Origin: a virus
Virus record (IMG/VR): IMGVR_UViG_3300005918_000057
Coordinates: 1-37,918 of that record
DNA: 37,918 nucleotides
Direction: 5' to 3' (one strand)
Part shown: piece by piece, positions 1-37,918 of the stretch
Layout: every line of letters begins with the position of its first letter
Position numbering within the stretch: position 1 is the stretch's first letter
Made by a program: the position numbers and the translations under genes
Notes under the pieces: model-generated
Told to the model about the DNA's origin: nothing
Seen by the model: the letters and a program-made list of their open reading frames with translations, nothing else
The model's database searches: none

Positions 1-1
1 T

Positions 2-1507
2 GACGAAGATACTAGAGGTATCTTTAATTTTAAGCGTTATACTGGAAGCGATTTACTTGTAGGAGTACAAAAGAAAAGAATTAGTGTTTGGAATCCTACC
101 TATGAATATTTTGCCAATATACCTGATGCTGCTGGTGCGTATGATCATTTTAATAGCACTGGTTTAGTCTCGTCACATTCTTTTAATGATATCTTATGGA
201 TAACTACAAACGAAGCCTCCGACAATATATGGACATATAACGGCACTATAATGATAGATCAAACTACGGCAGGAAACCTAAAACTTGATACAGCAGGAAC
301 AGAGAATATATTTACAGCGTTGCATGTTTTTTCATGGAAAGAACGAATATGTTTATTGAACACAGTTGATGGAGCAGGAGCAGGGACAAGGCATGGCAAT
401 AGGGTTATATGGTCATGGGCTGCTGCTGATCCGTTAAGTGGCACAGGCTTTCAATGGGATATACCAGGACACGGAAACTACAACGATGCGTGGACTAGTG
501 AAAACATTATTGATTTTGCTTTCTTAGGAAACCAACCAATCATAGGTTTTGAAAATAGTATATGGACATTAGACTATACCAGTGATCCAAACTTACCGTT
601 TGCATGGAGACAGTTACCGTCAGTCATGCAAGTATCATCAACACACGGTAGACTTACATATGACAACTTAATAACGTTTGTTGGTGGAAAGGGTATCGTA
701 GCATGTAACGGAAACTCAACAACCATAGCCAATGCTAAAATACCTGATTGGGCATATAGCGTAGATCAAACGGATATAAGTTTATGTTATTCAATACGCG
801 ATGATAATTTAGACCAGGGATTAACAGCATATCCATCAATAGACACTTTATTTCCTAATAATCAAATATTAGTCTACAACTACGAGGAAAAGTCATATTG
901 CTACTACACGATGAATGCAAAATGTTTTGGTTATTGGCAAACAAATAATGATCCTACTTTCGATGGTTTTTCAGGGGTTGCTTTTGATGATTTATCATCT
1001 ATGAATTGGGGACATTCGTCATTACAAGCAGGATTCCCAATGATTCTTAGTGGTTGGGAGAAAGGTTATGTATATCAAATTAATGACTATCGCATAAATC
1101 GAGATGAAAATAATTGGTTAGAGAAATTAGAATTAAGCGGTCATTCACCTCAACCATATGCTTTTAATTGGGAGACAGGGCGTTTAAATCCTTTTATAAA
1201 CAAAGGGTTGAAAGCAGTATTAGGAAGAATAGATATATTATTATCTGCTAATGATGCTGCTGAGTTTTCAATAGAGTTCTATTCTGATATGTATGTCAAT
1301 TCATATATGAGAAAGACTGTTAACTGCTCTACGGATGAAGGATTAAAAAAGGTATGGAAGTCAATACTAGTAGATAACGAGGCTAACTTCCATCGTCTTA
1401 GATATTATTTATCAAAATCTCAATTGTTAGATCCTATAAAGAGTAATCAGCAAATTAAGATACATGGCGTTATATATTGGATGAAACCAGGCGGTGAAAT
1501 AGTATGA
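2..1507 (+). CDS. Tail protein, P22 gp10 position (5' end missing)
   Basis: The frame is open from base 2 with no start codon before the ATG at 251, and the roughly 83 codons upstream of that ATG read as good protein, so the gene begins outside the window. About 501 residues are visible. They are rich in Trp, Tyr, Asn and Gly with repeated short strand-like blocks, suggesting a beta-rich, propeller-like tail component. I do not recognise it by sequence. The role is inferred from order: next come a needle-like protein and three ejection proteins, as gp10 is followed by gp26, gp14, gp7, gp20 and gp16 in P22. P22 gp10 is about 470 aa, so the size fits. Its stop overlaps the next start (ATGA). 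Confidence 0.6.
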   Translation, partial: DEDTRGIFNFKRYTGSDLLVGVQKKRISVWNPTYEYFANIPDAAGAYDHFNSTGLVSSHSFNDILWITTNEASDNIWTYNGTIMIDQTTAGNLKLDTAGTENIFTALHVFSWKERICLLNTVDGAGAGTRHGNRVIWSWAAADPLSGTGFQWDIPGHGNYNDAWTSENIIDFAFLGNQPIIGFENSIWTLDYTSDPNLPFAWRQLPSVMQVSSTHGRLTYDNLITFVGGKGIVACNGNSTTIANAKIPDWAYSVDQTDISLCYSIRDDNLDQGLTAYPSIDTLFPNNQILVYNYEEKSYCYYTMNAKCFGYWQTNNDPTFDGFSGVAFDDLSSMNWGHSSLQAGFPMILSGWEKGYVYQINDYRINRDENNWLEKLELSGHSPQPYAFNWETGRLNPFINKGLKAVLGRIDILLSANDAAEFSIEFYSDMYVNSYMRKTVNCSTDEGLKKVWKSILVDNEANFHRLRYYLSKSQLLDPIKSNQQIKIHGVIYWMKPGGEIV

Positions 1508-2007
1508 GTACTCTTCCAAATGATTTATCGTTACCTGATGATCCTAAAGAAATGCGAGATCTTTTAGAAACTCGTTGGAATGATATAGTTCGTTATATGA
1601 AAGGAAGAATAGTAGATTATACACCAACAATATATGGAAGCACAACAGCAGGGACAGTTACATATACAGGTCAAAATGCTGTATATTTACGTCAAGGTCA
1701 GATGGTAGATTATTGGTATGCTATTGCTTGGTCTGCATGGGGTGGCGGTGGTGCTGGTGCAATAAGGCTTACGCTTCCTTTAAAGGTTTGGAACTCTGAT
1801 AGTGATTTTTGGGTATCTTCATGTTCAGCAGTTAATGTTACATTTTCTAATGTTGGTGATACTGTTTGTCATGCAATAGGTGTAAACGATACATATTATG
1901 CTGATATTACTAGTTCTGGAAATAATAGAGCCTTGGGTTATATCCCTGTTCAGGCAGCAGGTACACTTAAAGGCCATATTAGATACTTAGGGCAGCTAGA
2001 CTACTAA
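1504..2007 (+). CDS. Tail needle/knob-like or small fibre protein
   Basis: This 167-aa protein overlaps the preceding tail gene by four bases, implying translational coupling. Residues 12-38 look helical. From residue 39 (YTPTIYGSTTAGTVTYTG) the sequence becomes a Gly/Ser/Thr-rich beta domain of the kind that ends many phage fibres. The position directly after a gp10-like protein matches the P22 gp26 needle slot, and some relatives such as Sf6 carry a trimeric beta knob there. The needle role is inference from context; a small receptor-binding fibre is the main alternative. The protein is shorter than P22 gp26 (233 aa). Confidence 0.6.
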   Translation: MSTLPNDLSLPDDPKEMRDLLETRWNDIVRYMKGRIVDYTPTIYGSTTAGTVTYTGQNAVYLRQGQMVDYWYAIAWSAWGGGGAGAIRLTLPLKVWNSDSDFWVSSCSAVNVTFSNVGDTVCHAIGVNDTYYADITSSGNNRALGYIPVQAAGTLKGHIRYLGQLDY

Positions 2008-2065
2008 AAGAATTGATACTATGTTATGTATCTGGTAAAAATATATTTTAAAAAGAGGTTTAAAT

Positions 2066-2740
2066 ATGGGGTTTTTTAGCGGTACAAAACAGAAAGTTAA
2101 ACAACTTGAGATGCTTACTCCTGAGCAAAGAGGCACGCTTAAGAAGCAGCTTGAACTTTCAGGAATGAACATGGATGATCTTTTCGGGCAAGGCAGTCAT
2201 GTTACAGAATCAGAAGCATATCAAAAAGGTATGGGCGCTTTAGATCAAACGCTTGGTGATTTTGATCCAACAAGGATACAAGATTCATTTCAGCAAGGCG
2301 TTGCCAATCCTGCTAGGCAGAACTTCCAAGAGCAGACAATACCAGGTATAACGGAAAGATTTGCTGGTACAGGTGGTTTAAGAAGCGGTGCTTATTCAGG
2401 GCAGATGCTTAAAGAAGGTCAAAACCTTGAAAGTGGATTAGCTGGTAATTTATCTAATATGCTAATGCAAGGCGAACAACAGCATAATCAAATGAGAAGT
2501 CAGGGCATCAGTCAAGCATTGCAATATGGTTTAGCACCCGAAGAAGAAAAGAAGAACTTACTAGCAATGATGCAAGGAGGAATGAATACACAAGCCTTCC
2601 AGAATCAGATTATACCAGGACAAGCAAGCGGATTTAGTAGTATGATTGGACCTATTGCTCAGGCAGCAGGAACAGCTTTTGCTGGGCCTGTAGGTGCAGC
2701 AGCAGGTAAATTTGTTGCAGGTGGATTTGGTGAGAAATAA
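2066..2740 (+). CDS. Ejection (internal virion) protein 1
   Basis: A 224-aa protein with an AAAAAGAGG ribosome site seven bases upstream. It begins MGFFSGTKQKVKQLEMLTPE, a form I associate with short internal virion or DNA-transfer proteins of uncultured podophages. The middle is Gln/Gly-rich with a QTIPGITERFAGTGGLRSGA stretch, and the C-terminus (about 188-222) is Ala/Gly-rich and could insert in a membrane. It is first of three consecutive genes of this style, in the place of P22 gp14/gp7/gp20/gp16. The likely role is ejection into the host envelope to help carry DNA across. Family recognition is moderate and the exact counterpart is not assigned. Confidence 0.65.
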   Translation: MGFFSGTKQKVKQLEMLTPEQRGTLKKQLELSGMNMDDLFGQGSHVTESEAYQKGMGALDQTLGDFDPTRIQDSFQQGVANPARQNFQEQTIPGITERFAGTGGLRSGAYSGQMLKEGQNLESGLAGNLSNMLMQGEQQHNQMRSQGISQALQYGLAPEEEKKNLLAMMQGGMNTQAFQNQIIPGQASGFSSMIGPIAQAAGTAFAGPVGAAAGKFVAGGFGEK

Positions 2741-2760
2741 ATAAATAAAGGGGTAATGAT

Positions 2761-3741
2761 ATGCCATTAGGGGCAATAGTTACAGAGGGTGTACCTTCAC
2801 TATCTCAAGTGGTAGGTAAAAGTCTTGGTACTGGTATTGGTACTGGTATTGGCGAAGGTCTTAGCTCTATGATGAAAGACAAAAAAGATAAGTCACAAGG
2901 CATGGCAGCAGGTAAACTATCAGGTCTTACAGGCGAGAACTTAGAAGCTTTTGCTTCCATGAGTCCGAAAAACCAAGAACTTTATATGACTAGAGAATCC
3001 AAGAAAAAAGAAACTTATGATCCTGAGAAGCTAAATAATCTATATAACAAAAAGTATGGTATCTTGGATGACTCTCAACTTCTTGGCGATAGTCAAGAAT
3101 CAACCTTGGCAAGACAGAAGAAAGAATCAATAATGACAAGTGCAGAATATCTTATAAGCATTGGAACTCCTGTTAATACAGCTATTCAAGGAGGAGAAAA
3201 GGCATATAATGATAATCAGGAATCAATAGCTAGAGCTCAACAAGAGACAGCTCAAAAAGAACAATCTACGATTAATCAGGCTAGAGAAATAGTAGATGGT
3301 CAAACTTTTCAGGAAGGTCTTGCAGTTATGAAAACCCCTGAAGATAAATTTCAATTTGCAAAAAGCAGAAATTTTAGTGATGAGAAAGCTTCCAGAATTG
3401 CAGAGGGTGACTACGATCCTGCTTTAGAAATTAAAGAAAAAAAAGAAATGGGTTCTATAGGTAGTCTTGTTGCTGCTATTCCTAAAGACTTACCTGAAAG
3501 TTTTCGTGAAGATATAGTTGATACTATGATTTTATTAAAAGCTAATAAGAAGTTGTTTACAGAAGATGGAGTTGAGAAATTAATGGAAGCTGGACTATCA
3601 GAATATGATGCTAGAGCAAACCTTAATATTACTCGTGTTGCAACAGATGATGAAATGAAGCAAGCTAAGGCAAAAGCACAATATAACGAAAAATATACAA
3701 AAGAAGTATTACGTAGTATGGGTTTAACAAGCAAAAAATAA
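2761..3741 (+). CDS. Ejection (internal virion) protein 2
   Basis: A 326-aa protein starting 20 bases after the previous stop, with an AAAGGGG ribosome site. Residues 18-36 are glycine-rich (GKSLGTGIGTGIGEGLSS) and could be membrane-active. The rest is charged and helical, Lys/Glu/Gln-rich from about residue 80 to 240, with no catalytic motif I can see. The place between two other ejection-type genes and the Gly-rich N-terminus point to a virion protein delivered with the DNA. It could instead be a structural chaperone for the large protein downstream. I do not recognise a named family. Confidence 0.55.
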   Translation: MPLGAIVTEGVPSLSQVVGKSLGTGIGTGIGEGLSSMMKDKKDKSQGMAAGKLSGLTGENLEAFASMSPKNQELYMTRESKKKETYDPEKLNNLYNKKYGILDDSQLLGDSQESTLARQKKESIMTSAEYLISIGTPVNTAIQGGEKAYNDNQESIARAQQETAQKEQSTINQAREIVDGQTFQEGLAVMKTPEDKFQFAKSRNFSDEKASRIAEGDYDPALEIKEKKEMGSIGSLVAAIPKDLPESFREDIVDTMILLKANKKLFTEDGVEKLMEAGLSEYDARANLNITRVATDDEMKQAKAKAQYNEKYTKEVLRSMGLTSKK

Positions 3742-3751
3742 CAGGCAAAAA

Positions 3752-6700
3752 ATGAGTATTAGCGATGAACTTATCAGACAAGCAATGGCACAAATACCTG
3801 TTTCTGGACAGTCGCAAGAAGCAGAAGAGTCGCAAAGCCCTTCTGTTAATGACTATGTTAAACAAATGCTTCTTACTCCGCCAGATACTGTTGGCTCTCG
3901 TATTAGTGGTGGCTTTCGTGGTTCTGCTACTGGTATAGCTGCTGGTCTTATAAGTGGAAATGGTATAACTCTAAATGAGTTAAAAGCTCGTGGTGTTAGA
4001 GATCCTAACTTCATTATGGATAGCATAGAAAATGTAGCTGCTGCCATAGGTGATATTCCTGCTATGATTGCGGGTGGTATTGTCGGTAGTGCTGGTGGTC
4101 CTATTGGTGAAGTTGCGGGTGCTTTTGCTACACCTGAAGTTATCAAGTCTATCTATAGAGAATATCTTAATGCGACAGAAGGAACTGATAAGCCTTTTAC
4201 TTTTGGTGACTTTATTAAATCAACAGCTAATGTTTTTAAATCAGGTGCAATTGCTGGTGCTGAAGGTGCAGCATTTGGTGCTGTAGCTAGAGTTATGCAA
4301 CCACTAATGGGAATGAAACAATTTAAGGGATTCTTTGAAAGTGGTGCTGTTAGGTATTCATCGGCAGTTGAAAAGGGTGCTGAAAAGCTAGGTATTGATC
4401 TAATAAAAACTCCTTTACATACTCTTGAAGAGAGCGTTGTAAATAATATTCTTAAGAAATCAAGTCCTATTAGAGGTGGAATTGCTAGTGCTGTAGATGC
4501 AGCAGTAGGAAAGATCCCTACAGAAATAGGAAAGAGTGCTGCTCGTGGCAGTCTTAGTGTAGCAGCAGAAACGGCAGCCTTAACGACTGTATCATCAATG
4601 CTTGGTCAAGGTGATTTCTCTATAGAATCTTTTACTAGAAACTTAGCCGTTCTACTTCCATTTAAAATAGGTCACGCTTTTGCTAATAAGATAAAAGTTT
4701 TAGCTACTGAACATGGTTTAGATAAAATACTAAAAGAAATAGATAAAGCTGACAGCGAAACCGAAGCAAATAAGATACTACAAATAACATATCAAGAAGG
4801 TACTAGCAAAGAAACACGACAACAGAAGCTAGAGCGTAAAGGATTACAAGAAACAGAAAAAGGCAAGATAGAAGTTAAAGAACCTACACCTAGCAAAGAA
4901 ACTATTCCACAAAGAACTACTAGAGGTTTTGAGGAATTAGAATATAAAAAAGTAGATAAAGAACTTATTGCCGAAGAGAAGCGAAAGCAAATAGAATTAA
5001 AGAAACGTGCAGATGATGAGGCTATACTTTTAGGAGCTAGCGAAAAGGCAAAGAGACTAGCAAGGAGAGAACCAAAACCATCTATTGATCCTAGAGGTGG
5101 TGAAAGATTTCAAGATAAACTAGAAGCTGAAAAGAAAAGGCTCGGTGATTTTGAGGTGGGAGAACGTATCACAAATAATAAAATACGCGATGGAAAAATT
5201 CTTAAGAAAAATAAGCAATATGCTGAAATAGAAACACCTGATGGAAAAATAAAGCGTCGTCTTATATCTGAAATGTTTACTGAGTTTATTCCTGAGGAAG
5301 TACAAAAGAAAGCTGTAGAGCGAGTTAAGGCAGAAGAAGAAGCAAGGAAAGCAAAGATAAAAGAAGAGCGTTTAAAAACTATTAAAGATCAAGGCGAGAA
5401 ACTTAAAACTGAAAAAGCTTCTGAGTATGCTCCTGGATACGTTGTAGAATTTCCAATGAAAGGCGAAATTAAGACAGGAAAAGTAACAAAAGTTGGCGAT
5501 AAGACAGTCTCTATATATGATCCCAAAACAAAGAAAACTCATATCAGAAAGAAAGAAAACATCAAGGTCATAGATAAAAGTAAAGGTTCAGAGCCAGATT
5601 TATTTAAGTCTGCTAAGAAAGCAGAAGAAAACGGAAAAGGACATTTAAATGCTAACGACTGGGTTTATTCTACAAAACTTGATTCTAAAGGCGAACCAGT
5701 TAGAGAAAAGGTTGCTGTAGCAGATGATGTTAAAAGTAGAATGTCACCTAAGCCATCTAAGCCTATAGGTAGAAAGAATATTATAGAGAGTATTGAAAGG
5801 TTATTTAAGATACCTATTAGGAAAGGTTCTATAGAGGGTGATCGTACTGCTGGTATATTTAAATCTCATGAAAGAGTTATTAGAATTAAAGAAGCTTATG
5901 ATCTAGATTCAACATTTCATGAACTTGCACACGATATTGATAAGAATGTATTTGGTAGAGATTTTAAAGAAGGATCATATGACGAACTAGAACCTTACCG
6001 TCATGAGCTTGAAGATATAGCAACTCCTGCTAAAGAAGGTCAAGACCCTATTTCTGAGGGTCTAGCAGAAGGTGTTAGAATATGGTTACAAGATAAAGCC
6101 TTATCAGAAGAGTTAACACCTAAGTTTAAAAAATATTTAGAAAAAATATTAGCAGAAGATTATACAGGTACTTTAGAGCCTCTTAATGAATTAAGTAAAC
6201 AATATGAAGGCTGGAAAAATCAGAGTACCAGAAATAAATATCTTGGAGAAATGGACAATACTGTTCCTGCAACTATTCCAGACAGGGTTAAAAAATTCCT
6301 AACTAAAGAAGGCTTCTCTGAAAAGATGGGTCAAATGTGGTATGACTTTAAGGTTAATTTTGTAGATAAATACCTTGGTGTTGAGTTTTTTAGTCCTTCT
6401 GCTTATAGGAAGATGAGAATATTAGCAGGAATTAACGGTAAGATAGAATCATTTATGTTGCGTGGTACGCATGATTTTAATAACCCTTTAGATGTAACAG
6501 GAAAGGGATTACAAGAAATCATTAAACCTTCTGTAGAAGTGGCAGAACTTGGACATAGGGATTTAGATGTATATTTAGTAGCTAGAAGGGTTGAGGCTTT
6601 AGCAGGAAGAGAAAAAGAAGTTAACACACAGATGTCATTAAAAGATGCTAAAGAATTAATTGGAGATTACGAAAAGAAATATCCTCAGTTTAAGAAGACA

Positions 6701-8884
6701 GCCGAAGAATTACAACCTTATCAAGATTCATTACTTAGAAACCTTGTTGATTCAGGAATACTAAGCGAAAAACAATACAAAGATATCAAATCAAAAGATG
6801 ATTTTTATGTTCCTTTATACCGATTAGTAGAAGCAGCAAGTCCAGTAAAGGGAATGAGAAAGATGTCAAGCCTAGAGGCTTTTCAACCTATTAGAACGAT
6901 TAAAGGCGGAAAAGAAATCTTTAAAAGTCCTACGGAAAGTATCTATAAAAACACAGCTATGTTTTTAGAAGTTGCAGAGAAGAATGGAATATTAAAACAA
7001 CTACATGAAGATTTAATCGGCAAAGAAAATATAGGTAGTATATTTGAGGGATTAGATAGCAAAGATACTTCTAGGGCTGAATTGATAAAAAAAGCAACAG
7101 AGTTAACAGGTGATGCTAAAGAGGTTTATGAAGGTGTTAGTAAAGAATTATTAGAGGCAGCTTTAGATCAAACTGCAGTACAGAGCGAAGGCAATACAGT
7201 AAAGATTTATATAGATGGAAAGCCTCAAATGTTTGAGGTAGATGCAAGATTGCATAAAGCTATTAAGGGGATGCGTAGAGAAGAGATCCCAACAATGCTA
7301 AAGATGTTAGAAATGCCTGCTAAAACACTCCGTATTGGTTCTACTATTACACCAGATTTTATTATAAGGGCAGGGGTAAGAGATGTACCAGAGGCATTAT
7401 TTAAGACACAGTATGGCATAACTATTGGTGATATACTTAATGGATACAAGGAAGCTTATAAAGAAGTTACAGGCAAGGGAAGCGAGCTATTCGATCAGCT
7501 TAGAGCTTCTGGCGGTTCTCATTCTGGTTTTGCTTCTTTAAATAGAAATCATCACATTAGAAACATGAATGAATTAGCAAGAAAGCATATGTCATTAAAG
7601 AATGTAATCTTTAATGAGAAGATGGGTTTACAGACTCTATCAGAGATTGTTGAGAACGCTCCTAGAATTGCAGAGTTTAAGAAAGGATTAGAAGTAGAAA
7701 GAGCTAAAGCCGGTGGTAAAATTGATAAGGCAGGTATAGAGAGAGCTGCTCTAGCAGCTAGAAGTGTTACAATGGATTTTGCTAGAATGGGTAATTATAT
7801 GAGTGTATGGAATAGGATTGTTCCTTTTGCTAATGCTCATATGCAGGGTTGGGCTACATTCTTTGAAGCATTTAAATCAAAATTACATAATGGTGTATTT
7901 ACTTATAAAGATACTATATTACCAATACAGAGACTTGCTACATCGATGGTATTACCATCGATTGCTCTTGCAACTTTAAACGCAGGGCAAAAATGGTATC
8001 AAGAAGTACCTCAATATCTAAAAGATAACTTTTGGTTATTTAAATTCCCCGGTACAGACAAGATTTTTAAAGTACCTAAACCTTATGAGATGTCAGTAGT
8101 AGCCAATGCTTTTGAACGACTTATTGATTATCATAAAGGTAATGATCCTAAAGCTTTTGAAAAGTGGTATAAGCATTTATTTAGTTTAACTGTTCCTTTA
8201 TATATGCCTGCGATGGTAGCTCCTATGGTTGAACATTTTGCAGAGAGAACATTATTTACAGGTCGTGATCTTATTCCACAGAATGTTAAAGGTATGCTTG
8301 GTAGATATAAATCAGGAGTATACACAAGTGAATTTTCTAAGAAGGCATCTAAAATATTAGCTAGAATGTCAGGGAATATAATAGATACACCACCTGCTGT
8401 CATTGATAACTATATTAGGGCATGGTCTGGTTCTATGGGTCAGTATGCTTTAAGTGCGGTTGATTGGACGATGAATGCAACAGGAATAACGGATACTGTT
8501 AAACCTGATAAAAGGCTTGGAGATTATCCTTTCTTAAGATCTTTCGCTGTTAACTACCCATTACAAGGTTCTCAGTCAGTCAATCAATTCTTTGATAAAT
8601 ATAATAAGTTAACTGCAACAGAAAAGACGATAAAATCTCTAATCAAAGAAGGTAACTACAAAGAAGCTGCAAAGCTTCAAAAAGATTTCAAGGGTGTTAT
8701 TGGTAAAGATTCATACAAAGCTCTAATAAATATGATGGGTATGGTTAAAGGTATCTATAAAAACAAAAATATTGATCCTAAAGAAAAGCGTGATCTTATC
8801 GATCAGATATATTTTCAGATGACTACTGTTGCTGCTTCTGTTCTTCCCGAGCTTGATAAGGATTACAAGAAGGTAATGAAATAA
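3752..8884 (+). CDS. Large ejection protein with HExxH motif and LPD38-like C-terminus
   Basis: At 1710 aa this is the largest protein here. Visible parts in order: a Gly/Ala-rich, membrane-active-looking N-terminal region (about 50-290); a long Lys/Glu-rich coiled coil (about 340-660); a possible gluzincin-type zinc protease site, HELAH at residues 723-727, with candidate third-ligand glutamates at 769 and 773; a helical middle region; and a C-terminal region (about 1350-1600, VWNRIVPFANAHMQGWATFF onward) resembling the large polyvalent protein domain LPD38. Such giant proteins are ejected with phage DNA in podoviruses and may degrade or remodel envelope material. The zinc protease reading rests on the motif alone. 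The ribosome site is weak (CAGG). The 3' end overlaps a minus-strand gene by 62 bases. Confidence 0.7.
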   Translation: MSISDELIRQAMAQIPVSGQSQEAEESQSPSVNDYVKQMLLTPPDTVGSRISGGFRGSATGIAAGLISGNGITLNELKARGVRDPNFIMDSIENVAAAIGDIPAMIAGGIVGSAGGPIGEVAGAFATPEVIKSIYREYLNATEGTDKPFTFGDFIKSTANVFKSGAIAGAEGAAFGAVARVMQPLMGMKQFKGFFESGAVRYSSAVEKGAEKLGIDLIKTPLHTLEESVVNNILKKSSPIRGGIASAVDAAVGKIPTEIGKSAARGSLSVAAETAALTTVSSMLGQGDFSIESFTRNLAVLLPFKIGHAFANKIKVLATEHGLDKILKEIDKADSETEANKILQITYQEGTSKETRQQKLERKGLQETEKGKIEVKEPTPSKETIPQRTTRGFEELEYKKVDKELIAEEKRKQIELKKRADDEAILLGASEKAKRLARREPKPSIDPRGGERFQDKLEAEKKRLGDFEVGERITNNKIRDGKILKKNKQYAEIETPDGKIKRRLISEMFTEFIPEEVQKKAVERVKAEEEARKAKIKEERLKTIKDQGEKLKTEKASEYAPGYVVEFPMKGEIKTGKVTKVGDKTVSIYDPKTKKTHIRKKENIKVIDKSKGSEPDLFKSAKKAEENGKGHLNANDWVYSTKLDSKGEPVREKVAVADDVKSRMSPKPSKPIGRKNIIESIERLFKIPIRKGSIEGDRTAGIFKSHERVIRIKEAYDLDSTFHELAHDIDKNVFGRDFKEGSYDELEPYRHELEDIATPAKEGQDPISEGLAEGVRIWLQDKALSEELTPKFKKYLEKILAEDYTGTLEPLNELSKQYEGWKNQSTRNKYLGEMDNTVPATIPDRVKKFLTKEGFSEKMGQMWYDFKVNFVDKYLGVEFFSPSAYRKMRILAGINGKIESFMLRGTHDFNNPLDVTGKGLQEIIKPSVEVAELGHRDLDVYLVARRVEALAGREKEVNTQMSLKDAKELIGDYEKKYPQFKKTAEELQPYQDSLLRNLVDSGILSEKQYKDIKSKDDFYVPLYRLVEAASPVKGMRKMSSLEAFQPIRTIKGGKEIFKSPTESIYKNTAMFLEVAEKNGILKQLHEDLIGKENIGSIFEGLDSKDTSRAELIKKATELTGDAKEVYEGVSKELLEAALDQTAVQSEGNTVKIYIDGKPQMFEVDARLHKAIKGMRREEIPTMLKMLEMPAKTLRIGSTITPDFIIRAGVRDVPEALFKTQYGITIGDILNGYKEAYKEVTGKGSELFDQLRASGGSHSGFASLNRNHHIRNMNELARKHMSLKNVIFNEKMGLQTLSEIVENAPRIAEFKKGLEVERAKAGGKIDKAGIERAALAARSVTMDFARMGNYMSVWNRIVPFANAHMQGWATFFEAFKSKLHNGVFTYKDTILPIQRLATSMVLPSIALATLNAGQKWYQEVPQYLKDNFWLFKFPGTDKIFKVPKPYEMSVVANAFERLIDYHKGNDPKAFEKWYKHLFSLTVPLYMPAMVAPMVEHFAERTLFTGRDLIPQNVKGMLGRYKSGVYTSEFSKKASKILARMSGNIIDTPPAVIDNYIRAWSGSMGQYALSAVDWTMNATGITDTVKPDKRLGDYPFLRSFAVNYPLQGSQSVNQFFDKYNKLTATEKTIKSLIKEGNYKEAAKLQKDFKGVIGKDSYKALINMMGMVKGIYKNKNIDPKEKRDLIDQIYFQMTTVAASVLPELDKDYKKVMK

Positions 8885-8996
8885 ATCTCATTATAGATTC
8901 TAGTACCAATACTCGCATTGTGATGCCGCGTTTAGCGGCTTCTATTTTTATTAAGTCACGATCTTCTTTTGTTAATTCTATATAAAGTCCTAACAT
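8823..8996 (-). CDS. Small ribbon-helix-helix-like regulator
   Basis: A 57-aa reading frame running against the end of the large ejection gene, with GAGG six bases upstream of its ATG. Residues 4-38 (LYIELTKEDRDLIKIEAAKR, then GITMRVLVLESIM) have the strand-helix-helix pattern of Arc/MetJ-type RHH proteins and small antitoxins. The tail is Gln-rich. It is divergent from the fibre gene at 9109. A dyad at 9009-9028 lies just upstream and could be its own operator. The pattern match is good, but the small size and the overlap with another gene lower certainty. It could be an antitoxin without a partner or a phage repressor-like protein. Confidence 0.55.
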   Translation of the reverse strand: MLGLYIELTKEDRDLIKIEAAKRGITMRVLVLESIMRFISLPSCNPYQAREEQKQQQ

Positions 8997-9008
8997 CTAA
9001 ACCTCAGT

Positions 9009-9028
9009 ATATAAATATATGTTTATAT
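9009..9028. promoter_or_regulatory. AT-rich dyad between divergent genes
   Basis: ATATAAA and TTTATAT arms of seven bases flank a six-base spacer. The dyad lies between the minus-strand RHH-like gene and the plus-strand fibre gene. RHH regulators often bind such short dyads next to their own gene, so an operator or a bidirectional -10 region is possible. Its low complexity means it may also be chance. Confidence 0.3.
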
Positions 9029-9108
9029 ATATGTCTTTTTTAAATCAATAAGAATTAGTGTATAGAAAATAGCACAATCGATGCTATAGCAAAAAAATGA
9101 GGTACTTA

Positions 9109-11049
9109 ATGGGTCTTAAAGGAAAAACATCAGGGTTAAGTTATTTTAATCCATTACAGGGTAAGAAAATACCTGAACTTTATAAAGGAATTATAGCACC
9201 TACGGCAGCAACAAGAGGTGATGAAGGTGACTTCTATCTTGATACTGTTACAGATACTTATTATTTCTTAGTGGATGCAACAGCAGGCGCTTTCACATGG
9301 TCTACAGTAGTAATTAGCGATGCATCAACAACAGTAGCAGGAAAAATTCGTATAGCTACAGTCGGGGAAGCTGCTGCTGGTATTTTAACTACAGTAGCCG
9401 TAAACCCTGCAGCGTTGGCAGCTCTAGTGCTTGCTGGTTCAGTTAACTGGTCGGAAGCTGTTTCTGGTATTGGTCAACTTAGCACACTTGCCGAAGCCGT
9501 TGCCGGAGCAGATGACGATACAGCAATGACACCTCTAAAAGTTGCTGGTGTATTAGCTGCACCTCCTACAATCGGAAGTGGAACGCCTGGTGATGGTGCT
9601 TTTGCTGATCTATCTTCTACTGGTTTAGCTACTCTTGGTGCTAGTGCTACAATCGTTACTGGTGCGGTTGCATTAAGTTTAGGTGCGGATGCTGGTACTG
9701 GTGCGATTAATTGTGGTACTGGCGCTGCTGCAAGGGCATTAACGTTTGGTAATATTACTACAACAACCTCCGTTGCAATTAATTCGGGCACGGGACATAT
9801 CACTTTAACATCTACTGGAACAGGCGATATCGTCCTTGTTGGTGGTGATAAGATTACTCTTGATGCTGCGGGAACAGTTGATATTAATTCGTCTGCTGCT
9901 GCTATCAACATCGGTGATGATGATATCGACCAAGCCGTTAATATTGCCACAGATGGTGAAAGAGCTTTAACTATTGGTTCTGCTAATGGTGCTGCTTCTG
10001 TAGATGTAGTCGGTGGTACTGGTGGTATTAATGTTGCTGCTAACGCAATTGCTCAAACCTTAACTTTAGGTAATAGCACAGGTACTTCAGCTATTGCAAT
10101 GTTAGTTGGTACAGGTCATTTCACACTTGATGGTGTCGCTTCCTCGACATATAATATCGGTGCTTCAACAACTACAGGTACAATTGATATCGGTGGTACA
10201 GCACAAACAGGTACAATGACGTTTGGAGATTCCGACGGTATCAATATTATAGGCGTAGGTACTGGCGAGGGAGCTACTACCGTAAATATTGCCACAGGGG
10301 CAACGGCTGCAAAAGTAGTCCATATTGCCGATGGTGCGGTTGCTAACCTAGTTACGATCGGTTCAGCTTCGGGAGCTGCTGCTCTTACAATGTACGCTGG
10401 TACTGGAAACTATACCTTGGATGGTGCTGCAACTACTACATATACCATAGGTGCGACTACAACAAGTGGTACTATCACAATAGGTGGAACAGCTCAAACT
10501 GGTACAATGACTCTTGGAGACTCTTCAGGAATAAATATTATAGGCGTAGGTACTGGCGAGGGAGCTACTACCGTAAATATTGCCACAGGAGCAACAGCAG
10601 CGAAAGTAGTGCATATTGCCGACGGAGCAGTAGCCAATACTGTTACAATCGGTACAACTAACACAACAAGCACGACGACTATAAATAGCGGAAGCGGAGG
10701 TATTGTTCATGTTGGTAAAGCGATCTTTACACCTGATGCGATTACAGCAGTTAGTGGTGGTGGTACTGCAGCTTCGCTTCTTACTGTAGTTACAGAGATT
10801 ACAACAAACGGAGATGTTGACTTGGATGTGGTAACTTTAGCAAATGGCGTAGACGGTCAAATTAAGATCTTTGCGGTCGTTGCCGTTGGTAATGGTGGAG
10901 ATTCTGTTAAGATTACTCCTGCTAGTATGATTGGTGGAACTCAGATAACGTTTAGTGCCAACCCTTTAGGTCTTGGTTGTCAGATGTATTATGATGCTGG
11001 TGTTGCGGGCTGGATCGTGACAGGGAATAACGGAGGAACTGTGGCTTAA
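9109..11049 (+). CDS. Repeat-rich tail fibre / appendage protein
   Basis: A protein of about 646 aa. An ATG at 9097 is in frame, but GAGG at 9099-9102 is well spaced for the ATG at 9109, so the later start is preferred. The N-terminal 60 residues (GDEGDFYLDTVTDTYYFLVD) resemble fibre modules that precede repeats. Residues about 100-540 are Gly/Ala/Thr/Ile repeats such as NIATGATAAKVVHIADGA and TIGGTAQTGTMT, expected to form a beta-solenoid or triple-stranded shaft. One repeat of 97 codons occurs twice, with 56 bases identical. The C-terminal 100 residues are less repetitive and could be the tip or trimerisation part. The role is inferred from composition and from its place after the ejection genes. 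Confidence 0.7.
   Translation: MGLKGKTSGLSYFNPLQGKKIPELYKGIIAPTAATRGDEGDFYLDTVTDTYYFLVDATAGAFTWSTVVISDASTTVAGKIRIATVGEAAAGILTTVAVNPAALAALVLAGSVNWSEAVSGIGQLSTLAEAVAGADDDTAMTPLKVAGVLAAPPTIGSGTPGDGAFADLSSTGLATLGASATIVTGAVALSLGADAGTGAINCGTGAAARALTFGNITTTTSVAINSGTGHITLTSTGTGDIVLVGGDKITLDAAGTVDINSSAAAINIGDDDIDQAVNIATDGERALTIGSANGAASVDVVGGTGGINVAANAIAQTLTLGNSTGTSAIAMLVGTGHFTLDGVASSTYNIGASTTTGTIDIGGTAQTGTMTFGDSDGINIIGVGTGEGATTVNIATGATAAKVVHIADGAVANLVTIGSASGAAALTMYAGTGNYTLDGAATTTYTIGATTTSGTITIGGTAQTGTMTLGDSSGINIIGVGTGEGATTVNIATGATAAKVVHIADGAVANTVTIGTTNTTSTTTINSGSGGIVHVGKAIFTPDAITAVSGGGTAASLLTVVTEITTNGDVDLDVVTLANGVDGQIKIFAVVAVGNGGDSVKITPASMIGGTQITFSANPLGLGCQMYYDAGVAGWIVTGNNGGTVA
10243..10298 (+). repeat. 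56-bp direct repeat, copy 1
   Basis: This segment is identical to 10534-10589, 291 bases (97 codons) downstream and in the same frame. It encodes part of the fibre shaft (IIGVGTGEGATTVNIATG). Identity at third codon positions points to a recent duplication or ongoing gene conversion. Confidence 0.9.
10534..10589 (+). repeat. 56-bp direct repeat, copy 2
   Basis: Identical partner of 10243-10298 within the same fibre gene. The flanking bases differ mostly at synonymous positions, so the exact match is a conserved core inside a longer, diverged repeat. Confidence 0.9.
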
Positions 11050-11092
11050 GGATTTACGTAATGTAAAACAGCTGTACTTTTAAAATAAAACG

Positions 11093-11122
11093 CCGCTGGC
11101 AAGAGATCATCTTAGCCAGCGG
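11093..11122. terminator. Bidirectional hairpin between convergent genes
   Basis: CCGCTGGC and GCCAGCGG form a perfect 8-bp GC-rich stem, extended by AAGA/TCTT, around a GATCA loop. It sits between the fibre stop (11049, +) and the stop of the minus-strand gene at 11147. On the minus strand it is followed by GTTTTATTTT, a fair U-tract. On the plus strand the tail is weaker (TTATCCATTTT). It is best read as a shared terminator. Confidence 0.75.
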
Positions 11123-11146
11123 TTATCCATTTTAACGAGAAATTAT

Positions 11147-11464
11147 TTATTCTGGTTCTGGTTCTGGTTCGGTAACTGCAACCACAGGTTCTTCTTTCGT
11201 TTCTTCTACACGTTTTTGCATAACTGCTACTTTTTCAGCTTGTTCTTCTTGTAGTGTTATCAATGCTGACAATTTAGATAAAGCTTTGTGTGCTAAATCA
11301 AAAGGAGCATTATTAGGCACTAAAAATATAAATTTCATACCTTCTAAGTATATTGATAGTTCAACAAGATTAGATATACTTTTTTGTGGTGGAATTAATT
11401 GTTTAAGAGTCTCAATATTTTCTTGTAATTTTTCAATTTCTGTTTTTTCAGTTTCTTCTACCAT
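11147..11464 (-). CDS. Coiled-coil protein of unknown function, acidic tail
   Basis: A 105-aa protein with GGAGATATT before its ATG. It has a helical, charged N-terminus (about 1-30), a short hydrophobic middle (GMKFIFLVPNNAPFDLAHKA, about 42-61), a second helix with heptad spacing (about 62-92), and a Glu/Pro tail ending in EPEPEPE from a tandem TTCTGG-type repeat. It lies alone on the minus strand between two fibre genes. I do not recognise the family. The place suggests a late accessory protein, perhaps a fibre chaperone, but nothing in the sequence proves it. Confidence 0.55.
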   Translation of the reverse strand: MVEETEKTEIEKLQENIETLKQLIPPQKSISNLVELSIYLEGMKFIFLVPNNAPFDLAHKALSKLSALITLQEEQAEKVAVMQKRVEETKEEPVVAVTEPEPEPE

Positions 11465-11525
11465 AATATCTCCTAAATATATAGGTTGATTTTCAAATTG
11501 TTTTATTACATGATACGATTGAAGC

Positions 11526-11531
11526 TATAAT
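11526..11531 (+). promoter_or_regulatory. Possible -10 box before fibre-associated gene
   Basis: A perfect TATAAT lies 24 bases before the ATG at 11555, in the 90-base gap between divergent genes. No good -35 hexamer sits at 16-18 bases, so it may be a weak or activated promoter restarting transcription after the terminator at 11093-11122. Confidence 0.3.
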
Positions 11532-11554
11532 TAATCAATAGAGATGAGGGTGTT

Positions 11555-12109
11555 ATGTCTAATTTTAGACCAATTCAGTTAGTAGATCCTATGGGTAATA
11601 TTATTCCCCATACTTCTAATGATGATAAAATGATCGCTAATAAGTTTGGAACAGCAAATATTAAGATACTTTCTTATGCTATACCTGATGCTGCTCAAAA
11701 TGAACCAAAATGGAAAATAATATATTTTGACTATGATGCTGCAGGAAATCCTGTAGCTACTACTTTTGCAAATTCTAAAAAAGATTATATTCATACAAGA
11801 GATACTGCTGCTGGTACTGCAATAACAGGTGCTTCGGTAGCTGCTATATGTGTTGTAACTAGTGTTGGGCATGATCTTGTTACTGGCGATTTTATAGAAA
11901 TAGATTCTATGGCAGTTGGTGGTATGGTAGAGCTTAATGATGATGGTTATGGTTCTGCAACATTTCATGTAACAAAATTAAATGCCAACACATTCTCATT
12001 ACAAGAAGCTAACGTTACTACAACTGATATTGATAGCACTGGTTATGCTGCTTACACTACTGGCGGTAAATATTACAAAAGAGAATTTTTAAATTATCCT
12101 CATGTTTAA
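11555..12109 (+). CDS. Tail-associated structural protein with FCCH-like module
   Basis: A 184-aa protein with GATGAGGGTGTT before the ATG. Residues about 98-175 (VTSVGHDLVTGDFIEIDSMA ... NANTFSLQ ... AYTTGGKYYK) match the small beta module often annotated in phages as ubiquitin-activating E1 FCCH-like: a GH-x3-GD turn, a threonine-rich strand pair and a closing YTxGG. The same module occurs in the virion protein at 35787-36440. The N-terminus (RPIQLVDPMGNIIPHTSNDD) looks like an attachment segment. It ends eleven bases before the large fibre gene and is probably co-transcribed with it. A small fibre or baseplate-like role is inferred. Confidence 0.6.
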   Translation: MSNFRPIQLVDPMGNIIPHTSNDDKMIANKFGTANIKILSYAIPDAAQNEPKWKIIYFDYDAAGNPVATTFANSKKDYIHTRDTAAGTAITGASVAAICVVTSVGHDLVTGDFIEIDSMAVGGMVELNDDGYGSATFHVTKLNANTFSLQEANVTTTDIDSTGYAAYTTGGKYYKREFLNYPHV

Positions 12110-12120
12110 GGAGTTATTAG

Positions 12121-15100
12121 ATGCCACAGCATGACGTTGATGTTTACCAAAATATACTAACAACAATTGGAATAAAAACACATTATGAGACAAGAGATCC
12201 TACTGCTGCTGATGTAGGTTTTAGAATACCTACATTATGGATAAATACAGTTTCTAATACAGGATTTTTACTTATTGCGAATAGTGGTGGAGCTGCTACA
12301 TGGTTAGATCTTGGTGATGCAAATTCACCAACTCATGTTGATGATTTTTATGCTGCTGACACTGCACCACCTGGTGCGCCTGTTGCTGGTGACTCTTATA
12401 TTCTCGATGAGAGTTTACCAGTAGATGCAGGGTGGACGGCAGTTAGTGCCACTAATGATGATATTGTAGTATATGGTGCTTGTGGTTGGGTTATATATAC
12501 TCCTGTTCAGGGTAAAATTGTTTACGATAATGCTGCAAGTGATTTTTATATTTATGATGGTACTGCTTGGGGTCTTCTTTCAAGTGTTATTAATGGAGTA
12601 ACATATATAACCTTGGCACGACCACCTAGAACAACAGATAATACATATACAGTGCCTACGGTCTGCGTTGATTCGGTAGCTGGTGAAACTTGGATGTTGA
12701 GTGATATTACTGGTGGCGTAGCTACATGGGTAAAAATTGGAGCTAATCATCTAGGTGATGGACAAGACAGTGTACTTTCAAGAACTGATGGCAACCTTGT
12801 TCCTCCTACAGAAGTACTAGGAAATAGATATATTATTTATGATGCTGGTGGAGGTGTTGTACATGCCGATTGGGATGGTGCAGCTTTTAATTCTATATGT
12901 GAGTTTGATGGTGCAACCTGGGTTGCTAGGGCAGCAGATGAAGGCATGTTTACTGAGGTTGAAGATGAGGATACTGTTTACATTTTTATTGCAGCGTGGG
13001 AAAAACTATTTAAAACCACAGGTGCAACTTTTATTACTGATTCTGGTAATGCTGTACCTGATGAGTCAGGTCTTCTAAATGTTGTTGGTGGAAATAGTAT
13101 TGCTACTAGTGGTGCTGCTTCGTCAGTAACCGTTAAAAACTTAGCGGATGATACCAAATATGTTGTTGATTCGGTAGCAGGGGAAACTGGGTATACTACA
13201 ATACAGAGTGCTATTAATGCAGCTAATGCAGCGGGTGGAAGTGCAGTAGTGTATGTAAGACCTGGGGCTTACACTGAGAATTTAACTCTTTATACTACTG
13301 TTAAAATAAAAGGTGGAGATAGTAGACAGGTTGTTATAACAGGTACTCATATACCACCAGCAGCAGGAACGGTTACGGTTAAGAACGTAACATTATTAAG
13401 TACTACTCATGCGTTTAGCTCTGCTGTAGCAGGAACAGCAACAATCGTCTTAAAAGATATTATATCAATCTGCACAAACGGCTATACGCTAAACCTTCCT
13501 AACTGGGGAAGTGGTGATGTATATACTGAAAATGTTCATTGTTCAGGTACAAACGATGGTTTCTTGAATAACACAGGAGATATCAGTCTCATAGCTGAAA
13601 ATTCTACTTTAGGTATTGGCTCAGGAAATACAATGATTGTAGCAGGGGAGATTGAAGCTACAGATGCAACTTTCGTTTGCCCAATAACATTAAGCGGTTC
13701 TAGCACACATAAATTTAAAGTATGCGAATTTAATAATAACTTAGAATTTACTGTGGGTGCAGCAGGATATATTGAAAGTAGCTATTTCAATACTGGTGCT
13801 AATATACCATTATCTTACAACACCACAGCAGATTTATATTTAACAAGAATAACTTTTAATACTACTAATACTACAGCAATCGACGGTACAGGTGCAGGAA
13901 CAGTGTATATGGGAGTATTAGACTTCTTAAAAGGTAGTTCTATTACAGGAACTTTTGACTATGACAATTCCGATTCTTTGGGTACAAGTATTCATGGTTG
14001 GAACGGTTCTTTCATAGAATTGGCAGATATTACAGTAGCAGAGGCTGGTGGTGTTATAACTGCTTCTGTAGAGAAAGACGGTGGCGGTAACTTAACGCTC
14101 ATAACAGGAAGGGGATACTGGCATTACGATACAACTCCTGCTGATACGGTAACTTTGACGGCAGGAACAGACGAAGTGCCTGTCTTAAATTACGTTTATT
14201 TATTGGGAAGCAATAAGACATTAACTTCTAGTATAGTTGGCTTTCCTGCTACTGGTCATTCACCTATCGCAACAATATTATGTCAGAGTGCTGCTTCACT
14301 AGGTACAGATGCGGCATATAAGCTACATTCTCGCCAAAACCATATTGCAGCACATGAAAATGTCGGTCATATAGGACATATAAATAACTGGATACGAGGT
14401 CAACATGCAACATGGCAATCAGGTGTAGCCCCTACATTTTCAGGTACAGGCACAGGAACAATTGGCTTTTCTAATACAGCAGGTCAAGTCTTACAGCTTC
14501 ATGAGCATGTATTTCCTCTTATTGCAGATCCCTCAGTAATATATTGTGTTAACGATCCTGATACAAAATATAGAAGGATAACTAACATTGCAGACTTATT
14601 GAAAGATTCTGCAGGAGTAGTCTTAAAAGATAAGGCATATGCTATTGTTTTCTGGGGATGCGTTAGTGAAGATACTGGTGACTGTAAAATATATTGTAAC
14701 TTGCCTAGTGGTTCTGAAAAAGATTATAATAAAGCTAGAGAAGATAAGAAGAAATATATCAACTACAGTATTCCAGAAGTCTTTAAGGGAACAGGATTTC
14801 TTATCTATCGCTTAGTCATAGAAAATGATAACGATACTACATGGGATTTAGATGTAGGTGGAACAAGTGATGATATTCGTGGTCAGTTTCCTAATACGGT
14901 AGCAGGATCATCAACAGCAATAGGAACAGAATTTCCAGATAGTACATTTATAATATATGATGATGGTGATGATACTAAAGAGATAGCTTTCCAAGCTTCA
15001 GGGATTACTACTGCTAATACAAGAACTATTACCATGGCAGATGCCGATATAGATCTGACTCCTACTACAGGATCATATCAAGCCTCTGATGCAGGGTTAA

Positions 15101-16311
15101 CAGATATATCAGCACTAGCCGTAACAGATAGTAATTTTATTGTTGGTGATGGAGTTAACTGGGTTGCTGAAACTGGTGCTACTGCAAGAACGTCTTTAGG
15201 TCTTGGAACTATTGCTACTCAAGATGCAGATAGTGTTAACATAGATGGTGGTGCTATAGATGGTACTATCATTGGCGGAACAACTCCTGCTGCTGCTACA
15301 GCTACTACACTAAGTGCTATAGCTTTTGACGGTGCTTTTGCTGTGGGTGTTATTGGTGGCTGGGTCTCTAACCTTGGTATTACATATACTGGTAGTGTCT
15401 TATCTGTAACAGGAGCAGACGGAACGGCTTTAAGTGCTGCAAATCCTGGTTATGTAATAATGCAAGATAAGTCATCTCCTGGACAGCTTAAAAAGTATAC
15501 TATTACAGCAGACCAGGGGTTTATTGATGATACTGGTGCTAGTGAAATTATTTCAAACCTCTTTGGCTTAACAACTTCTATATCACATGCTGATGCAATC
15601 CCATTTTTTATTTATGCTGTAACAAATGATGCTGAAACTGCAATTGCTTTTATGATTGGAAGAGTGCCATCTCTAAAAGTATCTCCTGCTGCTGCATATA
15701 TAGGTGCGCCAGATGATGCCGTTGCAGATGTTGAATATTCTTTATTTAGCTTTGATAATTTAACAGAAGCAGATTATGAATCTAACCCATGTGTTGTTGT
15801 TGGTTCTTTTAGAATGACGATGAGTGCCTCAGATGACTGGACAGTATCAGCATTAGATAGTCAAGATGGAATAGGTCAATTTCAACAGTTTAGATATTTT
15901 ATTGTTAGTGTAAGTCAGTTTACTGCTGCTACTGGGAAATATTGGAGGGATAATGCTGGTACAGCTCCCGCTTTTACAAGTAATTATCCAAGATATACAA
16001 TTGATCCTTTTAATGGTGAATATACTCTTAAATATTACTTTGACGATTGCAGTACTGCGGGAGTAGGAGCTGTTACGGCTGAGATGGCTATACCATTTAG
16101 AGGAAATAGTCCAGTAGGTCCATTCTATGAACCATGCGGTCACTATACGGATAATAGTGCGGGTGATGCAACTAGTTTAATACTCGTATATCCTTTATTA
16201 GAAAATAGGATGAGAATTTGGCAGAATACTAATGTCGGTCCTATACAAAATGGTGTTCTTGAATTAGGTGATTCTGTTTCAATATTTATTTCATCGCAAT
16301 TTAATGTATAA
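12121..16311 (+). CDS. Large tail fibre/tailspike with pectate-lyase-like beta-helix
   Basis: A 1396-aa protein with AAGGAG seven bases before the ATG. The N-terminal modules contain ATWLDLG and ATWVKIG closings. Residues about 80-160 and 225-300 resemble DUF2793 modules (GDSYILDE ... WVIYTPVQGKIVYDNA). Around residue 345 a parallel beta-helix begins (TTIQSAINAANAAGGSAVVY, VRPGAYTENLTL) in the style of pectate lyases and tailspikes, running to about 620. Near 990-1090 are fibre repeats (ETGATARTSLGLGTIATQDA). The remaining C-terminus is probably a host-contact domain. It may bind or cut a surface polysaccharide; enzymatic activity is not shown by any clear catalytic residue. Confidence 0.75.
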   Translation: MPQHDVDVYQNILTTIGIKTHYETRDPTAADVGFRIPTLWINTVSNTGFLLIANSGGAATWLDLGDANSPTHVDDFYAADTAPPGAPVAGDSYILDESLPVDAGWTAVSATNDDIVVYGACGWVIYTPVQGKIVYDNAASDFYIYDGTAWGLLSSVINGVTYITLARPPRTTDNTYTVPTVCVDSVAGETWMLSDITGGVATWVKIGANHLGDGQDSVLSRTDGNLVPPTEVLGNRYIIYDAGGGVVHADWDGAAFNSICEFDGATWVARAADEGMFTEVEDEDTVYIFIAAWEKLFKTTGATFITDSGNAVPDESGLLNVVGGNSIATSGAASSVTVKNLADDTKYVVDSVAGETGYTTIQSAINAANAAGGSAVVYVRPGAYTENLTLYTTVKIKGGDSRQVVITGTHIPPAAGTVTVKNVTLLSTTHAFSSAVAGTATIVLKDIISICTNGYTLNLPNWGSGDVYTENVHCSGTNDGFLNNTGDISLIAENSTLGIGSGNTMIVAGEIEATDATFVCPITLSGSSTHKFKVCEFNNNLEFTVGAAGYIESSYFNTGANIPLSYNTTADLYLTRITFNTTNTTAIDGTGAGTVYMGVLDFLKGSSITGTFDYDNSDSLGTSIHGWNGSFIELADITVAEAGGVITASVEKDGGGNLTLITGRGYWHYDTTPADTVTLTAGTDEVPVLNYVYLLGSNKTLTSSIVGFPATGHSPIATILCQSAASLGTDAAYKLHSRQNHIAAHENVGHIGHINNWIRGQHATWQSGVAPTFSGTGTGTIGFSNTAGQVLQLHEHVFPLIADPSVIYCVNDPDTKYRRITNIADLLKDSAGVVLKDKAYAIVFWGCVSEDTGDCKIYCNLPSGSEKDYNKAREDKKKYINYSIPEVFKGTGFLIYRLVIENDNDTTWDLDVGGTSDDIRGQFPNTVAGSSTAIGTEFPDSTFIIYDDGDDTKEIAFQASGITTANTRTITMADADIDLTPTTGSYQASDAGLTDISALAVTDSNFIVGDGVNWVAETGATARTSLGLGTIATQDADSVNIDGGAIDGTIIGGTTPAAATATTLSAIAFDGAFAVGVIGGWVSNLGITYTGSVLSVTGADGTALSAANPGYVIMQDKSSPGQLKKYTITADQGFIDDTGASEIISNLFGLTTSISHADAIPFFIYAVTNDAETAIAFMIGRVPSLKVSPAAAYIGAPDDAVADVEYSLFSFDNLTEADYESNPCVVVGSFRMTMSASDDWTVSALDSQDGIGQFQQFRYFIVSVSQFTAATGKYWRDNAGTAPAFTSNYPRYTIDPFNGEYTLKYYFDDCSTAGVGAVTAEMAIPFRGNSPVGPFYEPCGHYTDNSAGDATSLILVYPLLENRMRIWQNTNVGPIQNGVLELGDSVSIFISSQFNV

Positions 16312-16324
16312 GGAGAGCTAAGTC

Positions 16325-16651
16325 ATGGATAAAAAAGAAATTATAGAAAATTTAGAGTCAAACTTTCATATAATGAACATGTTTGATCAAGTTGATTTAT
16401 TGGAAGTTCTTTTGTTAAATGATCTTGATGAATTAAATAGGATGAGGGAATTTTATAATTCGCAAAAAATAAAATTATCTGAGATAAAAAATACTATTAA
16501 AAACTCTGTCGATGACAATGAAATCATTGAAATAGTAGGGAAGTTTAGGCGTGATATTTACAATGAAGGTAGAGAGCCTAAAGCATACGTTGTTAAAGAA
16601 GGCGTGGTAAAAAAGATAGTTCACAGTATAAAAAGGCGAGGTAAGAAATGA
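16325..16651 (+). CDS. Small helical protein of unknown function
   Basis: A 108-aa, mostly helical protein with AAGGAG upstream. It is acidic in its first half (NLESNFHIMNMFDQVDLLEV) and strongly basic at the end (KKIVHSIKRRGKK). It follows the large fibre by 13 bases and overlaps the lipoprotein start (ATGA), so the three genes are likely one transcript. There is no signal peptide or membrane segment. A fibre chaperone or lysis-timing role would suit the place, but I recognise no family. Confidence 0.5.
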   Translation: MDKKEIIENLESNFHIMNMFDQVDLLEVLLLNDLDELNRMREFYNSQKIKLSEIKNTIKNSVDDNEIIEIVGKFRRDIYNEGREPKAYVVKEGVVKKIVHSIKRRGKK

Positions 16652-16848
16652 GAACACTTAGCTTGTTATTGTTTTTAGTGCTATTAGCTGGTTGTGCTCA
16701 AATGAGAACACTTACAAAAGCATATCAAGCACTACCAGCTGATAATGTTGCAGAAGAATTTATTGAAGGTATAATCGAAGTTAGTGTTGAAGCTTCAACA
16801 GGGCAGAATGTTCATATAGATATTAGTGGAGATTCTCCTGAGAAGTAA
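16648..16848 (+). CDS. Small lipoprotein (possible outer-membrane spanin)
   Basis: A 66-aa protein whose first 17 residues (MRTLSLLLFLVLLAGCA) are a lipoprotein signal peptide with an LAGC lipobox; the cysteine is residue 16. The mature part is about 51 aa. This is the clearest sign of a Gram-negative host. Small lipoproteins at the end of late operons are often the outer-membrane spanin (Rz1-like), but Rz1 is usually proline-rich and this one is not, and the upstream gene lacks the membrane anchor expected of an Rz-like partner. A superinfection-exclusion or other cell-surface lipoprotein is a fair alternative. Confidence 0.65.
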   Translation: MRTLSLLLFLVLLAGCAQMRTLTKAYQALPADNVAEEFIEGIIEVSVEASTGQNVHIDISGDSPEK

Positions 16849-17065
16849 CCTTTGCTTTAATGCTATCGTAATATTGCGGTAGATATTTCTTTGCAAACTC
16901 CACAACTTCCTCATTACTCATAAAAACTGTATCAAAGAACGCTGTTTTTTCTATAAGCAACGATATTTTAAGAATCGGCTTATGATTTTCGTCAGGTAAA
17001 GTGTCAAATACGTTCATAAAGTTCTCGTTCATAAAGTTCTCGTTAAAAGTGTCAAATCCTTGCAT
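16823..17065 (-). CDS. Unknown 80-aa protein with N-terminal NENFM repeat
   Basis: The ATG follows AGGAGAACTAT. Residues 8-18 are a short tandem repeat (NENFMNENFMN) encoded by a 15-base repeat. The rest is helical and acidic (SNEEVVEFAKKYLPQYYDSI). It overlaps the convergent lipoprotein gene by 26 bases and is the last gene of the minus-strand recombination operon. I do not recognise it. The repeat makes the N-terminus prone to slippage, so length may vary between relatives. Confidence 0.45.
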   Translation of the reverse strand: MQGFDTFNENFMNENFMNVFDTLPDENHKPILKISLLIEKTAFFDTVFMSNEEVVEFAKKYLPQYYDSIKAKVTSQENLH

Positions 17066-17090
17066 ATAGTTCTCCTATAAAGTGACAAAT
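16998..17090. repeat. Three AAAGTGWCAAAT motifs around a 15-bp tandem repeat
   Basis: The 12-mer AAAGTGTCAAAT occurs at 16998-17009 and 17046-17057, and AAAGTGACAAAT at 17079-17090, all in the same orientation. Between the first two lies a 15-base unit (CGTTCATAAAGTTCT) repeated about 2.3 times at 17011-17044. The third 12-mer is upstream of the 80-aa gene, so the motif is not explained by coding alone. A protein-binding array or a duplicated leader are both possible. Confidence 0.6.
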
Positions 17091-17093
17091 AGC

Positions 17094-17124
17094 GTGGTGA
17101 ACATTACCGTTTAACATTCACCAC
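17094..17124 (-). terminator. Hairpin after recT-like gene
   Basis: GTGGTGAA and TTCACCAC form an 8-bp perfect stem with a 15-base loop, seven bases past the stop of the RecT-like gene on the minus strand. The following sequence (GCTATTTGTCACTTTA) is only weakly T-rich, so this is more likely an attenuator or RNA-stabilising hairpin than a full terminator. Confidence 0.4.
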
Positions 17125-17130
17125 TACATA

Positions 17131-17955
17131 TTATTTCTTCTTATTGAGTACTTCTTCTTCTAAAGTCATACTATGCTCTTTAAGTATAGTCTTTTCGATG
17201 AAACGCTCAAGGTTTGTTTGAAAATTAACACTGTCACGAGAACATTGCTTGATGGTTAGGTCTCTATCTTGATTAAGACTACTTTCGATACTAGCAATAA
17301 AGCGTGAACCATCACTATTTATGTCTGATAGATTAAAATCATCGATAAATTTTTGTGTTTCTTTATCTATTTTCTCAGGTTCTTTTTTAACCATCTCAAA
17401 ATCAGCATCTTCGATAATTTCACCCTCGACATATGCTGATCCTATGCAGTCAGAAAAGAGATCTTTTGCTAGGTTTGATAAACAACGATTAAAAAGCATC
17501 CTGGCAGGATACTTTTCCCAAATCCCACCTGCTTTCACTAATCCAGCTTTTTTTGCATGTTGTATTGTAAATATTGATTCAGCAGTATCACTGTTGTCTT
17601 TTCGTTTTCCACGTAATTGGCATACTTCATCACTATGTACTATTTTTTGAATGCTATGACCTGCTTTTCTTATAAGCATCGACATACAGGAGGCAGCGAG
17701 CATGATTTTTCCTTGAACAAAATATACATTTCCATTCAACGCGCTCATAATTGGAATTCCTAATTCTCTGGCTGTTAACCAGATAGAAACAATTGCAGCC
17801 TCTCCGCCCATATTTTTGTAGTAAGGTGATGTAGCTACATACTTAGCCCATTGGCTGAGCATCTTTGCCTCCTCACCCATTGGTAAATAACTACCCGTTC
17901 CTAGTGTAGGTAATTTTTCTTCTCTAACTATAATTTCTTTGCTTTCTTCACTCAT
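17131..17955 (-). CDS. RecT-like single-strand annealing protein
   Basis: A 274-aa protein. Residues 50-100 (GGEAAIVSIWLTARELGIPI ... GNVYFVQGKIMLAA) and 155-185 (MLFNRCLSNLAKDLFSDCIG) follow the pattern of phage RecT-like proteins: a helix ending in a G-x-P-M/I turn, a short strand pair, a GK-x4-A segment, then a helix rich in Arg/Leu/Ala and a GAY-type strand. It would coat and anneal single strands made by the nuclease encoded at the head of the same operon. The C-terminal 90 residues are acidic and less conserved-looking. A ribosome site (AAAGGAGAAAA) precedes the ATG. Confidence 0.7.
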   Translation of the reverse strand: MSEESKEIIVREEKLPTLGTGSYLPMGEEAKMLSQWAKYVATSPYYKNMGGEAAIVSIWLTARELGIPIMSALNGNVYFVQGKIMLAASCMSMLIRKAGHSIQKIVHSDEVCQLRGKRKDNSDTAESIFTIQHAKKAGLVKAGGIWEKYPARMLFNRCLSNLAKDLFSDCIGSAYVEGEIIEDADFEMVKKEPEKIDKETQKFIDDFNLSDINSDGSRFIASIESSLNQDRDLTIKQCSRDSVNFQTNLERFIEKTILKEHSMTLEEEVLNKKK

Positions 17956-17980
17956 TGTTTTTCTCCTTTAATTTAATTAA

Positions 17981-18901
17981 CTATTTTACCCTAAATCTCT
18001 CTTTACGTTCTTCATAAATTTTTACTCCGGGGATAATTCTTACTCCGGCTTTGACAGCTTCTTTAATGGCCTTCTCGTTAACTTGCATATATTCTAGTGG
18101 GATAATTTTATTATCTTCTATAGCATAAACCCATTCAACTATAGTAACCATTGAACCATCTTCGGTAGAAATCTTTTTAGGTGGTGTCACAAACACCTCT
18201 TTTTCAGGGATCACTACCTCTTTTATTTCTTCTACTTCTTTGTTATTTTTAATAGCTTCTACCTTTTTCAATGCATTCTCTTTAGCTATTCTTTCATTTT
18301 CTTTTGCTACTCTTTCTCTCTCAAGTTTTTGTTTAGCTTCAAATTCTTTTCTTAGAATATCTTCTTTAATTTTGTTATGTGTTCCTATCTTTTTTGTAAT
18401 AGAAGTCTCAATATCCTTAAGACATTTTGTAAATTCGTCAGCGTACTGCTTAACAGCTTTTTGAAACGATATGTGAGGGGCAACAATAGCTTTTCTAGCC
18501 TTTTCAATAGAATTGCCCATCTTGCGTGACTGCATTGCGATACTTGTACCGTAATTGGCATCTTCGTCGGTTTCGATAATAAACGCTTCAGCCTTGGCAA
18601 CAAGCTCGCCAACATTATCGCCATCGAGCTTTGACTTAGCGAGAGTAAGATTAAATACATCGGGTTTTACAGCAATAATTATGCCGTTATCTTTTATTGG
18701 TGCTAATTCTTTTAATGCTTGTTTTTGTTTTTCGTCGTATTCCATACCTTCATAAAAAGAGCGTACTGCTGCTTTTTGTTCTAGCACTTCTTCTAACGTA
18801 TTTTTGGTTGGTTCATGTTTTTCAATTACCTCACCTGTATCTTTATCACAATTTGCTTCTGCAACATCCATTTTATCAAAAATATAATCATAATCTATCA
18901 T
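17981..18901 (-). CDS. Coiled-coil protein of the recombination operon
   Basis: A 306-aa protein with a long charged coiled coil (about 150-225; KLERERVAKENERIAKENAL) and a compact C-terminal region (about 245-306) containing VNEKAIKEAVKAGVRIIPGV. This architecture recurs in phages beside recT or nuclease genes, some annotated DUF1351-like, and is thought to assist recombination or DNA binding. That identity is from memory of the pattern and is tentative. The ATG overlaps the stop of the membrane peptide upstream (ATGA), and AGAGG provides the ribosome site, so the two are translationally coupled. Confidence 0.6.
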   Translation of the reverse strand: MIDYDYIFDKMDVAEANCDKDTGEVIEKHEPTKNTLEEVLEQKAAVRSFYEGMEYDEKQKQALKELAPIKDNGIIIAVKPDVFNLTLAKSKLDGDNVGELVAKAEAFIIETDEDANYGTSIAMQSRKMGNSIEKARKAIVAPHISFQKAVKQYADEFTKCLKDIETSITKKIGTHNKIKEDILRKEFEAKQKLERERVAKENERIAKENALKKVEAIKNNKEVEEIKEVVIPEKEVFVTPPKKISTEDGSMVTIVEWVYAIEDNKIIPLEYMQVNEKAIKEAVKAGVRIIPGVKIYEERKERFRVK

Positions 18902-18999
18902 ATATACATTCCTCTCATGTTAATAATATTTAAAAAAAAACATGCTACTACCGTTAGAATTACTAAAAATTCCCACGTCCATAATAAAAAGTTAAACAT
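18898..18999 (-). CDS. Membrane peptide, 33 aa
   Basis: A short reading frame with an excellent ribosome site (AAGGAGGAAGAAG before ATG). Residues 4-26 are one hydrophobic helix (FLLWTWEFLVILTVVACFFL). Its start lies inside the end of the zinc-protein gene and its stop overlaps the next start (ATGA), so it fills the gap in the operon exactly. The precise fit and strong ribosome site support translation. The function is unknown; a small inner-membrane regulator or an anti-host peptide are guesses. Confidence 0.65.
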   Translation of the reverse strand: MFNFLLWTWEFLVILTVVACFFLNIINMRGMYI

Positions 19000-19210
19000 C
19001 TTCTTCCTCCTTTCTCGCCTGTATACCTTCTGTCAAATCTCCAATACATTTTTTTGAACAAAAGTTTTTATTCTTATCTAAGTAACTACCCCATAATTCA
19101 TCATCATGAAAATTTTTTCCGCATTGGTCACACTTTATAGTCTTTGGACTATTAATATCATCGTGCAATCTATCCGTATAGCGTTCGTATTGCTCATCTA
19201 TATTACGCAT
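18992..19210 (-). CDS. Small zinc-ribbon/treble-clef-like protein
   Basis: A 72-aa protein with CDQCGKNF (residues 27-34) and FCSKKC (50-55), four cysteines spaced as in small zinc-binding folds of the CxxC-CxxxC type. It overlaps both neighbours, the nuclease gene upstream by eight bases and the membrane peptide downstream, so it belongs to the recombination operon. It could be an accessory to the nuclease or a DNA-binding adaptor. The fold assignment rests on the cysteines only. Confidence 0.6.
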   Translation of the reverse strand: MRNIDEQYERYTDRLHDDINSPKTIKCDQCGKNFHDDELWGSYLDKNKNFCSKKCIGDLTEGIQARKEEEDV

Positions 19211-19757
19211 TGAAAAACCTATGTGCTTTGAGAATTCCTAAATATAAATCCAAGTCATTATCGCTAGTATACTCGCATACTTTCGGTGGTTTTCCATCCT
19301 TTTTCAGCATGAGAGCTATTCTTCTTTCGGCAGCAATGGCAGTGCTTTTATCATGGTTATATAGATATTTGTAAGCGGCTAATTGCAACCTAAATGTCTT
19401 GCTTTCTGTTGCTGGTGTTTTTATATCAATGATAACAGGGGTAGTTGATCCACGAATCGCACATACTATGTCAATCGCTCCTGTTAGCATTAGCTCGTCA
19501 TTATATATTCGTTGCTCTGTGCTTATCAATTTATCTACCATTTTATCGTACCAGCCACGAAAACTGTTTAGGTAGCCTAATAGGCTTTCGTCAGGCTCGG
19601 GGAAGTATTCGTCTAGCATATGTAACTCACACAGTAAATGCACTCTTGTACCTCTCTCGCATGCGTTATGTAGTGTCACAGGGTTTATGTGATCGAAGCT
19701 AACGTATGGAGAAAATATACTTGTAACTCTGGTAAACTGTTCTCTTATGCTTTCCAT
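19203..19757 (-). CDS. PD-(D/E)XK exonuclease (Cas4/RecB-like)
   Basis: A 184-aa protein with the core of RecB/Cas4-type nucleases: Glu88 in the DEL segment, GAID (Asp96), IIDIKT (Asp111-x-Lys113) and QLAAYKYL (Gln125, Tyr129), which together form the catalytic site and the QxxxY motif. It would resect double-stranded ends to make the substrate for the RecT-like protein of the same operon. No cysteine cluster for an iron-sulphur centre is seen, so it is not a full Cas4. It is the first gene of the minus-strand operon, divergent from the Cro-like regulator at 19851. Confidence 0.75.
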   Translation of the reverse strand: MESIREQFTRVTSIFSPYVSFDHINPVTLHNACERGTRVHLLCELHMLDEYFPEPDESLLGYLNSFRGWYDKMVDKLISTEQRIYNDELMLTGAIDIVCAIRGSTTPVIIDIKTPATESKTFRLQLAAYKYLYNHDKSTAIAAERRIALMLKKDGKPPKVCEYTSDNDLDLYLGILKAHRFFNA

Positions 19758-19790
19758 TTGTATATCCTGGTTATTCTTTATGAAAACAAC

Positions 19791-19819
19791 TTTACATTAA
19801 TGACTAATTTTAGCACAAT
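19791..19819 (+). promoter_or_regulatory. Early promoter before Cro-like gene
   Basis: TTTACA at 19791-19796 and CACAAT at 19814-19819 are 17 bases apart, giving 5/6 and 4/6 matches to sigma-70 hexamers. The start of RNA would fall about 25 bases before the ATG at 19851, leaving room for the AAGGAGG site. The spacer holds the palindrome CATTAATG, a plausible operator. The 93-base gap must also carry the opposing promoter for the recombination operon, so this is the likely early switch. Confidence 0.5.
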
Positions 19820-19850
19820 ACATTTTTAATAATTTTTAAGGAGGCTTTTT

Positions 19851-20093
19851 ATGGAAGTTGAAGAATATTTAAAGTTTTACGGTATCTCAAAGCAACGTTT
19901 TGGAGAGTTTTGCGGAGTAACCAGAATGACTATAAATAATATTTCCTCAAAACGTAAGCTAACAAGCATACCGTTAGCTCTTAGGATAGAGGAAGTGACT
20001 AATGGTGAGGTAAAAGCTATTAATCTAGTAGCCGATTCTTGCCTTGACAGATTAAAACTAGTAGAAGCATATAATAAAAAGGTGCAAGCATGA
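19851..20093 (+). CDS. Cro/CI-type helix-turn-helix regulator
   Basis: An 80-aa protein with AAGGAGG upstream. Residues about 10-35 (GISKQRFGEFCGVTRMTINN) form a helix-turn-helix of the Cro/YdaS kind, and TSIPLALRIEEVTNGEV (38-54) is the typical following helix that reads allele-like NGEV endings. It is the first gene of the rightward early operon and divergent from the recombination operon, the classic place of Cro. No opposing CI-like repressor is seen, so a lysogeny switch is not supported. It may simply tune early transcription. Confidence 0.7.
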   Translation: MEVEEYLKFYGISKQRFGEFCGVTRMTINNISSKRKLTSIPLALRIEEVTNGEVKAINLVADSCLDRLKLVEAYNKKVQA

Positions 20094-20314
20094 GAAGGCC
20101 TTTTAAAAATCGAAAACAATTAGTAGTATCAGTAGAACAGAAATATTTCGATTTTCTTATCCATAAGTGTATCGAACTATCGGAAGCAGAAGGATACCCG
20201 ATATCTGTATCTGAAATTACCAGGCGAGCATTAGAGCATTACTTTCCGCTACCTGGCACAATGGATATGCTAGGCGAGGTTAATAACAGTAATAACAAGT
20301 ATCAAAAGAGGTAA
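20090..20314 (+). CDS. Ribbon-helix-helix-like small protein
   Basis: A 74-aa protein overlapping the Cro-like gene by four bases (ATGA). The strand QLVVSVEQKYFDFLIHKCIE and the helix SVSEITRRALEHYF (about 39-52) give the order of an RHH DNA-binding protein, although the first helix is longer than usual. The C-terminus is Asn-rich and probably disordered. Coupling to Cro suggests a second early regulator. Confidence 0.5.
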   Translation: MRRPFKNRKQLVVSVEQKYFDFLIHKCIELSEAEGYPISVSEITRRALEHYFPLPGTMDMLGEVNNSNNKYQKR

Positions 20315-20316
20315 GT

Positions 20317-20679
20317 ATGAATTTAGATTTTGAGCTAGTTGATTTTTACCCAGAGTATAGTAGCAAACATGCCACTCAGGGGACATTGCATATCTATATA
20401 AAGAGCATAGGATTAGATATTAGAGGAATTAAATATATAAGAAAGAACTCAAGCTCTTATGTATTTTTCCCCGATAAAAGAGGTTGGGATTGTGACGATA
20501 AGAAGTTTATTAGGTATTCTGTAATATCTTTTACAGACAAAGAAACATACAGCGGATTGATAACGGAGATTAGATTATTAATGGATGACTACTTTAAAAC
20601 ATGGGTAAAACCTGAAAATTTACCGACAACAAAAAAAGAAGCTTATGCTTTGTGGGTAAAAAACAACGATGTAAAATAA
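20317..20679 (+). CDS. Conserved-looking phage early protein, possibly SpoVG-like
   Basis: A 120-aa protein starting two bases after the previous stop. The segment LHIYIKSIGLDIRGIKYIRK, followed by SYVFFPDKRGWDCDDKKFIR and SFTDKETYSGLITEIR, has a strand-rich pattern I associate with short phage proteins placed in early operons, loosely like SpoVG (a nucleic-acid-binding fold). The identity is tentative. A second protein of similar style is at 26184-26462. Confidence 0.5.
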   Translation: MNLDFELVDFYPEYSSKHATQGTLHIYIKSIGLDIRGIKYIRKNSSSYVFFPDKRGWDCDDKKFIRYSVISFTDKETYSGLITEIRLLMDDYFKTWVKPENLPTTKKEAYALWVKNNDVK

Positions 20680-20696
20680 TATTGGGTTAAGAATAT

Positions 20697-21191
20697 ATGA
20701 AAATTCCAAAAAATTATAAAGATATTACTGGTAATAGATATGGAAACTTAGTTGTAGAAAAATTTTCTCATACTCAAGCAGTTAAAGGTCAAAAAAAAAG
20801 AAGCCATTGGATTTGCAAATGTGATTGTGGCAATAGAATTATATTAAGTAGGAAAATTCTTTCAGAGAGAAGGGATAAAGAAAACCTTTCGTGTGGGTGT
20901 ATTCCTAGAAACAGTACAAGTCCTAATTGCTGCAAGAGAGATTTACAAGAAGCTAAGGAAAGATGTTATTTAAATATATTGAATAAAGTAAAGCCAAACG
21001 GCGAATGTTTAGAGTGGGAGGGCTATTGTGAAAAAGGGATTACTCCAATGATTTCTTTTTTATCTAAAAAAATGTCTGTAAGAAGGTTTTTATGGATATA
21101 TAGCGGTAAAGAAATAACAGATGAATCGAAAATATCGCATTCTTGTGGAAACAATAAGTGCGTTAACATTAAACACTTAAAGGGATTATAA
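20697..21191 (+). CDS. HNH endonuclease with N-terminal zinc domain
   Basis: A 164-aa protein. Residues 8-70 (DITGNRYGNLVVEKFSH ... WICKCDCGN ... LSCGC) form a CxC-x2-...-CGC cysteine module found at the front of phage HNH proteins. The C-terminal part has ECLEWEGYCEKG, VRRFLWIYSGKEI and HSCGNNKCVNIKHL, the zinc HNH_3 pattern with His, Cys, Asn and final His, though the usual AHR reads VRR. It is probably a homing-type free-standing endonuclease inserted in the early operon. The second HNH gene at 29091 shares the N-terminal module but has a different catalytic half. Confidence 0.7.
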   Translation: MKIPKNYKDITGNRYGNLVVEKFSHTQAVKGQKKRSHWICKCDCGNRIILSRKILSERRDKENLSCGCIPRNSTSPNCCKRDLQEAKERCYLNILNKVKPNGECLEWEGYCEKGITPMISFLSKKMSVRRFLWIYSGKEITDESKISHSCGNNKCVNIKHLKGL

Positions 21192-21192
21192 C

Positions 21193-21939
21193 ATGGAATA
21201 TTTAGAGAAAACAACAGATTATAATAAATTTAGTTTGATAGAAGGAAATAGAAAAATAAATAAAAACCATCTTCAAGCACTAAAAAAATCTATTACAGAT
21301 AAAAATCTTTTACATTTAAACCCTATTTTAATTGATAGAGATTTTTTAGTATTGGATGGTCAACATAGGTTAGAAGCTTGTAAAAATCTTGACATACCAG
21401 TTTTTTATAGAATTATAGAAGATACAGAGCTAAGGGCGGTTTGGCAATTAAACACAAATAGGAAAAATTGGAAGACAGAAGATTATTTAAATTTCTATAT
21501 TGAATGTATCAAGGATAAAAATTATATAGCATTGAAGGAGTTTATAGATAAACATTCACTTACACTAATTAAAACTTTTATTTTTTTAGGATTCAAATAT
21601 AGAGCTAAAAAATATAAAGATACATTTATGCAGGGTGATTTTTGTTTTGATTTTGATATAGAAAATGTTGAAGATAGAATTTATAAATATAAAAATTTTA
21701 TTGAATTCTGTGATAGTAGAGATTTAGATGGTTTTTCTTCTTTTTTGTTAGATACTTTTATTTTAGCCTTTTTAGATTTTATTGGTAGTAAAAAGATTCA
21801 ATGGAATAAATTTTATAAACAAATAAAAGAACACCCTACTTTGTTAGTTAGGTGTTACAATAGATTTCAGTTTTTAGAAATGTTGCTTAAATTATATAAC
21901 AAAAATAGTTCGTATAAAATAGAAATATCTGATTTATAA
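21193..21939 (+). CDS. ParB/sulfiredoxin-superfamily protein
   Basis: A 248-aa protein. Residues 17-70 (IEGNRKINKNHLQALKKSI ... LDGQHRLEACKNLDIPV) carry the ParB-like N-terminal fold with the GQHRLEA motif at 56-62, whose arginine and neighbours bind nucleotide in ParB CTPases and phage nucleases. The rest is Phe/Lys/Ile-rich and unfamiliar, without a clear ParB centromere-binding helix-turn-helix. It may be a DNA-modifying or regulatory phage protein rather than a partition factor. It starts one base after the HNH stop. The gene is markedly AT-rich, more than its neighbours. Confidence 0.65.
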   Translation: MEYLEKTTDYNKFSLIEGNRKINKNHLQALKKSITDKNLLHLNPILIDRDFLVLDGQHRLEACKNLDIPVFYRIIEDTELRAVWQLNTNRKNWKTEDYLNFYIECIKDKNYIALKEFIDKHSLTLIKTFIFLGFKYRAKKYKDTFMQGDFCFDFDIENVEDRIYKYKNFIEFCDSRDLDGFSSFLLDTFILAFLDFIGSKKIQWNKFYKQIKEHPTLLVRCYNRFQFLEMLLKLYNKNSSYKIEISDL

Positions 21940-21960
21940 AGGAAAACAAAGAGGTGTAAA

Positions 21961-22224
21961 ATGGAAATAGACAGACGAGCTTCAGTAGCAAAATTAAGAG
22001 AAGATATAATAAATGTGCTGAACGACAGTGGCGTAACACCTGAAGAGGCAGCGTTTGCCTTTGGGCTTATTTTAGGCACTACCTGTAAGCCTTACGGTGA
22101 AGCGGTGAATTTATCTACTCGTGATGGTAGAAAAGCCCTAGAAGGCTTTGTGTCGGACGGTATGAAGAAGGTACTTGAAGAGATCAAAAGACAAGAATTT
22201 AAAACAAAAAACGTAGAGGGTTAG
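21961..22224 (+). CDS. Unknown 87-aa early protein
   Basis: A compact, probably helical protein with AAAGAGG upstream. It has an acidic N-terminal helix, a central hydrophobic stretch (EEAAFAFGLILGTTC, 28-42) and a C-terminal basic helix. It ends two bases before the next start. I recognise no family; the context is the small-gene part of the early operon. Confidence 0.5.
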   Translation: MEIDRRASVAKLREDIINVLNDSGVTPEEAAFAFGLILGTTCKPYGEAVNLSTRDGRKALEGFVSDGMKKVLEEIKRQEFKTKNVEG

Positions 22225-22226
22225 TA

Positions 22227-22472
22227 ATGGATAAACAAAGTAAACTTTTAGATAAAATGGGAATTAGTATAATAAATTTAATCGACGATGAAGAGCTTAA
22301 TAAATATGCATCTAAATTTGATATTATTTATACTTTAATTGGTGCTTTAGCTAGCTGTTCCGTTAGTAATAGAATAAGAACACCTATCTTGCATGGGATG
22401 ATAGATCAAATAGTTCCTAGCGTAGAAAAAATAGCATGTCAGACAAGAAATAAAGAGGTAGACGATGAGTGA
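22227..22472 (+). CDS. Unknown 81-aa early protein
   Basis: A small acidic protein that begins two bases after the previous stop and overlaps the DUF551 gene by eight bases. The middle (IIYTLIGALASCSVSN) is hydrophobic enough for a buried helix but short for a membrane span. Operon position and overlap support translation; nothing points to a function. Confidence 0.45.
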   Translation: MDKQSKLLDKMGISIINLIDDEELNKYASKFDIIYTLIGALASCSVSNRIRTPILHGMIDQIVPSVEKIACQTRNKEVDDE

Positions 22473-22683
22473 GTGGATATCAGTAGAAGATCAGTTGCCA
22501 AAAAAAGGTGAACTAGTATTGGTTTTTTTAAATACTAAAAAGTACGTAATGAGTGAGTATTGTTCATCGTGGAATAGGGGATGCGGTGCGATGTTTGTAA
22601 GCAGTAAAACATTTATAGGGTGTGATGATGAAGCAACCTATTGGAGACCATTACCCACGCCACCAGAGGTTGACGATGAGTGA
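22465..22683 (+). CDS. DUF551 protein
   Basis: A 72-aa protein opening with SEWISVEDQLPKKGELVLVF and closing with ATYWRPLPTPPE, the hallmark of DUF551: a WISVEDxLP start and a W-x-PLP-x-PP end around a beta core. DUF551 proteins are common in phage and prophage early regions and have no proven function. The start uses AGAGGTAGACG before ATG, almost the same leader as the next gene. Confidence 0.8.
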   Translation: MSEWISVEDQLPKKGELVLVFLNTKKYVMSEYCSSWNRGCGAMFVSSKTFIGCDDEATYWRPLPTPPEVDDE

Positions 22684-22837
22684 GGATTTTATAAACTTTA
22701 AGAAAGTTCCTAGACAAGATCGCCCTAAAATATTAGAGGAAATGTGTAAATTGGCTCTAAGTGATGACGAGACAGATAATGATACTAAAAACGATGCAAA
22801 TTTTCTTTTAAAGATTATGGGAGTAAAAAATGGCTAG
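22676..22837 (+). CDS. Unknown 53-aa acidic protein
   Basis: An upstream in-frame start at 22622 exists, but the AGAGGTTGACG leader before the ATG at 22676 copies that of the previous gene, so the shorter form is preferred. Its start overlaps the DUF551 stop. The protein is helical and acidic (SDDETDNDTKNDANFLLKIM). No family is recognised. It overlaps the next gene by eight bases, consistent with a tightly packed operon. Confidence 0.5.
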   Translation: MSEDFINFKKVPRQDRPKILEEMCKLALSDDETDNDTKNDANFLLKIMGVKNG

Positions 22838-23369
22838 TACAACAGTACCAAGAGTTTTTACGTTTGATGATGTAGACTGTAAAAGAGCGGAAATACCGAT
22901 ACCACCAGCTTCATGAATATTTATTGCTGATGATGATTTTATGAGAATTAGAGAGCTTGCGTTAATAATTAACAAAAAGTATCCGAAAATGATCATCGAC
23001 ACATCGAGACAAAACAGCGTAATACCATTTTATACTGGTGAGCAAGTAATGGATTATCTACCAGCGCATCAAGATGATTACATGTGTGCTTTTATCAATT
23101 ATAACATGTTATTTAAGAGTGGTGTTGAAATATTTGAAGCTTGCCGAGAGTTTAATAAAACAAAGTCATTACGTGTATTACCAACCATCGGCTTTAGCAC
23201 ATTAGCAAAAGATAAAGATGCATGCATTAAAGCTGGCATGGCTGATTTTATTACGTTGCCTTTTATTGATCAAAAGGTATGCCAAGTCATGCGTAACATC
23301 GAGTTATTGCAATGGGCTTTCCAGGGCAAGGGTTCATTAAAAACAACTGAATCATGTGCGGTAATGTAA
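22830..23369 (+). pseudogene. Receiver-domain-like gene broken by an in-frame TGA
   Basis: The ATG at 22830 has a GGGAG site and overlaps the previous gene. The frame runs 28 codons to TGA at 22914-22916, then continues open to 23369. Directly after the stop comes IFIADDDF, the first strand and acidic cluster of a CheY-like receiver, then GVEIFEACREF and KAGMADFITLPF. The phosphoacceptor place reads Asn90 (FINYNM) and the usual K-P reads L-P, so the receiver looks unable to be phosphorylated. Starting at the later ATG (22941) would lose the first strand. Either the gene is inactivated by one base change, or the stop is read through. It could be a sequence error. Confidence 0.6.
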
Positions 23370-23380
23370 GGAGGTATAAG

Positions 23381-23617
23381 ATGGCTACAGTAGCAGCTAG
23401 ATATTTAAGAAATGGATCTATAACATGGCGAGTGCAATTTAGAAGAGTAGGGTGCCCTTGGTTTTCTAAGTCTTTTACGTCTAAAAAGGAAGCAAGAGAA
23501 TATGCCATAATGCACGAAGCTTCTTTCATTGAAAATCCAGAAAAATATATTAGAGATCAAAACTTTTTAGAGGATATGCGAAAAAGAGAGTTTAAAAGAA
23601 AGCCTAGAGGTCTTTAA
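23381..23617 (+). CDS. Stand-alone integrase-arm/AP2-like DNA-binding protein
   Basis: A 78-aa protein started by a perfect AAGGAGGT seven bases before ATG; an earlier in-frame start lacks such a site. Residues 6-50 (ARYLRNGSITWRVQFRRVGC, then KSFTSKKEAREYAIMHE) match the three-stranded arm-type DNA-binding domain that begins many tyrosine integrases, also seen in AP2-like proteins. No catalytic domain follows. It may act as a small DNA-binding regulator or excisionase-like protein, or be the remnant of an integrase. It ends the early operon, followed by hairpins. Confidence 0.65.
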   Translation: MATVAARYLRNGSITWRVQFRRVGCPWFSKSFTSKKEAREYAIMHEASFIENPEKYIRDQNFLEDMRKREFKRKPRGL

Positions 23618-23628
23618 TCTAGGCTTTC
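23598..23628 (+). terminator. Perfect 11-bp hairpin at the gene end
   Basis: GAAAGCCTAGA and TCTAGGCTTTC pair perfectly around a 9-base loop that contains the TAA stop of the arm-domain gene. No T-run follows (AACTATAT), so it may protect the mRNA end or act as a first pause site before the true terminator at 23732. Confidence 0.5.
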
Positions 23629-23731
23629 AACTATATCGTATGGGATCCGTATGAGATCAAATTTATCTTGCTGTATCAAGCTTTTGATGGCAAGCAGCTT
23701 TTATGAAATTAAGTAGTTGTTAAAATGAAGA

Positions 23732-23772
23732 AGCCCCTAAAGAGCTGGTCTCTAGGGGCTATGTATTTTTTT
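23732..23772 (+). terminator. Rho-independent terminator of the early operon
   Basis: AGCCCCTA at 23732-23739 pairs with TAGGGGCT at 23753-23760, with an inner GAG/CTC pair. ATGTATTTTTTT follows on the plus strand. This is the clearest intrinsic terminator in the window and ends the 19851-23617 operon. Confidence 0.85.
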
Positions 23773-23844
23773 GCTATTTCAATCCAAGTATTACTTGAAC
23801 CAAATAACTTATCAAGTCTATGCTCAATACCAACAAAAAACAAC

Positions 23845-23935
23845 AATCAAAGATAGACTAACATATCTGTGTAATCAGCACAATATGTTATTTGAAAAAC
23901 TAAATGAAGTCTCAGACTTTAGCCTATCTTTGATT
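23845..23935. other. Branched inverted-repeat structure before the replication gene
   Basis: A 17-base arm (AATCAAAGATAGACTAA) pairs with 23919-23935 at 16 of 17 positions. Inside lie two further hairpins: ACATAT-C-TGTG with CACA-ATATGT (23861-23888) and AAGTC/GACTT (23907-23919). The whole 91 bases can fold as a three-way junction. It is noncoding, after a terminator and 60 bases before the replication gene. It may be a small RNA, a leader structure, or a DNA cruciform linked to replication. The 23618-23996 gap otherwise holds the terminator at 23732, the dyad at 23953 and no convincing gene. Confidence 0.5.
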
Positions 23936-23952
23936 TTCCTTCAACAAAAAAC

Positions 23953-23972
23953 GTAGTTAAAATATTAACTAC
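23953..23972. promoter_or_regulatory. 8-bp dyad upstream of the replication gene
   Basis: GTAGTTAA and TTAACTAC flank AATA. A TTCAAC at about 23940 and a TATTAA at 23963-23968 could be -35/-10 boxes overlapped by the dyad, so a regulator bound here would block transcription of the replication gene. The Cro-like protein is the obvious candidate but nothing proves it. Confidence 0.45.
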
Positions 23973-23996
23973 TAGCATTATAAAGGAAAGTTTACT

Positions 23997-25052
23997 ATGA
24001 CATCATATCAATTAACTTCTGAAGTTACTGCAATAGGAGAAATCAGTGTGACAGGAAATGTAATTCCCTCTCATTGGTTGCAAGCTATAACATTCGATAA
24101 CGGTAAGCCATATTTTGTAGCAGTAATGTTATTAAGTGAGATTAGATATTGGTATACACCAACTGAAATAGAAGATGAAGAGACAGGACTTGTAGTCAAA
24201 GTAAAAAACAAATTTAAGGCAGATTTTCTTCAAAGGTCTACAAAAAAATTAGCTGAAAAATTTGGTTTTTCAGAAAAACAAGTAAAGGATGCGTTACGCT
24301 TTTTAGAGAAAAAAGGGTTCATAAAACGACATTTTCGTACTATTTCATATGGTGATGGAATCGTAGCCTCTAACGTTCAGTTCATTGAGATTATTCCAGA
24401 ATCAATAAGGAACATTCAAAAAATCCCTACCTATGGACGTGCAAGTCCTAGCGCCAGGACGTGCAAGTCCGAGGGGGAGGACACCCAGGGGGGGACGTAT
24501 ACAAAGAATACTACATCTATTACTACAAATATTTATAAAGTCAATGAAGAGGCAAAGCCTCAGTCAATGCCCTCACAGAAAAAGAAGATTAAGAATCCAA
24601 TAGACTTTCTTGAAACATCAGAAGAAAAAAAATACTATCGTACTCTTATCAAGCTTGTTCCAGAGGAAGGGAAAAGTCTTGATCCTTCATCCGTGTCAGC
24701 ATGGATAAAAGAGTTTGGAGTCTCTCGAGTAAAAGAATCAGTTATTGTGTACTGGGAACAAGTAGCTAAGTCTAAAAACGATGTAAAAGTACCAATTCCT
24801 AGAGAAGCAGGGGGTTATATTCGCAATATATTAAATAATCTTACGATAAAGCCTGAAAATGATAACACTAGAATGAATAAAGAATATGCTAAAGAGCTAT
24901 CTAAAAATAACTTACATGTAAAAGCGTTGGATAAGTACGCTAAAATAGAAGCTGGCTCTTTCATTGATGAGATTTATTATAACGCACCACCAGAAGCCTT
25001 CAAAAAGTGGTTGAATGATAAGATTGAAGCATCAAAAGAATATGCTGCTTGA
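23997..25052 (+). CDS. Replication initiator-like protein (winged helix)
   Basis: A 351-aa protein with AAAGGAAAG upstream. Residues 20-125 carry a winged-helix region: NVIPSHWLQAITFDNGKPYF, a hydrophobic helix, then KKLAEKFGFSEKQVKDALRF and LEKKGFIKRHFRTI. This layout is common in phage and mobile-element replication proteins. Residues 145-180 are a low-complexity linker. The C-terminal part (about 190-351) is helical, with VPEEGKSLDPSSVSAWIKEF and REAGGYIRNILNN, possibly the part that recruits the host helicase machinery. The linker DNA contains two iterons, a G-rich run and an AT-rich stretch, as in the lambda O gene. No helicase or polymerase is encoded nearby, so host enzymes are presumably used. 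Confidence 0.7.
   Translation: MTSYQLTSEVTAIGEISVTGNVIPSHWLQAITFDNGKPYFVAVMLLSEIRYWYTPTEIEDEETGLVVKVKNKFKADFLQRSTKKLAEKFGFSEKQVKDALRFLEKKGFIKRHFRTISYGDGIVASNVQFIEIIPESIRNIQKIPTYGRASPSARTCKSEGEDTQGGTYTKNTTSITTNIYKVNEEAKPQSMPSQKKKIKNPIDFLETSEEKKYYRTLIKLVPEEGKSLDPSSVSAWIKEFGVSRVKESVIVYWEQVAKSKNDVKVPIPREAGGYIRNILNNLTIKPENDNTRMNKEYAKELSKNNLHVKALDKYAKIEAGSFIDEIYYNAPPEAFKKWLNDKIEASKEYAA
24435..24550 (+). other. Candidate replication origin (iterons + G-run + AT-rich tract)
   Basis: GGACGTGCAAGTCC occurs at 24435-24448 and 24457-24470, exactly 22 bases apart. Each copy is nearly palindromic (six of seven pairs). A shortened GGACGT is at 24493-24498. A G-rich run (24471-24494) stands out in an AT-rich genome, and an AT-rich tract (24501-24550) follows. 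The two iterons are read in different frames (GRASP versus RTCKS), so the repeat is kept at DNA level rather than protein level. Iterons plus an unwinding region inside the initiator gene is the lambda O arrangement. Confidence 0.55.
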
Positions 25053-25062
25053 TTAAAAAGCA

Positions 25063-25091
25063 TTGACGTATATATAACTTTAATGTAACAT
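25063..25091 (+). promoter_or_regulatory. Sigma-70-like promoter for the Hc1-like gene
   Basis: TTGACG at 25063-25068 and TAACAT at 25086-25091 are separated by 17 bases. RNA would start about 26 bases before the ATG at 25125. Downstream, TTAATGT repeats (25081 and 25100) and CATTAATG, a palindrome also found in the early promoter at 19791, may mark an operator. This is one of the best promoter matches in the window. Confidence 0.6.
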
Positions 25092-25124
25092 GTATTGCAT
25101 TAATGTTAACGAGAGGATAAACAA

Positions 25125-25343
25125 ATGATTAAGAAAGAATACACTAGAGAAGATAAATTTGTAGATTTAGTAAACGATATTATCATTTTACTTGCCGATA
25201 TCAGGAAAAATATACATAAGTCCATGAGTGGAAATAAAGCAGCAGCTAGGAAGGCAAGAGTCTTGCTTGTAAAGCTTGCAAAGAAAGGCAAATATTACCG
25301 AAGTCTTTCAATTATACATGTTCCAACGATCACGAAAGGATAA
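25125..25343 (+). CDS. Histone H1-like (Hc1-like) DNA-binding protein
   Basis: A 72-aa basic protein with GAGAGGA upstream. Residues 35-63 (SGNKAAARKARVLLVKLAKK, then GKYYRSLSI) closely follow the conserved core of bacterial histone H1-like Hc1 proteins: GNKAAA-x-R-x-R, KL-x-K and YR-x-x-SI. The N-terminal 34 residues are a helix as in that family. The lysine/alanine-rich tail of chlamydial Hc1 is absent. The likely role is binding and compacting DNA, perhaps phage or host chromosome. It has its own promoter and follows the replication gene. The family call is from motif memory. Confidence 0.65.
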   Translation: MIKKEYTREDKFVDLVNDIIILLADIRKNIHKSMSGNKAAARKARVLLVKLAKKGKYYRSLSIIHVPTITKG

Positions 25344-25348
25344 TAACC

Positions 25349-25438
25349 ATGCTGTTTTGTCTCCTAGGCGGCTTCCTTTACGTTGTCTTTGTCTGGGGGA
25401 TATGTTTATTTGTTTCGCAACAATTGTTTAAAGATTGA
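25349..25438 (+). CDS. Membrane peptide, 29 aa
   Basis: An ATG five bases after the Hc1-like stop, with AAAGGA nine bases upstream, opens a 29-codon frame. Residues 3-23 are almost wholly hydrophobic (FCLLGGFLYVVFVWGICLF), one membrane helix, then a short polar tail (VSQQLFKD). The tight spacing and ribosome site support it, but so short a frame can arise by chance. The function is unknown. Confidence 0.45.
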   Translation: MLFCLLGGFLYVVFVWGICLFVSQQLFKD

Positions 25439-25464
25439 TGTTATTCAAAAGGGGGAAGGAAGGC

Positions 25465-25536
25465 TAATTAAATCCTCAAATTTGAAAGATAACGCCTAAT
25501 CCATGAAAGTACATGGGTAATAATTAAAGCCTCAAA
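25465..25536 (+). repeat. Two 16-bp repeats in a 148-base noncoding leader
   Basis: TAATTAAATCCTCAAA (25465-25480) and TAATTAAAGCCTCAAA (25521-25536) differ at one base and are 56 bases apart. A small hairpin CCATG/CATGG lies between them at 25501-25516. The stretch 25439-25586 has no convincing gene and may be the leader of the next gene. Paired repeats with a hairpin between suggest an RNA-structured or protein-bound leader. Confidence 0.45.
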
Positions 25537-25586
25537 ATAAGGCAGCAAACAGCCATTACGGCTATTTTAAAACAGGAGCAAAAACA

Positions 25587-25958
25587 GTGGAAAAACAGTG
25601 GAAAGATTCTAAGGAAGTAAGAGAAGCTAGTAAATGCATTAAAGAAGTAAGAACTTTTCTTTTAGGTGAAGGTAATTATAGGTTTAATTCAATTATATCA
25701 GCTTTAATAACATTGCTAGTTGAAGGACTAGATAAAGTTAATATCGAAAAAGAAAGACAGTATCTATATTCTACTATCATAAAGAGTTTACTTGATAAAA
25801 TGGAAAATGATGATTTGACCTATGATCCTAAAACGGCTAGTGAATTTTTTACAAGTACCATTTGTATCAATAACGTTGACGATGACGTTGATGACAGAGA
25901 GAAAAAAGTTAAAAAAGCACTAGAAGCTTTGCTAAATATTTTTAAAACAGTTGAGTAA
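25587..25958 (+). CDS. Unknown 123-aa helical protein (GTG start)
   Basis: AGGAG lies eight bases before a GTG at 25587; a second GTG four codons later is less well placed. The protein is helical and charged, with a central hydrophobic patch (FNSIISALITLLVEGLDKV, about 31-49) and an acidic stretch near the end (NNVDDDVDDREKKVKKALEA). No family is recognised. It is followed two bases later by a zinc protein gene. Confidence 0.5.
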   Translation: MEKQWKDSKEVREASKCIKEVRTFLLGEGNYRFNSIISALITLLVEGLDKVNIEKERQYLYSTIIKSLLDKMENDDLTYDPKTASEFFTSTICINNVDDDVDDREKKVKKALEALLNIFKTVE

Positions 25959-25960
25959 AC

Positions 25961-26182
25961 ATGCAAGAAGAAGAAGACGAAGAGAAGATATTTCATTTCG
26001 AACACGATGGCGAAGCAAGTGGTACGCTTATACCTTTTTGCCCTCACTGCTACAGGTATTGTCGTGCAGGTTATGACGATGGATCTATTACGTTAGGCAA
26101 TAACGAAATAGATTGCGAGCATTGCGGTAAAAAATTCTGGTGTGAAGCCGATATTTCGTATTATTCACGGAGAGAGGAATAA
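25961..26182 (+). CDS. Small zinc-ribbon-like acidic protein
   Basis: A 73-aa protein with FCPHCYRYCRAGYDDG and IDCEHCGKKFWCEAD, that is two CxxC pairs about 22 residues apart, typical of a zinc ribbon. The first ten residues are nearly all acidic. It starts two bases after the previous stop. Such proteins in phages may bind DNA or host transcription factors; no specific role is visible. Confidence 0.6.
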   Translation: MQEEEDEEKIFHFEHDGEASGTLIPFCPHCYRYCRAGYDDGSITLGNNEIDCEHCGKKFWCEADISYYSRREE

Positions 26183-26183
26183 C

Positions 26184-26462
26184 ATGAAAATTACGTATTA
26201 TCACAAAAACGACGATGGAGGGGCTAGGATTGCCTCCTTTGGCATATACATCCCGCAATGGCATATGACCATAAACAATCTCTCTGTCATCAAAGGGAAG
26301 TCTTCAGGCTGGTTTGTTACCTTGCCCTCGTTTAAAGATAAAGATACTCAAGAATGGTGCAAAACTGTTGAATTTGATAAAGATGACGGAGAAAGATTTA
26401 TGAAAGCCGTTTGTGATGCCCTAGAACTATATGCTAAAGTTCCAGGGGTAACTATTGTCTAA
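26184..26462 (+). CDS. SpoVG-like small protein
   Basis: A longer frame opens at 26142, but GAGAGGAATAAC places the start at 26184, one base after the zinc-protein stop. The 92-aa product has IASFGIYIPQWHMTINNLSV, SGWFVTLPSFKDKD and a C-terminal helix (DGERFMKAVCDALELYAKV), the order of a SpoVG-like fold with its F-V-x-x-P-S strand. SpoVG homologues bind nucleic acid; in phages they sit in early operons near recombination genes. The match is moderate. Confidence 0.55.
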   Translation: MKITYYHKNDDGGARIASFGIYIPQWHMTINNLSVIKGKSSGWFVTLPSFKDKDTQEWCKTVEFDKDDGERFMKAVCDALELYAKVPGVTIV

Positions 26463-26806
26463 TGAGATTTCAAAAGTTTAAAAAGTTTAAAAAGTTTGGC
26501 ACGGCTACTACCAAATTCAAGAACGTGCCTATTGTCATCGATGGTTTTCGCTTTGATTCAAAGCTTGAAGGTCGTTACTATCAACAGCTTAAGATTAGAC
26601 AGAAAGCTAATGACATAAAGTACTTTTTACGCCAAGTCAGCATTCATCTTACTGGAAACATACGCTATGTTGTTGATTTCGTTATATTTGAGAATGATAA
26701 TTCTGTAAGGTATATCGATTGCAAAGGCTTTGAAACCCCTGTTTTTTTGCTGAAGAAAAAACTTGTTGAAGCTGAGTACCCTATTCATATCGAGGTAGTA
26801 AAATGA
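26462..26806 (+). CDS. DUF1064-like PD-(D/E)XK endonuclease
   Basis: A 114-aa protein overlapping the previous stop by one base. After a basic N-terminus with FKKFKK repeats, residues 31-115 match DUF1064: FDSKLEGRYYQQL (catalytic-type Glu), IRYVVDFVIF (Asp) and RYIDCKGFETPVFLLKKKL (Asp-x-Lys). DUF1064 proteins are phage PD-(D/E)XK nucleases, probably branch-cutting or resolvase-like, useful before packaging. It overlaps the next gene by four bases (ATGA). Confidence 0.75.
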   Translation: MRFQKFKKFKKFGTATTKFKNVPIVIDGFRFDSKLEGRYYQQLKIRQKANDIKYFLRQVSIHLTGNIRYVVDFVIFENDNSVRYIDCKGFETPVFLLKKKLVEAEYPIHIEVVK

Positions 26807-27270
26807 AAGCTTTTCCAAATATAGCATTCGATTGGTTTAGGTCGTTAGATGGACGTATTACTAGTTTAGCTTACGAACACGCTCGTAACTCAACAACTTT
26901 GTGTATTGGTATCAGAATAGAAAAATATCGTAGCGTAGAGCGATATATCGATATTGTTGGCTATGTAGAAATTACACATAATAGCGAGATCCTAAACGTT
27001 GCCATACCTGCTACCATCGAAGCTTACGACAGACAGCAAACAAAGCATACCAAAGCAAAAAAACCTATCCATAAAAAAACAACAACAGACTACCCAGACA
27101 GCTTTAACGAAAGATCAAAATTTAAACCTTTTGAGCTTATTGGCTCGCTTTGGATGAAAGATCCTAACAATGTCGGTGTAAAAAAACCATATCGACTTCT
27201 TCATGTACAAAAAAATAATTGGAAGACTTGGCTGCTAGTAGATGATCCGTTACAACACAAAGGAAATTAA
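26803..27270 (+). CDS. Unknown 155-aa protein, coupled to the nuclease
   Basis: The ATG overlaps the DUF1064 stop, so the two are translationally linked. The first half is strand-rich (RYIDIVGYVEITHNSEILNV), the middle is basic and Lys/Thr-rich (KHTKAKKPIHKKTTTDYPDS), and the end is Trp/Lys-rich. The basic linker suggests nucleic-acid contact. I do not recognise the family, and the partner role is inferred from overlap only. Confidence 0.5.
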   Translation: MKAFPNIAFDWFRSLDGRITSLAYEHARNSTTLCIGIRIEKYRSVERYIDIVGYVEITHNSEILNVAIPATIEAYDRQQTKHTKAKKPIHKKTTTDYPDSFNERSKFKPFELIGSLWMKDPNNVGVKKPYRLLHVQKNNWKTWLLVDDPLQHKGN

Positions 27271-27273
27271 ACA

Positions 27274-27558
27274 ATGGCTAAATTCGGAACATTTGAAAAA
27301 GTGGATAGTTCCAATATGGAACATACCAAAGAATATGAACCCTGTTATTATCTTGAAGATAATAAGCTAACTACCCATGAAAGAGCTTTAGTAGAAAGTG
27401 GTCGTTTAATTGGTAGCAAAATGACTGATACTACTATGAGACTTTGTATTGAATCTATTATTGAAAGTATTAAACTTGAAAAAAAAGAAGGAATTGAACC
27501 CTCAGAAATATTAAACAACCTAGAGCATACGCTAGTAAATTATATCTCCAAGGGTTAA
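27274..27558 (+). CDS. Unknown 94-aa protein, last of the right early operon
   Basis: The gene starts three bases after the previous stop with CAAAGGAAATTAAACA as leader. The product is mainly helical (ESIIESIKLEKKEGIEPSEI) and acidic. It closes the plus-strand block and converges on a minus-strand gene, ending only four bases from it. No family recognised. Confidence 0.5.
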   Translation: MAKFGTFEKVDSSNMEHTKEYEPCYYLEDNKLTTHERALVESGRLIGSKMTDTTMRLCIESIIESIKLEKKEGIEPSEILNNLEHTLVNYISKG

Positions 27559-27562
27559 TTGT

Positions 27563-27667
27563 TTATCTATGTGAGTGCTTTTGCCTCAGCTCCATTGCTT
27601 TGAAATAAAAATAGCCGAGTAAAAAACCACTTGCCGTAAATCCGACATATATAAAAAAGTCTAACAT
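27563..27667 (-). CDS. Membrane peptide, 34 aa
   Basis: AAAGGAGTATAAGT before the ATG is a strong ribosome site. Residues 2-24 form one hydrophobic helix (LDFFIYVGFTASGFLLGYFY), then a basic tail (KAMELRQKHSHR), which suggests an inside-facing C-terminus. It is last in the small minus-strand operon. Its function is unknown; a holin-like or membrane-regulator role would be guesswork. Confidence 0.6.
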   Translation of the reverse strand: MLDFFIYVGFTASGFLLGYFYFKAMELRQKHSHR

Positions 27668-27733
27668 ACTTATACTCCTTTTGTGGAAAGGTACACATAC
27701 ACCTTTTCACTATACTTTTTTCATTGTTTTTTT

Positions 27734-27765
27734 AGGGCGATTGATGTCTATAACTCAATCGCCCT
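27734..27765. other. Perfect 11-bp inverted repeat in the minus-strand operon
   Basis: AGGGCGATTGA and TCAATCGCCCT pair perfectly around a 10-base loop, just after the 59-aa gene on the minus strand. On that strand it is followed by an A-run, on the plus strand by CTTTCT, so neither side has a proper U-tract. It could reduce read-through into the last gene of the operon, or slow plus-strand transcription arriving from 27558. Confidence 0.5.
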
Positions 27766-27769
27766 CTTT

Positions 27770-27949
27770 CTAAAGTGTTGTTACGCTTGGCACTACTTCT
27801 ATCTCGTAACCTAACATTTTAATTAGCTCTAGTGTCTCTAGTGTTAACGTTATTTTGTTGGATATAGAGGCAAATATTTTCGCCTGCTCGCATACTGGGT
27901 AATACCAATCATTACCATATACGTTCTTGTGTTGTATTTGTATTTTCAT
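27770..27949 (-). CDS. Unknown 59-aa protein
   Basis: GAGGAGATATAAG precedes the ATG, a strong site, and the start lies one base beyond the previous gene's stop. The sequence has a Tyr/Trp-rich front (VYGNDWYYPVCEQAKIFA) and an amphipathic middle with ITLTLETLELIKMLGYEIEV, giving a helix-strand pattern. No family is recognised. The ribosome site and the packed position support translation. Confidence 0.55.
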   Translation of the reverse strand: MKIQIQHKNVYGNDWYYPVCEQAKIFASISNKITLTLETLELIKMLGYEIEVVPSVTTL

Positions 27950-27950
27950 C

Positions 27951-28409
27951 TTATATCTCCTCTATGAGTAGCTCTGTTAAACCCCATTTATCAGCGTTTA
28001 ACGAGTTTTCACCATTGAGGTTTGGATATTGAAAACACCATCGTTTACCAAACTTTTCAAACATCTTATCCCTCGTTTCGTTACAAGTTCCATGTATCTT
28101 AACATAATTTTTGTTGTATGGAATATGATCAACCCCAAACGAAAAATACCAATTTTTGCTCTCTTCTTTATTAGTTTTAACTATTTCCACGCAATTATCT
28201 ATAATTTCCCACGTTATACCATTATCATAATCGTGTGATCCTTTCATGAGTTCTAATACCTCAATGCATTCATCTTTTGTTAAATCTTCGTATTCTTCTA
28301 AAATATCGCTTAGATACCACTTTATTTCCATATAAGGGTTTTCTGTATTTCTATCTCTAATTCCGTCCATTATTTTTACTCCTTTATTGGTTATATTTTC
28401 TGTTTTCAT
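27951..28409 (-). CDS. Conserved-looking phage protein, first of the minus-strand operon
   Basis: An ATG at 28451 is in frame, but a strong promoter (TTGACT, TACAAT at 28479-28450) would start RNA near 28443, inside that codon region, so it cannot be used. AAAGGAG precedes ATG 28409, and a second AAAGGAG precedes ATG 28370. The 152-aa form is preferred. Residues about 104-140 (WYFSFGVDHIPYNKNYVKIH, then MFEKFGKRWCFQYP) match a motif often seen in phage proteins of unknown function. The N-terminal half is acidic and helical. Its role is unknown. Confidence 0.6.
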   Translation of the reverse strand: MKTENITNKGVKIMDGIRDRNTENPYMEIKWYLSDILEEYEDLTKDECIEVLELMKGSHDYDNGITWEIIDNCVEIVKTNKEESKNWYFSFGVDHIPYNKNYVKIHGTCNETRDKMFEKFGKRWCFQYPNLNGENSLNADKWGLTELLIEEI

Positions 28410-28449
28410 CTTAATAACTCCTTTTGCTGAGTATTTATTTATGATTATC

Positions 28450-28479
28450 ATTGTATAACAGGTTTACGTATTAAGTCAA
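28450..28479 (-). promoter_or_regulatory. Promoter of the minus-strand operon
   Basis: On the minus strand TTGACT (28479-28474) is followed after 18 bases by TACAAT (28455-28450), or after 16 by TATACA. It fits sigma-70 and decides the start of the downstream gene, since RNA would begin past the ATG at 28451. Confidence 0.6.
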
Positions 28480-28503
28480 CAAGTTTACAAAATAAATTAA
28501 TAA

Positions 28504-28532
28504 TTGACTCTACAAACCACAACGTGTTAAAA
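28504..28532 (+). promoter_or_regulatory. Possible late promoter before terS
   Basis: TTGACT at 28504-28509 and TTAAAA at 28527-28532 with 17 bases between. The -35 is good and the -10 poor (3/6), as expected for a promoter needing an activator. It lies 36 bases before the small terminase gene and back to back with the minus-strand promoter. Confidence 0.35.
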
Positions 28533-28567
28533 ACAAGGTATTACTAACCATATATAAAGGGGATATT

Positions 28568-29035
28568 ATGGCTAAGACTAAGCCTGCACCTAAAACTAAG
28601 GTAAAAAAAGTCATTGGAAGACCTGTTATTTACACGAAAGATAAAATTGAGGAGCTAGCCAAGGATCTTATACAATGGTCAAACTTAGATGATAGTCTTG
28701 TATTGCGGGAATGGTGTTGCAATCACAATCGAGGGGATGACCTTTTCTATGAACTAAGAGAAAAAGAAAAACTATATAAAATAAGTACTTTTTCGCGTGC
28801 CGTTAATTATGCACGCACCAAGATAGGTAGTAGAAGAGAGAAGCTAGCAGGTGCAGAAGGGGGTCTAGATGCTGGTATTATTAGATCAACCCTCGCAAAC
28901 TATGATAGAGAACACTTTAATAACATAAAAGAAATGAAAGCAGCAGGCGAAAAACAACAACAAGAACCTGTCATTGTTAAAGTCGTTAATTATAGTGATT
29001 CAAAAATAAAAAGTAAATCTAGCGGGGAAGATTGA
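28568..29035 (+). CDS. Terminase small subunit
   Basis: A 155-aa protein with AAAGGGGATATT upstream. A basic N-terminus is followed by GRPVIYTKDKIEELAKDLIQ and WSNLDDSLVLREWCCNHNRG, the opening helices of phage small terminases, then RREKLAGAEGGLDAGIIRST, which resembles the oligomerisation region. It would recognise phage DNA and hand it to the large subunit. The large subunit is two genes downstream, separated by an HNH endonuclease gene. Late operon start; position and motif agree. Confidence 0.75.
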   Translation: MAKTKPAPKTKVKKVIGRPVIYTKDKIEELAKDLIQWSNLDDSLVLREWCCNHNRGDDLFYELREKEKLYKISTFSRAVNYARTKIGSRREKLAGAEGGLDAGIIRSTLANYDREHFNNIKEMKAAGEKQQQEPVIVKVVNYSDSKIKSKSSGED

Positions 29036-29090
29036 TCGTCTTTGGTGTGCCTTATCACGCACCCGCTTTTAATCTATAAGGAGATTAAGT

Positions 29091-29768
29091 ATGGGAAATT
29101 TAATTGATCTGACAGGTAAAAGATTTAATCGGTTATTGGTGCTAAAAAGAGCCCCTAATCGCGGTAGGTCTACAATGTGGTTCTGCCGATGTGATTGTGG
29201 AACAGAAAAGATGGTAGGTTCTAATGTGTTAATCTTAGGAAGAACACAGAGTTGTGGATGTCTATGTCTTGAAATTAATTCTAAAAGAATGAAAGAAAAT
29301 AATATTGGTCGTAAAACTCACGGACTAACCAATCATCCTTTACGAGCTATTCGCAAGGCAATGATTGATCGGTGTTATAATAAAAACAATAAATTCTATC
29401 GCTGTTATGGTGGTAGGGATATTTTTGTTTGTGACGATTGGCGCAATTCTTTAGAATCTTTTTACAAATGGTCGATTGATTCAGGATGGAAAAAGGGATT
29501 GTCTATAGATCGTATCAATAATGATGGTGTTTATTGCCCTCAAAACTGCCAATGGATAACAGTTGGCGAAAACAGTAGAAAGCCAAGGACAATGCATAAA
29601 GGTAAACTTAAAGAGGGAATAACTGATTTTTCTATTAAAAATAAATTGCAACACAAAGTGGCTAGAAAATTACTTGATGGTGATTTTACAAGTTGTCAAA
29701 TAAAAGAATATATCTCTTTAGATAGAACAGGTCGTAGGTTTTTTTGGAGGAAATTTGAAAGAAATTAA
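29091..29768 (+). CDS. HNH endonuclease between terminase genes
   Basis: A 225-aa protein with AAGGAGATTAAGT before ATG. Residues 5-60 share the cysteine module of the HNH protein at 20697 (TGKRFNRLLVLKRA ... FCRCDCGTEKM ... QSCGCL). Residues about 90-160 carry RAIRKAMIDRCYNKNNKFYR, GGRDIFVCDDW and LSIDRINNDGVYCPQNCQWI, the D-R-x-N-N-D-G HNH type. The tail (SIKNKLQHKVARKLLDG) could be a helix-turn-helix DNA-reading part. Free-standing HNH genes beside terminases are either homing endonucleases or needed for packaging cuts. It overlaps the large terminase by 14 bases. Confidence 0.8.
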   Translation: MGNLIDLTGKRFNRLLVLKRAPNRGRSTMWFCRCDCGTEKMVGSNVLILGRTQSCGCLCLEINSKRMKENNIGRKTHGLTNHPLRAIRKAMIDRCYNKNNKFYRCYGGRDIFVCDDWRNSLESFYKWSIDSGWKKGLSIDRINNDGVYCPQNCQWITVGENSRKPRTMHKGKLKEGITDFSIKNKLQHKVARKLLDGDFTSCQIKEYISLDRTGRRFFWRKFERN

Positions 29769-31107
29769 ACTTCCTGTATTTACTCCTCGTTGGTATCAAA
29801 TTCCTCCAATGGAAGCATTGGATAGTGGTATAAGGAATGTATTGTTAATTTTTGGTCGAAGGTCTGGTAAGGATGTCTTTGCAATAAATTATATGGCAAA
29901 AGAAATGGCACGTCATGTTGGCGTTTATTTTTATATTTTACCTTCATATGCACAAGGGAAAAAAGTCATTTGGGATTCTATAACAAATGACGGTTTTAAG
30001 ATGCTCGATTATATTCCCCCTGAATTAAGAGCACATACTAATTCCCAGGAAATGAAAATAATATTGAGAAATGGTTCTGTATTTCAAATTATAGGTTCTC
30101 AGAATTATGACAGCCTAATGGGAACCAATCCTAGGATGGTCGTCTTTTCAGAATTTGCATTACAGGAAAAGAAGGCGTATGAGTATATTCAGCCTATACT
30201 TGCAGCCAACCCTAAAGCAGTGCAAATTATTGTTAGTACTCCTAGAGGGCACAATCATTTTTACGAACTCTACATGTACGCTAAAACTAGTAAATTATGG
30301 TATTGTGATCTTAAAACAAGCATTGAAACCGGTGTAGTTAGTGAAGAGTTTATTGAGCGTGAAAAGGAACGTGGGGTAGAAATAGACCATATTCGGCAAG
30401 AATATTATTGTGATTTTTCTCGCGGAATTTCAGGATCGTACTATGGTAGAGAGATAGACAAACTCGAGCTTGAAGAACGCATTATGTTTGTACCTTATGA
30501 ACAAGATATGCCAGTACACGTAACCTTTGACTTAGGTATGAATGATTTTACAGCTATAATATTTTGGCAAGTGTGCGGTCGTGAGATCCGTTATATAGAC
30601 TACTACCAGAATCACAATCGAGGCTTAGAGTACTATGCTCTAAAGATGAGAGACAAGCCCTATATATACGGTGACATATGGTTCCCTCATGACGGCAAGG
30701 TAAGAGAGCTAGGCAGTGGTATAAGTCGAGCAAAGAGATTTGAAGATCTCATGGGTATGACGGTTAATATAGTGCCCGATGTAGGACTACTTACAGGTAT
30801 AGAATACGGTCGTAAACTATTCCATCGTCTATTCATCGATGAGCAACATTGTGCCAAACCAAAAGACAAGGTAAACGGCATCGAGAAGGATTGCTTGCTT
30901 GATTGCCTAAGGAACTATCAAAAAGAGTGGGACGACAAGCGGGAAGAATATAAAGACTTCCCCCGCAAAAGCAAGTGGAATCATGGGGCTGATACACATA
31001 GATATGTAGCGATAGTAGTAGAAAAGGATCTAATGACATCAAACAATGATAGTAGTGTATCGGAGATAGTAGAACTTAATAGGTTGCACCGTAAACGTAA
31101 TATTTGA
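29755..31107 (+). CDS. Terminase large subunit (TTG start)
   Basis: A 450-aa packaging motor. It begins at TTG with GGAGG four bases upstream, inside the HNH gene. The ATPase part has Walker A GRRSGKD (residues 34-40) and a Walker-B-like segment MVVFSEFA. The nuclease part has FDLGMNDFTA (Asp259), a middle HDGK segment, and a late HGADTHRYVA with its Asp. Length is normal for podophage terminases. A TTG start inside another gene and the short spacer suggest moderate translation coupled to the HNH gene. Confidence 0.9.
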   Translation: MKEIKLPVFTPRWYQIPPMEALDSGIRNVLLIFGRRSGKDVFAINYMAKEMARHVGVYFYILPSYAQGKKVIWDSITNDGFKMLDYIPPELRAHTNSQEMKIILRNGSVFQIIGSQNYDSLMGTNPRMVVFSEFALQEKKAYEYIQPILAANPKAVQIIVSTPRGHNHFYELYMYAKTSKLWYCDLKTSIETGVVSEEFIEREKERGVEIDHIRQEYYCDFSRGISGSYYGREIDKLELEERIMFVPYEQDMPVHVTFDLGMNDFTAIIFWQVCGREIRYIDYYQNHNRGLEYYALKMRDKPYIYGDIWFPHDGKVRELGSGISRAKRFEDLMGMTVNIVPDVGLLTGIEYGRKLFHRLFIDEQHCAKPKDKVNGIEKDCLLDCLRNYQKEWDDKREEYKDFPRKSKWNHGADTHRYVAIVVEKDLMTSNNDSSVSEIVELNRLHRKRNI

Positions 31108-31147
31108 TATCAGTAAAGATAAAGTTTGAATTTAACAAGGGGTTGTA

Positions 31148-33229
31148 ATGCCTACAAGCTTAGATCTACAGAGAGACTATAACGACTACTATACTTATGG
31201 GATCAACAGTTGGCAGTCGTGCCATACTGAGATGAACACAGACATCGAATATTATCTTGGCAGGCAATTTACCGATAGCGAGCTATCCGACCTATCTGAA
31301 GAGGGAAGGCAGGCATACATCTATAACTATTGTCAGCGCAACGTGCATCTGATGTTAGGCCATCAAATGATGAACCGCAAAGGTTTAGGGGTTCAGGCAG
31401 TAGAAGGCAGTGACGAGCAGACAGCAGATATTTTTGACAAGCTCATGTCTTCAGCAGCTACTAACGGCAGCTTTTATAATGTATTCACGGATTGCTTTGA
31501 AGATGAACTCATTACAGGTTTTGGCTTGTGTTCAATGTGGATAGATTACAAAGATGATATTGTCAATGGCGATGCAAGAATACGATGTGATCCCTTTCAA
31601 ACCATAATGATAGATCCAAAATTTACGCAAATAAACCTTGAGGATTGCGGTTTTATACTTAGGCGTAACTTTGTTAACGAGGAAGAGCTTAAAGGATTAC
31701 AGCCAAGCATAAAGGTCAAAGAGTTTAAGTCAGGCGTACCAGACCAGAAATTTAATTATATGAGCTTGTCGCGTAATAACTCAGGGCAAAAGATATATGC
31801 TTATGATGAAATGTGGACACGCTCAACCAAGAAGGCATCAATAGTAATTGATAGAGTCAATGGCGATGCTAAACGATGGTTAGGCAGTGATGAGGATTTA
31901 CAGCGTAAACTAGCCTCTAACATGTTTTTAATGGAAACAAAAGTCAACATGCCTAGCGTTAAGTATACCTCTTTTGTAGGCATGGAGCAAGTATATTATG
32001 GCGATGAGCTTAGCGGTATTGACGATTATCCTTTCGTACCTTTCTTGGGTGTATACAAGCCTCAATATGAGAACTTCAAATACAAACTTCATGGCATTAT
32101 AAGACCTACTAGAGACCCCCAAGACAACTACAATAAGGTACGTAGCAAACAAGATGATATCTTAAGATCAATGCTATACTCATCATGGCTAGTTGAAGAA
32201 GGGGCATTAAAGAACGCCGAGGATGCCTTTAAAGCTGGTACTGGTCAAGTATTAGTACTTAAAAAGGGTGCTAGTATTAACTCTGTGCATCAGATACCGC
32301 ACAGAGACCTACCCCAGGGTTTGCCATATATGACCGAGCAGCTAGGAAAGGATATCTTACAGCTACCTGGCTTAAACGAAGAATCACTAGGAGTCGCTGA
32401 AGGTGGTAACACAGATATTAGTGCAAAGCTAGGACAGCAACGAGCTTCTAGCGGAGCAATAACAACACAAAAGTATTATAATAACCTTGATATCTCAATG
32501 ACTTTAGTAGGTCGTAAATTGCTTAGGATGTTTCAGGTTAATTATGATGCCGAAAAGATAAAGCGTATTACAGATATGGATCCTACCGAGGAGTTTTTTG
32601 ATAGGGATTTTGGCAAGTATGATGCAGTAGTCAAGCGACAAGATCTAACAGATACTCAAAGAGAGCATACATTTAGCCAAGCACTACAGATGAAGCAAAT
32701 AATCGGCGAAGAGTTCCCCACAAGTGTAGTTATAGATACGATGCCGATATCAGGTATAACAAATGTAAGGGAGGCGTATGAGCAGCAAGCACAGCAAAAA
32801 GCAGAGCAAGCCAAAGGAGTACAAGAGCAAGAAGAAATTAATAAGAGACTTATTAATGCCGAGATCGTTCACAAACTTTCCCTGGCAGAGCAACAGCGTG
32901 AGACTGCGGTATCTCGTCAGGCGTTGGCTATCCAACATCTTGCGAACAGTGAAGCGGATCATGCTAAAGCTACGTTAGATAACATCAAATCGGTAAAAGA
33001 AATCGAGAACATGAAGCAAGACCAGTTGATCAAGGTAATGGACTTCATCATGACATTGCAAGAACAATCAAGGATGAACGCTAAACTAGACGTCAAAGAG
33101 ACTAGCAAGCAGAGCGAGGAAGATATGATGGCAACTAACCAGATGAACAAGCAAGGGCAAGATCCCGCAGAACAGGCACAACAAATGGGGCAGCTATCAA
33201 GTTTAGCACAGCCTAACCAAGGACAATGA
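31148..33229 (+). CDS. Portal protein, P22-like
   Basis: A 693-aa protein of the P22 portal type (P22 gp1 is 725 aa). Typical features: an N-terminal W-x-x-C-H-x-E-M-N-x-D helix, NYCQRNVHLMLGHQMMNRKG, RCDPFQTIMIDP and RPTRDPQDNYNKVRSKQDDI; a Gln/Lys-rich helical C-terminus (from about 540) that corresponds to the barrel. It forms the 12-fold ring through which DNA enters and leaves. The GC-richer stretch and Gln-rich tail differ a little from neighbours. The start has AAGGGGTTGTA upstream. Confidence 0.88.
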   Translation: MPTSLDLQRDYNDYYTYGINSWQSCHTEMNTDIEYYLGRQFTDSELSDLSEEGRQAYIYNYCQRNVHLMLGHQMMNRKGLGVQAVEGSDEQTADIFDKLMSSAATNGSFYNVFTDCFEDELITGFGLCSMWIDYKDDIVNGDARIRCDPFQTIMIDPKFTQINLEDCGFILRRNFVNEEELKGLQPSIKVKEFKSGVPDQKFNYMSLSRNNSGQKIYAYDEMWTRSTKKASIVIDRVNGDAKRWLGSDEDLQRKLASNMFLMETKVNMPSVKYTSFVGMEQVYYGDELSGIDDYPFVPFLGVYKPQYENFKYKLHGIIRPTRDPQDNYNKVRSKQDDILRSMLYSSWLVEEGALKNAEDAFKAGTGQVLVLKKGASINSVHQIPHRDLPQGLPYMTEQLGKDILQLPGLNEESLGVAEGGNTDISAKLGQQRASSGAITTQKYYNNLDISMTLVGRKLLRMFQVNYDAEKIKRITDMDPTEEFFDRDFGKYDAVVKRQDLTDTQREHTFSQALQMKQIIGEEFPTSVVIDTMPISGITNVREAYEQQAQQKAEQAKGVQEQEEINKRLINAEIVHKLSLAEQQRETAVSRQALAIQHLANSEADHAKATLDNIKSVKEIENMKQDQLIKVMDFIMTLQEQSRMNAKLDVKETSKQSEEDMMATNQMNKQGQDPAEQAQQMGQLSSLAQPNQGQ

Positions 33230-33231
33230 TA

Positions 33232-33528
33232 ATGAGCGAAGAGACCAAGAGAATAGAATCAGATGAGATAGTTGAATTTATGTCGGAACTGCTCCACGAA
33301 GAATGGGTACGTTGGGCAGAGCATTTAATGGAACATGAGAACCTGAGCGAAGAACGCATTGACAAATGGCAAGAATTTTTATGTGACTACGATTTATTAT
33401 CTGAAGGAGCAAAGAACATAGACAGGGAACACGCACAGAGCATGTTTATAATGATTGTTAACAAGTTCCCCGAGTTGGTAAATGCGTTAGTGCTTAAAGA
33501 CAAAGAAGAGGATGTAAAGGATGCCTGA
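33232..33528 (+). CDS. Small conserved phage protein after portal
   Basis: ATG codons occur at 33226 and 33232. AAGGA is only two bases before the first but eight before the second, so 33232 is preferred; the first overlaps the portal stop. The 98-aa protein has EWVRWAEHLMEHENLSEERI, then DKWQEFLCDYDLLSEGAKNI and DREHAQS, a Trp/Tyr/Asp pattern common in short proteins beside portal genes of many phages. Its role is unknown, perhaps head assembly. Confidence 0.6.
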   Translation: MSEETKRIESDEIVEFMSELLHEEWVRWAEHLMEHENLSEERIDKWQEFLCDYDLLSEGAKNIDREHAQSMFIMIVNKFPELVNALVLKDKEEDVKDA

Positions 33529-33592
33529 GGCTATTCTTATTTTTGCATGTTTAGGATTATTAGTATGGGCTTTATGTAAGGCAGTTAAATAA
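33521..33592 (+). CDS. Membrane peptide, 23 aa
   Basis: A 23-codon frame whose ATG overlaps the previous gene's stop region and whose TAA overlaps the next ATG (TAATG). AAAGG precedes it closely. Residues 3-19 (EAILIFACLGLLVWALC) are hydrophobic. The double overlap makes it a good candidate for a real coupled gene, but it is the shortest call here. Confidence 0.45.
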   Translation: MPEAILIFACLGLLVWALCKAVK

Positions 33593-34011
33593 TGGTTGGA
33601 ATATTAATACAGAAGGGTTCATCGGCAGAGAAAGAAGTAGAAGAGCTTTCAAGAATAGAAGCCGAGAAGATGGCTAAAGATGGTGTTGAGAAGATTGCGG
33701 AAATGTACTGGAAGAAATTTAGTATCAATGAATTTTGGGTAGCGTTCTACGGTAAGCAGGATAGGATTAGCAATAAGATAAACATAGCAACACGCATGTA
33801 CACAGCAAAGACCAAGCCTAAAACCAGAATGATGGGTTGCCAACTATGGCATTTTATCATGTCAGCAGGCGTTAAAGAACTAGAGTGGATACTACCCCTA
33901 GAGGATAGAGACCAGACAAAGAGTTACACAAAAGGAAATTCGCTAATACGAAGATCCTTGTATGAGACAGAGAAGTTACTAGGTATGCCAATAACAAGCA
34001 GACCTAGGTAA
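33592..34011 (+). CDS. Unknown 139-aa head-region protein
   Basis: Positioned between portal and scaffold genes, coupled to the membrane peptide by a TAATG overlap. It is basic and mostly helical (EKEVEELSRIEAEKMAKDGV; KINIATRMYTAKTKPKTRMM), with a Trp-rich middle (EFWVAFYGKQ, LWHFIM). No family recognised. Position suggests a head-assembly accessory or a virion component. Confidence 0.5.
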   Translation: MVGILIQKGSSAEKEVEELSRIEAEKMAKDGVEKIAEMYWKKFSINEFWVAFYGKQDRISNKINIATRMYTAKTKPKTRMMGCQLWHFIMSAGVKELEWILPLEDRDQTKSYTKGNSLIRRSLYETEKLLGMPITSRPR

Positions 34012-34041
34012 GTAATTAATTATTAGGAGTCGCTCCCTTAT

Positions 34042-34064
34042 ATACCTTGACTATTCAAGTGTAT
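34042..34064 (+). other. Hairpin before the scaffold gene
   Basis: ATACCTTGA and TCAAG-T-GTAT form a nine-pair stem with one bulge around CTAT. It lies 29 bases before the scaffold start and could tune its translation or stabilise the capsid mRNA. Confidence 0.35.
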
Positions 34065-34092
34065 GAAACGCGTTACAAATAGGAGTCATGAA

Positions 34093-34767
34093 ATGACAGG
34101 TGAAACAGGTGAAGGCGTTACAGTAGAGCCAGTCGCTACGGTTCAAGAAGATAACAGTAACATAAGCCAGGAAGAGAACAGCGAAAAGAGTTCTACAGAA
34201 ATCAACTTAGGTCGTATGCGTGAGAAATACGAAGGGGAAATTGCAGCTAAGAATCAGCAGTTAGCAAATCAACAGATACAGTTGAACACGATTTATAGCC
34301 AACAGAACACCCAGCCCAAGGTTGAAGAGAAGAATTTTTTCACTGGTAAAGACGGTGCTGACGTACCTACTTATGACGATCTAAAAGAATTTGAGGCAGA
34401 CATTGAAAAAGGTTATGCCAAACATAATGATCAGATTAGGAAAGATTCGCTATCTTTAAAGTATCCTAATTATGTTGCTATAGTTGAAAAATATGAGAAC
34501 GAAGTACCCACGGCAATAGTTAACGCAATAAAGAAGTCAGGAGACCTAGAGGCAGCAGTACAGGCTTGCATGGCAACACCAGGCTATATTAATGATAAGG
34601 CAAATAAGACTATGCATCCTAACGCTCAAAAGGCATTAGATAACATTAATAAGCCAAAGTCGCCATCCTCATTATCATCTAGTGGTTTAGTTAGTAAAAA
34701 CTCTAAATTCATGAATATGAGCAGGTCAGACCGTGCTACATTGCGAGAGAAGTTTTGTCGAGGGTAA
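34093..34767 (+). CDS. Scaffolding protein
   Basis: The ATG at 34093 has AGGAG seven bases upstream, better than the in-frame ATG at 34063. The 224-aa product is acidic at the front (GETGEGVTVEPVATVQEDNS), then helical and Gln/Asn-rich (EIAAKNQQLANQQIQLNTIY), with a C-terminus rich in Ser and basic residues. This composition, and its place directly before the capsid gene, are typical of capsid scaffolds. The basic C-terminal part likely binds the coat protein. Sequence similarity of scaffolds is usually low, so the call rests mainly on position. Confidence 0.7.
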   Translation: MTGETGEGVTVEPVATVQEDNSNISQEENSEKSSTEINLGRMREKYEGEIAAKNQQLANQQIQLNTIYSQQNTQPKVEEKNFFTGKDGADVPTYDDLKEFEADIEKGYAKHNDQIRKDSLSLKYPNYVAIVEKYENEVPTAIVNAIKKSGDLEAAVQACMATPGYINDKANKTMHPNAQKALDNINKPKSPSSLSSSGLVSKNSKFMNMSRSDRATLREKFCRG

Positions 34768-34786
34768 AACCAAAAAGAGGTTTTAA

Positions 34787-35773
34787 ATGGGAAATATTAC
34801 AAGTACCGGTGAAGTTGCTGATGCAATAGGCGTATGGTATTCACCATCGCTTTTAGATGTAGCAGTATCTAAGTTGATACATATGCAATTCGGCATGAAG
34901 AAAAGTCTACCACAAGGGCATGGCTTTAAGATACGTTTTGGACGTTTTGAGGAATTAGACGAAGCTACAGCAGCTTTATCAGAGACCACAGATCCAGACG
35001 GGCAAACAATGGTTGTGACACGTATGGATGCTATACTTGAAGAGTATGGTGACGTTGTTATAATTACTGATGCGGTTAAAATGACTGTTAGCGATCCTGT
35101 TTTGAATCAAACAAACAAGCGTTTGGGTGAGCAAATGGGTAGAACTCTCGATACTCTAACCTTAGATGCTTTAGTTGCGACAGGTTCCGTTTACCAATGT
35201 CAATACGGTGGAAACGGTAATGCAATCACAGAATACACCCAAGAAGACGGTGACGAAATTATTGATACCTTACTTAATGTTGATGCAGAGATGTTCACAC
35301 CAGTAGTTGAAGGTACAAATAAATTTGGAACAAGTCCTTTAGATGAAAGTTATTGTACAATGGCACACACTAAGTTGTACAAAGACTTAAAAAAAGTATC
35401 TTCATGGGTACCAAAGAATCAGTATCCTAACCAGTCAAAATTCTATATTGGCGAGCGTGGATATACTGATAACAACAGATGGTGTCTTACCTCCAAAGGT
35501 TCAGTTGATACAAGTGGTGGATATGATATCTATGACTTTATCACTACTGGTGTAGATGCATACGGTGTTGTTGACATGGAAGGGGAAGGATTTAACGAGC
35601 AAGGTATGGACGGAAACGGAAACATCATGCCAGCCCAAACAATCTATACAGCCCCAGGCGGTGCAAGCGATAGACTAAACAGAAAGCATAGTCTAGGATG
35701 GAAAGCTTACCATGCATGTAGAATCCTTAATGACAATTGGCTCCTTCGTGGTCGTTGTTCATTAGCAGCATAA
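34787..35773 (+). CDS. Major capsid protein, N4-gp56 family
   Basis: A 328-aa protein with AAAAAGAGGTTTTAA before ATG. It shows the N4-gp56-type pattern: SPSLLDVAVSKLIHMQFGMK, LPQGHGFKIRFGRFEEL, an ATAALSETTDPDGQTM segment, EEYGDVVIITDAVKM, and a C-terminal HSLGWKAYHACRILNDNWLL. It forms the HK97-fold shell. The pairing with a P22-like portal rather than a P22-like coat shows a mixed head module. Its leader resembles that of the ejection gene at 2066, suggesting selected strong translation. Confidence 0.85.
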   Translation: MGNITSTGEVADAIGVWYSPSLLDVAVSKLIHMQFGMKKSLPQGHGFKIRFGRFEELDEATAALSETTDPDGQTMVVTRMDAILEEYGDVVIITDAVKMTVSDPVLNQTNKRLGEQMGRTLDTLTLDALVATGSVYQCQYGGNGNAITEYTQEDGDEIIDTLLNVDAEMFTPVVEGTNKFGTSPLDESYCTMAHTKLYKDLKKVSSWVPKNQYPNQSKFYIGERGYTDNNRWCLTSKGSVDTSGGYDIYDFITTGVDAYGVVDMEGEGFNEQGMDGNGNIMPAQTIYTAPGGASDRLNRKHSLGWKAYHACRILNDNWLLRGRCSLAA

Positions 35774-35786
35774 GGAGGTAATTATT

Positions 35787-36440
35787 ATGCAGAAGATACA
35801 ATTTATGGTGGAATCGGCAGGAACAGCCGAGAACTTTGAGTTTGGCTATGAAGCGACTCATATTAAGGTAACAAACCTTACACAATACGCAACAGATACT
35901 AAGATTGTTGCGAGTGAATTTTGGAGAGGTCAGACTGATGATTACTCTTACAACACCTTAGGTGCTGTAGCAGCGATCAACAAATCTATCTCGACAAGCT
36001 CTGGTTTTAAAAGAGTAGCCTACGATCAAGATAATATTACTGGTGCTCCTACAACTATCAATGATGTCACTGATGCTAGCCCTGCGGTTGCTACTACTAC
36101 AGCAGCTCATGGTTATACAACAGGCGATAAAGTTCGTATACGTAGTGTAGTTGGTGATATGGGTACAACTCTACTTAATGATAATGTTTATGTTATTACA
36201 GTTTTAACATCGACAACATTCTCATTACAAGCCCCTCGTGGCGGTGCTAACATAGATACAACAGGTTTGGTTTATACTTCAGGTGGTCAAGCATATAATA
36301 TCACTGAAGCAGTCGACAATACCAATAAGATTAAATACACTTTTGGTACTAATGTCATGGGTGCAAACAGCGATATTCTTATGATTGAAGCGGAAGTTTG
36401 TGACGTTTGGGATAACCTAGGCGATGCAGCAGATTTCTAA
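35787..36440 (+). CDS. Virion protein with FCCH-like module
   Basis: A 217-aa protein with AAGGAGGTAATTATT before ATG, among the strongest ribosome sites here, so probably abundant. Residues 90-180 (VATTTAAHGYTTGDKVRIRS ... STTFSLQAPRG ... YTSGGQAYNI) form the FCCH-like beta module shared with the protein at 11555. The first part is beta-rich (YEATHIKVTNLTQYATDTKI). The place right after the capsid gene and the expected abundance suggest a head decoration or head-completion protein. Confidence 0.6.
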   Translation: MQKIQFMVESAGTAENFEFGYEATHIKVTNLTQYATDTKIVASEFWRGQTDDYSYNTLGAVAAINKSISTSSGFKRVAYDQDNITGAPTTINDVTDASPAVATTTAAHGYTTGDKVRIRSVVGDMGTTLLNDNVYVITVLTSTTFSLQAPRGGANIDTTGLVYTSGGQAYNITEAVDNTNKIKYTFGTNVMGANSDILMIEAEVCDVWDNLGDAADF

Positions 36441-36452
36441 TAATAGATTTAT

Positions 36453-36476
36453 AGGGAGTAGCGAAAGCTATTCCCT
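36453..36476 (+). terminator. 10-bp hairpin with GAAA loop after capsid genes
   Basis: AGGGAGTAGC and GCTATTCCCT pair fully (one G-T) around a GAAA tetraloop. Only TATT follows, so it is likely a partial terminator or mRNA-stabilising hairpin that keeps capsid-gene RNA more abundant than downstream RNA. Confidence 0.6.
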
Positions 36477-36496
36477 TATTAACAAAAGGATATATT

Positions 36497-36889
36497 ATGG
36501 CAGTAGAAAAGCCAAGGATAGCAGGAAAGAAAATTGAAGTAGGACAAGCTTTAGCCTCTAAGAGAGCTAAACGAAGAGAAGGATACGTAAAAGAAAACGA
36601 TCCTCATTACTTACCTGAAGGTTGGGAAGATGATTTAATTGAGGCTACATTTCGTTTCCCAGAGTGCGAAGGCGGTTTATATACAGCAACACCATTAGGA
36701 TACTTATTAAATATAAGAGACGGTGACACTGTTCAAGTTCCTAGAGTAATTGTTAAACTCATTAATGCTGAGTGTAAAATATGGAAGCGTGACAGGGTTC
36801 AAAAAGATCCTGCACAACCTTCAAGATGGGCGAAGAGCAAAAGTAAATTTAAGCGTAGATGTTATTTTGAGATACTAGGAGCTATCTAA
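36497..36889 (+). CDS. Unknown 130-aa head-to-tail region protein
   Basis: A basic protein with AAAAGGATATATT before ATG. It has a Lys/Arg-rich N-terminus (GKKIEVGQALASKRAKRREG) and a Trp/Arg-rich C-terminus (SRWAKSKSKFKRRCYFEILG) around a beta-looking middle. The stop overlaps the adaptor start by one base (TAATG). The place between capsid and adaptor genes suggests a head-completion role, perhaps with DNA contact. No family recognised. Confidence 0.5.
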   Translation: MAVEKPRIAGKKIEVGQALASKRAKRREGYVKENDPHYLPEGWEDDLIEATFRFPECEGGLYTATPLGYLLNIRDGDTVQVPRVIVKLINAECKIWKRDRVQKDPAQPSRWAKSKSKFKRRCYFEILGAI

Positions 36890-37524
36890 TGGCACTTGGT
36901 TTATGGACACTAGGCTATATAAGGGATGCAACAAGGCGTTATGCCAAGTTAAAAGATTCGGTAGCTTTTACAGATGCTAATCTTGACAGAGCTATCAATC
37001 AATTTTACATGTTACGTTTTGTTCTTGATGTGAAGCCTATGGAGTTGCAAGACACATGGACATTTTCAACGGTTGCTGCAACTGATACAGAAACTATTGA
37101 TGATGATACTATAGTTAGCATAAAAGATTATGGTACTGTAGATGGATATGATCTTAAGATATTCTTTGATTACAAGGTATGGCAAGAGATATGGACACCT
37201 ACAGCAACAGTAGCAAATAACAGACCATATCAGGCTTTATTTTATGGTGGTGAGCTTATAATGAGGCCAACACCTGATGCGGTATATAGCGTTATTATCC
37301 CTGCATGGGTAAGACCACTAGAGTTAGTTAATGTTGATGATACTCCAAGCCGTGAAGAATGGGGCGAGGCGATAGCCTGTGGAACAGCTAGAAATCTTGC
37401 GGGTCAATTTGGTGATGAGAAGCGTTATGCTTTTTTAACTGGAATCTACGAAGACCAAATAGCTAAGATACAGGGCAAGGCATTAGAACAACATGCTGTT
37501 AAGAGAATAACGCCTAGATGGTAA
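36889..37524 (+). CDS. Head-to-tail adaptor, P22 gp4-like
   Basis: A 211-aa protein; P22 gp4 is 166 aa. The helical start (LGYIRDATRRYAKLKDSVAF), a beta middle (YGTVDGYDLKIFFDYKVWQE) and a helical end (EEWGEAIACGTARNLAGQFG) match the adaptor style of podophages. It would dock beneath the portal to begin the tail. Directly coupled to the upstream gene. The call rests on position plus this pattern, not on a unique motif. Confidence 0.65.
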   Translation: MALGLWTLGYIRDATRRYAKLKDSVAFTDANLDRAINQFYMLRFVLDVKPMELQDTWTFSTVAATDTETIDDDTIVSIKDYGTVDGYDLKIFFDYKVWQEIWTPTATVANNRPYQALFYGGELIMRPTPDAVYSVIIPAWVRPLELVNVDDTPSREEWGEAIACGTARNLAGQFGDEKRYAFLTGIYEDQIAKIQGKALEQHAVKRITPRW

Positions 37525-37549
37525 ATATAAATAACTAAGGAGTAGTGAT

Positions 37550-37918
37550 ATGGCATGGGTGGCTGCACAGCCAGCAGGAAGTACAACACTTCCCAATGGT
37601 GCTGAATATATTAGAAATAACAACTCTGCTGTACAGGTTGTTTTAACTGCTGCGAGATTGGCAGCAGGTACGGTTATACCTAGTATTTTCGTTACTGGTG
37701 GAGTAGTTAAGTCATGGTTTTATAGTGCCACAGCCCCTACTAATTGGACGGAAGTTGCATTATTAGGAGACACATTACTAGCTATAAAAGGTGGAACTAC
37801 TTACACGACAGGTGGTGCTACAGCAGGAACATGGACACAGCCAGACCATAAGCTGCTAACTGCTGAAATGCCTAAGCATGCACATGAGTACGGAGCATAT
37901 ACAGACATGACAGCAGGG
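37550..37918 (+). CDS. Tail-collar-domain protein (3' end missing)
   Basis: The ATG at 37550 follows AAGGAGTAGTGAT. The frame stays open for 123 codons to the window end. Residues about 60-115 (WFYSATAPTNWTEVALLGDT ... LLAIKGGTTYTTGGATAGTW ... LTAEMPKHAHEYG) match the phage tail-collar domain, where the AEMP-x-H-x-H stretch is typical. The N-terminal half has repeated Ala/Thr/Val strands. It lies between adaptor and gp10-position genes if the genome is circularly permuted. A short fibre or tail-ring component is likely. Confidence 0.75.
   Translation, partial: MAWVAAQPAGSTTLPNGAEYIRNNNSAVQVVLTAARLAAGTVIPSIFVTGGVVKSWFYSATAPTNWTEVALLGDTLLAIKGGTTYTTGGATAGTWTQPDHKLLTAEMPKHAHEYGAYTDMTAG

Follow-up and report, generated by a model that had tools for sequence, protein, structure and literature searches.

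Our analysis indicates that positions 24435 to 24547 of this viral DNA very probably form a phage replication origin that lies inside its own initiator gene and that would be opened by the initiator. The window, as we call the whole stretch of 37,918 bp, is a virus record in IMG/VR. What can be read from sequence comprises the iterons, their periodicity and their independence of reading frame, the conservation of an adjoining tract at the DNA level and a predicted winged-helix N-terminal domain. The features are as follows.

23997 to 25052, plus strand: replication initiator gene (351 aa; PHROG 270 match), containing the presumed origin.
24024 to 24433, plus strand: N-terminal winged-helix domain (aa 10 to 145; from alignments and an AlphaFold2 model), presumed to bind the iterons.
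24435 to 24448, plus strand: iteron 1, GGACGTGCAAGTCC, palindromic at 12 of 14 positions.
24457 to 24470, plus strand: iteron 2, identical to iteron 1, starting 22 bp downstream in another frame.
24479 to 24493, plus strand: third iteron, degenerate but in register (with GGAC at +22), starting GGACACCC and merging into a G7 run.
24494 to 24527, plus strand: conserved origin tract GACGTATACAAAGAATACTACATCTATTACTACA, from a profile match; presumed unwinding or strand-recognition element.
24498 to 24547, plus strand: AT-rich region, the 50-mer with the least GC in the gene (20%); it overlaps the tract, extends past it and is the presumed first DNA to melt.
24579 to 25049, plus strand: C-terminal domain, an orphan; recruitment of a helicase or primosome is presumed solely from its position.

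On the plus strand, the window holds two exact copies of GGACGTGCAAGTCC, 22 bp apart from start to start. The only other matches with three or fewer mismatches are the reverse strands of both copies, with two mismatches each, which shows how palindromic the iterons are. The original prediction described two exact, near-palindromic 14-bp iterons 22 bases apart, a partial third, a rare G-rich run and an AT-rich tract, and each of these is present: the third iteron starts at an offset of exactly 22 bp from the second, the G7 run (24488 to 24494) is the window's only stretch of at least six G or C, and the iteron block (69% GC) adjoins the AT-richest 50-mer of the gene. The boxes occupy codons 147 to 165 of 351, centrally in the gene, and the two exact copies are indeed read in different frames (phases 0 and 1), giving G-R-A-S-P from copy 1 and R-T-C-K-S from copy 2. 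When the linker was recoded synonymously 20,000 times, no 14-nt near-tandem exact repeat arose (maximum, 10), and the lag-22 autocorrelation of the window was reached by none of 3,000 dinucleotide shuffles; for a full-length ortholog of the initiator (L134; 39% identity), it was reached by 1 of 3,000. The recodings, together with the codon lock of the tract described below, support the proposal that selection acts on the DNA and not on the peptide.

Repetition alone is not unique within the window, where three more near-tandem repeats of 14 to 19 nt occur elsewhere; the context of the iterons is. A direct repeat of 284 bp (76% identity; spacing, 291) lies at 10085 to 10659 within a 650-aa ORF (9097 to 11049) whose product is apparently a repetitive structural protein, and the 15-bp CGTTCATAAAGTTCT occurs twice head to tail at 17011 to 17040, in a minus-strand ORF (16823 to 17065). 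The GC-skew minimum that had been anticipated near 24.45 kb is absent, as the cumulative skew tracks the orientation of the genes and keeps rising across 24 kb. A search of the window for DnaA boxes gave one match, below chance expectation.

We consider it improbable that the iterons are instead an operator for the initiator, or for another regulator, in control of its own transcription, with replication starting elsewhere. The palindromic sites would suit dimeric regulators, and the N-terminal domain resembles winged helices of the GntR/MarR type, but the sites are located 438 bp into the gene and not at a promoter, and the region has no more promoter-like matches than expected by chance. An operator also leaves unexplained the conserved tract, its spread over several initiator families and the grafting of iterons and tract together onto plasmids, all of which are described below.

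In a profile search, the initiator matches PHROG 270, "replication initiation protein", best (E 2.8e-15 over aa 7 to 190), with O-like and DnaD-like helicase-loader PHROGs next. Residues ~10 to 145 are 41 to 54% identical to initiators of Acinetobacter, Geobacillus, Bacillus, Staphylococcus, Eggerthella and Exiguobacterium phages. The AlphaFold2 model of this N-terminal domain (pLDDT 82) is a winged helix with a helix-turn-helix and a wing, and the closest named predicted structure is the PM1 DNA replication protein DnaD (E 3.8e-13). Its matches in the PDB are winged helices, none significant alone; the fold matches include the DnaD N-terminal domain and two initiator/Rep-DNA structures (4pt7 and 5kbj), likewise not significant. 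The C-terminal domain has no match in PHROG, and its homologs are L134 and a near-identical contig (L001) only, a further scan having added just the latter. Its model is weak and mostly helical (pTM 0.43), too weak for a fold search, which was uninformative. No helicase or loader gene was recognized among the window proteins scanned, which are encoded outside 25587 to 26460; the ORF directly downstream of the initiator (25125 to 25340) has no PHROG match. An 87-aa ORF at 23354 to 23617 has as its sole match an N-terminal integrase stretch (PHROG 1, E 0.0025), with no catalytic part within the ORF.

A single-sequence search for close relatives returned one near-identical viral contig and none among genome contigs, and an identical initiator gene is present on one 30.7-kb contig. 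Since that search was so poor in relatives, they had to be collected by alignment of the N-terminal domain; pooled with phage records, they gave 34 non-redundant linkers. Repeats directly follow the N-terminal domain in nearly all of these, and their sequences differ between relatives: TGACGTTNNAACGTCA in Geobacillus, GTAAAGACGTCTTTAC in PM1, TACGTTNNAACGTA in IME-AB2, a TGACTTNNAAGTTA-like repeat in EauM-23 and CARGTCGNNAC in L134. At 42 to 60% N-domain identity, the iteron sequence and the linker peptide both change and most relatives keep a period of 22 to 23 bp, so the persistence of iterons in the same linker that the original prediction had proposed to look for is borne out. The combined autocorrelation of the 34 linkers peaks at 22 and 23 bp (z-scores of 18.1 and 15.6, inflated by the shared ancestry of the relatives), with harmonics at 44 to 46 bp, and the single best lag is 22 or 23 in 22 of the 34 loci. 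Such a period is not a multiple of three and hence is not that of a peptide repeat. Only 9 of 32 loci have a strong palindrome that is significant, and the period is therefore the more general property. The last repeat abuts the tract in relatives too.

Two points go beyond the original prediction: other phages have the layout as well, and the neighboring AT-rich tract is itself a conserved element. Directly after the iterons, its consensus reads (GAC)AAATACAGAG-ATTACTACAGAG-ATTACTACA. A profile built from 31 relatives, with the window excluded, scores the window tract at 34.2 bits, the best site in 37.9 kb; other non-overlapping sites in the window reach at most about 8 bits, and 60 shuffles reach at most 17.1. 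The window tract has diverged (27/34), and that of L134 is weaker (20/34). When tracts are located by their peptide alone, the core Thr codons are ACA (29/29), ACT (28/29) and ACA (26/26) and the Glu codons are GAG (40/40); residue five varies, mostly among I, N and T through a single base. In pairs with less than 60% N-domain identity, the same residue is given by the same codon at a frequency of 0.89 in the tract versus 0.46 in the N-terminal domain for the same residue kinds, and for Thr alone these values are 86% and 27%. The tract is still 32 to 41% GC in six GC-richer genes (N-domain GC3, 0.47 to 0.81). These comparisons indicate that the tract codons are locked far beyond the needs of the peptide and that the tract is conserved at the DNA level; given its near-constant frame, a peptide constraint may act on it as well. 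In the open-access papers that our search covered, we found no description of the tract or its peptide, the one match being an unrelated clinical paper.

Pattern scans located the tract in at least 120 viral stretches and in 84 bacterial-genome stretches, a good number of the latter being chance matches in unrelated genes. The viral matches that we inspected lie, with few chance exceptions, in replication initiators behind repeat-coding linkers. No match to the window N-terminal domain at 1e-5 is found for 69 of the 120 viral matches listed, and tract-bearing representatives belong to PHROGs 428, 9773, 6493, 186 and 22444 besides 270. The hosts include Bacillota, Gammaproteobacteria, Cyanobacteria (L274), Aquificota (L241), Desulfobacterota (L213) and probably Campylobacterota (L225). 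As judged from these matches, the tract recurs in at least five further initiator families and in several phyla. The 32% GC initiator of Xanthomonas phage SU1 (L316; OR842880.1), which is placed in Rockefellervirus, has nearly the same linker peptide as L026, and the Xanthomonas host label may be wrong.

Two cases separate the DNA from the peptide. In Thermoanaerobacter (L255), the tract lies in a 418-aa initiator-like gene but is read in another frame, as YYRDYYRD. Bacillus plasmids of the pBSG3 type carry an insert of ~170 bp with iterons and tract that is 76% identical to the origin region of phage PM1; the insert is non-coding, contains no initiator domain and is cleanly absent from sibling plasmids. 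In pBSG3 itself (L305; NC_014104.1), the PM1-like insert lies at about 679 to 848, and the siblings are L310 and L311. The pBSG3-type plasmids are small and mobilizable and have their own rep gene; through the insert, the plasmid could exploit phage replication, or the insert could serve as a decoy for the phage initiator. A stop-containing pattern, tried for more initiators with another frame, gave only six chance matches in unrelated genes. Elsewhere, a CRISPR-like array of Soehngenia longivitae (L224) has the tract GAGAATACTACAGAGATTACTACAAAGAATACTACA among its spacers, twice, in a duplicated block (4917 to 4952 and 5181 to 5216), which is apparently immunity directed against a conserved phage origin. 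In Neobacillus massiliamazoniensis (L254 and L260), the tract is non-coding on the minus strand at ~2922 and ~4659, about 200 to 300 bp upstream of another winged-helix replication-type gene, and is possibly a relic or a non-coding origin.

The distribution of the tract also bears on the idea, to which we give slightly less credence than to an operator, that the tract is a recombination joint at which phages swap C-terminal domains, conserved for exchange and not for melting. Homology to the window usually ends in or soon after the tract, with different C-terminal domains beyond it; the tract is common to different N-domain families; and the RepA_N-related initiator of pPR9 is reported to be a chimera joined at the origin region (PMC5703833), though it is without the conserved tract. 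A joint of this kind can coexist with an additional role as an origin, but it leaves unexplained why the tract adjoins the iterons and why both are found in the non-coding plasmid graft. Least probable of all is that the linker is a low-complexity, Thr/Glu-rich peptide whose constraint, with common descent, accounts for repeats and tract: one tract frame is indeed used in 117 of the 120 viral matches listed (the other three being chance matches), but the period of 22 to 23, the codon lock far in excess of that in the N-terminal domain, the AT-rich tract kept in genes with GC3 as high as 0.81, the different frame of L255 and the non-coding pBSG3-type copies already largely refute a peptide-only account of the DNA.

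We accordingly retain the interpretation of this region as an origin, against which we count the lack of a GC-skew minimum, the diverged window tract, the near-constant tract frame and the lack of a recognized helicase or loader. The mechanism that we propose is drawn by analogy with lambda (PMC7466680) and pSK41 (PMC5703833). Copies of the initiator would bind the 22-bp-spaced palindromic iterons via the N-terminal winged helix and would stack at intervals of two helical turns along the same face of the DNA, and this stacking would strain and open the adjoining AT-rich tract. One strand of the opened tract would probably be recognized specifically, as the exact sequence of the tract suggests, and the C-terminal domain would then recruit the helicase or primosome of the host. 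All of these steps, from binding and melting to strand recognition and helicase recruitment, are what we infer, as are initiation at this site and the specific role of the tract. More tentatively, and with somewhat less than even confidence, we suggest that the 12-nt-repeat tract ATTACTACAGAG may be an element at which a single strand is recognized in a sequence-specific way, equivalent in phages to the DnaA-trio/DnaD recognition element, that is common to at least six initiator families across several phyla and stays constant while iterons and DNA-binding domains diversify.

The melting region of lambda is usually described simply as AT-rich, whereas here a defined sequence is kept almost letter for letter, and it is constant across initiators that share little else while their binding boxes change freely. 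How an initiator chooses and holds one strand thereby becomes directly testable. With the tract as a DNA signature, phage origins can be sought in genomes that lack annotation, and the tract also offers examples of a phage origin grafted onto plasmids and of its tract captured as a CRISPR spacer.

The layout resembles that of lambda ori/O and P22 gp18, in which the iterons lie inside the initiator gene just past the N-terminal domain and are followed by an AT-rich tract. In lambda, the minimal unwinding unit is two iterons plus the AT-rich region (PMC7466680). The lambda iterons (L303; annotated at 435, 455, 479 and 502) are imperfect inverted repeats with 20- to 24-bp spacing, similar to those of the window, but the iteron sequence of the window is unrelated. 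With an N-domain profile in a two-sequence search, lambda O is not significant (E 0.16) and P22 gp18 is weak (E 0.0024 but only 5 bits), and the AT-rich tracts of lambda and P22 are not significant as members of the conserved tract. Homology of the N-terminal domain therefore does not place the protein in the lambda O family, nor does an adjacent P-type loader gene, none being recognized among the neighbors scanned. These comparisons favor the original view of a lambda O/ori layout built from unrelated sequence, although weak matches to the O-like PHROGs 391 and 345 may reflect remote kinship.

Among the RepA_N plasmids, pSK41 has an N-terminal domain that binds boxes central in rep and a linker that is what ori encodes, and RepA_N initiators have variable, host-related C-terminal domains (PMC5703833). 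The window fits pSK41 and pTZ2162 in its predicted winged-helix N-terminal domain, the position of its boxes in mid-gene and its linker encoded by the presumed origin. It differs in that its iterons are not on a poly-A center, and the RepA_N Pfam domain (PF06970) has no match in the initiator up to E 1, which places it outside that family. The initiator of pPR9, considered as an experimentally tested carrier of the tract, was ruled out by the lack of one.

At oriC of Bacillus subtilis, where paired TnnT is reported as the DnaD motif and repeated TAG trios (3'-GAT-5') as the DnaA motif in the unwinding region (PMC10201434), initiator boxes likewise adjoin a short repeated element in the melting region. 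By inspection, each 12-nt unit of the consensus tract contains TnnT (as TACT) in its top strand and TAG in its bottom strand, as in the DnaD and DnaA motifs. The initiator here is not DnaA, however, and the unit is 12 nt instead of 3; the likeness to a DnaA-trio or DnaD recognition element is a resemblance only, and a link to DnaA or DnaD is speculation.

With the PHROG 270 initiators of Bacillus phage PM1, Geobacillus PT9.1 and Acinetobacter IME-AB2, the window shares a homologous N-terminal domain, iterons at ~22 bp and the tract in the same place, although it has its own iteron sequence and an orphan C-terminal domain, and several of these phages have next door a helicase or loader gene of a kind not seen among the window proteins scanned. 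The product of 23997 to 25052 belongs to this group by its significant profile match, and it also has a trait that emerged from this analysis and lies outside the family's own definition, a linker array with a period near 22 bp plus the conserved tract.

Follow-up and report, generated by a model that had tools for sequence, protein, structure and literature searches.

A tail-less Hc1-family protein encoded in the replication module of a tailed phage with likely chlamydial hosts

In Chlamydia, the C-terminal tail of the Hc1 protein (HctA) binds DNA and its N-terminus mediates dimerisation, according to published work reviewed in PMC2848022, and Hc1 is thought to condense the nucleoid during conversion of reticulate bodies to elementary bodies (PMC13317200). 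The full-length protein acts as a transcriptional repressor and causes E. coli nucleoids to condense (cited in PMC12619734 and PMC2848022). Hc1 in phages is already known: PF07432 proteins are present in four complete moraphage genomes, where DNA compaction was suggested (PMC12619734, 2025), and Lak megaphages are added here. New are the chlamydial-type tail-less Hc1, its genomic position and the host link, which were not found in the literature searched.

We analysed a viral record of 37,918 nucleotides (IMG/VR IMGVR_UViG_3300005918_000057; hereafter the window, meaning this whole stretch of DNA). The window encodes a P22-type portal, terminase, a RecT-like annealing protein with an exonuclease, HNH endonucleases, a Holliday junction resolvase, and a ParB-like protein. 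A sister record (L003) matches the window at 99.97% identity across 16.8 kb and contains a segment of ~1.5 kb absent from the window (L003:16772-18276) that bridges the window's end to its start, indicating a complete genome of ~39.4 kb with ends that are circularly permuted or show terminal redundancy. The 1,710-aa product of window positions 3752-8884 carries an LPD38 polyvalent-protein domain and is likely an internal protein that is ejected.

Table 1 Features of the window around the Hc1 gene and in the packaging region
Feature	Position	Strand	Evidence or comment
Analysed record (window)	1-37,918		37,918 bases
Replication initiator/DnaD-like protein	23997..25052	+	phrog_270, E 2.8e-15; adjoins Hc1 upstream
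Promoter-like TTGACG-17-TAACAT	25063..25091	+	9/12 positions; at chance level
Ribosome-binding-site-like GAGAGGA	25111..25117	+	Sequence; 7 nt upstream of ATG
Tail-less Hc1-family protein, 72 aa, ATG start	25125..25343	+	Pfam match at residues 14-63 (25164-25313)
Core with highest conservation, residues 36-63, GNKAAARKARVLLVKLAKKGKYYRSLSI	25230..25313	+	Turn and basic helix 2; alignments, charge pattern, model
SpoVG-like protein	26142..26462	+	Sub-threshold Pfam; distant relatives right after Hc1 in G234 and G235
Holliday junction resolvase	26462..26806	+	phrog_190, E 9e-28; same replication/recombination module as Hc1
Terminase large subunit	29755..31107	+	Closest relatives in Chlamydiota genomes
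P22-type portal protein	31148..33229	+	PF16510, E 3e-73; closest relatives in Chlamydiota genomes

Family assignment, charge and predicted fold

The initial annotation had singled out an Hc1-like ORF, whose coordinates proved correct and which has an ATG start and, in the upstream GAGAGGA, a good ribosome-binding site (Table 1), and its proposal of a phage-encoded Hc1-family protein was borne out by profile searches. The 72-aa ORF scored 29.1 bits against PF07432 (E 8.9e-7; 28.6 bits in the genome search), above the curated gathering cut-off of 23.5 bits, and Hc1 was the sole Pfam family matched, even at E<=10. A profile made from Hc1s of Chlamydiota genomes, with the window protein left out, gave 44.1 bits, compared to 3.1 bits for the next window ORF and a top score of 10.9 bits among 5,000 shuffles of the protein's residues. 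The 50-residue core aligned without gaps with chlamydial Hc1s and related phage proteins, and the GN[KR]xA turn followed by a basic helix with R45, K53, R59, and S62 is present in the window protein. Against NCBIfam HctA (NF051889), the ORF reached 32.4 bits, below the equivalog cut-off of 100; with the Lys/Ala-rich tail missing as well, HctA equivalog status was rejected. PHROGs gave no significant match for this ORF, tblastn of the 72-aa protein against 50,697 phage records returned zero matches, a PDB sequence search with the protein found no solved Hc1 structure, and Rfam gave no match. A viral scan seeded by a hand-written Hc1 consensus recovered the sister record alone.

As the initial annotation had stated, the Lys-rich tail is absent: nine residues, one of them K/R, follow the core in the window protein, whereas the median across 61 chlamydial proteins is 63. 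Tail-less stand-alone forms also include every Bacteroidota Hc1 found (57-58 aa, annotated 'histone H1') and a few in Chlamydiota (L093 in G042 and L101 in G082), while nearly all host copies are tailed. An AlphaFold2 model based on 24 sequences predicts a two-helix hairpin (helices 8-34 and 38-65; pLDDT 89.7). Basic residues 38, 43, 45, 53, 56, and 59 are common to phage, chlamydial, and Bacteroidota Hc1s, and on helix 2 most recurring basic residues lie on one side with a hydrophobic side opposite (helical moment only p ~0.05). The window protein is strongly basic (net charge +10.7), whereas the other podophage Hc1s described below carry +2.6 to +4.6, indicating that a more basic core does not generally compensate for tail loss.

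Helical hairpins are a very common fold, and the protein might be an unrelated basic hairpin resembling Hc1 by chance. A structure search with the model yielded hundreds of unrelated hairpins, all of them generic helical ones at Z ~8, under the kinship level for such folds. This reading is nevertheless close to refuted by the score above the Pfam gathering threshold, the 44 bits set against a shuffle maximum of 10.9, the ungapped 50-residue alignment with retained GNKAA turn and R/K positions, and Hc1 relatives at a similar site in related phages. Judged from its sequence, the window gene is very probably a homologue of the Hc1 N-terminal domain and a member of the Hc1 family.

Genomic position and origin of the phage Hc1

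In the window, the Hc1 start codon lies 72 bases past the stop of the replication initiator, and the 243-base gap downstream of the gene means that a single operon is not required. A promoter of its own, which had been ascribed to the Hc1 ORF in the initial annotation, found no support, as the region contains 42 sites matching as well as its 9/12 positions and 41.9 are expected from shuffles.

Viral scans seeded with Hc1 alignments recovered further phage Hc1s. Tail-less Hc1 was found in three more tailed phages with related portals, namely G234 (L118; portal 32% identical to that of the window), G235 (L119; 29%), and L175. In G234, Hc1 starts ~30 bases past a DnaD/O-like replication initiator, and in G235 one ORF separates it from a replication initiator of a different type. 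Hc1 overlaps the next ORF in both genomes, suggesting that the two are probably co-translated; these next ORFs resemble each other, and that of G235 distantly resembles the window's SpoVG-like protein. The L175 gene is preceded by a RusA-type resolvase. Taken together, the four neighbourhoods place every podophage Hc1 in a replication/recombination module, with nearby initiators that come from different families. Hc1 is rare in the phage family, being present in one of 79 other portal-bearing viral loci (L175 only), 25 of which cover 8 kb or more on the upstream side of the portal, and in none of the related phage contigs within chlamydial assemblies.

In a tree of 58 Hc1 cores, the four podophage proteins formed one clade (92/90) joined to the chlamydial Hc1s of G107 and G001 (93/98), a grouping of moderate strength given 57 columns and a long branch; branches in this tree are long and its bootstrap had not settled. 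The Hc1s of Lak megaphages, L120, and L123 grouped with Bacteroidota (100/100), and L125 was unplaced. Pairwise comparisons point the same way for the window protein, with Smith-Waterman scores of 98 against the best chlamydial and 68 against the best Bacteroidota protein; in a pairwise search, the G234 protein was closer to the chlamydial lineages G020 and G221 (48-50%). By these sequence comparisons, the window Hc1 is probably derived from chlamydiae, through one or several captures in the family.

The scans also recovered Hc1 in other phages. Fifteen Lak records matched, among them Prevotella phage Lak-C1 (L112:1510-1689) and Lak-B5 (L113:1432-1611), with unannotated 59-aa proteins of the Bacteroidota type. 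Three phages without a window-like portal encode Hc1-family proteins of 56-66 aa (L120:7995-8195, L123:2667-2837, and L125:4815-4994).

Link to chlamydial hosts

The initial annotation had read Hc1 as a hint to the host, and this idea gained support from terminase and portal relatives in Chlamydiota genomes and from the position of the phage proteins beside chlamydial rather than Bacteroidota Hc1s in the tree. Relatives of the terminase were found in 19 of 232 Chlamydiota genomes (best 43% identity, 344 bits) and of the portal in 11 of 232 (best 31% identity, 367 bits). The best scores among 50,697 phage records were 281 bits for the terminase and 81 bits (~21% identity) for the portal; since the programs behind the two sets of scores differ, the gap serves as a guide rather than an exact measure. 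Several of these contigs, 35-41 kb in length, have portal, coat, and tail genes in common with the window. Those of phage size (G196:C1, G073:C102, G162:C388, G188:C2, and G115:C19) resemble complete phages that ended up in the same bins as the assemblies and are candidate tailed chlamydial phages, although binning is fallible.

Stronger host evidence than these contigs comes from G048:C1 (L059), a 125-kb contig with ordinary chromosomal genes and a degraded family remnant at ~19.1-24.2 kb, which consists of a terminase and a truncated portal adjoining an IS3-like transposase. The RecA encoded by this contig shares 95% identity with that of Chlamydiales G001, compared to 69-77% with those of other Chlamydiota. 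A broken portal piece is also carried by G107, and the Hc1s of G001 and G107 are the nearest to the podophage clade in the tree. The proposed host match by CRISPR spacers did not materialise: comparison of window positions 20000-37918 with the 232 Chlamydiota genomes gave neither CRISPR-spacer-like nor near-identical DNA, the best long match being 71% over 237 bp and short ones background-like. Chlamydiota were the sole phylum searched for portal and terminase relatives; the specificity of the host link comes from the prophage remnant, the Hc1 tree, and the lower scores in the phage collection. Within this scope, the similarities suggest that the host is likely an environmental chlamydia.

To our knowledge, cultured chlamydial phages are small Microviridae and no cultured tailed phage of Chlamydiota is known; our literature search found none either. 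With portal relatives in 11 of the 232 Chlamydiota genomes and one remnant in a chlamydial chromosome contig, the phage family provides concrete candidates for tailed chlamydial phages.

Possible roles of the phage Hc1 and comparison with known systems

The basic helix 2, the strongly basic window protein, and the replication-module site lead us to favour, tentatively, a predicted function as a small nucleoid-associated protein used in phage replication. A lineage of small tailed phages of environmental Chlamydiota probably took up the Hc1 hairpin/dimerisation domain and kept it without the Lys-rich tail. Two hairpins would pair, helix 2 would contact DNA (or RNA) through its conserved basic side, and the protein, produced together with the replication initiator, could organise or protect phage DNA in replication and recombination, for which HU/IHF in other phages provides an analogy. 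Its place next to a replication gene suggests that the phage may reuse a host chromosome protein during DNA copying. Counted against this role are the weakly basic other copies, the downstream gap in the window, the rarity of Hc1 in the phage family, and the published assignment of DNA binding in Hc1 to the tail that is absent here (PMC2848022).

Pairing of the phage protein with host Hc1 on phage DNA would also be possible and was handled as a rival. In the main rival reading, less probable but serious, phage Hc1 would act as a dominant-negative inhibitor that pairs with host Hc1 into mixed dimers unable to condense the nucleoid, so that the cell is held in the growing reticulate-body state which the phage needs and elementary-body conversion is blocked. 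Dimerisation by the N-terminus with DNA binding by the tail (PMC2848022) and the condensation ascribed to Hc1 during this conversion (PMC13317200) would suit such an inhibitor, as would the loss of the Lys-rich tail in 4/4 podophage copies when nearly all host copies have one. The potential target is widespread, with an own Hc1 in 111 of 116 Chlamydiota genomes searched, the location among replication genes points to expression ahead of packaging, and the other phage copies are weakly basic. However, the conserved basic face argues that the core itself contacts nucleic acid. Bacteroidota, for which a tailed partner is not known, have tail-less Hc1s, and this form is also found in Lak phages; the window protein, moreover, exceeds host cores in basicity. 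That the tail-less phage Hc1 serves as an anti-differentiation factor, poisoning host Hc1 dimers and preventing condensation to the elementary-body state, is in our judgement unlikely.

Two further roles appear less plausible still. Phage Hc1 made early could condense or silence the host chromosome, in keeping with the transcriptional repression and the condensation of E. coli nucleoids described for full-length Hc1 (cited in PMC12619734 and PMC2848022), but DNA binding is assigned to the absent tail and no feature points to host DNA as the target, which makes such a host shut-off improbable. Compaction of phage DNA within the virion, as proposed for jumbo-phage PF07432 proteins by the authors of PMC12619734, seems very improbable here. 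The initial annotation had also raised compaction of phage DNA, against which the loss of the tail assigned to DNA binding counts as well. All four copies lie in the replication/recombination module, away from head genes (in the window, also from packaging genes), and the majority of the phage family is without an Hc1 gene. P22-type phages are, moreover, generally considered to package bare DNA via the portal, which also counts against virion compaction.

Irrespective of its role, the phage Hc1 is a natural test of what the N-terminal domain does without the tail. Because Hc1 occurs in phages of both phyla in which it was found, and usually in the form of the host phylum, the Hc1 type carried by a phage may serve as a host marker.

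Compared to chlamydial Hc1/HctA (PF07432, NF051889), the window protein has a 50-residue segment that aligns gap-free with the N-terminal domain and is predicted to be a hairpin, and the same GNKAAAxxxR turn and basic second helix. It differs by lacking the Lys/Ala-rich C-terminal DNA-binding tail, by an identity of at most ~40%, by a score far under the HctA equivalog cut-off, and by a gene that lies on a phage genome and adjoins a replication initiator. The short Bacteroidota 'histone H1' proteins (~58 aa) and the Lak Hc1s are likewise tail-less stand-alone domains, in Lak also phage-borne, but they have a GNKAAG turn and another lead-in, form a separate branch (100/100), and belong to Bacteroidota hosts. 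The H1-like PF07432 proteins of moraphages (PMC12619734) are likewise Hc1-family members on tailed-phage genomes, whereas moraphages, compared here by description rather than sequence, are large (jumbo) phages of another lineage. With P22-type (podovirus-like) portal phages, the window has the portal (PF16510), terminase, and recombination genes in common; the nearest portals in phage records are, however, only ~21% identical, and its nearest relatives are uncultured phage contigs, some of them in Chlamydiota genomes.
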